From the NCBI RefSeq assembly GCF_039555335.1, contig NC_092642.1:14146243-14210242 (forward strand): a DNA stretch of 64,000 nucleotides, in the 5' to 3' direction. Numbering within the stretch: position 1 is the stretch's first letter; the number at the start of each line of letters is the position of its first letter. Below, in pieces: positions 1 to 64,000 of this stretch. Below the pieces are notes generated by a model. That model was not told the DNA's origin, made no database searches, and saw only the letters and a program-made list of their open reading frames with translations. The DNA is from Amphiura filiformis (Eukaryota; Echinodermata; Ophiuroidea; Amphilepidida; Amphiuridae). Position numbers and translations under genes: made by a program.

Positions 1-235
1 TCATGGATGAACAAAATTCCTGTTTAACCCAATATTTGTGGAAGAAGGGCCCAACTCCATGGAGTTGGGCCTTTCTACCATGAAAACCATGATTAAGTGT
101 ACTTGAAAGACTATTTGGAGAGTTGATTTTGGCTCATCTTTCACACACAAGGAAGAACAATCTGCTGGCAATAAAATGCTGGGTCTAACTCATTTGTGTA
201 AAAAATTGGAGTTGGGCCCTTCTTCCACTCAGGTA
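1..235. repeat. Truncated copy of a palindromic MITE
   Basis: This stretch matches 57298-57535 almost base for base, including the perfect palindrome GGGCCCAACTCCATGGAGTT and the right end CCACTCAGGTATTCAATT. The window edge cuts its left end. No coding capacity is seen. Confidence 0.85.
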
Positions 236-976
236 TTCAATTGTATAGCTGGAAACCCGTAATTTTCTATATTAAATATCCTGATCTGTTATATTTGATA
301 CCAATGTATACTGTATAGTTATAGTTGTCTTCCATCTAGTGATACCAAAATAAGTACAAACATTCCCCACAAAATATTGCTATGGCCAGGTGGTGGCGGA
401 TGCAATATCACCATTTTGGCTGTCCCCATTGGATCAACACATTAATCATGAAATCTTCACAAACAATTCTAAATGTTATGTGATGTAAAGCAAAATTATG
501 TTATTCTAAAACCGTTGAGGTGCGACAAAGTACCCCACTGTAAATATGTTGTTTTTCAATATGTAATTGCTAATATAACAGTCTATTTTGAATGGGGCTA
601 GCATGCAGCCTTGTATTTTCGCCAGTCTCGTACGTCACATGCCGTGTGTCCTATAGGCCTACTGCCTGGCTATGGCGTAAAGGAGAGTGCGCCTTCACGA
701 AATTGGGAAATCCAAGAAATTATAGGCAAAATATAGAGGCCAATATTGTTAATTCTGCTTTTAAATCCTTGTGTAGTGTTGAGTCTTGAGTTTTGACAAC
801 CAGTATAATTTCTACACAAATGCCCCAAATCAAAGTTGAGTGCTATGATTTTACACGTAGGTGAATGTGTATTCCATGATCCCACATATACAAATCTTAC
901 CGTAGTGGTAAAGACTTTTTGGATTTAGCGTAAAGCCGAATAGCTGTAAATACCCATTTTGTTGGATATTATGATA
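236..976. other. No gene seen
   Basis: AT-rich sequence with frequent stops in all frames and no splice-bounded open stretch. A 'tataggcctac' word occurs near 654. It lies beyond the 3' end of the last minus-strand exon. Confidence 0.5.
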
Positions 977-1115
977 ATATACATTTCAAATGAGTGCTCA
1001 TGAATGTTATCAATTTTGTAGAAGGACCAATGGAATGGTACCAAGATTTTCAAACGCTGTTTACTCAGAACAGTAATTTTGTGTATTCGGCACCCTGCCA
1101 TGTTCATAACAATAT
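977..1115. repeat. Dispersed repeat, copy 1
   Basis: About 135 bp aligns in the same orientation with 6861-6992; both share the words AATGAGTGCTCATGAATGTT and GTTTACTCAGAACAG. Family unknown and non-coding. Confidence 0.75.
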
Positions 1116-1708
1116 TTATATAAAAGCAATGTAATAATCAAACCTTAGCAATCATAGTCTCTGAAAGTTTATTTTTTCGGCTTTGGAGTGTCCCTGGACC
1201 TAGACCTAACTGCTAGGATCATTCATGGTTGATTAAAAAAAAAAAAAAAAAATGAAGGCCTATGTGTTTTGAATAAATTTGTACTCATGTCATACTCTAT
1301 TATAATGATTTCAAAATGCAAGCCGAAAAAATGAATAACTTAAGGTAATACACAATTTTAAAGTGTTGCGATTTGGTAGTTCACAACATCTTGCGAATGG
1401 TAGTGAGTTTCGCAAAATTGCATTGCTCATTTCCTTGCTTGAGCGTGTAGAAGAATTCAAATATCACAGAAATACTTTTATAGGTCCTGTGGTTCTTGAG
1501 TTATGTTGTAAAGAGGGCTAAAACAACAACACTTTTGTAAAATGTACATAACTCATTAACAACAATAAATTAAGCAAGTTTTCAAAGTATATGATTTGTA
1601 GAATGAACTTTTGCAAAACATCAAAGTGTTATTTTTCACTAATATATTGATTTAGACAATAAAAATCGATTTTTTTTGGCTGCTTCGACCAACAATACCC
1701 TGTCTACC

Positions 1709-2184
1709 CTTAAAGCCATATTATTATAACATTTGCTGAGGAAGACGCCCTCACTGAATTTTTAAAATTACTTTTTTACACGATTAAATTGTACTTTATT
1801 AAACCAATATACCCTGCAAAAATTAAGACTCTAGGTGCTGTAGTTTTGTCAAAATCCGAGATTTTGAATAAAACGCCGGAACCGGCGCTTTATTATTACG
1901 ATGGAATTATTAGTCGAACATATACACGATGTTCATAAAACACAGTACGTACACGGCGTGCGGGACGGTGATATACACAACAAAGGGTCGTACCACAACA
2001 TGACCGAAGGAGTGGTACGTATTGGCGACATGTGCGCTGGTAGAAAATTCCAATTTTCTTTGCTTTGCCATAGTTGTTCAGCTCAAAAATAAAAGGGGAT
2101 ATATCTGACAGTAAAAGCTAACATTTTATGGCAAAAAAATGCTAATCTATTTTGTTTGAAAATGTTATAATATGGCTTTAAAGG
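1709..2184. repeat. Small inverted-repeat element (MITE-like)
   Basis: The left end AAAGCCATATTATTATAAC (about 1711) is the inverse of the right end TGTTATAATATGGCTTT (about 2164-2180). The interior is AT-rich with no transposase. A short open frame inside (1901-2092) has no recognisable domain. Confidence 0.55.
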
Positions 2185-4034
2185 TGAACCTCATTGAAAA
2201 TAAAGTTATATATCAATGGAAAGCTTATGATGTCAGGACGCAGAAAAGAATATTTTTTTATTTGCCAAACGTACCAGGCTAGACATAATCTCCATGCAAA
2301 GATTGGATATTGGCACCCCCCTAAATTACAAAACAAAATCGTTCAAATTGGGCGCTTTCATTGATGACGTCAGCACAGGGACACACAGTTACTTCCGGGT
2401 TTGATTGTAAACAAACTTACTTTACATGAAAAATTACTTCAATAAAATAAGAATAACATGAAGGAAACATCATGATCAAATCAAGAATGAAGTTCCTGAA
2501 TAAAGTCTGTGGATTCAAAAATGGGAAAAGTGCTGGCCGGGGTGATTTGGGATAGGCCAGCCATCCACGATATGCATAGGGAATATTACAGTAAAGCACA
2601 AAGAGCAAAGATTCGCCGAAGAACCAGAATGAAAACAGATTGCAAAAAATAACTGCTAGTGCTACCAGTTCAGATCGTCACACCAAGTTGAGATGAACTT
2701 ATCACAATGAGAAAATGAAGGAATAGAATAAGGTACGTGACCGGATTTTTTAAATTATTTCTTAACTTTACAACCGGTCATGTATGATAGGCGAACTCGT
2801 AGATACATACGGGATGAACTCAGTGACTGACTGAGTCTCAGTCGCCGAGTGTTCGGTATCCGCAACTGTACTGTACTTGCAGACAAAATGACCGATTTGA
2901 TATTCACATTCTGATATTTCCAACTTATTGTTACTTCATCAGCAAAATGTATTCCTGTAAATGTTCCAAATATAAGGGAACGATTGATCAAATCTGCTGA
3001 AACACACAACGCAAATGCTACCGGAGGACGAAGCGAGTCACTGTGTTTGTGCATATCCACCTTGATCGTCTCCCTGCAATTTCTTCAGCAGCAATATACG
3101 CACCATGTATGGTAAACCATAAAACATGAATGTTTCACTTCTTCAGTACACTGATTGTACTATCATAAAAATAATCGTGACACAAGTGACAATATTTTGA
3201 TTTTATTCAGATTTCAGAATTCCATTAAATAACAGTCTACTAAGCCTAAATCGTATTTATTTTATAATAAAGTACATGTATCTGTTTCTTTCAATCGTGA
3301 TTGTGTGGAAATAATGTATTACCGCAATGCGCTAAATATGAAAACCTAAATATGAAAACCTTTATATGGGCTGGATTTGATGAAATCTGCGGTTTTTTAT
3401 AAATTTTTTTGATTACTACAAGACGATATTTTTAAAAATCAGATATTTTAAAATGAATCAAGAATAGGGAATGTCACAAACAATTTATTTAATTTGTTAT
3501 TAGATCATGTTTATTCAGTCCATGACATGAATGGTAGCAGCAAGCATTTGTGCATGGAATTGATCCCAGCGCGAAATTCAAACTCAATTACCCAGTTATA
3601 CCCAGCCAGTTATGACTGATTTTGTCAAAAATTTACGGAAAATTTACATGTTGACAATAATTCTATTATTTCTAATATAGGCCTATATAGAAGGAATCAG
3701 CAACTTGAAGATTCCTTTCATTTCAAGCTTTATTGTGAAAATCAGACTTGCCGGGCAGCTTCCAAAGTACAGGAAGCAAGTCTTGTTTACATGTTTCTGA
3801 GTAGGATCACGTGATCACGAACCTTGAGCTTACGCCACGAGCATTCCCAAGGTCATAGACGATTGATTTGGGTGCTTTTCGGGGCGCCTTAAAAAAGACC
3901 AAAAATTCATTAATTTTTTTAATTTTTCAGCTTTATTGGCCATCAAAAAAAATTGGAAAAAATTATTTTTAGTATCCTGACATCATAAGCTTTCCATTGA
4001 TATATAACTTTATTTTCAATGAGGTTCACCTTTA
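2176..4034. repeat. Inverted-repeat pair, possible 1.9 kb non-autonomous DNA element
   Basis: About 65 bp at 2176-2242, with AAGGTGAACCTCATTGAAAA, returns inverted at 3975-4034. The enclosed 1.7 kb shows no convincing protein. The right arm holds TTTATT on the plus strand (4009-4014), read as AATAAA by minus-strand transcripts, so it could supply the poly(A) signal for the exon ending at 4261. Confidence 0.5.
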
Positions 4035-4260
4035 AATTGTAAATTTCTGAAATTTTTTGAAAATTTGGGGGTGGGACTTTACTCGAAGGTGGGACTATAC
4101 TCACGTCAGTACGGTAAATGCCCAAAAAGCACACTTGGACAATGCATTATGTGTTTCCCAACTGGTCAAAACATCAACAAATCAAGTCCAATAATATCTT
4201 GCATCACTTGCTTTGAGTTCATCATCATTACAAGCTTTCAATTAACGTCTTTACTCGCAA

Positions 4261-5333
4261 TTAAGCTTGTATTTGTGTGGCAAGCCATAAAGACACAGCT
4301 GTCAGATTACTTATATTTACTGTGATTTTTTTCTGACATTCCTTTGCAGCTGCAACTGCTGGTTTTGTCTGACATGCTTCTGCAGCTGCTACTGCCTGTG
4401 GTTGTTCTACCTCCTCATGATGAGGTCTGCCACGAAAGTGTTCTATTACGCGAGATAACCACCCTTGGTTTTCTCGTCGCCGTCTCAATCTTCTATTCTC
4501 TTCATAGCTGACATGAAATTCTTCACTTATTATTCTTAATTGCTCTCCAACTGCTATCTCTGGTCTTGGTCTTAATGGTTCAGTATTGGCACGTGGGCGG
4601 AATGCTGACTTGACTACTGTTGCCTGGCCTGCATCTGTTCTGCTTCGCTCAGAATGTCTCCTCTCAAAATGGGAAGTGTGTAAAATCTGTCGTCTTAAGT
4701 GCTCTCTCCTCAAATCTGCCGATGGACTCCTGTGAATAGATGCACTATTAACAGGACTGTTCGTAACTCTTAACCTGATATCAAATGTCAACATAGGAGG
4801 AGTTTGGGTTGAGGCAGTGAGGAGTCTTGGCGATGACGATCCATAGCCTGGCGATAAAGATGTTGGCGAGTTTGGCTCACATGGAGCCCACGGTGACACA
4901 CACATTAAGTAACTGTTATGGTGGGATGGTGTTGTACCACTACCACTAAGTCTTCTGTGGTTATTATGATTATTTGAAGGCGAACTATGGTGAGTGCTGG
5001 GATTGGAACTGGGAATGGTGATGGGGGTTGATGAGGCACAAGTTGTTGGTATCGTATGAGATGACATCGGTGAAGGCATTGATGAGGTAGCAGTGCTCTC
5101 AAAGACATCATTGCAACTGTCTACCACATCCTCAAGTTCTTCATCTGTCATCATACCTGCACACTGAGTCTCAAGGTTCTCCAACACAGGGGCGATATTT
5201 TGTATCTGATTCTGCATCTTCATTGATGATGTTGATGATGAAGAAGAACAAATCACCAACCCACTGTTATATTTTGGAGCTTCTTTGATAATCCATGGTA
5301 TTGTTCTAGATCTAATACAGCTAGTAGTAACAT
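4261..5333 (-). CDS. Terminal exon with LC8 motif and BIM/BMF-like BH3 motif
   Basis: This long open exon of about 357 residues starts after the acceptor TTGCCTTTTTTAG in phase 1 and runs to a stop at 4261-4263. The first half is Ser/Thr/Pro/His-rich and looks disordered. At about 4797-4811 it encodes STQTPP, the core of dynein-light-chain (LC8) ligands. At about 4501-4563 it encodes RPEIAVGEQLRIISEEF followed by HVSY. This fits the BH3 pattern: hydrophobic anchors V, L, I and F at the correct spacing, a small residue (S), and an acidic residue (E where most BH3s have D). BIM and BMF have the same order, LC8 motif then BH3. An Arg-rich stretch and a weakly hydrophobic last 20 residues follow. 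The likely role, by inference, is a pro-apoptotic BH3-only protein held on dynein/cytoskeleton. It may be its own gene (first exon at 5951-6121) or the 3' end of gene B; both fit the phase. Confidence 0.72.
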
Positions 5334-5950
5334 CTAAAAAAGGCAATTGGTGATAAGAAAATACATGTAAGTCAATAATGTATAATGCCCACTATATAAA
5401 CACCTCAAATAAAGAAAGTCCACAGTTATGTAACCCGTCCTACACTAAAACCTGATCTTGTTATGACAATTTGATTGATAAGGTCGTGCAGAATCTTGTT
5501 AGCTCCAATTTGATACCAAATTTTCTACTAAACAGAAATTGACAAAGACCGATACATATGAAAGTTGATGCATTTCCAAAAGTTGCAAATTAAAACGATG
5601 CACACAGTCGAAATTGCTATATAAACATGGTCAAGCTTGCTTGCCCGCGATGGGCCCCTGCTGACTATCCAAAGTGCTGGCACAATGTGCGGTTTATTCA
5701 ATTGGTAATTTGAAATGCATGGACGAATGATGAGAATGAAGGTTTAGCACATTGAAAGGAACAATTCTAGAAAGCAACTTGTTATGATAACAGCATAGCA
5801 GTTGGAATATGGATAACACCTACCAACAAATTTTTTATGTGGGGAACAAAAATTAGTCATGACTCCCCACACAGATACAATGATATAGATGGTTTTCACA
5901 CCTCTCCAATACCTCTATACAGGTGTACTTCTTTTTGAACCTTTACTCAC

Positions 5951-6121
5951 CGCACAAGTTTGCCTTTGGTAGTTTAAATCTTGAGCGTGTAACGGTTGGT
6001 TGGCCTATCTGGGGTAGTGATGACGGGTGAGTGTTTGTTAATGGGGTGTGATCAGTCAGTATAATTATGATAGGCCTACATGTATATCTTTCGAGAGTAC
6101 TTTTTCTCAGCATAGCAAATC
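5951..6121 (-). CDS. Candidate coding exon upstream of the BH3 exon
   Basis: A strong acceptor (TTTGCTCCCAG) opens 171 bp that read through in one frame to a strong donor (TGCG, then GTGAGTAAAG). Both borders are phase 1, like every other exon here, and it joins in frame to the BH3 exon at 5333. An in-frame ATG at 6111-6113 (protein MLRKSTLERYTCR...) could be the start of an independent BH3-only gene. The encoded 57 residues show no known domain. A 'taggcct' word inside suggests part of the exon may be repeat-derived. Confidence 0.42.
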
Positions 6122-6860
6122 CTGGGAGCAAATCAGAATAATGTTTGAAACTTGAATTTTGCACTTTAAAAACTCTAATTAGGAATGACTGAAAACATGC
6201 CATACAGGCCTAACAAAATTCCTTTTCAACATCATTGCATAATTGCCCCTAGTTGGCAATATCCTCCAATCAAATCAAAAACCAACCAAAAAAGCAACAC
6301 TTTTTTGTATGAAATACAGGTACAAGAAAATACAAGTAAACAAAGTACAAAACAAAGGCAATTAAAATTCCCACTTTTTATAGGGGGGGGGGTGGAACAG
6401 GACGCTGGCGTGAGGCTTTCACAATAACATTGAAACAATGTGCCAAGTTTATGCACGATATATCCTGGCCGACTGCCTTGGCATATTTCAACTTTTATAT
6501 ACTATCCTAAACTGAAGTAATTAATAATATTTGTGTGGAAATGCAGACATATTATGCTCATATTTTAGGTTTTTAAGATCTATAGCGACATTGCACTTCC
6601 GGTCTGTTGGAAGTGATTTGCCTCCACGTGATTTGAAACAAAATCACACATTAAAATTGACACAATTTCAATTTTACTGGTGGGATTTTCCTTTTTTTTT
6701 TTTTTTTATTTCATGGGGGATAACTTTAACTCAAGAGACAATTTTAGTGTCTCTTTTCTGTCAAATTTTATTAATCAACAGTACCTGTTTTGAAGGATAT
6801 ATTGATTGTTTCAGAACATGCAAGTATTGTAAATAATTGATGCACATTCACTTGTATAAT

Positions 6861-6992
6861 ATACATTTCAAATGAGTGCTCATGAATGTTCTAAATTTTT
6901 AGAATGACCAATGGAATGGTACCAAGCTTTTCAAACACTGTTTACTCAGAACAGCAATTTTGAGTATGTGGTACTCTGCCGTGTTCATAATG
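6861..6992. repeat. Dispersed repeat, copy 2
   Basis: Same-orientation match to 977-1115. It lies in the minus-strand intron or intergenic gap between 6121 and 9483. Confidence 0.75.
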
Positions 6993-7185
6993 ATATAAGC
7001 CACATACTTGGTCAAAGTGGTGAGTCTATTCTGAGTTTATTCGGAGCATGTTCATGCAAGATTCACAATCGGTTACTCAAGATAATAAAACATTAAGTGA
7101 ATCAAGTTTTGCACAACTGCATTTTCTGTGGTTTCCATTTTCTACTCCAATGTGATTTCCCCCTTTTTCTGTAAAACAGAAAACT

Positions 7186-7470
7186 TTTTGTATTTTTCTC
7201 AAAAACTAATAACACAGTGGTAACAGAAGTTATGTATATTATAGGGGCAAAATCCAATTACTACACGAATTTCAGTGAGTTAAGACAAGCGTTCGTTATT
7301 TATGATAAGAAATAAGGTACCGCTAGGATGTACCTCATTTCCGATCATATATACTGAACCGCTTGTCTTGAATCCCTGAAATTCCAGTGTAGTAATTGGA
7401 TTCCTTGCCCCAATAATATACATAACTTTTGTTATCAGTGTGTTATTATTTTTTGAGAAAAATGCAAAAA
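7186..7470. repeat. Foldback element
   Basis: The left arm (TTTTTCTCAAAAACTAATAA, then GTTATGTATATTATAGGGGC) is the near-perfect inverse of the right arm (GCCCCAATAATATACATAAC ... GTTATTATTTTTTGAGAAAA). Arms are about 95 bp around a loop of about 95 bp. Non-coding. Confidence 0.8.
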
Positions 7471-9482
7471 TAGTCACAAATTTAGCACAGGGGTGTAGTA
7501 CCCCCTTAAGTAAAGGGTTTAAGAAAATAACTCCCTTCTCCCCTAAAATTAAAGCCACGATTTCTCCGTGGTATGGAAAAACGGACAAATTCACGAAATT
7601 TGGGGTTTGCTCACAGAAATTTGAAAATGCCACAAAATAGTGAAAAACTGTGTAACTTATGTGTTGATTTGCAAAAGAAAACAAAAAAAAGTGATAATTT
7701 AGCATTAATCAAGCATTAAACAATCCATTCTAGCATTTATTCTAGGCCTACAATGCAAGATTCTGGTCGATAAAGCTATCGGAAGTACACACAAGACAAT
7801 TGATGATGCTTAATTTTAATGAGGATGTTGAGGGGAGACTACAGTAAAAAGGTACATATAATTATATAAGACAAATTACACTTTTAAAAACATGCTTGTA
7901 TTCACTTTTCAGTGCTTTATAATGTAAAATGGAAAATCACGGAATCATCCAATTTGTAACATGGAATTTCAATTTTGTAACACGGAAAAATCGTGGCTGT
8001 ACCTAAAATTATAAAACATTTGGCTGCATAACCTTCAATAATTTGACAGATTTAAAAACCAGCAAAAAGAGCAAATATTTTGGGTATTTTTAATATTTTA
8101 CTAAATAGTACCTACCCTATGATGTACATAATATGTATGAAGAATTTGTTTCTAAAGGGATTAAAACCACAGTTGGCTATAAAAAGTGGATTATATTCAA
8201 ATTTACAAAACTTTCAGGAAAATACTGATGGCCATAACTTTGGACCCATACATGCTACAGATGTGGAACAAAGGTTAAAATGTGTATTTTTTAACTCTCT
8301 TTCGTGTTCTGCACATAATGTTTGGTAAACCATTTTGAAAACAAGCTCTTCACATATTGGTATCAAATATTCAAACAAGATGTATGGAAATCAAAAAATA
8401 ATATACATAAAATGACTACCTTTAACAAAAGGTTGGTCAACAGTCTCATCAGTGTCAATTGCGTCATTTGGTCCATTCATTGTGTTTGTGCAAACATCTG
8501 GAAATACAAGCATATACAGCGCAACACTTTAATAGACATGACACACACAACACTATTATTTTGTTGTATCTTTAAAAAAATTCGTTCACTAGACCAAAAA
8601 AATGTTTTGCTTTCGCATGTGAACTCGTCATAATTTATAATACCTCAACAGTCACTGTCATATTTAACCTATTTACTATTAATACAGTTTGTAAAAGTGT
8701 GGTAATTGGGAAAATGTTAAATTAATTTCTGCATCTACGGATTGCAACACATGAATAATATCATAGGAAGTGCCTAGTGACCTTAATGTTGACCTTGCCC
8801 TTTAAACCATCACCCTTCTGAAATATCAAATATGGCCACTACTTGGAAGAGTTGTGGTTATATACATACAATTGAATCGCACCCATGCACAAATTAATTC
8901 CCTTCCTTTAATATGCATTGAGATTCCCTGAATGAACACGATTCAAGTAGCTATATACCGGTGAGTCATACATTATAAGTATCACCTACAGTACAAATGG
9001 ATGAGCTACAAATCACACCAGATAGCCATCCAACCGGACAGCCAACAAATTAAACCAACCATCTGCACCATAACATAAGCCACACAAAACACAGGTTGGG
9101 TAGCCAGGGGGGCGCCAGGGGAAGATCAGAGCACAAAATACACTGATGACGAAAATGGAATTAGAGGAACAAGGACATATAATGACAACCAATGTTTTGA
9201 GCAGTGTCTTTCCTCAGAGAACTCGTATCTCTGTGCAAAAAGAACAAAACCTGCCATTTAAAAAAACAGTCTATAGCATCTAGCCCGGTCAGTATCTAGA
9301 GTGTGACCAACGATATCAGGCCATATATCATAGATTGCAGAAACCACTAGAACATCACTTGAGCAAGTATCAGTATGTTTTTCACCAAGAAAGGGCAGCA
9401 TACTGTTGGTTTTCTTTTCTTTTTTAAAAACTTTTGTCTACTTTTCCCTCTCATCTCCATTACCCTATAAAAATATACATAC

Positions 9483-9773
9483 TTTGAGCATATTCATCCT
9501 GTATTATCACACAATCCTCTCCTTCAATGTGTATTTCCAAAATCTTCTCTTCCAATAGCCATGCGTCTTTCCTTGCCACTGCTTCACGCAATCTGTTGAC
9601 TCCCAGCTCCGGCATTTGAAGGACTATGATGATGCTGCCATTTCCTAATGCTCTAACATTTATGTATCGTTCTGGGATCATCAGTCTCTTTGATATCACT
9701 GCCTTAAATGCATTAACATTGGTCATATGCATATGTCGAATGTTTCCTTTGATGCGGAATTCTACATCTTTAC
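9483..9773 (-). CDS. Gene B exon: TRADD-N-like alpha/beta domain
   Basis: The exon starts after TTTGCTCAACAG in phase 1 and encodes about 97 residues that align clearly with the gene A exon at 49861-50175. Shared landmarks are KDxxxVEFRI-G, the helix ending in IP-R-IN, the strand GSII-V-Q-P, and the end IHIEGE-CV-IQDE. The predicted order beta-alpha-beta-beta-alpha-beta resembles the TRADD N-terminal domain; that assignment is inference from topology and from the DED/death-domain company. A donor A|GTATGT (9481-9482) gives a phase 1 exit. If it is not used, the frame runs on to YIFIG and a stop at 9460, which would end gene B here. The alignment with gene A extends to the SM just past this donor, so the read-through form is a real alternative. 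Confidence 0.75.
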
Positions 9774-9954
9774 CTGTTGAGCAAACACAATGAAATATTT
9801 ATATTTATTAGTTACTATTTAATATCATGATTATAATAGCTATGAAATGTAATCAATAAATTATTATAACTATTGATATTACTATATCAATTTGAAAATT
9901 TTATTTCTTGTTCCTTCTGTGGTTCTTTTTTTCCATCCTTTCTCTTCTTATTCA

Positions 9955-10371
9955 GCACTTTGATAAATTTTAAAGGCGCTATATAAATATCTTTATGTAT
10001 GTACGTATGTATGCAAAACAATTGTCATTATTATAGGTATTCACAACAAGGTCACTTCAGGACTAAAAATGCTTGGCTTTTCAAAAAGGCGGTGTAAGGC
10101 GATCGCTAGATACCTCAGCATTAGCGCAGCCATTGGCTCAAATATTATCTGGAAGCAGCGCGCTCGCAATATTTTGCAGCGATAATGGTTGTCGATTTGC
10201 TGGGGTATCTGGCAATTGTCCCAACCATCTTTGTTTTCCCACAAATTTATAATGTCTTCTTCATTGTTGCGTAATTATTGCATTGCTATGCTCCGCTTGT
10301 ATTATATATATTGTATTGTACTGTGGTTTTATATGCAATAAAAGATATGAATATGTATGTATGTATGTAAT
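9955..10371 (+). repeat. Degenerate non-LTR 3' tails
   Basis: Two stretches (about 9955-10015 and 10240-10371) each end in a short tandem array of GTAT/ATGT after words such as 'aggcgctatataaat' and 'gcaataaaagatatgaatatg'. This is how the 3' ends of RTE/CR1-type retroposons look. No protein remains. Confidence 0.4.
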
Positions 10372-10779
10372 ATATAGTTAATCAAAACAGCTGAAGATAG
10401 TGCTCGATACTATTAGATAGTAGAGCGTGTAATAAAATACATAAAACAGCGTAATTATGTTATAACAGCATGATTTATTACTCGGAGTTTCACGCCTAAA
10501 ACAGCGATCACCAGATAAATAGCTGAACACTGAACTGTAACTCCAAAACAAAAACAAATAAATTCACAGCGTTGAAAGCGTACGCGTCTTCACTAGAAAA
10601 GCATGACAGCTCGTGCATGTTTAAAAACGAATGACACAGTATATACGCACGCATGTTTAGCAAAAAACGCAATGGGCGCAGCAACTACGCATGCAATGAA
10701 GTGCGTAATTATTTCTTTTCATACACGCACGCACGCAATTTTGAAATGCGAAAAACAAATGTATCGCATGTTTAGCTTA

Positions 10780-11560
10780 AAACGCAATAGGCGCAGCATA
10801 TACGCATGTAATGAAGTGCGCTTATTTTTTTTTTTTTTTCGCTTGATGGTTTCCTACCGTGTCGGCATTTTGAGATGAGTTCGGTTTTATTATTGAGGGT
10901 GTTAGGCCCTTTCGCACGCAGTATTTCTAATTTCTCTTCAATGCATAGGTTGCATTGTCTTGAGTCACGCCTGTGTGTGTTTGATTCTTTCAAGATTTCC
11001 CAGTAGATAGAGTAGTTGCTTCCTTTTCTTTTAAGTTGCCATACATATTTTGAGAGTTCTGTTTCCTTCTCATATTTGTCATGTTTGAATGATTTGGTGT
11101 GGTTAATTGTTAAACCTCTGTTTAAAGGTTCCGCCTGAAAGTCCTATATAAGATTTAGATTCTGTATTCGAAGTTACACTGGCTTTATATACTAAAGCAC
11201 TAGTCATGCACTTTCCACGGAGGGGACAGGTTTCTTTGACTCTACAGTTGCAACTTTTTGTTGATGGCACTGGGTTGGCTTTTTTGGTGATTGTGAGTTG
11301 TGAGATTTGATGATTGATTTCATATATTTCATACAACTGTAGCTGATTTTCACCGTGTTCCTGTTAAATATTTTGTTGAGTTTGTGTTCACGCGGGAAGT
11401 GCTTGGCCAGAAGCTTGATGAACGTACTCCCTACATTTGATTTCACGGCTTTGTTGTACGGAGGGTTAAACCAGGTGACTTTTCTGGTGCGGCGTCTTTT
11501 CTTCTTTGCTGATGGTCTTGTATCATTCTCCTTGGTGGTGTATTGAATGGATTCAGCGTG
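10780..11560 (-). pseudogene. Penelope-like retroelement, 3' part (linker plus GIY-YIG)
   Basis: Reading on the minus strand from about 11546, one frame gives TWFNPPYNKAVKSNVG, then KHFP-EHKLNKIFNRNTVK-SYSC. A frameshift leads to CNCR---CPLRGKCMTSALVYKASV, YIGLS and FKQRF, then (after another shift) HTKSFKHDKYEKETELSKY and RQCNLCIEEKLEIL. These are the conserved Penelope segments around the Cys-rich linker and the GIY-YIG endonuclease. The RT core is missing upstream, so this is a 5'-truncated, frameshifted copy. It ends near a T/A-rich run at 10826-10840 and lies in a gene B intron. Confidence 0.85.
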
Positions 11561-12999
11561 ACCACTTGATTATGCTGTATGTATTTGCCGCCTGCACTGC
11601 GAGCTTTATGTGGCGTTCTCTGTATTTTGTATATAATTGCAGTTATCTAATAAAATATTTGAAATATGCACTGCTTTTTTTTTAAGTTGTGCTTTTATAG
11701 TTGAGGGCATTTGTGTGTTTAAATCAAAGCAAAACAGATCACTTCAAATTAAAAGCCAAACCAAACCTGATTTGTAGTTGGCATCTGTTGTCATACATCC
11801 ACTTATTTGTCTTAGAAATTCACAATAACATGTAAGTGTGATGTACACTTGGGATTTTATATATGATATGATATTATCAACAGGAAGAGCATATAATAGT
11901 TTTGAAATGATTGTGGCATAATAAAAATGAGTAGGTTCATAAAGCAGGTTGTTTGGTACTTTTACAGCACCAATTGCATACGGTAGTAAAATAAAAATAT
12001 GAACAAAGAGTCAAGATTCAGTATTATCCTGTGCCTAACGCTACAATAGACTCCGCAACCATACTGATGTTGGTTTGTCATGCTAAGAGACCAAAATAGT
12101 GCACCTCCTGCATTTATTAGCAAAAATAGCCAAAATTGAACAATTGAAATCTTTTAAGCTTAAATATGTAGGTGTTACAAAAATTTGTGCATGTGGCGCT
12201 AAGCTTAGGCCTATTATTGTCACAACAGCTTTACATGCATGACACAAACAAGCATGTACTATTTATTAATCAATGTTGAAATCGGGTTGAAATAACCGGA
12301 GGTATGATAAACAGAGATATTTTAAACAGTTCTCTTAACAAATAATTTGACTTCCTTGATACAATCAGAGGTATATTATTTTGTTCTACATGAAGAACAG
12401 TCCAGACTGTTTCATTTAAATTATCTCTTCAGATATGAAACAAAATTAAGATCAGTAACCATAATATTATGTCTGCAGCTTGATATGACACAGCCTTTGA
12501 CAAACATATGTGACGTGTCATGTCAAAAGGAGACACTTTTGGGCAGGTTATCAATTTTGAGGTTTTTACATATCTTAAATATAGCGATATTTTGCTCCAC
12601 AGCGCCGTTTTCCCCAATGAAATCAGACATTCCTAAGCGAAGATATTGAGTTCATAAGTTATGGTATTATAAAATTGGAAATTGAGATATCGGCCTTTAA
12701 AAATAATATTGACAATGTTGAGAATAGAAATTACCTTGAAAAATGTCTCAAAAAATACCAGATGCAAGTTATATTCCGTCTGAAACTATCAGACAATATT
12801 TTAAACATTAATAACATCACAAATTCGCAACAAACCCAAATTGTGAAAAAATCACACCCGGGCAGATTTTTGGCTATTTCTCCATTTACGATCCTGCCCA
12901 AAAGTGTCTCCTTTTGACATGACGCGCCACATATTTGAAGTTACCCTTTTTGGCTAAATACACTTGCAATATTCATCTTAATTATTTGGATTTCTTTAC

Positions 13000-13242
13000 C
13001 AAAAGATTTCCCCCTTCTTTTGAACAAGACCAGAGGTTGCGTTTCCATAATCTCCTCCCTCTTCTGTGCATATTCTTCCACATCTTCATAAGCACTAGTC
13101 AGGCCTAATTTAGCTAAGCACCACTGGACGAAAAAGAGATTATCTTCACTAAACAGATGACATCTTTGCATGAAGTTGAAGAACTCCTCTGCTGTGTTTA
13201 TGTTTTCTAATTGATTTCCTTTAAGTCCATGCTTCCTAAAAT
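13000..13242 (-). CDS. Gene B exon: death effector domain
   Basis: Exact boundaries: acceptor TTTTTGTTTTGCAG and donor TTTTG|GTAAAG, phase 1 on both sides, 81 codons. The protein reads INTAEEFFNFMQRCHLFSED followed by NLFFVQWCLAKLGL and then V-EYAQKREE. This is the DED pattern: amphipathic helix, 'sEDNL', helix, and a last helix ending V-EYA. It aligns with the gene A DED (54643-54882) at TxDxFFN, LxSEDNL and VxEYAxxR. The usual RxDLL charge motif is not retained (LTSAYEDV), so its homotypic partner may differ from the caspase-8/FADD type. A basic tail (FKRRGKSF) closes the exon. Confidence 0.82.
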
Positions 13243-16039
13243 CTGCAAAACAAAAATAAACAGAATTCATGATTTGACCTACATTTCACTACCAAATATA
13301 ATTATAACAAATATTTAGAGATGGAAAAAATAAAATAAAAACAATATTTTTACCAAATGTGTTTCAGATTCTTATTGTGGCACTGCGTATTTATTTTATG
13401 TTTTGAAGCCAATTTGACACACACAAACATGCAATTTTGAGCGACAAAAAATGAGCCCCTGAATTGATAGGAAAATCTGTGCCCATGGGGGTCGACTGTA
13501 TAAAGTGTGGGGTGCATTAGTGAACTCACAAATAGTGCAAATAGCATGTGCGTATAAAAAAGGGAGCTAGTATGCGCTGACAATTTGAGTACTCCGTGTA
13601 TGCTCAGATGAGTGAGCTTTACTGGCAACAGCCGAAGTCAAGCACACTCAAAAGGCTCAGGCATGGGAATTTCCTATCTAGAGTTTTTATAATCTAAGGT
13701 TGCAATACATTATTCACATAATTAAAGCATCTCAAAGGTCATCAGGTGTCATATACAGAGTGGACCAAAAACAACTTTACCCAACTAAAAAGGTTCATAT
13801 CTCAACATTGAAAAGTCTGCTCCAAAGTATTTTCACATATTCGTAAAGAACATTAATTAAGAGTATTTGGTGAAAAAACTATTCAAAAATGTATTAAAGT
13901 AAAAATGTGACGCTAGTTTTAAATCAAAGGGTCAAAATTAACTTTGTCCATGCGAAAGCCTGCTGGCTGCCACGTCACATTACTTGCAATAGCGAGTTCG
14001 ATAGAGACTGTGAACCACTCAGTATACGCACACATTTGTTCAGCAATTTTATGTAACACAATCAAATAAATCAAACATATCAAATTTAAATGTCAAGCTA
14101 CGATATTTCGTCATGATATGTATCTTTCCTGCTGCAAAGATAAAAAAACAATTCTCTTCAAATGTGCGCAAAGCAATTGTAACCTCATACCTCATTTTTT
14201 TTGTATTTACGAAATGTTTATCTACAAGTTATTGCACGTATTGCGTTTGTGGTATGTTCGGCAAATTGTTGCGTCGAGAACTGACTGTGGGATTAGTTGC
14301 AAGTTCCCTTTGAACTGCTGCAATATTTGCAATGAGCCAGGTAAGTACACAGAAATATGGAAGTGTAAATGTTCGAAGTAGTGCTCCAGTGCAATGACAA
14401 ATATTGTGGGAGTGTACTGTCCCATTGCTAGCTCGATTGGTTCTTTCACATCATGATTTAATGAAATATGATCAAACACACATGCATGTTGCTTAAATTG
14501 ATTCACTCACATTTTGTTGGTCACATCACATACTGTTCTATACGAAAACAAAAAGTGACAAAAGTGTTTCACATACAGAGCTATACAATACTGGTTTTAG
14601 ATTTAACCAATTTTCCTCAAAGGGTACTTTTTATGAAGAAGACTCTTGAAAATTTAAATTTTGGTGAATTCTACATGCCAATCTTTTGAATAACATTGTG
14701 TAACATGGTATTAAAGTTAGAGCTCTGTACATGTATGCAAAACGATTTTGTTTAAAATTGTATTGAACTTGTAGGTCTGTATGTGATGTGACCGACAATT
14801 TGCTGATTTTGCGGAGGTCTGTTACTGCTAAACAACACTTATCCTTCCCACATTAAAAAAGTATGAAAATTATGAAATAGTTAAAAATAGGAATTTACAT
14901 GCATAAACATTCAAAATACAGTATACATGTACATGTATAACCTGAAGTCAAAATCATCATAATCTGAAATTGGAAGGTTTAGGCCAAAGAAAGTCGGTCT
15001 CAGACACCCACGCCCATTGCTATGTAACCTCCAATTAACGCTTAGCACTATGCATTGACCGTAAAATTCAGTGTTTTTTCCCATCACCGTGGCTCTCTGA
15101 CTCGCCCTATACTCACCCTTTTAAGGGCATTTTTGTTTCATCAGATACAGACTATCAGAACTGGGTGACAAGCTTTTTTGAGAGCGAGGGCATGTTTTGA
15201 TATTTTCAGTATCGTATCGTGATCCAATTTTGTCTTTTTTTTGCAGTTATATACATTACTATGTTTCTGTTTTTTAATATCACAAAGTACATAAACATTG
15301 TGCCTTAACTGTAAACAAATATATCACATAATGTGTCTTAGATATAGTCTTTCTTTTTTGGGTGCCTTATTTTAGAAAGTTAATTTTATTCAGATATTTG
15401 ATAGAATTTAGATGTACAGATGCATTTAAAAGGAGATGCTTAGAGTTAAAAAAAAAAATTTGATGAACACTGCCAACAGCATTTTCCATCTACACTGTGT
15501 AATGAATGCCCATATGTAGATTAGTATTTTCAATATTAAAGATTGTGAATTTGCATTGTATTTTGAAATTGTATTCAAATTAAATTTTTACTATGGACAG
15601 TGACTCAAAAAATTATGTATGGTGCTTATTCAGGGAGGGAGGGGTATTAATTAGGTCCAATATGGTATTATGGCTCATTGATTAATTCTTGGAACATCAT
15701 CAACACTTTGAGAAAGCCAGACTTTTTCTGGCGAAACTGTCAGCAGAAAAATGTAAGTTTTTCATTTGGTCTTGACAAATGAATATAGCTGAATTATTGT
15801 AACAGTTCTGTACAGAAAATCTCTATATCTGCAAGTACCTTTTAAAGTTTGACATACGTATACATGCAAATCCAGTCACAGCACCAATAGGGAGACATAT
15901 GAGCTCATTTGTACCCAGCCACTACAAAAAAATCACTCAAGATTTCACTTTTCTGCCCCACACCAGGAAAAAAATCCTGGTACCATCACTGCATGTATCA
16001 ATTTTTGTAGGATATTCTTGCTACCTGTGTTTTACTCAC
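13243..16039. other. Gene B intron, mostly unassigned
   Basis: AT-rich sequence with no splice-bounded frame that I can support. It contains the inverted-repeat element at 14508-14800 and otherwise nothing recognised. Confidence 0.5.
14508..14800. repeat. Element with GTCACATCACATAC ends
   Basis: The left end GGTCACATCACATACTGTTC is matched inverted by GTATGTGATGTGACCGAC near 14779-14796. The same terminal words occur in the large palindrome at 31771-33140, so the two belong to one family. Confidence 0.6.
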
Positions 16040-16225
16040 CTTCTACACAAATTCCCTTCAATTTCTTCAAGTTTGGCTCAGATATTGCTTCACATATGTC
16101 ATATCTCAAACATTGAAAAGCTGCATTTGGAATAGTATTTAGTATTTCATTTTCTTTCCTTCTCTCGCTGCTGCTTCTGCTTTGACTTCCACTACTACCA
16201 TTGTTCCTCTTCCTTTTCTTTTTGT
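16040..16225 (-). CDS. Gene B exon: basic linker, second half
   Basis: Acceptor TTCTTTGTGCAG and donor GAAG|GTGAGT bound 62 codons, phase 1 at both ends. It encodes KKKRKRNNGSSGSQ, a Ser/Arg/Lys stretch, and then IPNAAFQCLRYDICEAI and LKKLKGICVE. This second block aligns with the gene A linker exon (IPNLAYRCLKEDIANKL ... LKYMQKVTES). That paralogue match is the main support for an exon too short to stand out as an open frame. The Lys/Arg run could be a nuclear localisation signal (inference). Function of the conserved block is unknown. Confidence 0.85.
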
Positions 16226-17575
16226 CTGCACAAAGAAGGGAGCATTATGTCAAAAAAATAGACCCTGGTTTAAGAATACTGTTGTTTTCACCAAAGTAAC
16301 CTTCATCATTATATGGGCTGCTAACACAAACATTATTTTTTTTGTAAATTGCCACACTTTGATAGTCGGCAACATTACAAAGTGTGTTGTCTGAAGTTAA
16401 GAGTAATGCCATGTTGGATTTTGCAGTGGCAGATTTGAATGGGTGCGTAGGGACAAATCACCCTTCTATGTGTGTGTATACGCCCCACAGGATTTAGGTT
16501 AGCGCATGCGAATCAAATCATATCTACCACTGCAAAATCCAACATGGTGCTACACTCGACTTGAAGAGTCAGTACAATAGATGATGGTTCATACACACCA
16601 AGCCACCAACTTTCCTTGTCCTGATCACTTACTTTAATTTCCCCCAAACCATGACATTATCCTAGATCAGTCCTACTCCTGCCACCAATCTTCTTCACTT
16701 GCCGGCATGCCTCACTTTTGCCATCAACATTATATGATACATGTGTACATAGCAATGACTGTACTTTCATTTGGGAAATGATCAGTCATCAGGACTCTCT
16801 TTGAATCTCAGAAAACATTGATGAAGACCTTGCACAATGGTGATCGAGTGATGATCTTCTTAGGGTTGGGAGATCCAGGTGCTTCCACTGAATGGATTCA
16901 TAATTCCAGTCATTAATGTATGTCTTATTACTTTTAGCCAATTATGAATAAAACTTTGTCTTGGTCCTCATTCTAAGTGTATTGAAGGTGTGCACCTGAA
17001 TATATCAACTGGTATCAATTTTGTGCATGAAGATTCTGGTACCCTCATGAATACACCCTGGAATACCCAAATATTAATGGATTTATGTTCAAAACACTTT
17101 GATCAGAGATATCTTATTTTGTGGCTATCTCATCTTTCTTGTTTGATTCATGATTCATTATCATCAATTTGTACCATCACACACATTATTAATGGTGAAG
17201 TCAGCAGGTCTTTTGAAACTTGGACAATGTTTAAGGACAGATGTTTGTTTTTTCTTTGATTCACAGCTACATGTACCATTGGTGACTTAAAACTAAGGCT
17301 GTTTTAAACCTGGTGATCCAGGGAGACAATGGGTGAGATGTTCGATGTTATAATTTTGGTGGATATCATTAAAAATGGAAGAAAAAACAAAATATCGGCA
17401 ATCCACACGCAGCACACACGCGGGAGGTTTGAGACAAACTATTAATTCACGGAGGCCTTATGTTAGGCAAAACAAAAATATACACAATGCCCTACTTTTG
17501 GCCATTTCTCACAAATTATACATTGTCTAAAATGTTCTCATTCATATCAGAACATTCAATTAATTCTATACTTGC

Positions 17576-17734
17576 CTCGTAAAAGACATCTGCTGTTGTG
17601 ACCACACAACTGCAGATCAGCCTCCGATGACTCAGTTTCCTGATCGACATCTACACCAGATGTATCACCATCAGCGCTTGGTTGAGTCAACATTCTGTGT
17701 GTAGTTCTTTGCAGCTGATTTGCAATGTGGCTTT
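17576..17734 (-). CDS. Gene B exon: linker, first half, with GC-AG donor
   Basis: The acceptor TGTATGCAATTAG gives phase 1. Fifty-three codons encode an acidic Ser/Thr-rich segment ending in CGHNSRCLLR. The exon ends CGAG followed by GCAAGT, which is the textbook GC-AG donor; it gives phase 1 and joins in frame to 16225. Gene A has the same segment fused to the second half in one exon, with GHRFRCLLPD at this exact place, which confirms the splice point. No known domain. Confidence 0.8.
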
Positions 17735-18339
17735 CTAATTGCATACACCAAAACAAACAATATATTTCTGAATCAATGGTATGGTAATTAGTCAAAACTT
17801 GGAATAAACTAGATGCAATTAAGAAATATTTGTAAAAATTGCTTCAAAATTGCTCCAAAATTCCAATGTTGTAATTGAGCGGAGCCTAACCATTTCCCCC
17901 TATTTTTCTGCAATGGACTAGGCCAGTATTTGGGCAGAGTGGGTACATACTTTTACAATTTTTTTGTTCCAGTCCGCTTCAGGAAATTTTGCCACAGGTC
18001 AGGTCAGTTTTCTATTTACCAGGGGCATGCCAAACTTACTGAGACAATATAGTCAATCTTGAATTCAACATCAATCAATGGCATTACCTATTGCTGACTT
18101 GCGAGTCAAGTCTTATAAACATATAATAAAATGTCAGAAATGTGGACCAGTGTAACAGTAAAATTTGATAACTGGCCCATGAAATTTGATGAGGGTCCAT
18201 ATCTTTCACATAAAAATATCACTATTGCAAACATACAAACAGTGCATACTGTACTTTGACATCTTGATCAATGCACAATGGCAAACAAAAAAATCCAAAA
18301 AGGTTGCATGTCATTCATAAACTGGTTATAAAATAAGTA

Positions 18340-19310
18340 ACATATTTGTTTTGAGTGGCCATTTTTGCTTTTTGGTCCAATATAATAGTGTAATCACTTG
18401 GCTAAATGGCTTGAATAGGGCCATCATTGTCAATATTTTCCAACTTTTCAAGGGGGGGGGGCATCCACCTTAAACCCCTCACCACATATGTATTTTTTAA
18501 AGTGACCCTTTTTGCTTTTGTTTTATACACCCATACACTTTTGTTATAAACCATATAATAGTTTAGAAGGGCACCAAATAGCTTAAATTGGACTTTTTTC
18601 CAATAACTTTCACCCCCCTTCAGATATATGGAATACTAAATGGCAATTAATGATTTTTGGGCACTTTCACACTTTTTGTTGACCAAATATAGTAGTCTAA
18701 AAGGTTGCACTAAATGGCTTAAATTGGCCCTTCACTTTCAAAAATGTTCCAACCCCCTCCCCCTGCATATGAATTTATTTTAAAAGTGACAGTTTTTGCT
18801 AGTTTGGGACACCTATATTGCATCCATGGGCAGGAAAATCCTCCTATGTGTCTTTAGGTTACATAGGAGGTTTTGCTTTAAACATGTTCGGGGGCAAAGA
18901 CACATAAGAGGTTTTTCCTGCCCATGGACAAATTTGATTGGTGTAATGTTTTGTTGACCAATAATATTAATATTTTAAAAAGGTGCCCCAAAATGGCTTT
19001 CAATTGGGCCTTCATACAACTTCTGGGGGAGGGGCATATTTCCCCTCAGACAACCCTGGGGTATATGAATAACAAATAAAGTGGCTGTTTTGGCTTGTTG
19101 GGACATGCTCCCATAAACCTTTGTTTCAAGCAATAATAACAATACTGTACAAATGGTGCACCAATGGCTTCAATTGTAACTTCATTTTCCTCAATTTTCC
19201 AAAATCTTAGGGGAGGCACATCCCCCTCACACATATCCCTACTTCGCAGCCATATATTTACACAAGTTGTGTGATCTTTCTTTTGTCGGGTGCCCAAAGA
19301 AAAATTGAGC
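18340..19310. repeat. Degenerate tandem repeat of about 190 bp
   Basis: Four to five diverged units recur with the words 'aaatggcttaaattgg.cctt', 'aagtgac..tttttgctt', a run of G/C ('aggggg', 'ccccct') and 'accaaatatagtag'. Non-coding, in the intron between gene B exons 1 and 2. Confidence 0.6.
18823..18928. repeat. 106 bp MITE inside the tandem repeat
   Basis: The ends TCCATGGGCAGGAAAATCCT and AGGTTTTTCCTGCCCATGGA are inverted repeats, and the inner words CCTATGTGTCTTTA/CAAAGACACATAAG also pair. It interrupts one unit of the surrounding repeat. Confidence 0.75.
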
Positions 19311-19646
19311 CCCCTAATTTAACTGCAGTTCTTTATACACACTTGGTTTACACTTTATTTAGGATATGTTTTGAGAATTGATTTTTTATAAGGAGCATGG
19401 GTAGCACATTTATATTCAACTGAAGAGTTAGGGTTAGGGCGGGATACATTCTGCAATTACACCAAAAATTCTGACTGGTAGGCTTTTCAATAGCAGAAAA
19501 CAAGAGACCTACAATTCACAAAGCCTGCTACTTACAAGGCTTGCTACTAAGGAACATGAAAGAGCCTTCCTAGTAGTGGTGTGAATTCACAACATACATG
19601 TATTAGCCTACTAATTTGGTGTGGTGATGAGCATACCAATGCTTAC

Positions 19647-19779
19647 CAATTTGGCAACTTGATTGTATAGTCACTGGTCCATGACAATTGTAGTAGTCTC
19701 CAGTAACTTTGGTTTGGTTGCCAGCTACACTAGTTGCAGGTTGTGCAACCGGCAGGTTTTCTTCTGTCTGGGGCATCAT
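19647..19779 (-). CDS. Gene B: candidate first coding exon
   Basis: An acceptor (GATTGTTTACAG, exon from 19830) is followed by a 51 bp leader with an in-frame stop, then ATGATG with A at -3. The frame MMPQTEENLPVAQPATSV continues for 44 codons to a clean donor (AAATTG|GTAAGC), leaving phase 1 and joining in frame to 17734. The last residues, DYYNCHGPVTIQSSCQI, recall the segment before the QIG core of RHIM-like motifs, but the next codon is not Gly in this splice. Because of the in-frame stop, this exon cannot continue a coding frame from upstream; it must be the start or an alternative first exon. Confidence 0.6.
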
Positions 19780-19830
19780 GTTGTGCTGCTGGCTTGAGCT
19801 AACTCCAACAACTCTTACATAACTTCAGTT
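19780..19830 (-). other. Gene B: 5' leader part of the first coding exon
   Basis: Fifty-one bases lie between the splice acceptor and the first ATG. A TGA falls in frame with the ATG, so this is untranslated in the model given. It implies at least one more upstream non-coding exon. Confidence 0.45.
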
Positions 19831-20070
19831 CTGTAAACAATCATAGGGATAACATCAAATTGAATTGAAGTTGATACTGTGCACACACCAGTGGCACCAT
19901 ATTTTTTTTTTTGTTAGGGGAGGGGGGGGGGAGGACTTTGTTTATAAACCATCATGCAGTTATTAATTATCTCCCCAACAACTGTGCCATGACCTTCATC
20001 TCACTAAAACTGGATTGTTATTGGCACCATAACCACTCTGTATTCTATAGCGACAGATAGCGATGGAGGT

Positions 20071-20565
20071 CCCAGATAGGTCCCCAGCCCCACAACTCAA
20101 CACAAAAGTGGGCAACCATGAGAGTTACCAAATCTTTCAAAGACCCCCTTTGCAATGATTTTTCAACAAATTTACCCCTATTTTTCATGCAAAATCGAGG
20201 ATAAAATGTGGCCAAAAACAACCCCTTTTTTGTGGTTTTCAATGACTAGAATTTCAAACACCTCTTTTCAATGACTAAAATTTCAAACACCCCTTTTTCA
20301 ATGACACTTAATATTGACATAAAATTACCGGATTTTCCCAAGTACCCCATTTATCCAAATTTCACGGACAGTGCAAATGAAATACCCCCTATTTCCCTGA
20401 TTTCAGTCAAATTTTGTGGACAGTCCAAATTAAATACCCCCTATTTTGCCAATTTCATGGTCCTCGCTACTGGTAAAAATATTACCCCTTTTCCGCGCTA
20501 TTTTGTAACTCTCATGGTTGCCAACTTTTGTGTTGAGTTGGGGGGCCGGGGATAGGTCATTCGAA
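20071..20565. repeat. Inverted-repeat element
   Basis: The left arm CAACTCAACACAAAAGTGGG with CAACCATGAGAGTTAC is repeated inverted at 20505-20560 (GTAACTCTCATGGTTGCCAA, TTTTGTGTTGAGTTG). The interior has short internal duplications such as 'atttcaaacaccnctttt' near 20250-20300. Non-coding. Confidence 0.75.
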
Positions 20566-21267
20566 GATGTGAGACTTTTTTTTTCAGCCTGTTTTACAAG
20601 TTGACCTCAAATGACCTTTGCACCAATACATAGAATACCAATAGGGGCCTACATGAAGTATCCCATAGTGTAGCTATGACCCCAGTTTGTGCTACAGACC
20701 GTGTACCTATATTATCCACAGGGAGATAAACTACTGGGAACCACACAATCTTGGAAACTATAGTGGGTACATGCTCCGCTCGCTGCTCGCTCCGCTCGCT
20801 GCGTGCTATTATTTGATATCATCAGGACATTTCTCGTATTCAGAATGCAATTCAATATGTCTGGTGTATTCTCATGTCCCACAAAAAAGAGAAACCAAAA
20901 GTTTGGTATCCTATAAACGAAAGTCCTTTCATTGAGGGAAGGGAGTCAAACAGTTTGATTAATCTGGTCAAAGTTGATCTTTCTGGTTGGAATTTTCAAC
21001 ATTTCACCCTTATGCCTCGAGAGGAAAGGAGGATGTCAGCTTGCTAACAAAAGCACTTTCATATTTAAGACTGGATGTCATCAAACTTTCGATTTGTTCC
21101 CTAAATAATAAAGCTAATGTTAACCAATATCAAGTACCGTAAGTCAAATATTTGTTGAGATAACTGTTCAAAATCTCTGTTTATCATGTTAACCAATTTA
21201 TTCATAATATTTATAAGCCTAGGTCTGTACGCTTTACATGTATACAATAATATTATATTTAACTTAC

Positions 21268-21309
21268 CAAAAGATACGTCTTCACAACTGTTTTCCTCAA
21301 AATGACTCT
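21268..21309 (-). CDS. Possible 42 bp micro-exon
   Basis: Acceptor TAGTTCTTTTTCAAG and donor TTTTG|GTAAGT enclose 42 bp encoding SHFEENSCEDVSF. Both borders are phase 1, matching the other exons. It lies upstream of the ATG exon at 19779 and could be used only with an alternative first exon or as leader. Support is splice consensus and phase only. Confidence 0.25.
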
Positions 21310-21775
21310 CTTGAAAAAGAACTAGGGAAATTCCCAATCAGGATCTTGATCTGGATTTGGTAACTGAAAAACTGGCAAAAAGTGCAACAAATGGCATAGA
21401 TTTTCCCAATTGTCTGTAACTATATATGGACAAAAGGCATTCACTTCAAACAACAAACCAAAAACAATGAATACTCTACAACTACACTGCACTAAATGAC
21501 GCACTTGAAAAACAATCGGGAAATTCCCACTCAACCATCACCTGATAATAATGTTATCTTAATTGTGCATGAGTACTAAAGTCCATCACTACCATAATTA
21601 TACACATCGTGTAGCATCCACTAGCTGGTATTTCCCAGTTAACAGAGTGAGTTGAAATGATCTGTACCAAACTTTAGAATATTCTGCAGAAATTTAATCT
21701 ATTCAAATGACAGGATAAGTTAGACTGAAATATTACAGTATGTGCAAGTTTTATAAAATTTCCATATTCATTACA

Positions 21776-22118
21776 TTAAAGGAGGATTTCGTGATCCTAG
21801 CATCCTCTTTTTATGACATTTTTCAGTAGATATCCACGAAAAAAAGCTTATTTCCAAAATTTCAGTTGATTCCGATTTTGCGCTTATGCGAGTTATGCAT
21901 GATTATGTGTATTACACTGCTCCATAGACAATGTGTTGTAATTTCGTTCTGGTGCACCAGAACGAAATTCAAATTTGGCGATATTTTTGCTAAACGAATT
22001 AATCTGCAAGAAATATTTGGTACATAAACATTATGTAGCCAGAGGTATCCAGTGGTGTAAAACTTTTTTTGGGAAAATTGGGGGGATGAGGCTGTGGATC
22101 ACGAAATGCCCCTTTAAT
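21776..22118. repeat. MITE family with TTAAAGG ends, copy 1
   Basis: Begins TTAAAGGAGGATTTCGTGAT and ends ATCACGAAATGCCCCTTTAA, an imperfect TIR. A same-orientation copy lies at 54283-54553 and a diverged inverted copy at 25655-25834. A central palindrome, TTCGTTCTGGTGCACCAGAA, is present. Confidence 0.85.
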
Positions 22119-24300
22119 GCCCTGAACAGTGACCAAAACAGTTCACAAGGGGCAGTCTTCAGTCCGGGTCTTCAGTGAACGGCTGAAGTGGTGATTTTTT
22201 ATCAAATTAGTGCAAACTCGCTAAAAAAATAATATTACTAACCCTAAACGTCTAAGGATTTGGCTGAAAAAGGACCCTAAATGGCGATGCCTTCTGAAAA
22301 AGTACCCTTTTTTCAAAAAGACGTCGACGACGCTGTGTGGTGAAAAACATACCCTTTTAGACGTTTTTCTTGGACACGGGTGCGTAGCAAGTCAAGTAGT
22401 GAGTGACCCCTCCGGGTATTTCACTCATTTCCGCAATTTAAAAGGAAAGAAAATCTTTGTTGTACCATCGGGGTACACGCACCCAACAACGCATCCTGTT
22501 TTGTAGTCGCGCAATTTGTTAACGCACAGATACGCAACGCTTATCTGCTTAACGGCAGCACTGATTTCACAAAAACCTAGCGGTCAAATGGCTCCGTTTT
22601 AGCTGATAAAATGTGATTTTCCCCCGATTTAAACAGCAAGATATGAATAGATTTCGCCCAAACTTCTCAAGGGGCTGTAGATTTACCCGATGTTCACGTA
22701 ATGTAAGGTAGAAAAACGAGAACTGCCGCATTCTCCTGTAAACTTCGATCAAAGTGCAAAATGTGACTACTTTAAACTTCAACGGCCTTTTTTCAATGTT
22801 CATTTTCTTGGTAAAATGACAATTTAGGTACACGATAACTCAATAAATACAGCATCTATAGGTAAGCAATTATGCTCATCATAAAAAGCATGATTGACTT
22901 AAGAAATGGTTTTCTCATTTTTTATTTTGGTCTATTTCCAATTTTAGGCATCATTTTGTGCAAATAGGCGGTTGTGAATTTAAAAAAGTTCATTTTGATG
23001 CCTTATATGGTCAATATCTCCAAAAATAAGGCCAATATCAAAAAACTAAAAAAAAAAAGTTTTTGGAATGGTGCCTCAAGATTAAGAAAAAAGCAAAACA
23101 AAAGATTGTTTTTTTGTTATGATGTACCGAACAAAAATTGCCAAAAATTCACTTTTTTGTGATTTTCTTCATAATTGTTGTTTTTACACCAAAACTGTAC
23201 TTATATTGAGATTCATTGATGTCTTGCCTTTATAAAAAGGTATACCCTTACATGTCTTGCGTGAATAATTACAAAGTTATGGCACTTTTACTACATGCGT
23301 ATCTGAGAGTACACCGCTACCTTAAATCCAGAGATCTCCAGTTTTATTCAGAGTTAACTGATCGAGTGCTTGCTAACATGTCTTGTGAATGTCAGCTCAT
23401 GTGTAATTGTATCACTGAATCAGTAACATATAAATTGTGTGCATATCACTATTCATCATTCGTCTTAGATATACGTCCCAGCTGGGTGATGCTCGCATGC
23501 TCAGAGCAATAGTAATGCGATCGGCGAGCTAATACATGCATTGTAGGCGCAGTCAACACCTGTGTGGGTGTGGAGAGGGTTAAGTGCCCTGGGTGCTGTA
23601 GCTGAATTAAGTAACTTATTTTGTTAAATCGGTGTTTACAGCAAAGCAATACCAAATACTGGGTTCTAATTTGCAAAATACTTCAGATAGTTTTACTCCA
23701 AAGAGATGTATTTTGCCCATTTTGAACCAATACCTTCACCCCAAAATAATTTGTCATATTTTTGGCAATAAACTGGTGAAAAGATCATGAACTTAATATC
23801 TTATCTCATATTTAAGTGTACTCAAATACTGATATGGTTATCATACTGGTTAAGTATTAGCATGAAAAAGCACTGGTGCAAACAACTCTGAAAAGCAAAA
23901 TATGAACCAAGTCAACTATCTTAATCTATATAGGCCTAAATATTTTTTAAAAGATAATAAAACAAACGAAAAAAAAAACCCTGCCCTTTTTCAGCAGCAA
24001 AAATACTAACAGCAATTTGTATAGCCACAAGTCCCCTTCCCCTGGCTGTTGCATTGTACAAAAGCAATACTATGTCAACGATTCATGTTTAATCAATGTC
24101 AAACATATTTGGACCACAACTGTGAAATGACATGACATGTATACTTATTTGAAAGTGAGTGACCCTATAGACCTTTTCATATCAAGATCGGAAAATTTCG
24201 GAAAACCAGTAAGCTAGGGGGTTAAATTGTACCCAAACTGGCAGAAAAGAAATGTCATGAATTACGACACCCTTCTGCGTGAAAATACAGCTTATTAAAC
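22119..24300. other. No gene seen
   Basis: AT-rich DNA with several open frames of 60-98 codons but none with splice borders, codon pattern or recognisable motifs. It lies between gene B and gene A. Confidence 0.45.
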
Positions 24301-25115
24301 CAGAGAAGATGATAAAAGAGGAGGTCGCTCGCTGCCCACATCAAATAAATAATGTGTGCATCCGCCTATTGATGGAAATAATGATCTAATCCGATTGATC
24401 AACTAATACGATAAGTGGCTTTATGAGTCACGACTGTCTAGCTCTAAACGGCGCATGCCCGGATATCAATTTGTTACGCCAGTTGACCGCGAAATATAAT
24501 TTCTGTATTGTTTGGCATGACCGACTGCTAAGGTTGACCCGAGATCCCTGTGAAAAAGACCCTCATTTTGGATCCAAATAGCATTTTTGGACACGTTTGG
24601 ACACAAAACGGGAGTATATGGAGAAACTGCCACGAGTTTGAATTACTGATTACACCAGTTTTAAGTTTCCGTAAACTGCCGCAAATATTCAAATGCTTAT
24701 CATTTAAATTTCTTTTCCTTTGACCTTATATTAATTTTACTGGAAAATTATTTATGCTTGACTTTCCATAACTTAACAAAACTTTTGATTTTTTAATGGG
24801 AGTTATGATATATATGATGCTTTTTCACTCGCTTAAAAAACATGGTCACCCTGGTTAGTATTATTTTTCTTTAAAGAAAAAAAGCATGATTTGACTGCTA
24901 AATTGGGAATTTAACGATGTACTTCCGTGTGTGGGAATATTTTCTCCACTAAGAGAACTACCGAATCAGTCGAGCGTGTGTCGGATGAACAGACTACCAC
25001 AAAGGAAGTTTCAAGTGGTATTTTAAGTACCCAAAACAAAGAAAAGTGAATGGAGGTTAACTGTGGGTAATCGGATTATATGTTCGAGCGATCTCCTCTT
25101 TTCTCATCTTCTCTG
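24301..25115. mobile_element. 815 bp non-autonomous hAT-like element
   Basis: The ends CAGAGAAGATGATAAAAGAG and CTCTTTTCTCATCTTCTCTG are inverted repeats of about 37 bp. The flanks on both sides read ATTAAAC (24294-24300 and 25116-25122), a 7 bp target duplication. The CAG...CTG ends suggest hAT. No transposase remains. Confidence 0.8.
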
Positions 25116-25258
25116 ATTAAACCAATGTGAACATGGGGTCATTGCGAGAAATATTTTCCTAGCTATTGAGCTAACACATCTGTTACTTAGTTTTTCATAA
25201 TAAGATACTAGAGATGGACAAATGTCCGTAATTTTTTGTCATTTAAATTTTTTTACAG

Positions 25259-25724
25259 AACGTTTTGTTTACGTGCATCACCTCTTCCACAGCCAGTCTC
25301 TTACACAACACTACCAACGCTTGATTGCACATTGAGTATCCTTGGCAAAAGTACCTCTCTTGTCCATAAATTGACCATCGAAAGTTCATTGTATAGTTAT
25401 TATGGTGCCTGTTACACATTGGAACTTCGCACTGGACATGATGCTGAAGAGGTACTTTTATATCGGGTTTTATGGGAATTACTCAGTATGAAGGTCTATA
25501 GCCCGGACGATATTATGGTGTTCCAACTTGGGGAATCGATCGAGGGACCCTATTTCTATTTGACAACTATGCCTCTCAGTCAAATTCTCTCTCAAATATT
25601 TTTTTTGCAAAGTGTGCCATGCTCAAGATCCCAATTTGTAAAACTTAAAGTTACCTTAAAAGGGTATGTTCTCATCAGCACAATGGCCTATATGTGGCAC
25701 TGCAATACATCTATTTATGCGTAA
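25259..25724 (+). CDS. Unidentified plus-strand open region, possible exon
   Basis: A good acceptor (TTTAAATTTTTTTACAG, ending 25258) opens a frame that stays open to 25724. A possible donor, GAAGAG|GTACTT, lies near 25450. The first 65 residues (with ILGKSTSLVHKLTIESS and YYGACYTLELRTGHDAEE) look like beta-strand-rich globular protein. The last part, after about 25655, runs into a repeat, so if this is a real exon it ends earlier. I recognise no family, and it may be a decayed or chance frame. Confidence 0.25.
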
Positions 25725-25834
25725 AAATTAAATGTCCAAATCAACTGAAAATTTTTAAATAAGCTTTTTTGTGATATCTATTGAATCATACCCTAAAAAG
25801 TAGGATGCTAAAATCATTAAATACTCCTTTTACG
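25655..25834. repeat. Diverged inverted copy of the 21776 MITE
   Basis: Read on the minus strand, it gives AAAGGAGTATTTAATGATTT and then AGCATCCTACTTTTTAGG, paralleling the start of the copies at 21776 and 54283. Confidence 0.65.
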
Positions 25835-25850
25835 GTTGTGTGGGTGCTCC

Positions 25851-25855
<5 letters not shown>

Positions 25856-25882
<27 letters not shown>
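25856..25882 (+). repeat. (CT)n microsatellite
   Basis: Thirteen perfect CT units followed by a C/T-rich tail. Confidence 0.95.
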
Positions 25883-26289
25883 ACCCCATCTCCCGCCCCA
25901 TCTACTCTCATCTCTTGGATTAAAAAATGATACATGACACCATGATTGTTTGTTCTGCTTGTATTATTTCACATATCAATTTGGTGAATTCACAATAACA
26001 AAAACTAGAAAACTATATTAGTACTTGAATGGTTAGTATTTACAACAGACTACAATAATTGTGATTTTATGTGTGTGATGTGTATTAACCTAATAAAATT
26101 TATACATTTGCACTTTTGTTATACAGGGTAGCTCCTTCAGTGACAAAGCACTGCTATACTAGGGACCTTGTTAAAGAGTGTAACTTAATATAAACAAAAG
26201 TAAAATTGGGTAATGGTGACTCCAACGGACGAGGACACAAAACACATCAAGGATCAATAAATGATACAAGAGGATACCTTGAATATGAA

Positions 26290-26875
26290 CAACAGAAAAG
26301 AAAACGAGTAAGGTACGCCAACTTGATGTGGGGAAACATGTAAAATACAGACTAGACAATATGGGGGGCAAAACCAGCAAATGTAGGCATAGGAAGTAGG
26401 CAAAGTTCAATGGCCAAAAATTGCCAATTTCAGAGCCCACAGAAGTGTCAGCAAAACAGTACAAAATAACCTGGAGCAGACAAACAAAACCAAACAGACA
26501 AAAAACAACCGAAAAAAACCCTGTTTTTTGTCTGTTTGGTTTTGTTTGTCTGCTCCAGGTTATTTTGTACTGTTTTGCTGACACTTCTGTGGGCTCTGAA
26601 ATTGGCAATTTAACTTTGCCTGTTTTGGTACCTACATTGGTTGTTTGGTTTACCGAGTGTGCACAGTGATTTACATCATTGATCCTTGTTGTTTTTGCAG
26701 GTTTAGCACTTTTGTGAGCCTTGGAACTGGTAATTTTGGCTATCGAACTTTGCCTACTTCCTATGCCTACATTTGCTGGTTTTGCCCCCCCCCCCCTGCA
26801 TATTGTCTAGTCTGTATTTTACATGTTTCCCCACATCAAGTTGGCGTACCTTGCTCGTTTTCTAAACAAAAGTAC
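26290..26875. repeat. Large foldback element
   Basis: The centre near 26515 is flanked by perfect 70-80 bp arms (for example CAGCAAAACAGTACAAAATA and its inverse). The inversion continues outward to 26305/26870, with 'acatgtaaaatacagactag' on the left and its inverse on the right. The right arm carries about 95 bp extra (roughly 26615-26715), probably a later insertion. Open frames on both strands here are palindrome artefacts. Confidence 0.88.
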
Positions 26876-27144
26876 TTTAAAAATGGAATAACATTTACAG
26901 TACATAACGAAATTGGTTAATATACAATTACAAATATGATTACATAATGAAATCGCTGAATTTTGCGATGCATCACTCTTCGCTTTTGCGTTTATACTAA
27001 TCACGGCAATAGCAGTTGCAGATGACAATTAAAATATTCTAAATGCCACAAAATACATTTTTAGAACATCCATTGCTGTCAATAACTGTTGCTTTGAATT
27101 AATTCATCTCCGAAAGGTAATGATCGAGAAAGGTAAGTTAATTA

Positions 27145-28434
27145 ATGAATGTGAGAACCATCCGAGAGAACAGATGTAGAGAAGAGCTAGTGTCATACTT
27201 GATAGAATACAACATCAACATCCTGGGGATCCTGGAGCACCGCATAGTGCATAAAGAACCAGTCAAATTTGAAGACATCCTGGGACAGACTCTTATCACA
27301 ACATCAGCTACCAGGAATAGAGCAGGTGCAGCTACAGGGGGAGTAGGAATAGTGCTAAGCGCAAATGCAAAGGCTTCACTGGCTGGTGTGGTACCACATA
27401 CAGAAAGAATATTGGTTGCCAACTTTCAAGGAAAACCTGCAACTACTGTTATCGTTACTTAATGTCCCACCAATGTGGTAGACGAAGACAAAGTAGAAGA
27501 TCACTATGACAACTTGAGGAGAACTACAGATTTCATCCCTGCGCACAATGTCTTGATGGTTATTGGAGATTTCAATGGCAGAATTGGACCAGAGGATGCA
27601 AAGTTCACCTACCACGACATAACTAATAGGAATGGGAAGTTCTTGGTTGATCTGGCAATTGAAAAGAACATGATTTGTGCTAACACTTATTTTAGGAAGA
27701 GAAAAGGAAAGCTATGGACTTTCTGCAGCCCAGCAGGAAACAAGTACCAACTGGATTATATCCTTCTTCGCAAAAAGTGGAGAAACAGCCTACTAAATGC
27801 AGAAGCATATAATACCTTCGCAAGTGTAGGATCAGATCATAGAATTGTGACATCAAGGATCAGACTCAGCCTGAGAAAGACCAAGACCCTGCCTAGAGGG
27901 AAGAACCATGACTGGAAAACACTCTGCTCAGACTCCAAGCTTCAGGAGTTATATACTGTTGAAGTACACAACAGATTTCAACCCTTGGAGGAAATGGAGG
28001 AAACGGCCACTGAGAGGTATGAAAGATTCATAAAAGCCAACAGGGAAGCAGCAGAAAAGGTTATTCCAGTCAAAAAGAAGAATAGGAAGGTACGGCTTTC
28101 AAGCGATATCAGAGTGGTGAGAGCAAGAGATGACATCAGAGAAACCTATGATGCGTACCAGTTGGATGCAACTGAGAGAAACAGACACAGATATAAGGAA
28201 ACCAAGGCGAACTTAGAGGAAGCATATAATACTGCTACGGAAGAAGATCTTAGTAAAAGGCTAAGAGCGGTTGAGGAAGCGCATGACAACTGCAAGCATG
28301 GACAAAGCTGGAAGCTAATTAATGAAATAACTGGAAGGAAAGCATCAGTGAAAGGTCAGCTGAAGGGAGACACACAGAATGAAAGGATTAACAACTGGTT
28401 CACCCACTTCAACGATCTCCTAGGTACAGTGTAG
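27145..28434 (+). pseudogene. LINE endonuclease and inter-domain region
   Basis: The frame begins at MNVRTIRENRCREELVSYL, close to the usual endonuclease start but without the first catalytic strand. It continues through the EEP-family motifs IGDFNGRIG, TFCSPAGNKYQLDYIL and GSDHRIV (catalytic DxN and SDH). An in-frame TAA at 27460-27462 breaks it, and the frame resumes at once. It stops again at 28432-28434, where the next segment continues in another frame. Confidence 0.85.
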
Positions 28435-28498
28435 CCCTCCAGAAATATATGAAGAAGATGAGGATATTGTACTGCTGGCCAAGGATCTAAACATCAAT

Positions 28499-29852
28499 GT
28501 GGCACCATTTAGTCAGGAGGAATATGCAAAGGCAAAGACTGCACTGGTAGAAGGGAAGAGGTGCGGAGAGGATGGTGTACCACCAGAGGTACTGAAAAGA
28601 TGCGATCTGGATGGCATAGTTCTGGAGTTTTGCAATAATGCACTGATTAAAGGAAGCAAGCCTGAGCAGTGGTCTATTCTCAACATAGTACCAATTCCTA
28701 AGTCAGGAGATCTTAGTCAAGCAGGGAACTATCGAGGGATTAGCTTAAGCTCAGTTGTTGCCAAGATATTCAACAAAATGATACTCAACAGGATCAGGCC
28801 TGGTTTCAGGGTTGGCCGAACAACAGTAAGCCACATACTGGCCCTAAGGAGGATCATAGAAGGAGTGAAGGCTAAAAACCTGCCTGCAATAATAACCTTC
28901 ATAGACTTCAGGAAAGCATTTGATACATTCATAGAGGAAAGATGCTGCAAATTCTCAAGGCCTATGGAATCCCTAATCAACTTGTGGAAGGCATAGCAAG
29001 GATGTATGAAAATACCAAGGCAAAAGTAGTTTCACCAGATGGAGAAACTGAACCGTTTGATATTCTTGCTGGTGTACTGCAAGGAGACACCCTAGCCCCA
29101 TACCTCTTTGTGGTGGTATTGGACTATGCATTAAGGGAGGCAGTTGAAGGCAAAGAAGAGCAGCTTTGATTCCAGCTGGAGAAGAGAAGAAGTAGACGGA
29201 TCGGACCTGAAGTGCTAACAGATTTAGACTTTGCAGACGACATAGCCCTATTGTCTGAGGAAATCCACCAAGGACAAGAGCTACTGCAAAGGGTTGAATC
29301 ATCTGTTGGAAAAGTAGGCCTCAAAATGAACGCTTCAAAAACTAAGTTCATGTCTTTCAACCACAATCAACAGATATCTATACAGGCAAACAATGGCACC
29401 AAACTAGAAGAGGTGAGCGACTTCAAGTATCTGGGTGCATGGATGGCTAGTACGGAAAAAGATGTAAAAACACGTGAAGCAGCTGCATGGAGAGCATGTA
29501 ACAGCCTCAACAAAATCTGGAGGTCAACTCTCCCAAAGAAATTCAAGAGCCGTTTATTTGCTGCTACCGTATGCTAACCTATGGATGTGAAGCATGGACT
29601 ATGTCCCCCAGACTATGTAAAGAACTTGATGGTTGCTACACAAGAATGCTTAGATCAGTATACAACATCAATTGGAAGCAGCACATCACAAACAAAGAGC
29701 TATATGGTGACCTACCAAAACATTCACAGAAGATCAGAGAGAGGAGGACACGTTTCGCTGGGCACGCAAAAAGAAGAAAAAATGAACCTGTAGCTAAGCT
29801 GATCCATTGGACACCAAAACATGGAAACAGAAAACCTGGTAGACCCCTCTAA
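28499..29852 (+). pseudogene. LINE reverse transcriptase, frameshifted
   Basis: RT blocks appear in order over three frames: EDGVPPEVLK, PIPKSGDLSQAGNYRGISL, FRVGRTTVSHI, TFIDFRKAFDT (block A aspartate), LAGVLQGDTLAPYLF, then DLDFADDIALLSEE (FADD catalytic box) and KTKFMSFN. The C-terminal part has YGCEAWTMSP and RTRFAGHAKRR, common in RTE-like elements. A short deletion lies before FRVGRTT. Frame changes occur near 28950 and 29570, so no active enzyme is made. Confidence 0.88.
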
Positions 29853-29989
29853 CATATACGTGGATGTATTGAAACAGGACACTGGACTGGATGTTATGGA
29901 TTTGGGAATGGCCATGCAGGACAGAAGGGTTTGGCGTGCTGTTGTAGTTCGAGGACACCACTCATCTTAAGCAAGTAAGTAAGCAAGTT

Positions 29990-31015
29990 AATCAGAAAAA
30001 TAATAGATCCAGTTGATAGGAAATGATTGGTTAAATGCATTCACATGTTATTATTATTAATAATAATTCAGCTGAGATTTCTTCAACTAGCAAAAGCGAC
30101 ATAATTTTTGCCTCAGCGATTTGTATCTAATTTTGGCTCCACATGTGGGTGAAAAATGAAAGTTGATCCAATTTTCTTGAAAACGGTCTCAAATTATTTG
30201 TTTTGCCATAAGAAATAGTTTGTGCTATGTAGCATGTTTTGTCACCTTGGTAACACAACAAAATAGGAAAATACCCACTTTTGCCCATAACTCCATAACC
30301 GTACATCATATATAGCTCAAAGTATACTTTTCCTGAATCATATGGCTAGAGGATGAAGATGGTGTAAGTGTAAATTACTTTGAACTTGACCCTGTGCAAA
30401 GTTCAATGGCCTTTTTCAACTAAATGGGGGTGTTATTGAAATGGCTCCATAGCCTAGATTAATCTATTCTATATATACTATTACTCTGCCAAATAAGCCA
30501 ACTTTAACATGATTTGCACGATAGTAGTGCATATGAACTGAAATCTCTTGAACTACTTAAGTGTTATTTCAGGAATAAAGATTCCATTTCCAACTGATTG
30601 TATTAGGTCTTGTAAATTTACAAGCTTGCTTTTGAATTAAAAGAACTTTCTTTAATGGCAAAAATAATATCCAATGCTTTAGAATCCAACTCCAAGTAGT
30701 CCAGCTGCAAAATTATTGTTTTATCAGGTTAGATACTTTTGCCAGTTGAAATTTATACTCCATCGCTGAGTGATTCCGATGCATCACTTTTCGCATCGCT
30801 CGTCGCTTTTGCATTTATACTACTCTTGGCTCTCTACTCTTAATTCATTCATCTTCAAAAGTTAATGACAGAGAAATTTAAATTAATTACCAAAGTAATA
30901 CATCCAGTTGGTAGGAAATGATTGGTTGATGCGTTCACACTAAGTGACATTCCTCGGGAGTTGAAATTTCCTCAATTCATAAAAGCAACATTGTTTTTAT
31001 CTCAGCAATTTGTAT
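29990..31015 (+). repeat. Direct duplication of about 130 bp, 890 bp apart
   Basis: The sequence at 29998-30125 (ATCCAGTTGATAGGAAATGA, GCGATTTGTAT) recurs at 30893-31015. The segment at 30770-30890 also matches 26950-27130, upstream of the LINE. The interval is otherwise AT-rich and non-coding. Confidence 0.65.
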
Positions 31016-31770
31016 CAATTGATTAGCTTGACACTCTGAAAACATAAGTTAACGCTATGAGCATGCATGAGCAATGCTTTACTTTAAAAAAATTGGATTG
31101 TTGGGGGGGGGGGCAATTTTATACTCCTCAGAATCTCATTATGTAGCACCCATAAATCAATTATCAACAAAGAAAAACACTGTGAAGGTATGCACCACAT
31201 TTGCTGAAGTATACCCCGACAAGCTGGCTGGTGTGCTCTATCTTGAGATACTTTATCGATCTCAAATTACAAGTTCACATTTACAATCTGACATATTTTC
31301 TTACTGTATTTTAGCTAGAGCGCCATGTATCGAAACCCGTGGAGCAAAATAGAAATAAAGACAGCCCATATGGCAGCAGTCTATGAATTTAGCAATGTCC
31401 AGCATTTTTTACAACTTTTCAAAGATGTCCATCATTTCGAGAAATTGATTATTCTTTGTTTCGATTCAAGTTCAGTACTGACGTGCAATGCCTTTTTGCG
31501 GATGCGCTGCAAGTGTTTCGACAAACCACCCTTGTACACATGCAAGTATGCTTTGTGTGATTAACTTTACGCACACAATTTTATACTGTGCCCAGCAAAA
31601 TATGCACCAACGTCACTACTCAACTTGAGGCAAACCAATGTATTGTGGAGTGTAGAGTGCAACAGAAATAAACATAATAGAAATTTTCATCTCATGAATG
31701 CACATCTAGTCTATTGAATTAACTTGCTCCACGTTTTAAACAGAATTGGCTCGTATCTGTGTAAGTCTCC

Positions 31771-33140
31771 TTATCAGAAAATTATTAGGTATACAAATCC
31801 AGAATATTACTCACAATCTTTAGCTTTCGCCATCTTGGATCTGAAAAGTGGCTTGGTTCACTGGTTTGCCGCAGAAACCGGCTGTAGCCTCATTCCCAGT
31901 GTGTGATGGTGCAAGCAGTGAGTCGATATAATTGTGACCAAGATTGTATATGAACCTATCGGAGGGAGGGGTACTCAGCAATCAGCAATTACAGACCATG
32001 TCGCAGCTGAAAACCATGTCATAGACTGGCATGGAGTTTCCATACTTGACAAGGAGGCAAACCAGTTCAAAAGAAAAGTCAGGGAGGCCATATGGATCAG
32101 GAGAAAGGGCTGACACCATGGTGACACCAGGACTAATTCATACACTATAGATCACATATCGTCGGTCGCATCACATACTGGTCTATCTTGAAAAACATGC
32201 ATTTCGAGAAAATCGCAATTGAAAATCTTCGTATGAATTTAACCTTTCTATAATTTAATTAGACTATGGATTTTCATGAAAGTGGTTTTAAATTAAAGCA
32301 TATACTTAACAGATTTATTTAAGTGGAATCTTTAATTATATTTACGTATGCAATATTACTTAAAACTACACTAAAGTTGTAGTTCTGTATGTGAAATAGT
32401 TAATTTCCGATATCGTATTTAAAGTGCGTTTCATACTGTTCTATCTTGTGGGCTATCTCGATTTCGCGAACAATCATGACAAAGACGTGATTGTAGACGT
32501 ATCACATACTGGTCTATCTCGAGATAGACCAGTATGTAATGCACTTTCAATACGATATAGGAAATTAACGATTTCACATACAGAACTACAACTTAAAGTG
32601 TAGTTTTAAGCAATATTACATACGTAAATATAATTAAAGATTCCACTTTAATAAATAAATCTGTTCAGTATATGCTTTAATTTAAAACCACTTTCATGAA
32701 AATCCATAGTCTAATTAAATTATAGAAAGGTAAACTTAATACGAATATTTTCAATTGCGATTTTCTAGAAATGCGTGTTTTTTTGAGATAGATCAGTATG
32801 TGAAAATATTATTTTGAAAATATCATAGATAGTTTAAATTTAACATTTGTAACTAATTATCTAGGAAAAATTGAGGTCTGTAATTTGTTGTATTGGAAGA
32901 GCTCCGTAAAAAAGAACTATTATACCAATTTTCTCAAAAAAGTCAAAAATTCAAGATAGACCAGTATGTGATGCGCCCGACGATATATGACTCACTGCTT
33001 GTACCATAACATGCTGGGAATGAGGCTACAGCTGGTTTCCGCAGGAAAAGCAGTGAACCAAGTCACTTTTGAGAAAGCCATCATCCAAGATGGCGAAACC
33101 TAAAGATTGTGAGTAATAACCAAATAACTTTCTGATAATC
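31771..33140. repeat. 1.37 kb palindromic element
   Basis: The exact centre is at 32520/32521, in GGTCTATCTCGAGATAGACC. The arms pair outward through TTTAATTAGACTATGG..., ATATCGTCG and TTCGCCATCTTGGAT to TTATCAG/CTGATAA. The left arm has about 215 bp extra (31930-32145) and the right arm about 190 bp extra (32785-32975). The terminal-type motif CATCACATACTGGTCTATCT occurs five times. No transposase frame. Confidence 0.88.
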
Positions 33141-35367
33141 AAACCAACCCTACAGATGAAACTGTTCAGCAAATCTCCTTGTGCTGTGATACTTCTATGA
33201 TATGATCACATCATGGCCCTGCTTAGTGGCATAGTCAGGTTTTCAGAACAGGGGGCACAAACTTGTGAATATACCAACCCAAACCATGATATCACCTATG
33301 AATAATAATGTGCCAAGCAAGTCAGTACACACAGCCATCTTGTACCAACAATCTGTGATGTATCAACAGTCCATGATTTCTAAAAGGCACCAGGCCCCCA
33401 CTGGCCCTGTTGTTGTGGTGAAGTTAGTGGCATTTTGCACTTGTCATCTCCATCAAGATGAACCTGATTCTTACAGGTAACCAACATGTCTCCATTAAGA
33501 TGGAGATCAATTGTGGTTGGATCATCCTTCCGCATAATGTGCCTGCAAATAATGGGTAAAAATACATAAAAATAGTGAAATTGAAATTGTGTCACAGTAT
33601 TTTTTGTTTGTCCAGTTGGCTGCTAGTTTTAATTGCTTTATCCCTGCTGGCATTAGCCATAAAATCTATTGCTAAAATGTATTCCTTCTGTGTGTATGTG
33701 TATGTGTGTTCAATTTGGTTAGGTTTCTATTTTTATCTCATATTTTCCTCCTGTGGTAATTTGAGGTAATTTGAGGTTAAATTTGGCCAAAAACTAGTAT
33801 GTCTCGATCTCAAAGCTTGCAAAGATTTTCAAATCCTATGCGAACTGCAGGTTTTTTTTCCTCTTCGCCCTCCAAACTCTGCAAAATCCAGTCAAAATAT
33901 GCTTGAGATGCTTGGATTTTCCAAACTTATATTCTTATATACATAATGAATCTTTTCATTAATTTAAAGTGTTAATAATACAATTTTAACAACAAATGCT
34001 TATAAATATGAACCGCAAAATAAAAGCATATTTTATTTGGTTTTATTAAAATAGTAAAGATTAAACCTTTTTACCAATTTCTCCTAATATAATGTGATGA
34101 AACTGGGCCTGACGAGCAATAGCAATATTTTTCACAAAATATGAAGTTCATTATAAGGTCAACAGAGGATACATCTGAGGCTGAGACAAATATAACTTTA
34201 GAGATTGGATGCACCCATTCAGTGCATAGAACCAGCTCCTCCTCGGTATCGGTATGTAAATACGACTAGATATGTCTATTGCCCTAAGCATTCAGTCCAG
34301 AGTCACCCATTCAGATAACTCAATTTGAAGTACATATTGTGAAAGATTAAGCTCAAGTCTTCCATAGGGGATGCATGTGGATTTCAAATGGAGTAGCCCA
34401 ATACTCTTGGTGCGCTGCCAACCTACTACCGGCCATATTGATAAATTGCAGAGGTAGACCTCGCTCTACACAGTTGAGATGTTAACAATTCATAATAGGT
34501 ATATATGTCTCATTCCTGAGGTGAAACATGTAAAGACTGTTGGAATTTTGTTAACCTTGGTCAAAAAATGATCATCATTTTGACAGCTTTTACAAGGTAT
34601 TTAGAAACTAATTATAAAGTAATCTTTATAGCTTCTTATATCTTAATATAACATCCATGAAGACATAATTAGACAAAACTTCCGATTTGTTCTTCCCCAT
34701 GCTTCCCAGACCGAGTTGATTGAAATAAGCATGTAGCGCCATGTGCTTCAGAAGTCACATTAACCCATTGATCTTATCAGCAGAAGCGCAATACTTTGCA
34801 TGTGAAAGGTCACACACCCCTTCAAAAAGGGTAGGAGATCATCCTGGTCTTATTATCAGCACAAACCCCTCCCTCCATCCAAGGTCCAGGATTGTGCCAC
34901 TAAACAATATGTGCATGTACAACCTATGTGCAATACTCAATCTGAAGTAAGCATGTATACTCAGCAAACACAAAATGTTTTACAGCAAAATTTAAATGTC
35001 AGGTTATATACCTAGTATATAAAGGGTATAAAACGTTTCTATAACATTCAAAAACATATTTGTGTACATGTATATTCTCAGTCATCCAGGTATGCATAAT
35101 ATCAAATTTAAAATTTAAAATCTGTTCAACCAGATTTACTATTTTTGAACTGACAGCAGTTTCACATTCTGTCCTGGATGCTTCCTCAGGCCGTCTGATT
35201 TAAAAAAATATATAATGTTTAAGTGTTGAAAAAAAAAATTTTGCATTTTGCCAAAATTTGTAAAAATAAAAAACTTAAAAATGTTTTCATGACCTTTATA
35301 TAACCAGACATTTATTTTAAGTGTTGTTAAAAGATTTCGACCAAAACGTATTTAGAACACATAACAT
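33141..35367. other. No gene supported
   Basis: Mostly AT-rich. A minus-strand stretch near 33474-33544 has an acceptor (CATTATTTGCAG) and donor-like signals, but its exit phase creates a stop with the known gene B exons. No motif is recognised. Confidence 0.4.
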
Positions 35368-36086
35368 TTACCCCAAGACAGAGAAACCAAATAAAACACA
35401 TCCAAAGTGTTATATTCCTTGCCACACTACTCAGCCATTGAACACGGTCGAGATTTATTTTGTATATTCATCAAAAAACATGCATACACAATTCACAATT
35501 TAATTAATATGAATAGCAAAGGATAAAGGCTTCAATTCAGCAAAAACAATCATTAAATTATTTGACATTTATGCAAAAGCAAAAAAGGCTGGATGCGAGA
35601 TACTCCACGATATCGGAAAGCGAGATACTTAAAGCAAAAGCTGAAAAGCTGGATGTGAAATACCCCTTATATCTGAAAGCGAGATACTTTAAGCAAAAGC
35701 TGAAAAGCTGGATGTGAAATACCCCCTATATCTGAAAGCGAGATACTTTAAGCAAAAGCTGAAAAGCTGGCTGTGAATTACTCCAAGATATCGAAAAGCA
35801 AGGTGCTTTAAGCAAAAGCTGAAAAGCTGGATGTGAGTTACACCATATAGCTGAAAGAGAGATACTTTGGAAGCAAATGAGAAAATTATAGCTGAAGCCT
35901 TTAGCATATTTTAATTATCATATTTAATATTTTATTGCTGTTGGTTGGAGCCCGCGAGAGATTCCCGAGCTTCCTTGCGGAAAAGTTCCTTAAGAAAATT
36001 TCAAATCAAAAGAATTATTACATTTTTTTTGACATTGTACATATAAAGCCATTATTTTATATAATTAATATCAAATTGCACTCCCA
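35368..36086 (-). repeat. Ngaro split repeat B2
   Basis: 719 bp, nearly identical to 36467-37186. Inside are about five tandem 58-60 bp subunits (35570-35880) with the words GCAAAAGCTGAAAAGCTGGA and CTGAAAGCGAGATACTTTAA. Confidence 0.93.
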
Positions 36087-36190
36087 CCAACAACCCCACT
36101 TCTAATCTGGAACACTTTGCAACTCATGCGAACCCTGCAAAGTAAGAAAGAGCAAAAAAAACAACCAGATTTTTTGGGGATGGTGGGTGG

Positions 36191-36469
36191 GTAAATAAAA
36201 ATATTTACGACCGTCTCCAATGATGGCTGATTGTGTTGTGATTAGGCTATGGCTCCCAACGCAACCGGATAAATAACCAAGCCTGCCCTGATTGGCCAAA
36301 CCCCGACAAGAACACAATGGATGCTTTATGCAAATGAAACATGTGATGACCCGCGGTCATTTAACATGTCCTTTCACGAACGCCCCTGGATGCAGGCATG
36401 GAAGCACCCATTTCTCTGCAGGGGCAAATTTTGATTCTTCATGATTGATCACATTCAGAATCTTTATTA
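36191..36469 (-). repeat. Ngaro split repeat A2
   Basis: 279 bp, equal in length to and nearly identical with 45244-45522. It lies between the two B copies. The 104 bp between it and B2 is not shared with A1. Confidence 0.92.
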
Positions 36470-37186
36470 CCCCAAGACAGAGAAACCAAATAAAACACAT
36501 CCAAAGTGTTATATTCCTTGCCACACTACTCAGCCATTGAACACGGTCGAGATTTATTTTGTATATAAAAAAAAAAACATGCATACACAATTCACAATTT
36601 AATTAATATGAATAGCAAAGGATAAAGGCTTCAATTCAGCAAAAACAATCATTAAATTATTTGACATTTATGCAAAAGCAAAAAAGGCTGGATGCGAGAT
36701 ACTCCACGATATCGGAAAGCGAGATACTTAAAGCAAAAGCTGAAAAGCTGGATGTGAAATACCCCTTATATCTGAAAGCGAGATACTTTAAGCAAAAGCT
36801 GAAAAGCTGGATGTGAAATACCCCCTATATCTGAAAGCGAGATACTTTAAGCAAAAGCTGAAAAGCTGGCTGTGAATTACTCCAAGATATCGAAAAGCAA
36901 GGTGCTTTAAGCAAAAGCTGAAAAGCTGGATGTGAGTTACACCATATAACTGAAAGAGAGATACTTTGGAAGCAAATGAGAAAATTATAGCTGAAGCCTT
37001 TAGCATATTTTAATTATCATATTTAATATTTTATTGCTGTTGGTTGGAGCCCGCGAGAGATTCCTGAGCTCCCTTGCGGAAAAGTTCCTTAAGAAAATTT
37101 CAAATCAAAAGAATTATTACATTTTTCTTTGACATTGTACATATAAAGCCATTATTTTATATAATTAATATCAAATTGCACTCCCA
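36467..37186 (-). repeat. Ngaro split repeat B1
   Basis: Matches 35368-36086 with very few differences, including the same tandem subunits. Confidence 0.93.
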
Positions 37187-37265
37187 ACGTGTTCCTGGCA
37201 TTAAAAATGACAGGAACACGCCACACCCCCCCCCCCTTTGTTTTTTGTTTGCTATGTATATATTC

Positions 37266-37907
37266 TTATTCATCCCATTCATCCGACCCTGGAGGATATG
37301 CCAAAATCTCTGGATAACAGTTGAAAAACCCCAAGGCATTGGCCATCTGTTGGCGCATGATCATAAGCCCCCTTTCAGTAGGGTGCGTACAATCCCACAT
37401 ATAAATTGGGCCTTGGTCATCCGCATTGTTTAGTCTTGGGTGGATGACGTCATTATAACGTATCACATGGGCATTACCCCCCAGCATTTCCCTGCAGACT
37501 TTATGTGCAAACTTATTTAAGTTTTTTGTGCATCTTACCCCTGCTCCCCTTCTCTTTTCCATTGAATAACCTAGTCGAAATAGGATATCCGACCAGATAA
37601 TCCTAGAGAAGGGGAGAAACTGCCTTAAAGCCCTCAAGTGCTCTTCTATGCTAGCCCTTATCACCCCCAGGTTTGCCCCAAAAATATCGTTTGTGCCCAT
37701 ATGAATTATTATAGTAGTTGGAAATGGACGTTCCTGTAATAGCTTTGCAACTCTCCATTTAAAGTCGAAGAGTTTTCCTCCAGGCTTCCCATTCCAAAAA
37801 CATTCGCCTCCCCCATACAACTGTGTATTCGGTTTTCCCGCGCGATTGATTATTGAGTCCCCGATTATCCATGTGCGAATGGGTCGTTCTGTAATGGGAG
37901 AGAACAA
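37266..37907 (-). CDS. Ngaro SGNH-type hydrolase ORF
   Basis: An intact frame of 213 codons. It shows the SGNH/GDSL blocks: WIIGDSIINRAG near residue 15 (nucleophile Ser), IIHMGTNDIFG near residue 70 (block III Gly-x-Asn-Asp) and CTHPTERG near residue 188 (catalytic His, with the preceding Asp). Ngaro elements often carry such an esterase-like ORF after the recombinase; its role in the element is unknown. It follows the recombinase ORF by about 300 bp. Confidence 0.85.
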   Translation of the reverse strand: MFSPITERPIRTWIIGDSIINRAGKPNTQLYGGGECFWNGKPGGKLFDFKWRVAKLLQERPFPTTIIIHMGTNDIFGANLGVIRASIEEHLRALRQFLPFSRIIWSDILFRLGYSMEKRRGAGVRCTKNLNKFAHKVCREMLGGNAHVIRYNDVIHPRLNNADDQGPIYMWDCTHPTERGLMIMRQQMANALGFFNCYPEILAYPPGSDEWDE

Positions 37908-38203
37908 AAAACTAAGTAAAACTGCAATGATATCGAGGCTAAGGCCCCAACCTTACACAACATCCGTTGAGAGAGTTTCTCTTCCCTATCTCCTGGTGAA
38001 GTACCTTAAATACAAATGGAAATTTATTAATCCTTAATTGCAACTTTTCTTCAAAATTTCCTCCTTGGGGTAGCACCTAATTTAGAAATGAAAATTATCA
38101 CAGTTAATGCAAAAAACTTCCAATCCCTCTTGACATGAGAGATTTTCTCGATGCAAACAAGTGAAGTACCTGAAATGAAATGAAATTGTTAATTAGTCAG
38201 CAA

Positions 38204-39151
38204 TTACTTTAGAAAGACTCTTGTTGTGTTTAACAATGACTGTGGTCTAATGTACGCATGAAAAGCACCCGACTTCCATCTACCCATTTCCTTAATTTGT
38301 TCATCCGAAGCCCCGCCTAATGATGCTACTGTAGCCGCTCCAATTCTGAAACTATGCGCACTGAAATGACTAGGAGATATTCCCAAAAGTTTAATGCCTT
38401 TTTTCATGATACAAGTAAATTGATATGAAGTTAGCGGATCGCCTGCAAAATGTATAAACAGAGGCCCTTGCTGAACAGGTCTTACCCTTAGGTAATCTTC
38501 AATGGCTTTTACCGGGCATAACCGACTATTAGAAGAGCTCTCGATTTTCAATTTTGATGATAGCCCTTTTTGGTCCGTCTTCGAGTATCTGATTGTCATA
38601 TCTATAATTTTTTGATTCTCCTGAGAAATAGATACATCCTCTACAGCTAAAATTCTTGATAAATCACCTGACTTTTTCACACATGTAAACTCTCCAATTC
38701 TTAAAAATCCAAAAAATGCCAAAAGAAATGCCGCCTTGAATAAAATAAATTCAAACTGTGATTTGCAAATGGATGGTAATTTTGTGATCAAATTATCCAG
38801 TATAACTGGTGTAATAGGTAGTCTTGCATCACAACGAGGATTTTGCCTCCTGCAACCTTCCTTCAGTTTTTTGATTATAAAACTACCGGTTGGATCTGGC
38901 CACCCATTAATTTTATGGACAAATGCGAGGGCTGAAATATATGAATTCACTGAGGATGGTGCTTTCCCCTCTAATGTTAAATATGCAATGAAATTTACTA
39001 TATGCTCCTGAGGTGCCGGCCAGATCTGACACAGGTCAAACTGATTTCTGAATCTTAAAAACATTTCTACACCTGCACTATATGATGCCCAAGTTGATGC
39101 TGCCATTGATGCTCTCAACAATCTCTGGTTTTGATTAGCTAAATCCCCCAA
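38204..39151 (-). CDS. Ngaro tyrosine recombinase
   Basis: An open frame of 315 codons, complete in appearance. An N-terminal SAM-like helical region (MAASTWASYSAGVEMFLRF) precedes the catalytic domain. Catalytic residues visible are the first Arg in FFGFLRIGEF, the HxxR box in SAHSFRIGAAT, a Trp/Arg segment in MGRWKSGAF and the Tyr in HAYIRP. It replaces the integrase of LTR elements and integrates a circular cDNA. The start overlaps the end of the RNase H frame by 13 bp. Confidence 0.9.
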   Translation of the reverse strand: MGDLANQNQRLLRASMAASTWASYSAGVEMFLRFRNQFDLCQIWPAPQEHIVNFIAYLTLEGKAPSSVNSYISALAFVHKINGWPDPTGSFIIKKLKEGCRRQNPRCDARLPITPVILDNLITKLPSICKSQFEFILFKAAFLLAFFGFLRIGEFTCVKKSGDLSRILAVEDVSISQENQKIIDMTIRYSKTDQKGLSSKLKIESSSNSRLCPVKAIEDYLRVRPVQQGPLFIHFAGDPLTSYQFTCIMKKGIKLLGISPSHFSAHSFRIGAATVASLGGASDEQIKEMGRWKSGAFHAYIRPQSLLNTTRVFLK

Positions 39152-39573
39152 ACAAATTGCGGCACCGACCTGCCTTCTGCTTCCGCCTCTGGCACCAGAT
39201 TCCGAAAACGCTCTACCTGGAATCGTGAAAGTGCATCAGCAATGTCATTTTGTTTACCAGGTATGTATTTAGCTGAAAATGCAATATTTAACTTTAGACA
39301 TTGCAAAACAAAGAAACGCACTAAATTCATTATTTTTGGACATCTCGATGTTTGCTTGTTGACGATAGCTACAACTGACTGATTGTCTGACCTAAGTAAA
39401 ATTCTCTTTCCTGTCCACTGATCTCCCCATAAAACTAATGCTACTACTATGGGAAAAAATTCAAACCATGCAATAGAATGACTCTTAACTTGATTTGGCC
39501 ATTTACCTTGAAACCATTGGCCCTTTAAAAAACCTCCAAACCCAATACTTGCGCTCGCGTCCGTGAACAGCTG
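39139..39573 (-). pseudogene. Ngaro RNase H, cut off from RT
   Basis: The frame begins with LFTDASASIGFGGF and continues through FFPIVVALVLWG, LLRSDNQSVVAIVNK and DIADALSRF, giving the RNase H acidic residues. It is the continuation of the RT frame, separated from it by the 2.18 kb insertion, so no joint RT-RNase H protein can be made from this copy. Confidence 0.85.
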
Positions 39574-41757
39574 CACACCGTCATCATCCCTATATCTTCG
39601 TGTTAAAAATTGCCGTGGTAGTACGATAAATCCTCACGTTTTTCAACAACTACGCATGGTGATTTTGTTCGAGATAGGCCGTGCGCGACTCAGGCTATGC
39701 ATACAATTTGAGATTTTGAGAGCCGCCACACTGTTTCTATTCTATGTTTTACGATTTTCGCATGGTCAGTATATGGCTGGCCGTAACCGCCACAACGTGG
39801 AGCTGCTACGCGTAGCTTACTTTTCGCTTCGCGGAGCTAAATTGACCAATCATGTTAGATCTTTTCATTACGCGGAGCCAGTTGATGCATCATCGTTCTA
39901 GAGAGAGAAAATTCTTGCCAAAATTAATGTTTACTATGTGGATTTTAAATGAATCGAATGTAAATAAACCACCAACAGTTGTACAGGATCAATACCATTG
40001 TTTGATTAGTGTATAGTCAATGTTACCTTGCATGCATGTGCCATGTGTGTGGCGTGTTTGTTTGTTTGTCTACTGTGTCAGGCCAGGATCACTGACACCC
40101 ACGGTACTGATACTGTCATACTATCACGGTGATCATATTGTTGAATGTTGTTGACTTTAAAATAATCATGATGCAGTCATGTCTACAGTAGAATTCACCA
40201 CGCCCTTTGAAGGACATAAACCCCATTAAAAGCTATTAAACCAAGATAACACTCAATGAAAACAGCTCAACTATGTTACATCAGATCTACTCTGGTTAAA
40301 TACACACTGCACTTGTGTCTGTTTTACCTGTGCAATGAACAATGAGCTGGTATTATAGTTTCAGTTGGGTGAATGATTATAAAGCGAACGCAAGGTAACA
40401 ATACTGTCTGGGCTTTTGTTTACTGAAATGAGACAATAGTCTGCTTATTGTTAACCAGCGTTCTTGAAAATGAGAAGCATAATGGTTTGCAGACTTAACA
40501 CGGTTTAGAAATAATTTGTTCATATTTTTTGGTGTTATCTGTCGTTTACATATCCTTCCTAAAACACAAAAGTACCAATATTTCCAAACACCTAAATTAG
40601 CTAAAATTTAGGAAATGTTACAAAACTATATTTTCTAGAATTTCAGAGAATACTTTAAATATTGACTGGTTATTTTTTACACAGTGACGTCATATAGGCA
40701 ATGGTATAATACTTCTAACATACACTAGGTCACGCGTCAATGGTGAGCGCACTGAGTATTGTGTATAGGAAAACGGGCAGTACCGTAACTACAGTATGTA
40801 TGGCCTACTACTAGCATAAAGTAAATCCGAACTGGTTTGCTGAAGGTCGAATTCCGCAGGCCACGCTTGCAAGATGTACAAATCAGCTCCGGCGATACAC
40901 TGCAGATCGCAGAATTGTGTGCATGGTTTACCACCACTCTGCCTAGCTATATAGTTGTGTACAATACTGTATGAGTTTCTTGTGAGTGCATGTCCATCTT
41001 AATAATAAGTCGGTTCGTACTTTTCATAAATTACTTTTTGAATCATAACTATCGTGACCGAGGATATCTTGCAACTACGTGAAGCTCGCCTGGCAAATTC
41101 TTAATGACTAAATTCGCTTCACGTAATGAGTAAGTCGTACTTGATTGGTCAGTTTTACCTCCGAGTAATGAAAAACTCTAACATGATTGGTCAATTTGGC
41201 TCCACGGAACAAAAAGTCAGCTACGCGTAGCAGCTCCACGTTGTGGCGGTTGCGGCCTACCATATCAGTATCCCATATGATATTTCTATTGTAAGAAAAT
41301 TTTATTTGTTGTCACAGGTTTCGTTTAAATGTACTAACTGGAAATTAAATGTACTAATTAGTGAGGACCGGTATTTTGCTGTGGATATGTTTAACTGCAA
41401 TTTTGATGTAAAACATTTGAAATCCGCTGTAAAAATTTTGATAATATTTAACTCTTTGAGAAAATTATTTTATAAAGGAATGCTGGTAAAACCAGGTGCA
41501 ATACAATGTACATTATTGACACACTATCACGCTCTTTATCTTCGTCAATAATAGAATAATCGATTTCAATCGCATTGAATGCATGAGTTTGTAGTTGACT
41601 ACTGAGCGACCTAAGCGATCGATTGCTAGCCAATCAGATAGAACTCCTTTTCTTGCGTTCAGTGAAATACCACTCGCCTGTCGCTCACTACCACTCGCCT
41701 GTCGCTCACCAACGGAGTATTAAATTTATATTTATCGTATAGGACGTCGACGGTGTG
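39574..41757. mobile_element. 2.18 kb DNA element inserted in the Ngaro
   Basis: The ends are CACACCGTC and GACGGTGTG, flanked by AGCTG on both sides (39569-39573 and 41758-41762), a 5 bp target duplication. Long imperfect subterminal inverted repeats (39775-39900 against 41090-41290, including CCACAACGTGGAGCTGCTAC) are present. No transposase is recognised, so the element looks non-autonomous. Its right 520 bp recurs inverted at 63183-63692. Confidence 0.82.
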
Positions 41758-43187
41758 AGCTGTAAGTCCTCGTCACTTGACCACATTTGATCTGGGATTA
41801 TGGTAGTTCCATTGAAATGTTCAAGAAATAAAACCCACATTTTCAAATCTTTCTGAGCCCCCTCGGATAGTGCAATTTTTTGGCTCGACTTTTTTCCCCC
41901 ACATGTAAGATCTATCAGTCGGCGCAAAAATGCTCTTCCTGGGGCTACTGCTTTGCAAACAAACGAAAGTGACCCGATTACTGATTGCAGCTCTTTCAGG
42001 GAAACCTTTGTATTTTTGGCTAGTTTACGAATTTTTTCCAAAATGCTGGCTAGTTTGTCTTGTGGAACCGAAATGATTTGTTTGATCGAATCGATTTCCA
42101 AGCCTAAATATGTAATTTTCGTACTTGGTCCCATAGATTTTTCTGGTGCTAATGGGACTCCCAAATGTTCGCACACATCTTCAAACATTTCACAAGGCGA
42201 TTGCATGACATAAAACATTCGTTTTAAATGGGGCCCAGTAAAATAGAAATCGTCCATATAATGAGATACCCTGTCAGTCCCCGCTTTTTGTTTTACTACC
42301 CATTCAATGAAGGTTGAAACCCTTTCAAATAGAGCTGGTGAACATGAAGCCCCCATTGGCAAAGCCTTATCCACGTAATATTTACCCAAAACTTTCATGC
42401 CAAGTAGTTGAAAATCTGCTGGGTGTATTGGCAGTAGCCTAAAGGCTGATTTAATGTCTGCTTTTGCCATGAGTGCCCCTTTTCCTACCCCCACAACTAA
42501 TTGAACTGCCTCATCAAAGCTCGCATATTTCACCTTACAAAATTTTGGTTCAATGCCGTCATTAATTGACCCCCCTTCCGGGAATGAGAGGTGCTGAATA
42601 AGCCTGAAACTACCTGGTTCTGATTTTGGCACCAATCCAATAGGCGAGACTATAAGATTAGTAATGGGTTTTTGAATGAATGGGCCTGCGATTCGCTTAG
42701 CGCTTATTTCTTTATTCAATTTCTCCACTGCTCTATCTGGGAATTGTCTAACAGATGGCAAGTTCTGTGCCTCCCTTCCTACCCGATCACCTAAATAATG
42801 TAACTTAAAACCTACAGAAAAGCCTTCTTTAAGGATTTGTGCAGATGCTGAGTCAGGATACTTGTCTAACAATGGAATAAGATTCCCAACTTTTATCGGA
42901 GATGGATATTTACAGCAAATGCAAATAGACTCTACACATTTCGTAGGCCTATTGCTACCATTATTGTTCAATAAACTATTTGCCTCCTTTTCTACAACTA
43001 AATGCCCCATGACCTCGCTCCCCGCATTGCATACATCTGTGTGGGTAGACACAACCTGGTCGCATGCATCCCCTCTCATTGAATTTGAAGCACACAGCGT
43101 GACCTGCTGCTTTACTACTGAACCCTCGTTGTGCTGCGCCTTGAAATTGTTGCGAAACCCGCCTTTGGGCTGAATTTGGGATTGCAT
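41758..43187 (-). pseudogene. Ngaro reverse transcriptase, interrupted
   Basis: The frame carries SPIGLVPKSEPGSFRLIQHL (RT block 2), ALMAKADIKSAFRLLPIHP (block A, catalytic Asp), ALPMGASCSPALFE (block B) and VSHYMDDFYFTG (YMDD box), then ITYLGLEID and the connection region. It breaks at EDLQL where the insertion starts; the last residues before the stop at 41706 come from the inserted DNA. Its start overlaps the gag region in another frame. Confidence 0.9.
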
Positions 43188-44686
43188 AACTTCGACCTTG
43201 AAACTGTTGGCGAAACCCGCCTTTGAATTGCTCCCCTTGCTCGAAATCGATTATTGAACCCTGCTGGACTAGCATATGAGCTATTGTAAGAGCCAGTGTA
43301 AGAACCAGCGTAGGAACTTGGATACGGGTAACCAGTAGGTGCGGTGATATACATTGCCCATAATTCCCCATCTATGGCAGCCCATGACCTTTGTGGTAGA
43401 TTCTGCTGCCTCAACCTAAATTGTTGGTCATAAGTACGCCAACCCCACCCCCCAAACCGTGAAGCAGCCGTCCTAATTAAATGTGCGTATTTCAGCAGCT
43501 CTTGTGCACGATTAGGATGTGCTTCCAAATAAATTGCGCTGAAAATAAGGAAGGCATTGGTCCAAGCATGAATTGTTGTGATAATTTTCTTAGGTTTATC
43601 ATTTTTCCATACGATCTTGCCTCCATCTTTTATTGACAAAGACAATGCATGATCATCTTCAACCTGCTTATTGGGGTCACTTTTTTCCAACAGCAGCGCA
43701 AAATTCACAAATTCCCCATTTATTATTTTTGTCCTCATTGATTGAGGAATTCCTGTGCCTAGGGGACTGCATACTGAAACCAATGGATTGAACCCATATT
43801 GCATTTGATCATTTAACATCATATTCATATCGACATTGCTTGATGAACCCAAATTTTGGATGACATTAGTACCTGCAGTTGTACCTGCCGCTGCATTACT
43901 ATTTGAATGACCATTATTGGCATTGCTAGCTCCAATTGAAATATTGCTAGCCAACGTACTATTTGCTACATTGGGCCTATTGACATTTGCATCATAAACA
44001 ATATTATTTGCACTTCCATTACTAGCAGTAACCAAATTATTGGCGATCGTATTGCTAGGATTAGAGGCTATTGTCATTGCCTGATTAGCACTACCAACAC
44101 TTCCACAAGGGCCTTGATGAGCATGAGAAATATTGATCGAATCAATAGGATTTGCACGACTTATCTCAATCATTGACCCATTTACTTGATTCACAACACG
44201 GGTACCCCGAAAATTACCTGTGAGCAATTGATCTGCTACACCCTGTTGTTGTCTAGCGGGCTGTATCACCGGTATCTGCATCTGTTGACCATGGCCTTGC
44301 TGTTCGATAACTTGTGGTTGTACGTGGTCTTGTTGTACCCAAAGCACTCCATCATCATGTTGTTGATGCAATACTGGTAACTGTTCTTGTGCATCCGCTT
44401 GCGCCATTGGCGGCTGTACCTGTTGAACATTATTCTGTCTAGGTTCACGAATCTCACGACCACGTTGATCACTTTGTTGTGGTACATGTACCTGTCCTTG
44501 GTCAAGTTGGTTCACTTGCCGTACACTGTTCTGTGCATGCGTGACCTCTGCACTGCCACTACTGGTACTAGCTCCATTGTTGACATTCAGCGCACTGTTA
44601 TTATTGACATTCAGCAACTGATTAATCGCTCTTGATTGAGCTCTCGCCTGTCGTTCCGCAGATAAATTGTCTGACGCTTCGACCAA
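43115..44686 (-). pseudogene. Ngaro gag-like ORF with frameshifted zinc knuckle
   Basis: 523 codons. The first 300 residues are Gln/Asn/Ser-rich and low in complexity. A conserved globular part follows (about 43500-43780, with IVWKNDKPKKIITTIHAW and RAQELLKYAHLIRTAASRFG). The zinc knuckle CMQCGERGHGAFSC (CX2CX4HX4C) and the preceding CX-rich segment lie at about 42980-43110 in a neighbouring frame. Both frames remain coding-like across 43240-43370, so a single indel near 43245 probably split gag. Confidence 0.75.
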
Positions 44687-45243
44687 CTTGCACTGACTTT
44701 GGAGTTTGTTTCTGGTTCTTTTTGTTACTTCGCTTCCCCATCTTGCTCTGTACTAGCTAAATCACGACGAATTATTATAACTGTAAAGTCCAATTTTCCG
44801 CAGGCCACTGTCAATAAATATTTGACTTTCCCAGACGAATAGCACTGTATTTTAGTCCCGTTGTAGTTCGGATGAAAGAAAAGTTACTTTCTACTCGCAT
44901 GAATCGTAGAAAAAACCCTGCGAAATGTCAATTTCCAATGTTGATAAAATTCACGACCACAATTTTTCAGGTCTAGATTTTAGTTCCGTTGTAGTTCGGA
45001 TGAAAGAAAATTTACTTTCTACTCACATGAATCGCAGAAAAACCTCGCGAAATGTCAATTTCCAATGTTGATAAATTCACGACCACAATTTTTTCAGGTC
45101 TAGAATAACTCGTCTATTTATCACGACGACTTGGAATATAACGATGAAATCAAATGAAATCAAATGATGAAATCTGCATGTATATCAATCACAGATACTG
45201 TTTTTTCTCGGGGAAAAAACCCCGCGAAAATTAAATCTTGAAC

Positions 45244-45522
45244 GTAAATAAAAATATTTACGACCGTCTCCAATGATGGCTGATTGTGTTGTGATTAGGC
45301 TATGGCTCCCAATGCAACCGGATAAATAACCAAGCCTGCCCTGATTGGCCAAACCCCGACAAGAACACAATGGATGCTTTATGCAAATGAAACATGTGAT
45401 GACCCGCGGTCATTTAACATGTCCTTTCACGAACGCCCCTGGATGCAGGCATGGAAGCACCCATTTCTCTGCAGGGGCAAATTTTGATTCTTCATGATTG
45501 ATCACATTCAGAATCTTTATTA
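45244..45522 (-). repeat. Ngaro split repeat A1 (5' end of the element)
   Basis: 279 bp, matches 36191-36469. On the minus strand this end starts with TAATAAAGATTC, so gene A transcripts reading out of the exon at 45639 meet an AATAAA (plus TTTATT, 45516-45521) supplied by the element. Confidence 0.92.
45516..45521 (-). terminator. Candidate poly(A) signal for gene A
   Basis: AATAAA on the minus strand, 118 bp past the stop of the kinase-like exon. It belongs to the Ngaro terminal repeat, so gene A's 3' end may be transposon-derived. Confidence 0.4.
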
Positions 45523-45638
45523 AAAAACATTTTTATGTTTGCTGGGTATATATGGAAGAATAGGATGTAACTTACGCTTCAAAATTCTCTTCACAGTAGG
45601 TAATTTAGCTCAACATCCAAGAACTCTTTTATCACATT

Positions 45639-46030
45639 TCAAATGTCTTCAGGGACATCGTGATGATGCATATCTAGCTGATAGCAGTGGTCCATGAAAT
45701 GGGTTTTGCCATGTGTGTATTGTTTGTAGAAGCATTCCTTAGGCATAGATATCATTGTAGTTGGGAAGGTGGTCTTCACATCAATATTGGTGTTGAAGAT
45801 AATTATATTGACTGCACCATCCATGTAGAATCCAATCCATGTTACAATGCTTGGATGACGATGTTTTTTCATGATTTCAAGCTCTTCTTTTTCCATTGCC
45901 ATAACAGTCTTTTTGTATGATTTCTTCAAAAATAAAACTTGGTTTGCAGTTGTAGAACTACCTTCACCTAGTTTCTCACCGAATTCAAGATCGCTGTATT
46001 TGATGTAAGTCTCACCCATCACACCAGATT
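45639..46030 (-). CDS. Gene A terminal exon: kinase N-lobe-like, probably inactive
   Basis: The acceptor TGATATTTATAG gives phase 1. The frame has a Gly-rich loop (LEFGEKLGEGSSTTANQVLF), a strand with VMAMEK where VAIK is expected, the helix C region EELEIMKKHRHPSIVTWIGF, and a beta5-like VNIIIF. No HRD or DFG follows. The remaining 50 residues (with MISMPKECF and HHHDVPEDI) may be a degenerate C-lobe start before TGA. The beta3 Lys is replaced by Met, so a pseudokinase or decayed kinase is likely. The Ngaro insertion lies only 117 bp downstream and may have cut off further exons. Kinase homology is fairly clear; functional status is inference. Confidence 0.7.
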
Positions 46031-49009
46031 CTATAAATATCATGTAAAAGTCATCATTAAAATGTTTTTAGATATACTTTGGTGGGGGCTGGAAAAACAT
46101 AGGGGGACAAACACAGTTTTGAACAAAACATGCAACTTGATATCACTTTTTGTGATGTTATATTCTCTGCAGATGTCACTTCGAGGGTAATAACTGCACA
46201 TCAGCTGAATTTCAGCTTTTGTTTAAAATCAGATTGTTGAATAAAACAATAAGTGAATATCTGCCAATGCATTGATAGCAAGTATTTGTGAAACAGGCTC
46301 AGGTGCACTTGTGGTTTTTTTTCCAGCTGTTATGTTATCTTGCCTCTCTGGCACGATAAAAACTTTTACCATCATTGTACCATCAATTAGTTTCTTGTGA
46401 TTTCATTGGAAAATTACTGATTAGATGTTCTGTATCTTGCCCTTTGCGCGTAAAATGTGTCTATATCTGGGTAGTAAGGTACTACGCATGCGCAATCCAT
46501 CTGACGTGATGGCAACAAAAGCTGAAAAAGCCATTTGCTGTTCACTTGAATAGGCTCATATTTGCAATGTTCATCTGAATTCTGACAACATTTTAACATA
46601 ATTTAACCTAAAGCATATTTTACCTAAAGTTATGTTTGTGAATCAGAGAAAGATTATTTTAAGTACTGCCCCTTGGCCCTGTTCCAAAAGATTTTTGTTA
46701 CCATAAGTTTGTCACCCTTGCTCTCTTTTAACACATATTCAAAAACTCAACATAGTGGGTACGCCAGTGGGTAAAACAGCAGTCTTTAAATGTTGTAGTT
46801 ACTGATTTGGAATAACATGTATATATAATAGGTGATTGGGAATAAAAGGCACTGAAATCTATTGAAACACTTTTCAAAATGTTGGGGCCAAGAAAACAAT
46901 ATATTCTGAAGTTCTGACATCAAATCAATCTGCATAATTACAAAACAAACAAAAACACTCAGACAAATCAAGGGATTCAGGGTAAAAACACAACCCAAAT
47001 AGCCAAAAAAATTATTTGATTTTGTGTGTGTTTGTTTAGCTTCAGATTGATTTTGAAAGAAGAATTACAGATTCAGGAATTGGTTCAATGACATGATAAA
47101 TAAAAACTTTAGGCATCCTGCTTTTATTTCAAAAATGTGCTGCTGTATGTTTTGAATTAATTGTGAGCCTCTAATTGGTAGTAATTATGCACACATACCA
47201 GAATAGATTTATTTTGGTATCAAAAGATACACAAGGGAAGAAACCAAAAGTTTAATGACATATAAAGAAAAGTGCTTTTGTTACATACATGTACTTGCCA
47301 ACATTGGAAAATCAAAAACAGGGACAATCTTATACGAAGCGGAGTGAGCGAAGCGCTCGCTTGTCACAGCCAGGGGGTCCAGAGTCCAGGTGCAATGTGC
47401 CGGTGGGGTTGAGGGGCAAAGCCCCCCCATGAAACTCCTGGGCTTCTACACATTACAAACCTATAGGAGCCCCTTCTAAGACAGATACTTTAGAGGACAG
47501 TGGTGCTTTGATTTAAGACTCTAAAACAAGTTTTTTTGTGTGGTTTTAATTAAGGCAGGGATTTTTGGTTAGGTTTTCGGGTACCCGACCGAAATTTCAC
47601 TAAATGACTAGATGCATAGTTATTGGCCCTATTTAATTTTATTTCCATTTTATTTTCAATATTGGGGCCAATTTGACTTTCAAGCCTTCCGAATTCGGCA
47701 CATTTGCACTACATGCAATCATAAGAAAATGGTCAACTTTGGGCTTGTCATTTTATATGAAGTCAACCTATACAATTACTGGGACTTAGCAAAGTTGTAA
47801 TTTAAGACTAGTAGTTATACAAAAGTGATGTTTTATCAATTTTGAAGGTGGACCACATCGACTTTGGGCCCCCTGAAAATGTTGAATTTGCAATAAATTT
47901 CATCTTCGTGAGGGCGCTGTTCGAAATGTAAATGAGTTGTGACATCAATTTTTTGGATATGCATTGTATTTATCCTATATATAGCATCAGTGACAACAAA
48001 AGATTATTAATCTCACAAAAATGTGAATTTAGGGGGCTAAACTTGCCAGTTTACAAAACATTACATTTTTTCTTGCATATTTAATGACCCCGTGACACAA
48101 CACGCAATTACAGAAATTTTTATTTTTTATTTTTTTGACAAATTTGACATGCAGTTAGTGTGTACACAAAGTTTCAGACCTCTCTCTCTTTTATAAAGAA
48201 GGCACAGCCTCCCAAAGATGAAATTTGTTTAAAGGGCAACTTTTAGGTCCAAATTTAGACCCCCCTACTCCAACTTTAAATGGCTGCCACAGAAAATCCG
48301 AAAGAGATACAGACCTCAAATTTGCAGGTTTTTAATACTTTTACAGGTACAACATATGACTAAAATATAAAGCAAATCTGAGGGGGTCAGGTGGGGCGAC
48401 TCCTTGATTTCATATGGAGTGACCCATATGCAACAAAATTTGGATCCTCTAGAAATGACCAGGGTTTTAGTTTTTAACAACCTTATGTTGCATTTTGATA
48501 TGGTAATCTTGTCCATAATCAATGGAAGCTGATGGGTACCAATCATTTTGATATAGCCTGTATCAGTTACTGAGGTGACCAGATCACCAGGCTATCATTT
48601 ATATAGCTATATTATAGGCAGTCAGTGAGTTACATAAAATAACCTTGTGTGGTGTTAGTTACCAGCAAGTGAGTTTTGCCTTTTGTGGTTGGATATGTTG
48701 ATAGCTCACTGCAAGGGTTATTACCATTGATTTGGTCGAAAAAAGGGGATGAGACATGATCAATTATCTGTTAAAGGCAGCAGTGCCGCTGAGAGCCATT
48801 ACGGGCCCGGAGGCAATGTTAACGCATGAGCCCCTTTGATCAGTGATGATGGTGCAGGACTTCATAAGTGTGTGCGTGTGTGTTGGGGGGTAGCAGTGGC
48901 GTAAATTTCTTTGTGAGGAGGGAGGTTGGTGTAAAATCTTTGAACATATGTTGAAGCAGAGTGAAAGTATCATGTTTAGCTGCCAATAATCAAATATGAA
49001 CATTGAAGG

Positions 49010-49350
49010 AGAGAAATGCGCGCAAAGCGCGCACAAATTTTTAATTTGAGAGTGGCATTTTGCTCTTAGATTAAGTTCCTCTTAATAACATCCACGCGAA
49101 GTACAAAAATTTTGCCAATTTGAAACTAAAATGATCCAAGTATGAACGGTTGAATTGGACAAATGCGCGCATAGCGCGCGAAAGTTTGCAATTCGAATTA
49201 GCGGCTTTTGCTCCCATATTGAGCTTATTGAAACAAACTCTGTGCAAATTTTTTTCCAATTTTAAGGTAAATAATTAAATAATAAACTGAAAGGTACAAT
49301 GCGCGAGAAGCGCGCGAAAATTTGCATTTTGTGTTCCCACGACTAAGCTG
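49010..49350. repeat. Three-unit tandem repeat with GCGC palindromes
   Basis: Units of about 145 bp share AATGCGCGC-A-AGCGCGC followed by AAATTTGCA-TT-G and a 'tttgctc' word (49016, 49164 and 49299). Such CpG-rich palindromic words stand out in otherwise AT-rich DNA. Confidence 0.65.
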
Positions 49351-49655
49351 CACTCCCCCCGATTTTTCGAAGATTTCATTGTATCGAGGATGATCATTTT
49401 GGCAACAAGAAACAGTAAATCCAAGTGAAATATTTATTGGAATGTGTGCTTCAAAGGCTATCTTATATATTTTTTTTAATGCATGTCTCTTTTCTTTGTT
49501 TTTTACGGGCCCGCTACTTTTGTTTGCTTGAAAGACACTAGAACCCAATGGATATAAAAATTCTAAGGGTTCTTACTTGTCCTTTTAAGCTCAGAAAGAA
49601 AGAAAAAAGGAAAGAAAGGAAATTTGAATTAATAAATAAATGTACCTGTAACTAA

Positions 49656-49738
<83 letters not shown>
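49656..49738. repeat. (GAAA)n microsatellite
   Basis: About 20 GAAA units with a degenerate continuation to about 49830. On the gene A sense strand it is a long (CTTT)n pyrimidine run starting about 30 bp after the donor at 49860. Confidence 0.95.
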
Positions 49739-49739
<1 letters not shown>

Positions 49740-49860
49740 CGAAGAAAGAAAGAAATGTAGAAATGTAAGATATAAAGAAAGGGAAGAAAGAGAGAGGAAG
49801 AAAGAAAGAAAAGAGAGAGGACGAAAGAAACAAAGAAAAAGAATTGCATGTGATAAATAC

Positions 49861-50175
49861 CTGTAACCATACTATCAGCTGACTGTTCATCTTGAATCCA
49901 CACACATCTTTCTCCCTCAATGTGTACATCAAGAACTCCATTTCTTTGAAGCCATGAATGTCTTTGTTTTAATGCTTGTCGAAGTCTTTCAATACCTATG
50001 TCAGGTATCTGAAACACTAGAATGATGCTTCCTTTACCAATGCCTACAAGATTGATATGTCGCCGAGGAATACCAAGACTTTCAGAAACTAATTTCTTGA
50101 ACTTGCTGGCATCAGCCATTTTGGCATGCTTAAAGTCACCGTTGATGCGAAATTCCACATATTTGCAGTCTTTAC
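49861..50175 (-). CDS. Gene A exon: TRADD-N-like alpha/beta domain
   Basis: Acceptor TTTTACTTACAG and donor TTACAG|GTATTT, 105 codons, phase 1 at both ends. Sequence landmarks are VEFRINGDFKHAKM, the helix SKFKKLVSESLGIPRRHINL, the strand KGSIILVFQIPDIGIERL, a second helix with RQALKQRHSWLQ, and DVHIEGERCVWIQDE. It is the paralogue of 9483-9773. The beta-alpha-beta-beta-alpha-beta order and the death-domain/DED company suggest a TRADD-N relative (inference; not proven by eye). It is expected to act as a protein-protein interaction module in the cytoplasm. Confidence 0.83.
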
Positions 50176-51536
50176 CTGTAAGTAAAATGTATCACTTGTT
50201 AATATGCTCAAAGAGAAATCACTAAGCACAAACAAAAACTATGAATGAAAATGATATGGCCCATTCTCTAGTTCTTCTTACACCAACAAAATAAAGGATA
50301 ATGCAGTATCCTTTACACTTAAATAATGTGTCATAAGCAGTGAAAATGTAAATAATGGTGAGGTGCAACCAAACCATTTAAAATATAAATTGTAGGTAAA
50401 CAACAAAACAAACAAAAACCTGTTCTATGGGCCTGTATGACCAACCCAGATTTTGAGGGTTTTTCTGTAAAAATGTAAAATGTAAAATCTGTGGCTGTTT
50501 TTTCTTCTTCAAAAATGAGAGCAATTTGATATGCCTGATGTGCTCTTATGTCCCAGAAAAAATACTGTGCTATCCGAGATCTTAAGCTGCAGAGTGGAAG
50601 GTTGGTCTGAACCCTGGAATTATGGAAACTTTTGGGCCTCATAACTGCTAAATTGTTGGTCTAAAGTATATAAAAGTATACATATTTAGAATGACAAAGA
50701 CTTGATAAGTTCATCTGTGCTCAAAATGCTCATTTTTGGCCCCAAATCCCAAAAAACAGGTTTTTGGCCCTTTTTTTTCAGTACAACGTAAAAAAAAAAT
50801 CTTAGCCCCCAATTTTTTTTTTATTAATTTTTAAAAACTAGATAAAAATATTGTTTTTTCATTTTTTTTAAAAAAAAAAACTTGGTCAAAAATGGTCAAA
50901 AAATGCTGAATTTTCAAAAAAAATCATAAAAAAGCCAGATTTTCGCCCAAATTTCAAATATTTTTTTTTAAGTTTTTCAAAATTCAAAAAAATAAAAACG
51001 GCTCCTTCAGAATCTTTATTAAATAAAATTAAAATTTTAGGCCTACCATACCCACCTAGTAAAAGTTTGACATGTATGGTTTGACACTGCAGTCCATTCT
51101 GGACTGAAGATTTTTCATTTTTTTCACATGGAATTCCACATCAAACCATATAAAGCATTACTTCCACCCAAACTTGATTCTGTAGTCATTCTGTTGTATT
51201 TTCATCAAATACGTCAGACAGGTAAAGCTTTTCAAAGACCACAGTGGTTCTAGCATTAAAAATATTTGACTTGGACACAGTTGTTCAGGTAACTGAAAAC
51301 ACATAAATATTTTTGTCCAGCCTAAATCACTGTTACAGTTGTTTGGTCCTAGATAACATCATAATTCATGATGTTCATTATTTCGTTTAAGACCAGGTGC
51401 CTTAGGCCCTCAATAATTGTAAAAAGGAGATATTTATTTTGTAGTGGCGTATAAGAGTCACTTTTCCAAAGGGCAAGACAAATAATTTCCTGTTGGGTGC
51501 CATTTTTGCCTGGTGACAATTGTTACTTTATTACTA

Positions 51537-52308
51537 AACTCCTCAACAAAAGTTTGGGAAGTTTTTTCAAGCATCTGTATCTCGACCAATTATTTGTGAC
51601 ATATTCATATTGTGTTGCATATCAATAGACAGCTACAATACTCCCCTTTACAATGACACCCCATTTGAAACAATAAAATTTTTCACGGCTGAGTACACGC
51701 CTTGTGAATGTAGTGGGGTCCCAAACAGAATTTGCCAAATTGGCCATTATTCTGTGCTCAAACAATGCTACCCACTAACCTCAATAGCGGGTGGAAAAAC
51801 CATAGGCAGCCACAATAGTCAGGCACCTTCTCATCATGCTGCTCACCGACCTGGTTACATTCTTCAACAGATCATTCAATGCGGTTGCATATGGGCTTCT
51901 CTGGCACGCACAGCACGATCAAGCTGGTCCCACAAGTGTTCAATTGGGTTGAGGTCTGGCCCCCTGGGTCTGGCCTGATGGTAGGCTATTTTGACTCTAC
52001 TCCCATATTCTGTAGGTAGTCGTTGACTACTGTGGCTATGTGGGGCGAGCGGTGTCATCTTGGAGGATTGCATTAGGTCCCAGATTGTGAAGATATGGGA
52101 TTGCAGCTTGCTGCACAGAATAACAGTCAATTTGGCAAATTCTTTTTGAGACCCCACTACATTCACAAGGCGTGTACTCAGCCATGAAAAATGTTATTGT
52201 TTCAAATGGGGTGTCATTGTAAAGCGGAATATTTTAGCTATGAATATGTCACAAATAATTTGAGATACAGATGCTTGAAAAAACTTTCCAAACTTTTGTT
52301 GAGGAGTT
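51537..52308. mobile_element. Tc1/mariner-like element with 225 bp TIRs
   Basis: The ends AACTCCTCAACAAAAGTTTG and CAAACTTTTGTTGAGGAGTT are inverted repeats that extend over 200 bp, flanked by TA on each side (51535-51536, 52309-52310). Between them the minus strand keeps only the C-terminal transposase signature GPDLNPIEHLWDQLDRAVRA. The catalytic core is deleted, so this is a non-autonomous derivative. Confidence 0.92.
51876..52020 (-). pseudogene. Tc1/mariner transposase C-terminal remnant
   Basis: The motif PDLNPIEHLWDQL holds the third acidic residue region of the DDE transposase. Upstream residues (YGSRVKIAYHQARPRG) retain part of the preceding block; the first two catalytic Asp regions are absent. 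Confidence 0.85.
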
Positions 52309-52792
52309 TATATTACTTTCCAAACCGTGAAATTTTGTTTTTACTGAGCCGATTTTCAATTTAGTCCAAAATAAAAGTGAAATTTGTGTTTATTGTGCCA
52401 ATTTTACACTATGGGAGGAGTTCAGTGGCATAGCATGACTCATCTTATTGGGGGGCACTGACAATGATGGGTGGGGGAGAGGGGCAAAAATTTTACAGCA
52501 ATTTTTCTGTGGAATTGTCTAAATTTTCAAATCGATTGGAGGGCACGTTCCCCTATGACGATACGCCACAAGAGGGGTTGACATTTTCTTTGTTGGGGTT
52601 AGGTTTAGGGGATTGAAATCTTCTTGGGGGAGTGTTTGCAATTAAATCATTTTGGGGGCTCAACCCCCAACCCTTCGCAAAGACCACACTGCATGTGGGA
52701 GTATGCGCCACATGGTTGAAAATTTGTATTTTGTTCACTTAAATATTTTGAAGCACACCAAAAGATTGCTCACATGGCTGATGCTGAAGGGG

Positions 52793-53171
52793 CAGTGGCA
52801 TAGCTAGGGGTTGTGGCACCTGGGACAAGGATACAAAATGGCAGCGCCTCAAAGCTGTGAATGTACCCACAGAAATATTTTTTGCCCCAAAATGATTAAT
52901 TGTCGACCCCAAATGTTTTTGTCCAGAGCGCTCACGAATCTAAAAACTGTGTGTGTGTGTGTCACGGGGTAGGGATCGTGTCAACACCTTGCCCCCACTA
53001 GCTACACCAGTGCAACAACAACAACCATAACAATGGCTATTTTATTCTTTTTTATGTTGAGTTTTATTTTCGTCAACTCATTTTTCTTTTATCCATCATC
53101 ATTTCAGCGCCCCTTCGCTAATGTGGCACCCAGGGCATGTGCCCCCCTTGAACTCCCTCGCTACACCACTG
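52793..53171. repeat. hAT-like MITE with 8 bp TSD
   Basis: The ends CAGTGGCATAGCTAGGG and CCCTCGCTACACCACTG are inverted repeats. TGAAGGGG flanks both sides (52785-52792 and 53172-53179), an exact 8 bp target duplication. Contains a (GT)n run near 52950; no coding. Confidence 0.9.
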
Positions 53172-53466
53172 TGAAGGGGTGTGTTGATGAAGAAAAATAA
53201 ATCAAGGAAATGTAGTTCCCCTCCAAACTTCTGTGCATCTATTTCAATTTGAAGGTGGGATAACTTGTAAGTGAACTATATATTGACATGAAATCATTAT
53301 TTCTTTTCACAATAAATCATGAAGATCAATTCGGCATCGGTTCACTCGGGTTACTTCATATTTTGTTGATTTTTGTAAAAAGAATATTGTTTAAAGATAT
53401 TTCCCCGATTTATCAGCCATTTTTAGGCGACTTGGGAAAATTTTACAGATTTTTGGGTCCTCAACT

Positions 53467-54026
53467 CAGGGGCGTAGCAAGCAGGGGGACAGGGTGGACG
53501 AAGTCCATGGGCCCGAGGGTTCAGGGGCCCTGAGCACAAAAGCGAAAATTAAATAAGGGCTGATATGGGGAGCAGGGCCGGATTTACCATTGGGCCAGAT
53601 GCCCAGGTCCAGGGCTCCCCAAAATTTGAGGGGCCCTGGATTGGGGGCCCTATGCATCTTTCTTTTAACCCCAATAACAGCATGTTTTTTGGCCAAAATT
53701 GTAACATTTTCCGCATTTCGCACGCATTTAAATAGCAAAATTTATGTTGATCTGGGGCTAAAATAGTCTGAAATTGAATTTTTTCGCATGCGTTGCGTGC
53801 AAATGTCCTAGTAACATCGGAACAAAATATGTTAGTTCCCCTCTATATTATACGTAAACCAAAACTTGTTCACTGACTTGAGGGCACATGCCTTCCTCGG
53901 CACGTGAGTTCGGGGCCTCCAAATTTTGGCCTGGCCCAGGGCCTCCATAAGGTAAATCCCGCCCTGGTTAAAGGGGCCCGTACTGTTCCTTGTCCATGAG
54001 CCCCTGATGCTCTTGCTACGCCCCTG
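53467..54026. repeat. hAT-like MITE (outer element)
   Basis: The ends CAGGGGCGTAGCAAG and CTTGCTACGCCCCTG are perfect 15 bp inverted repeats, flanked by CCTCAACT on both sides (53459-53466 and 54027-54034). It hosts the second element at 53573-53966. Confidence 0.92.
53573..53966. repeat. hAT-like MITE nested in the outer element
   Basis: The ends CAGGGCCGGATTTACC and GGTAAATCCCGCCCTG are inverted repeats, and the adjoining GGGCCC-rich words also pair. A related partial copy lies at 56363-56560. A clean 8 bp duplication is not visible. Confidence 0.8.
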
Positions 54027-54282
54027 CCTCAACTGATCTCTGAGAGTCCCTTTAAGCATATTAAATGCAGTTGAGGACCCACTATTTGGCTATACAGGAT
54101 ACTGCTACACCAATAACCGCAAAAAAAAAGCTATATAAATGCTAATGAAAATATCTTTTTTTTTGTAAGATTACTTTTAAGTTACATGATGTTTTGATCC
54201 TGCTTAACCCCTAAAGCACTGTGGGTAGTTAGCTTCAAGGTTGGCACTACTATTTTCAGCTTTAGGGTTAACATTACCATAC

Positions 54283-54553
54283 TTAAAGGAGTATTTTGTG
54301 ATCCTAGCATCCTCCTTATGACAATTTTAAGTAGATATCCACGAAAAAAGCTCATTCCCAAAATTTCAGTTGATTCCGATTTTGTGTTTGCAAGTTATGC
54401 ATGATTATGTGTATTACACTGCTCCATAGACAATGTGTTGTAATTTCATTTTGGTATACCAGAACGAAATTCAAATTTCACGATATCTTTGCTAAACAAA
54501 TTTTTTGAGGAAAGTGGGGGGATGAGGCTGTGGATTACGAAATTCCCTTTTAA
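54283..54553. repeat. MITE family with TTAAAGG ends, copy 2
   Basis: Same orientation as 21776-22118, sharing CAGTTGATTCCGATTTTG, TGCATGATTATGTGTATTAC and GGGGGGATGAGGCTGTGGAT-type words, but about 70 bp shorter. It lies just downstream of the gene A DED exon in the intron. Confidence 0.88.
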
Positions 54554-54642
54554 GCTTCAGGGTTGACATGTTTTCAATATTTTGTTTAACATAGGAAACA
54601 TACTGCTTTACTGTTTTCTTATACTACCTGTAAATTATTTAC

Positions 54643-54882
54643 CTGACTTTCTTCTTCCAGTACTTTTCAGAATAAGTGGTTTCAGTTTTAGTTTTGACCT
54701 TCCTTTAGCATATTCATCAACAAGGTTGAGAGCACTCCGGTTTCCACGGTGGCGCAGAAGAAATTGGATAAGGTATAAGTTATCCTCACTCATCAGGTTT
54801 TTGTTTTCTAAGCAATTGAAAAAATCGTCTGTTGTCTTAACAGTTGCCAGCTCTGATGACGGGATCCCAAAAGTCTCCAGGT
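54643..54882 (-). CDS. Gene A exon: death effector domain
   Basis: Acceptor CATGGTTTACAG and donor AGTCAG|GTAAAT, 80 codons, phase 1 both ends. It reads LATVKTTDDFFNCLENKNLM, SEDNLYLIQFLLRHRGNR, then LNLVDEYAKGRSK and a basic tail ending GRRKS. Helix pattern and the SEDNL core match DEDs, and it aligns with the gene B exon at 13000-13242. The charge-triad site reads NRSALNLV: the Arg is kept but the Asp of RxDL is replaced. DEDs recruit caspase-8/FADD-type partners; the partner here is unknown. Confidence 0.85.
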
Positions 54883-56362
54883 CTGTAAACCATGATTAAT
54901 CAAATTATTTATGTACATATTTAAAATGAATAATACAAGAATAGTTATGGGAAATGTATTGTCATACAACTTGGCACAAGAATGCCATGACACTTATATC
55001 AAAAAATGTCCTTCATAGTGATCTTGGAAATGCACTTAAAATGCTTTGTGAGTATTCTGAAAGGAAGAGTAAAGGGGGGACAGGAGTCTTTAAAATCCTC
55101 CAATGTGTAATGGCTTACATGCTTATTGAATTGGCATACTTATACAACGATTTAAAGTTGTTAATTCAATTTCAAAGCAGAGGGTATGAATGACAATGAA
55201 ATTTGTAAAATCACTACTTCCAACTGTTATGATCTGGAAGGGCCAAATCACCTTTTACCCTAGTCACACCAAGACATACAACAAACACACTGATAATTCA
55301 AACCAAATTAATTATTCAGTGAAGTACAGATGAATTGGATCTTTAAGATCTTTAAGGCCAGAGTAATGGGAGAGAATACATCTTTGGAAAGGAAATGAGT
55401 CAAGGAATCCCATGGTGACGTCAGATTTTTTCAATGAGTTTTTGAATATATTTTTGTGACAACATAAAAAAAAATTGGTTCGGAGCAAAAAAAATTGAGT
55501 TAACTTTTCATGAAGAAGAGACATGAACTTGGGGAAGGTTTTTTTAATTTTTTTGAAATTCGTCTATTTTTTCAAAATATTGAAAGAGAACTGTGAAAAA
55601 AACAACCAATTTTGTCACTCTTTTAAGCTAACAAATGAACATAATGGTGTATTTTTTGTTTAAAACAAATATTTTGAAAAAATGAGAAAACCTTCCCAAG
55701 ACTTTGATGTGCTCCAAACGATAGTTCAAAATTTTTTTACCTTTTGCTTGCATATTTTTCAAGTTATCTTGTCACAAAAATCTTGCTATGTTGTCAAAAG
55801 TGAACTCTGTCAAAATTATGCATAAAACGTCCTTATATATTAAAACGGTAAGATTTTCACGCTTGCGAAAGCTGTATCTGGTGCATGGTCTAAATATGCA
55901 TCTTTTTGCACCAACGAATCTATAAAATCTGCTTTTAGTGCATCAAAATTCAAACTAATTAAAAAATCTAAGTAGCATTTTGACTGCAAATTTTTGTTTT
56001 GTTTACACACATTTGCTGGAGTTAACAACATAAGGAATGTACCTTGACTGCGTTTGACGCACGTGCACGGTTGTGCCATGTCAGTCAACGTGAATCGCGT
56101 GCGTAATCACAATATCTCACATTTGCGCATTCCTGACTCATTATTTCCCACCTATTTACTAAGTTGTCTTGAGCCATGTGAGTGTTTAGAGTTGAAAAGA
56201 GTGAAATAAATCAAGCAAAAACACTAATCACACTTGTATTTGATCAGTTTCAAGTGAAAGTATACATCTTTCACTTGAAAAGATGTGTCTCTCCTTATTC
56301 TGGCCTTAAGATCCTAAAGCAGTAATAATTAAACTTACTAAAATGTTCAGACATTCTATACT

Positions 56363-56560
56363 CAGGATTTACCAGTGGGCCAGATAGGCCTGGGCCCAGG
56401 GCCCCAAAAATCTGGGGGCCCCAAATGCCCTGTGCATATTCTTTTGTAGCCTGCAAACCTGTGTTTTGGGCCCTTTTATATAGCAAAACACACCTTCATT
56501 TGGACTAAAATAGTCTGAAATTAACATTTTTACACACGCTATGCGCACAAATGTCGATGT
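56363..56560. repeat. Half copy of the 53573 MITE family
   Basis: CAGGATTTACCAGTGGGCC and GGACTAAAATAGTCTGAAAT parallel the left half and middle of 53573-53966. The right end is missing. It lies in the intron between the linker and DED exons of gene A. Confidence 0.7.
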
Positions 56561-56936
56561 CATACTACAATCGAAAAAAAATAATCCTCATGATACCAAT
56601 TTCAAACTACTTTAGTACATTATGAAAATTCACTTTTATAATGACTATGAAAAAAAAATTGAGAATTTTTCATGTTACACACAGACAGCGGTGAAACTAT
56701 ACTGTCTTACTCTATATAGCGCAAGACAATAAATAGAAGAAAGCGGGAACATCCATTGGACTGAAGGTCACTGGTCCGAAAAGTGTTAAAAGTTAGGGTT
56801 TAGGTGCAGAAAAGTCGCAACAGGGAAAGTGTTGGTTTTGCATATCAGATTTGCAATAAAAACCTGTTTCACCACAATGCAATACACAGATTCTCCTCTC
56901 CTGTTAAGCCTATGGCAACCTTTCATAACAGAAAAC

Positions 56937-57538
56937 AATTGAATACCTGAGTGGAAGAAGGGCCCAACTCCATCAAAACTGTTTTTGAGATATTAAGAAA
57001 AAACTTAATATTTCTAAAAGTTTTATAGACAGAATGTTTTCATCTTCAGGGGACCTTTAATACATGAACATACAATATCACATACATTCAAAATTACATA
57101 TGATGTTTCCATGGCAATGGTACAGGTCTTAATGCGAGCTGGAGTTGGGCCCTTCTTCCACTAATATACTGCAAGTGCCAGTTCCGTAAGCAGATGTGTT
57201 ATAAATAGCTACAGAAATTTAATAATTATCCATTAATTGCACAAGTAGAAGCATGTAATATGTTAGCAAGAAAGTTTATTGTAGTGAAAAGCAGATTTCA
57301 TGGATGAACAAAATTCCTCTGCAACCCAATATTTGTGGAAGAAGGGCCCAACTCCATGGAGTTGGGCCTTTCTTCCATGAAAACCATGATTAAGTGTACA
57401 TGGAAGACTATTTAGAGAGTGAATTTTGGCTCATCTTTCACACACAAGGAAGAACAGTCTGCTGGCAATAAATGCTGGACCTAACTCATTTTTGTAAAAA
57501 ATTGGAGTTGGCCCCTTCTTCCACTCAGGTATTCAATT
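56937..57538. repeat. Palindrome-rich MITE, full copy
   Basis: The ends AATTGAATACCTGAGTGG and CCACTCAGGTATTCAATT are perfect inverts. The motif GGAAGAAGGGCCCAACTCCA or its inverse occurs five times, suggesting two nested or tandem copies; the part from 57298 onward is the copy seen at 1-235. Confidence 0.85.
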
Positions 57539-57555
57539 CTTAGCTGTTATAATTG

Positions 57556-58160
57556 GTCATTTAAACTTCTGATCTCAACACAAAATTAAGACGTACCTCA
57601 AATTTTCGGTCACAACTTTGACCTTCATCTGGAGACTGGCAACCCAAGTTTGGGATCAGTGACTGTTTGGACACTTGACCCCAAAACCTGGTCGTACACT
57701 CTTGGTAACTTGTATCGGCCCCCGTCGCGGTTGAGACATGGTTGGTTGACTCTGATGTAAATTGACTCCTTCACACCCCTTTCAATGTATTTAGCGTCCT
57801 GGTCAAGATTCTCAGAACAATGTCGTCCGAGTACTACCTCGTCTCCCAGCACATCCACATTGAGTCCCCCGGCCACCAAGTTGATTTGGATGAGGTCAAA
57901 ATCCTTGCCCAGGATGCTAGATAATTTGAAAGGGGTGTGAAGGAGTCAATTTACATCATCCAGAGTCAACCAACCATCTCTCAACCATGACGGGGGCCAA
58001 TACAAGTTACCAAGAGTATACAACAAGGTTTTGGGGTCAAGTGTCCAAAAGGTCACTGATCCCAAACTTGGGTAGCCAGTCTCCAGATGAAGGTCAAAGT
58101 TGTGACCAAAAATTTGGGGTACGTCTTAATTTTGTGTTGAGATCATCAGTTTGAATTACC
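57556..58160. repeat. Inverted repeat with 235 bp arms
   Basis: 57556-57790 (GATCTCAACACAAAATTAAG, CAACCCAAGTTTGGGATCAG) pairs with 57923-58160 around a 130 bp loop. It lies in the gene A intron, starting about 50 bp after the donor of the linker exon, and would fold into a long RNA hairpin. Confidence 0.9.
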
Positions 58161-58210
58161 AAATATGAAGTTTACCAACACAGATGAACTTTCATGCTAG
58201 TAATTCTTAC

Positions 58211-58495
58211 CTGATTCAGTCACTTTTTGCATGTATTTTAGGTCCGAAACATCTAGTTTATTTGCAATATCTTCTTTCAAGCAACGGTAGGCTAAATTTG
58301 GTATAACATCTGTGTCATTTCTGGTTCTCTTGCTCTTTCTTTTTGACTTTGTCCTACTTCTTTTTGACACATCGGGAAGGAGACATCTAAATCTGTGACC
58401 TTCAAACCCAGTTTTATGTGGATCATTTGCATTTTCATTACAGTCATCATCTTTGGATGCTGGTATGCTTTCTGCTTCCTGTACAGTGTCACTAT
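58211..58495 (-). CDS. Gene A exon: acidic/basic linker with conserved IPN block
   Basis: Acceptor GGATATTTTGCAG and donor AATCAG|GTAAGA, 95 codons, phase 1 both ends. It begins acidic (SDTVQEAESIPASKDDD), passes GHRFRCLLPDVSKR, then KSKRKSKRTRNDTD (possible nuclear signal), and ends IPNLAYRCLKEDIANKL, LKYMQKVTES. The final block and the GHxxRCLL motif are shared with gene B, where an intron splits the exon exactly between them. No family is recognised; the conserved block may be a small helical binding segment. Confidence 0.85.
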
Positions 58496-60785
58496 CTGCA
58501 AAATATCCAAAATACACAATAGGCTGCTTTAGTTGCTGAGAAACGGCCTCTTTGGGCCAATGATTATAGCCTCACATTTTGGTCAGAGGTAGTTCAATCT
58601 GTATCTGTGGTATGTAAATTCATGTTGACCGTAAGTTTAAAAAATGTTAGATTTAGATTAAATAGAATGACAACAATGATAACAATACTTTAATACTGTA
58701 ACCATAATTGTTAGTAAGTCCATATCTGGGAGCAAATTTTACTTTAAGGCACACAGATTACAGCATATGAAACATGTAGGAAATTATATTAAGATTACCA
58801 TCCTCAAACATGCATTTTAGGCAAATTAAATTGTTCAAAAAGTACCGGGGGGCATTCAAATATATATATGGTTGAGCATTTTCATGAAAAGGGGTAGTTT
58901 TAAAATCATCTGTAGTGCATTTAGGGTCCATTTTAATCCGCTTTTCAAATCTGCTGACACTCCGATTCCGAAAAAAGTTTATTTCCTGCCGGAATTCCCC
59001 GTAGAAATGTTTACAGTATACTCAAACCTAGAGCGATATGCAAATATATTTCATGATGTGTTACGTGTGATTTAACCATACACCTTGTACTTCTATGTAA
59101 AATTACTGTTTGCATTAAAAAAAACATGCTTATTATATAAATAATGATGTCATATAAATGTTGCTCGAATAAAATGGTTTATGATGGGTATATAGTTCAG
59201 CGAACAGACAAAAATATTGTATGTACTCACTTATTATTTAAAGTGGTATACCCGGGAGACTTGATTAGCATGTAGTGTTGTTAGTGTACAATGACATATT
59301 AGTCCAAAAATATAGTTTAAACTTTTATAGTGGGTCAAAATTAGAAAAGGGTCACATTTTGGGGGAAATCACGCTAAAAAAACTTGCTTAGGGGGTCATT
59401 TTGCTCACAGAGGAACCCCCCCTGCCAAAAAGTTAAGTAATAATGAGAAATATGACCAAGTTCATGCAAATAAGTACTACAATTTGCAGCCACTTTGGAT
59501 TTATGCAAATTAGGACACACATTTTAAGGCACGTTGCACACTTTAACGAAACAGAATGTTATTCGGAATGAGAATAATGACCAAATCAATCCAAAAATTC
59601 CTAATATTGGCCGCCATTTTGGATTTCTGCAGGCACAGTGCACATATTGAGGTACATGTTTATGGCAAACTTGAGAAATATATATTGATTATCCATTTGG
59701 GAACATATACGGTATTGATTATCCATTTGCGAATAGGCATTTTAGGTATGTAAAGTGCCTAAAAAGTTATACAGCAAGAAAATTCAATTCAAAACAATGT
59801 GAAAAAATTGGTGGCCATTTTGGATTTAGGCAATTAATTTCCACCACTTGAATATTTAGTAAAGAATGCATTGTGGTAAAAAATTCTGTTGCAAATTTGT
59901 TTGAGGTCAAATCTATTTTTCCCGAAATAATATCACAGATATGACTCAAGTTTAAGTTTGCTTATTGAGTTTGAACTGTTCATATGAGAGGTTTTTTTTC
60001 AGCCTATTTTACTGTGTGTTGAAGTGACCTGGATTTTAATAGCCTTCGAGGTCATATATATTGCTCGGACAACATCATATCATTGGCAAGCTAATATTTT
60101 GAGGACAATGAAAATTACCCTTTTTTGAGAAAATAAGATGTTTAAAATTGATATTCCGCAAAAACCAACTTAAGCGATAAGTTCCTTCAAACGAGACAGA
60201 TTTGACCTAGAAAAAGGTTGACGTCATGAAATGACTGTGCCTGCTTTGCCAGAAGGGACTATAAATATTCTCAATGCACAGAACGTATACTGTTGTTGTT
60301 CATAGAAAAAAAACTCTGAAATTTAATGGTTTTTAAACATATGAATAAAATCAGCCATTTCTTTTTTAAAAATATTAGTAAATTGTGATATTACAATTCA
60401 TATGTATATCAAAATCATGAGAAATATTTGGGCTAAAAAATAAAAATAAAATTTGAGCTTAGAATTTCAGTGTGATCAATCTTTTCTAATAAGGCAAATG
60501 TTGACGATATTCAAAATCAAGTGTTTTTTAGTTCAAAAATCTACAATTTCATTCAATCCCCATGAAAATTCAACTTTTGGTTACCAAAGTTATAGTTGAT
60601 TGCTAAAACAGGTCCAGAACCCCATATGAAAGAGGACAACCCATCTTTAGTTCGGCCTAGTAGACAGCATCAATTTGATTCTAAGAGGGAGACACTGCAA
60701 AAATCTAAATGTTCATTTAATTTTGCCCCATACAGGATATCAATTGCTGTTCCCTATTACTTAACATCTTTGATTATTCTTTTAC
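58496..60785. other. Gene A intron between death domain and linker exons
   Basis: AT-rich, with short open frames that lack splice borders. No exon or named repeat is supported. Confidence 0.45.
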
Positions 60786-61064
60786 CTTTTAACTTCCATT
60801 TATCCTTTAACTTCTCCCTTTCACACGTATGTCCACACTCCTCCAAAGCACAAAGAACTCTTTCTTGTGTAGCTTGTTGACCATTCCTTTTCCGCCAAAT
60901 TTCAAAGACTCTCCTTGCCTTCAAGTCTACATCTGATGTACCCGCCTCAATCTCTGCTTTGTCCATGTCCCTGCTTACATCCAGAGTATAGAACAAGTTG
61001 TGTAAATCTTCAGGACCCAGCAGTTTGATGATATCATTGATGTCTCGATCTGAGAGCTGAACGT
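60786..61064 (-). CDS. Gene A exon: death domain
   Basis: Acceptor TTGTTCATTCCAG and donor AAAAG|GTAAAA, 93 codons, phase 1 both ends. It reads VQLSDRDINDIIKLLGPEDL, then HNLFYTLDVSRDMDKAEIEA, ARRVFEIWRKRNGQQATQER and VLCALEECGHTCEREKLKDK. This is the six-helix death-domain pattern with the conserved Trp in helix 5 and the 'L..AL...G' helix 6. It starts with one base from an upstream exon, so the gene continues 5' (first exon not found in the window). Such domains recruit receptor or adaptor death domains at the membrane or in cytosolic platforms. Confidence 0.88.
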
Positions 61065-61701
61065 CTGGAATGAACAATAATTCGGCAATTGTTCATGAAA
61101 CATTTCTTATTGCGATTGCTTGAAGAATATTAACTTGTATTGTATTTTGTACCCTTTGAGTTGATGTTAAATAATATTGCTTGTTTAACATTAATGTTAA
61201 GATATAATGATGAAATTATTTCCCAATTTTATTTTCACACTTGCAAAACTGCAGCATGCTTTTATGCACCCTGAGCGTTTGTTAATGCGACCTGTTAGAT
61301 GCCCATCTTTGATTCTACCAAGCTTCAGGTAAGCCAGTTTATTGTATGATAGTGTTCTCATTCAGCTTCAACATTCCATTTATAATTATTTTTCAAAGTG
61401 ACTGATTTTGGCTGTTCACATCATTTGTTTTTGATCATTTTTTTTCTTAGAGTTGCACATTTGCTTGTTCTTGTGTCCTATTGTTGACCTTTTTACCAAT
61501 TGGTCCAAGAAAATCCCAATAAAGCAACATAAATAAAAGATGAAAAGAAAACTTAAAAAGTTCATTATGCAAATGTTTACCAATACATTCCAATTACTTG
61601 TATAGGCGTATTGCAAATAAAATATTTTAAAATTTATCATAACAACATGATGATGATGACGATGATAACGACCACCATCATCAGCATCATTGTCATCATC
61701 A

Positions 61702-61938
61702 CAGTGGCGTAGATGCCGGGGGGGGCAGCAGCAGGGCAACCCCTGGCAAAAATTGCCTATTTGGGCCCCCGCCCCCTAGTGCAAGGAAAAAAGAGGAAAA
61801 GGAGGAGAAAGAGGAAAAAGAGAGAGAGAGAGGGAGGGAGGGGCAGAGAGGTGGGGAATCCATACGATATGCAATACCATACGATTATTATACATACAGA
61901 TTTGCCCCCCCTTGGAAAAAATCCCAGATACGCCGCTG
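61702..61938. repeat. hAT-like MITE near the 5' side of gene A
   Basis: The ends CAGTGGCGTAGATGCC and GATACGCCGCTG are imperfect inverts. CATCATCA flanks both sides (61694-61701 and 61939-61946), although this lies in a CAT-rich context. The interior has GGGGGGG and a purine-rich AAAGAGGAAA region. Confidence 0.8.
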
Positions 61939-62053
61939 CATCATCATAATCATAATCCCCATCATCCTTGTACATGTATGTACACATCGATATAAAATAA
62001 CATGCAATGTGAAATAAACAAGCAGGCCAAGACTTCATTTGTTAATGTCATCA

Positions 62054-62215
62054 CTCTCAACACGCGATATTCAAAATTCCCGCGCTGAAATTGCCTGTGG
62101 CAATGACGTAATGGTTATTTGTGCTCAATTGTCGTCAGCCTTAACTGTGTTACTGGGACGTAATTGCCACAGGCAATTTCGGTCCCTGGGAAATTAAATA
62201 TCGCATGGTGAGAGA
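62054..62215. repeat. Small MITE with CTCTCA ends
   Basis: CTCTCAACACGCGATATT and AATATCGCATGGTGAGAG are imperfect inverts, and TTGCCTGTGGCAATGACGTA pairs with TACGTCC-TTGCCACAGGCAA-type sequence inside. No coding. Confidence 0.7.
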
Positions 62216-62379
62216 CGGCTATTTTTATTTGTTTTAAGGTCAATATGAGTTTGTTTTAATTACAAGGTGGTTCTCGAACCACGAGTCTCGCCTGCTTTTG
62301 CGACCACCTGCTTTTTCAATTACTTTTGGTAGAGGTAAATGAATTTGGCAGTTATCGGCTGGGCACGATTATCTGGCTG

Positions 62380-63182
62380 ATGGTGACTGTACCCACCAAA
62401 TGTCATGCCTATCCGACAGTTTTACTAATTTGACCTCAGATGACCCCTGTTGACCCTGAAATGACCTTCCAAAATTTGGCTTCAAATGTTGACTGCACCC
62501 ACCAAGTTTCATGCCCATCTGACAGTTTTTACTAATTTGACCTCAGATGACCTCAAATTGACCTTCCAAAAATTTGGCTTTAAATGTTGACGGTACCCAC
62601 CAAGTTTCATGCCCATCCAATTTGACCTCAGATGGACCCCTGGTGACCTCGAAATGACCTTCCAAAAATTTGGCTTAAAATGTTGACTGTACCCACCAAG
62701 TTTCATGCCCATACGACTGTTTTTACTAATTTGACCTCAAATGAGACCTGGTGACCTCAAAATGACCTTCCAAAAATTTGGCTTTAAATGTTGACTGTAC
62801 CCACCAAGTTTCATGCCCATCCGACAGTTTTTACTCATTTGACCTCAGATGACCCCTGGTGACCTCGAAATGACCTTCCAAAAATTTGGCTTAATATGTT
62901 GACTGTACCCACCAAGTTTCATGCCCATATGATTGTTTTTACTACTTTGACCCCAAATGACCCCTGGTGACCTCGAAATGGCCTTCCAAAAATTTGGCTT
63001 AATATGTTGACTGTACCCACCAAGTTTCATGCCCATATGATTGTTTTTACTACTTTGACCCCAAATGACCCCTGGTGACCTCGAAATGACCTTCCAAAAA
63101 TTTGGCTTTAAATGTTGACTGTACCCACCAATTTTCATGCCCATTAAATACTTTTTACTAATTTGACCTCAGATGACCCCTG
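62380..63182. repeat. Tandem satellite, 108 bp unit, about 7.5 copies
   Basis: Units share GTTGACTGTACCCACCAAGT, TTCATGCCCATCCGACAG, TTTGACCTCAGATGACCCC and GACCTCGAAATGACCTTCCA. Spacing is 96-98 bp in the first two and 107-108 bp in later ones. Each unit has three or four TGACCT/TGACCC half-sites spaced as direct repeats (N4 then N5). Minus-strand open frames here are repeat artefacts. Confidence 0.92.
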
Positions 63183-63692
63183 CACAGTGTCGACCTCCTA
63201 TACGATAAATATAAATTTAATACTCCGTTGGTGAGCGACGGGCGAGTGGTATTTCACCGAACGCAAGAAAAGGAGTTCTATCTGATTGGCTAGCAATCGA
63301 TCGCTTAGGTCGCTTAGTAGTCAACTACAAACTCAAAACTGAGCAACGTATTCAATTCGATTGAAATCGATATTCTATTATTAGGCGTAGATAAAGAGAG
63401 TGATAGTGTGTCAATAATGTACATTGTATTGCAGCTGGGTTTTACATGCATTCCTTTATATTATTATTTCTCAAAGAGTTGAATATGATCACAATTTTTA
63501 CCCAGGATTTCAAATTTTTACCCAAAAATTGCAGTTAAACATATCCACAGCAAAATACCGGTCCTCACTAATTAGTGTATTTAATTTCCAGTTAGTGTAT
63601 TTAAGATAAAACCTGACATCAAATAAAATTTTCTTGCAATAGAAATATCATATGGGATACTGATATGGTAGGCCGCAACCGCCAACGTGGAG
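63183..63692. repeat. Partial inverted copy of the element inserted in the Ngaro
   Basis: Begins CACAGTGTCGACCTCCTATA and matches 41237-41757 in inverted orientation through GGTGAGCGAC, GGCTAGCAATCGATCGCTTA and ATCATATGGGATACTGATAT to AACCGCCAACGTGGAGG. The rest of the element is missing. Confidence 0.85.
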
Positions 63693-64000
63693 GTTGATTT
63701 TGGAACTGGGGTCTGAAACAAGTGGAGATATCTGTGAATGCATGTAGAAACACCATTGCAACAAGTCATTTTTGTGGAAATTACTGTAATTTTTGAGGAA
63801 ATCCAAATATTTTGGAAAATAAACCTGTCGAATTCGGCAGCCTTGCACAGTGTTATACTATGGGAGATTATGGGCTGATAAAGTACTTATATTATAGGAA
63901 TTATAAACATAGCCCAGCTCATTATTTGGTATCAGTCTATTTTTACATTGAAGGCAAAGGTTTCTTTTCTCTATTGATGGCACAATATCATCAGCAAGTA
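63693..64000. other. No gene seen
   Basis: AT-rich, with no supported exon or repeat. The first exon of gene A could lie here or beyond the window. Confidence 0.4.

Follow-up and report, generated by a model that had tools for sequence, protein, structure and literature searches.

Does an exon of Amphiura filiformis in which an LC8-type core is followed by a BH3-like segment encode a pro-apoptotic protein of the BIM/BMF type, and is this protein the product of a gene of its own or of a longer one that begins with DED and TRADD-N-like exons? We addressed both questions in a window of 64,000 nt, i.e. the whole stretch of DNA that was analysed. Judged from its sequence, the exon probably specifies the C-terminal portion of a protein of the BIM/BMF type. 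The features on which the following argument is built are collected in Table 1.

The exon and its coding potential

The exon extends on the minus strand over 356 full codons and a stop codon at 4263-4261. It is preceded by a splice-acceptor AG at 5335-5334, so that 5333 is its first base, and it is read in phase 1. The open reading frame around it comprises 376 codons, compared with a maximum of 196 in 60 Markov-1 shuffles of the window. Its period-3 signal of 7.7 compares with a median of 0.93 and is reached by 13 out of 965 background segments, among which are other coding and repeat DNA. In view of the ORF length relative to the shuffles and of the period-3 signal, a noncoding exon was rejected. 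That it might be a decayed or unexpressed copy comes to mind because retroelements are present elsewhere in the window, but with 376 open codons, the period-3 signal and an intact splice acceptor this appears very improbable indeed.

Table 1. Features of the window that bear on the BH3 exon and on the units upstream of it
Feature	Position	Strand	Basis
BH3 exon, 3'-terminal coding, holds the LC8 core and the BH3	4261..5333	-	ORF, acceptor, period-3
BH3 segment RPEIAVGEQLRIISEEFHVSYEEN (RPEI...SYEEN)	4495..4566	-	Pfam, BH3 profile, BLOSUM62
NQGWLSRVIEHF, candidate amphipathic segment after the BH3	4435..4470	-	inferred
STQTP, LC8/DYNLL-type TQT core, Ala at -3	4798..4812	-	motif from PMC2871139, PMC3078936
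RPRANTEP, just N-terminal to the BH3	4576..4599	-	position from sequence
Predicted internal phase-1/1 exon with a strong acceptor and a strong donor (GTGAGT)	5951..6121	-	splice rank 3/2,565
Predicted small exon, phase 1/1, in-frame ATG 8480 (MNGPND)	8420..8497	-	splice rank 43/2,565
TRADD-N-like exon, phase 1/1	9483..9773	-	48-49% identical to exon 50175-49873; splice rank 23/2,565
C-terminal DED half, phase 1/1	13000..13242	-	splice rank 11/2,565
Basic linker and N-terminal DED half, phase 1/1	16040..16225	-	splice rank 1/2,565
Possible first or further upstream exon, ATG 17693, GC donor, GHxxRCLL also present in the paralogous unit	17576..17693	-
Second set of DED/TRADD-N-like exons	58495-58211, 54882-54643, 50175-49873	-

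We ranked 2,565 open phase-1/1 candidate exons of the minus strand by a generic splice score; its consensus is that of metazoans in general and not trained on this genome. The acceptor of the BH3 exon is the weakest among the four checked in the DED unit nearest to it, at the 90.6th percentile. The exon contains two phase-1 donors, after 5157 and 4881, with good scores (ranks 15 and 17 of 2,565), so that it could be split further. An acidic segment, MTDEELEDVVDSCNDVFES, lies within the exon at 5095-5151 on the minus strand; its hydrophobic moments of 0.43-0.47 are among the highest of the exon, and it is presumably reminiscent of the acidic N-terminus of BMF.

Mobile elements are present elsewhere in the window. 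On the minus strand, 37266-44752 holds ORFs of a tyrosine-recombinase retroelement (reverse transcriptase, a sub-threshold RNase-H-like match, a recombinase of the phage-integrase type and a GDSL-hydrolase), which we take to resemble Ngaro/DIRS elements. LINE-like pieces are located on the plus strand at 27463-29852, with reverse transcriptase in the ORFs 28424-28996 and 29170-29577. Neither Rfam, at its gathering threshold, nor a tRNA search yielded a match in the window.

The BH3 segment and the LC8-type core

An earlier, sequence-only reading had described this stretch as an exon in which STQTPP is followed about 80 residues later by a BH3 motif with its hydrophobic positions and small residue in place, with a flanking RPEI and an aromatic after EF that recall BIM, and with Glu at the site of the conserved Asp. 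The observation was borne out. The exon is coding, and RPEIAVGEQLRIISEEFHVSY is encoded 82 residues after STQTPP. For scoring, nine BH3 peptides (eight human, one worm) were used. A profile of the eight human ones, run against the PDB, recovered chains of BIM, BMF, BAD, PUMA, BID, HRK and NOXA within the best 60 of 145 rows, while a BIK chain was not among these best 60. The scan of the window covered 1,945 ORFs of at least 22 residues, corresponding to 79,778 residues and 31,833 26-mers. Here the profile of all nine peptides gave 25.0 bits for the exon segment and 7.9 for the runner-up; in 20 residue-shuffled ORF sets the maximum was 14.8 bits. Genuine BH3s scored between 13.8 and 38.9 bits when each was left out of its own profile. 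The exon segment still came first when BIM (22.1 bits), BIM and BMF (20.8 bits) or BIM, BMF and PUMA (15.6 bits; next 10.6) were removed from the profile.

Pairwise comparison points in the same direction. The ungapped BLOSUM62 score of the segment is 49 against the BIM BH3, where the next best of the 31,833 window 26-mers reaches 23, followed by BMF with 33, PUMA 29, BAD 20, BIK 17, HRK 9, NOXA 8, EGL-1 6 and BID -8. Among all window 26-mers it ranks first for BIM, BMF and PUMA, third for BAD, fourth for BIK, and then 43 for HRK, 88 for NOXA, 93 for EGL-1 and 1271 for BID. First place for these three and lower ranks for the others argue for a BIM/BMF/PUMA-like BH3 and not for a generic helix. 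A 40-residue BIM fragment compared with the window ORFs by blastp had its best match here (E = 6e-4, 46% identity over 26 residues), and again with short-query settings (E = 0.010 over 21 residues).

The Pfam family PF08945 (Bclx_interact, BH3) matches exactly the BH3 segment, with profile positions 8-38 of 39 and E = 0.013, but its score of 15.8 bits stays below the cut-off of 25 and becomes 15.4 when the upstream exons are added. Of the profile searches envisaged with the sequence-only reading, ours placed the segment first and the Pfam one remained sub-threshold. The only other Pfam family on the exon at E up to 10 was PF07632 (E 0.23), at a different place. A Pfam scan of the 40-residue BH3 piece alone gave no family, and phmmer searches of the PDB with the exon and with this piece found 0 sequences at E up to 10.

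At the position of the conserved BH3 Asp the exon encodes Glu; the other motif positions fit. In the corresponding profile column D counts 4.86 and E -0.39 bits, so the exchange costs about five bits. According to passages of PMC2871139, the salt bridge between this Asp and a BH1 arginine is important to high affinity, yet it is missing in the low-affinity A1:Bmf complex. That such a complex forms makes Glu in the exon BH3 compatible with binding. Hydrophobic moments were ranked for 116 18-mers of the exon, those with Pro beyond the third residue being left out. Where the exon aligns with the helix of BIM, the 18-mer shows a modest moment of 0.24 (rank 55 of 116), compared with 0.46 for BIM itself, and an overlapping 18-mer that starts at the conserved BH3 Leu reaches 0.50, the maximum of the exon.

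Across the 79,778 residues of the window ORF set there are five TQT and a single STQTP. In the LC8 consensus (K/R)XTQT, as given in a section of PMC2871139, Lys or Arg is required where the exon has Ala. What remains of the LC8 motif that had been claimed is therefore a TQT core upstream of the BH3, in the order of BIM and BMF, and not the strict consensus. According to passages of PMC3078936, TQT is the binding epicentre and position -3 is less conserved, though it too is shaped by DYNLL binding.

Could the BH3 of this coding exon be a look-alike that arose by chance or by convergence and does not bind BCL-2 proteins? The Asp to Glu exchange, the sub-threshold score with PF08945 and the weak moment of the BIM-aligned 18-mer would fit such a view, and unrelated proteins with BH3-like motifs have been reported, as parts of PMC12134178 describe. 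The segment nevertheless scores 25.0 bits where the best of 20 shuffled sets gives 14.8, it stays first without BIM, BMF and PUMA, the similarity reaches into the flanking RPEI, and the TQT core is placed in the BIM order; moreover, the echinoderm candidates printed in PMC8998228 were, by the account of that text, found using Bim, Bad and Bmf seeds. We therefore regard a look-alike as rather improbable, and on these scores the likeness to a BH3 is very unlikely to be due to chance. The presence of a BIM/BMF-type BH3 after an LC8-type TQT core is, as a reading of the sequence, well supported. The motif RPRANTEP between the two presumably resembles a basophilic-kinase or 14-3-3 site.

Upstream exons: one gene or two

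Whether the product can be called BH3-only depends on what lies upstream on the same strand. There, predicted exons for the two halves of a DED and a predicted TRADD-N-like exon were found, possibly preceded by an exon with ATG 17693; the frame is still open beyond this position, and the N-terminus is uncertain. The GC donor at which this putative first exon ends reads GAG/GCAAGT (17575, minus strand). When the two DED halves are spliced, the Pfam score is 33.6 bits over positions 6-79 of 82, against 27.2 bits for the second half alone and a cut-off of 35.9. This rise supports the modelled intron. The first half had been missed by a Pfam scan of 13.2-23.0 kb and by regex searches; tblastn with the paralogue located it at 16.1 kb, with the frame checked, and the idea that this DED has no first half was rejected accordingly.

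The name of the TRADD-N-like exon rests on its paralogue, which scores 17.2 bits against a cut-off of 23.7; exon 9773-9483 itself gave no Pfam match for TRADD-N at E up to 0.1 or, as modelled, at E up to 1. A PDB sequence search with the exon pair had no match, and a comparison of these exons with viral contigs showed no relative.

The paralogous set lies further upstream and is preceded by a Death-domain ORF at 60757-61092 (25.0 bits, cut-off 22.6). Between the two sets the TRADD-N-like exons are 49% identical (E = 1e-32), the second DED halves 37.5% over 64 residues (E = 6e-12) and the first halves 33% over 30 residues (E = 3e-4); the spliced DED of the paralogous unit scores 27.7 bits with Pfam, where the cut-off is again 35.9. 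Over 238 codons pS is 0.78, near saturation, and pN is 0.42, which fits constraint. On the minus strand, the region 45639-61092 presents a Death domain, DED halves, a TRADD-N-like exon and then a kinase N-lobe-like ORF, which ends after 142 codons and scores 21.2 bits for Pkinase (cut-off 31.7). A long CTTT microsatellite (~49652-49750) follows directly downstream of the TRADD-N-like exon of this unit.

In the splice ranking of the 2,565 candidates, the DED first halves of the two units are placed 1 and 4, the second halves 11 and 25, and the TRADD-N-like exons 23 and 110. Rank 2, which falls within a LINE-like element on the opposite strand, is presumably a false positive; together with the pieces of the BH3 exon at 15 and 17 this means that a high rank is no proof. 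From ATG 17693 the modelled exons, once joined, read as a single frame of 719 residues (662 if 6121-5951 is left out), and every modelled junction from 17.6 kb down to the BH3 exon is of phase 1.

From this arises the possibility that the exon is the last one of the upstream DED/TRADD-N-like gene, with a protein of about 719 aa, a reading to which we give substantial weight though somewhat less than an even chance. The common phase and the single open frame speak for it, as does the gain from 27.2 to 33.6 bits when the DED halves are joined across the intron. Phase agreement is, however, weak evidence, being expected by chance at one in three junctions. Both TRADD-N-like exons may end at an aligned phase-1 donor, so that the one nearer to the BH3 exon is probably internal, but in the upstream unit this donor is the poor one at rank 110, and another phase-1 donor follows 12 bases on. 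Exon 6121-5951, with its high rank and strong acceptor, may receive an upstream splice and would join the BH3 exon in frame. The search that found this exon covered phase-1 candidates only, so its phase is not independent evidence, and the splice score yields false positives, as rank 2 in the LINE-like element illustrates. Between 9422 and 5334, phase-1 ORFs of 20 or more codons begin not only at the acceptor of the small exon but also at four others that reach the 90th percentile, among them that of the 6121 exon. From the TRADD-N-like exon to the small exon no AATAAA occurs, whereas two ATTAAA signals do lie between them. In the interval that separates the TRADD-N-like exon from the BH3 exon, Pfam detected no domain in any of the three frames of the minus strand (E up to 1), which would agree with one continuous gene. 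Against it stand the lengths of the printed echinoderm candidates, 373 and 350 aa by the account in PMC8998228, for which 719 aa would be too long. The small exon, of which no second copy was found in the window (best other match E about 1), has an in-frame ATG of its own, and together with the BH3 exon it yields 377 aa, close to the printed 373.

Among the models of a separate gene the shortest, which starts at a Met within the BH3 exon, has 320 aa and the longest 434 aa. In those of 377-434 aa the BH3 is the sole recognised domain, to which the fused model adds the DED and the TRADD-N-like part. A separate gene of this size fits the data slightly better than a fusion, and our judgement leans, by a little, to a BH3-only gene that has its start in either of the two small exons upstream. 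Accounts of the exon as a BH3-only inducer thus hold for the BIM/BMF-type BH3, by sequence statistics, while the label 'BH3-only' may be wrong, given in-frame DED and TRADD-N-like exons upstream that may share the gene.

Proposed function and comparison with known BH3 proteins

By analogy with BIM and BMF, the segment would most likely form a helix that occupies the groove of proteins of the BCL-2 family, with Glu in place of the salt-bridge Asp. It would neutralise pro-survival members and/or activate BAX/BAK, and its action would be pro-apoptotic. Through the TQT core the protein may be tethered to motor complexes by LC8/DYNLL until a stress signal arrives, and after release from LC8 the BH3 helix would enter BCL-2 grooves. 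In the case of a fusion, DED assembly would add a receptor-side input.

Such a fusion, if true, would create a direct link from DED assembly, at a complex resembling that of death receptors, to mitochondrial apoptosis and thereby unite the extrinsic and intrinsic pathways in one polypeptide. A death-receptor adaptor would then carry its own mitochondrial death ligand, and no caspase-cleaved messenger of the BID kind would be needed. Among the matches listed from open-licence PMC full texts, no paper dealt with a DED and BH3 protein of this kind. With respect to evolution, a BIM/BMF-type protein with an LC8-type core in an invertebrate would date this branch, and perhaps also the tethering to motor complexes, before the vertebrates; Bim and Bmf are present in sharks and rays and were not found in lamprey or hagfish, as stated in a part of PMC8998228. 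The Asp-to-Glu change is a natural experiment on the strictness of the BH3 salt bridge.

Of the known proteins BIM (BCL2L11) is closest. With it 10 of 26 residues are identical, and the RPEI flank, the hydrophobic positions, the small residues and EF are in register; presumably BIM also has an STQTP core upstream of its BH3. The exon differs from BIM by Glu for the BH3 Asp, by Ala for Lys at the LC8 position -3 and by the 82 residues between the motifs. Furthermore, in BIM the LC8 and BH3 motifs are on exons 4 and 8, according to a passage of PMC2871139, whereas here one exon holds both. BMF shares the order of LC8 motif and BH3 and gives the second best BH3 match (33), but with 5 of 26 residues identical. 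Pfam scans of the exon, of the added upstream exons and of the modelled DED/TRADD-N part showed no BCL-2 family besides the sub-threshold PF08945. Homologues of the exon were sought in viral contigs and prokaryote genomes and no relative was seen, as expected for an animal gene.

BID has a body with a BCL-2-like fold and acts once caspases have cleaved it. Under a fusion the protein would resemble BID in carrying a death-receptor signal to the mitochondria; its BH3, however, is not BID-like (rank 1271 of 31,833). With DED proteins of the FADD and caspase-8 type the locus shares the DED signature upstream of the BH3 exon (33.6 bits), although here the DED stays below the Pfam cut-off of 35.9 and a TRADD-N-like domain adjoins. 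A caspase domain was not present in the stretches and ORFs scanned with Pfam.

Among echinoderms, potential BH3-only proteins are listed in a part of PMC8998228 for S. purpuratus (373 aa), A. planci (350 aa) and S. japonicus (118 aa); according to the same source they were found via human Bim, Bad and Bmf seeds and have their BH3 on one exon. The words dynein and LC8 have 0 occurrences in its main text. The exon described here looks like the same kind, by length and structure only, the single-exon BH3 and the length being likened by description and not by sequence. Given these printed candidates, a BIM-type protein in an invertebrate is not new. For none of them does that part of the source report a link to a DED, and it is the possible DED fusion that would make the protein encoded here unusual.
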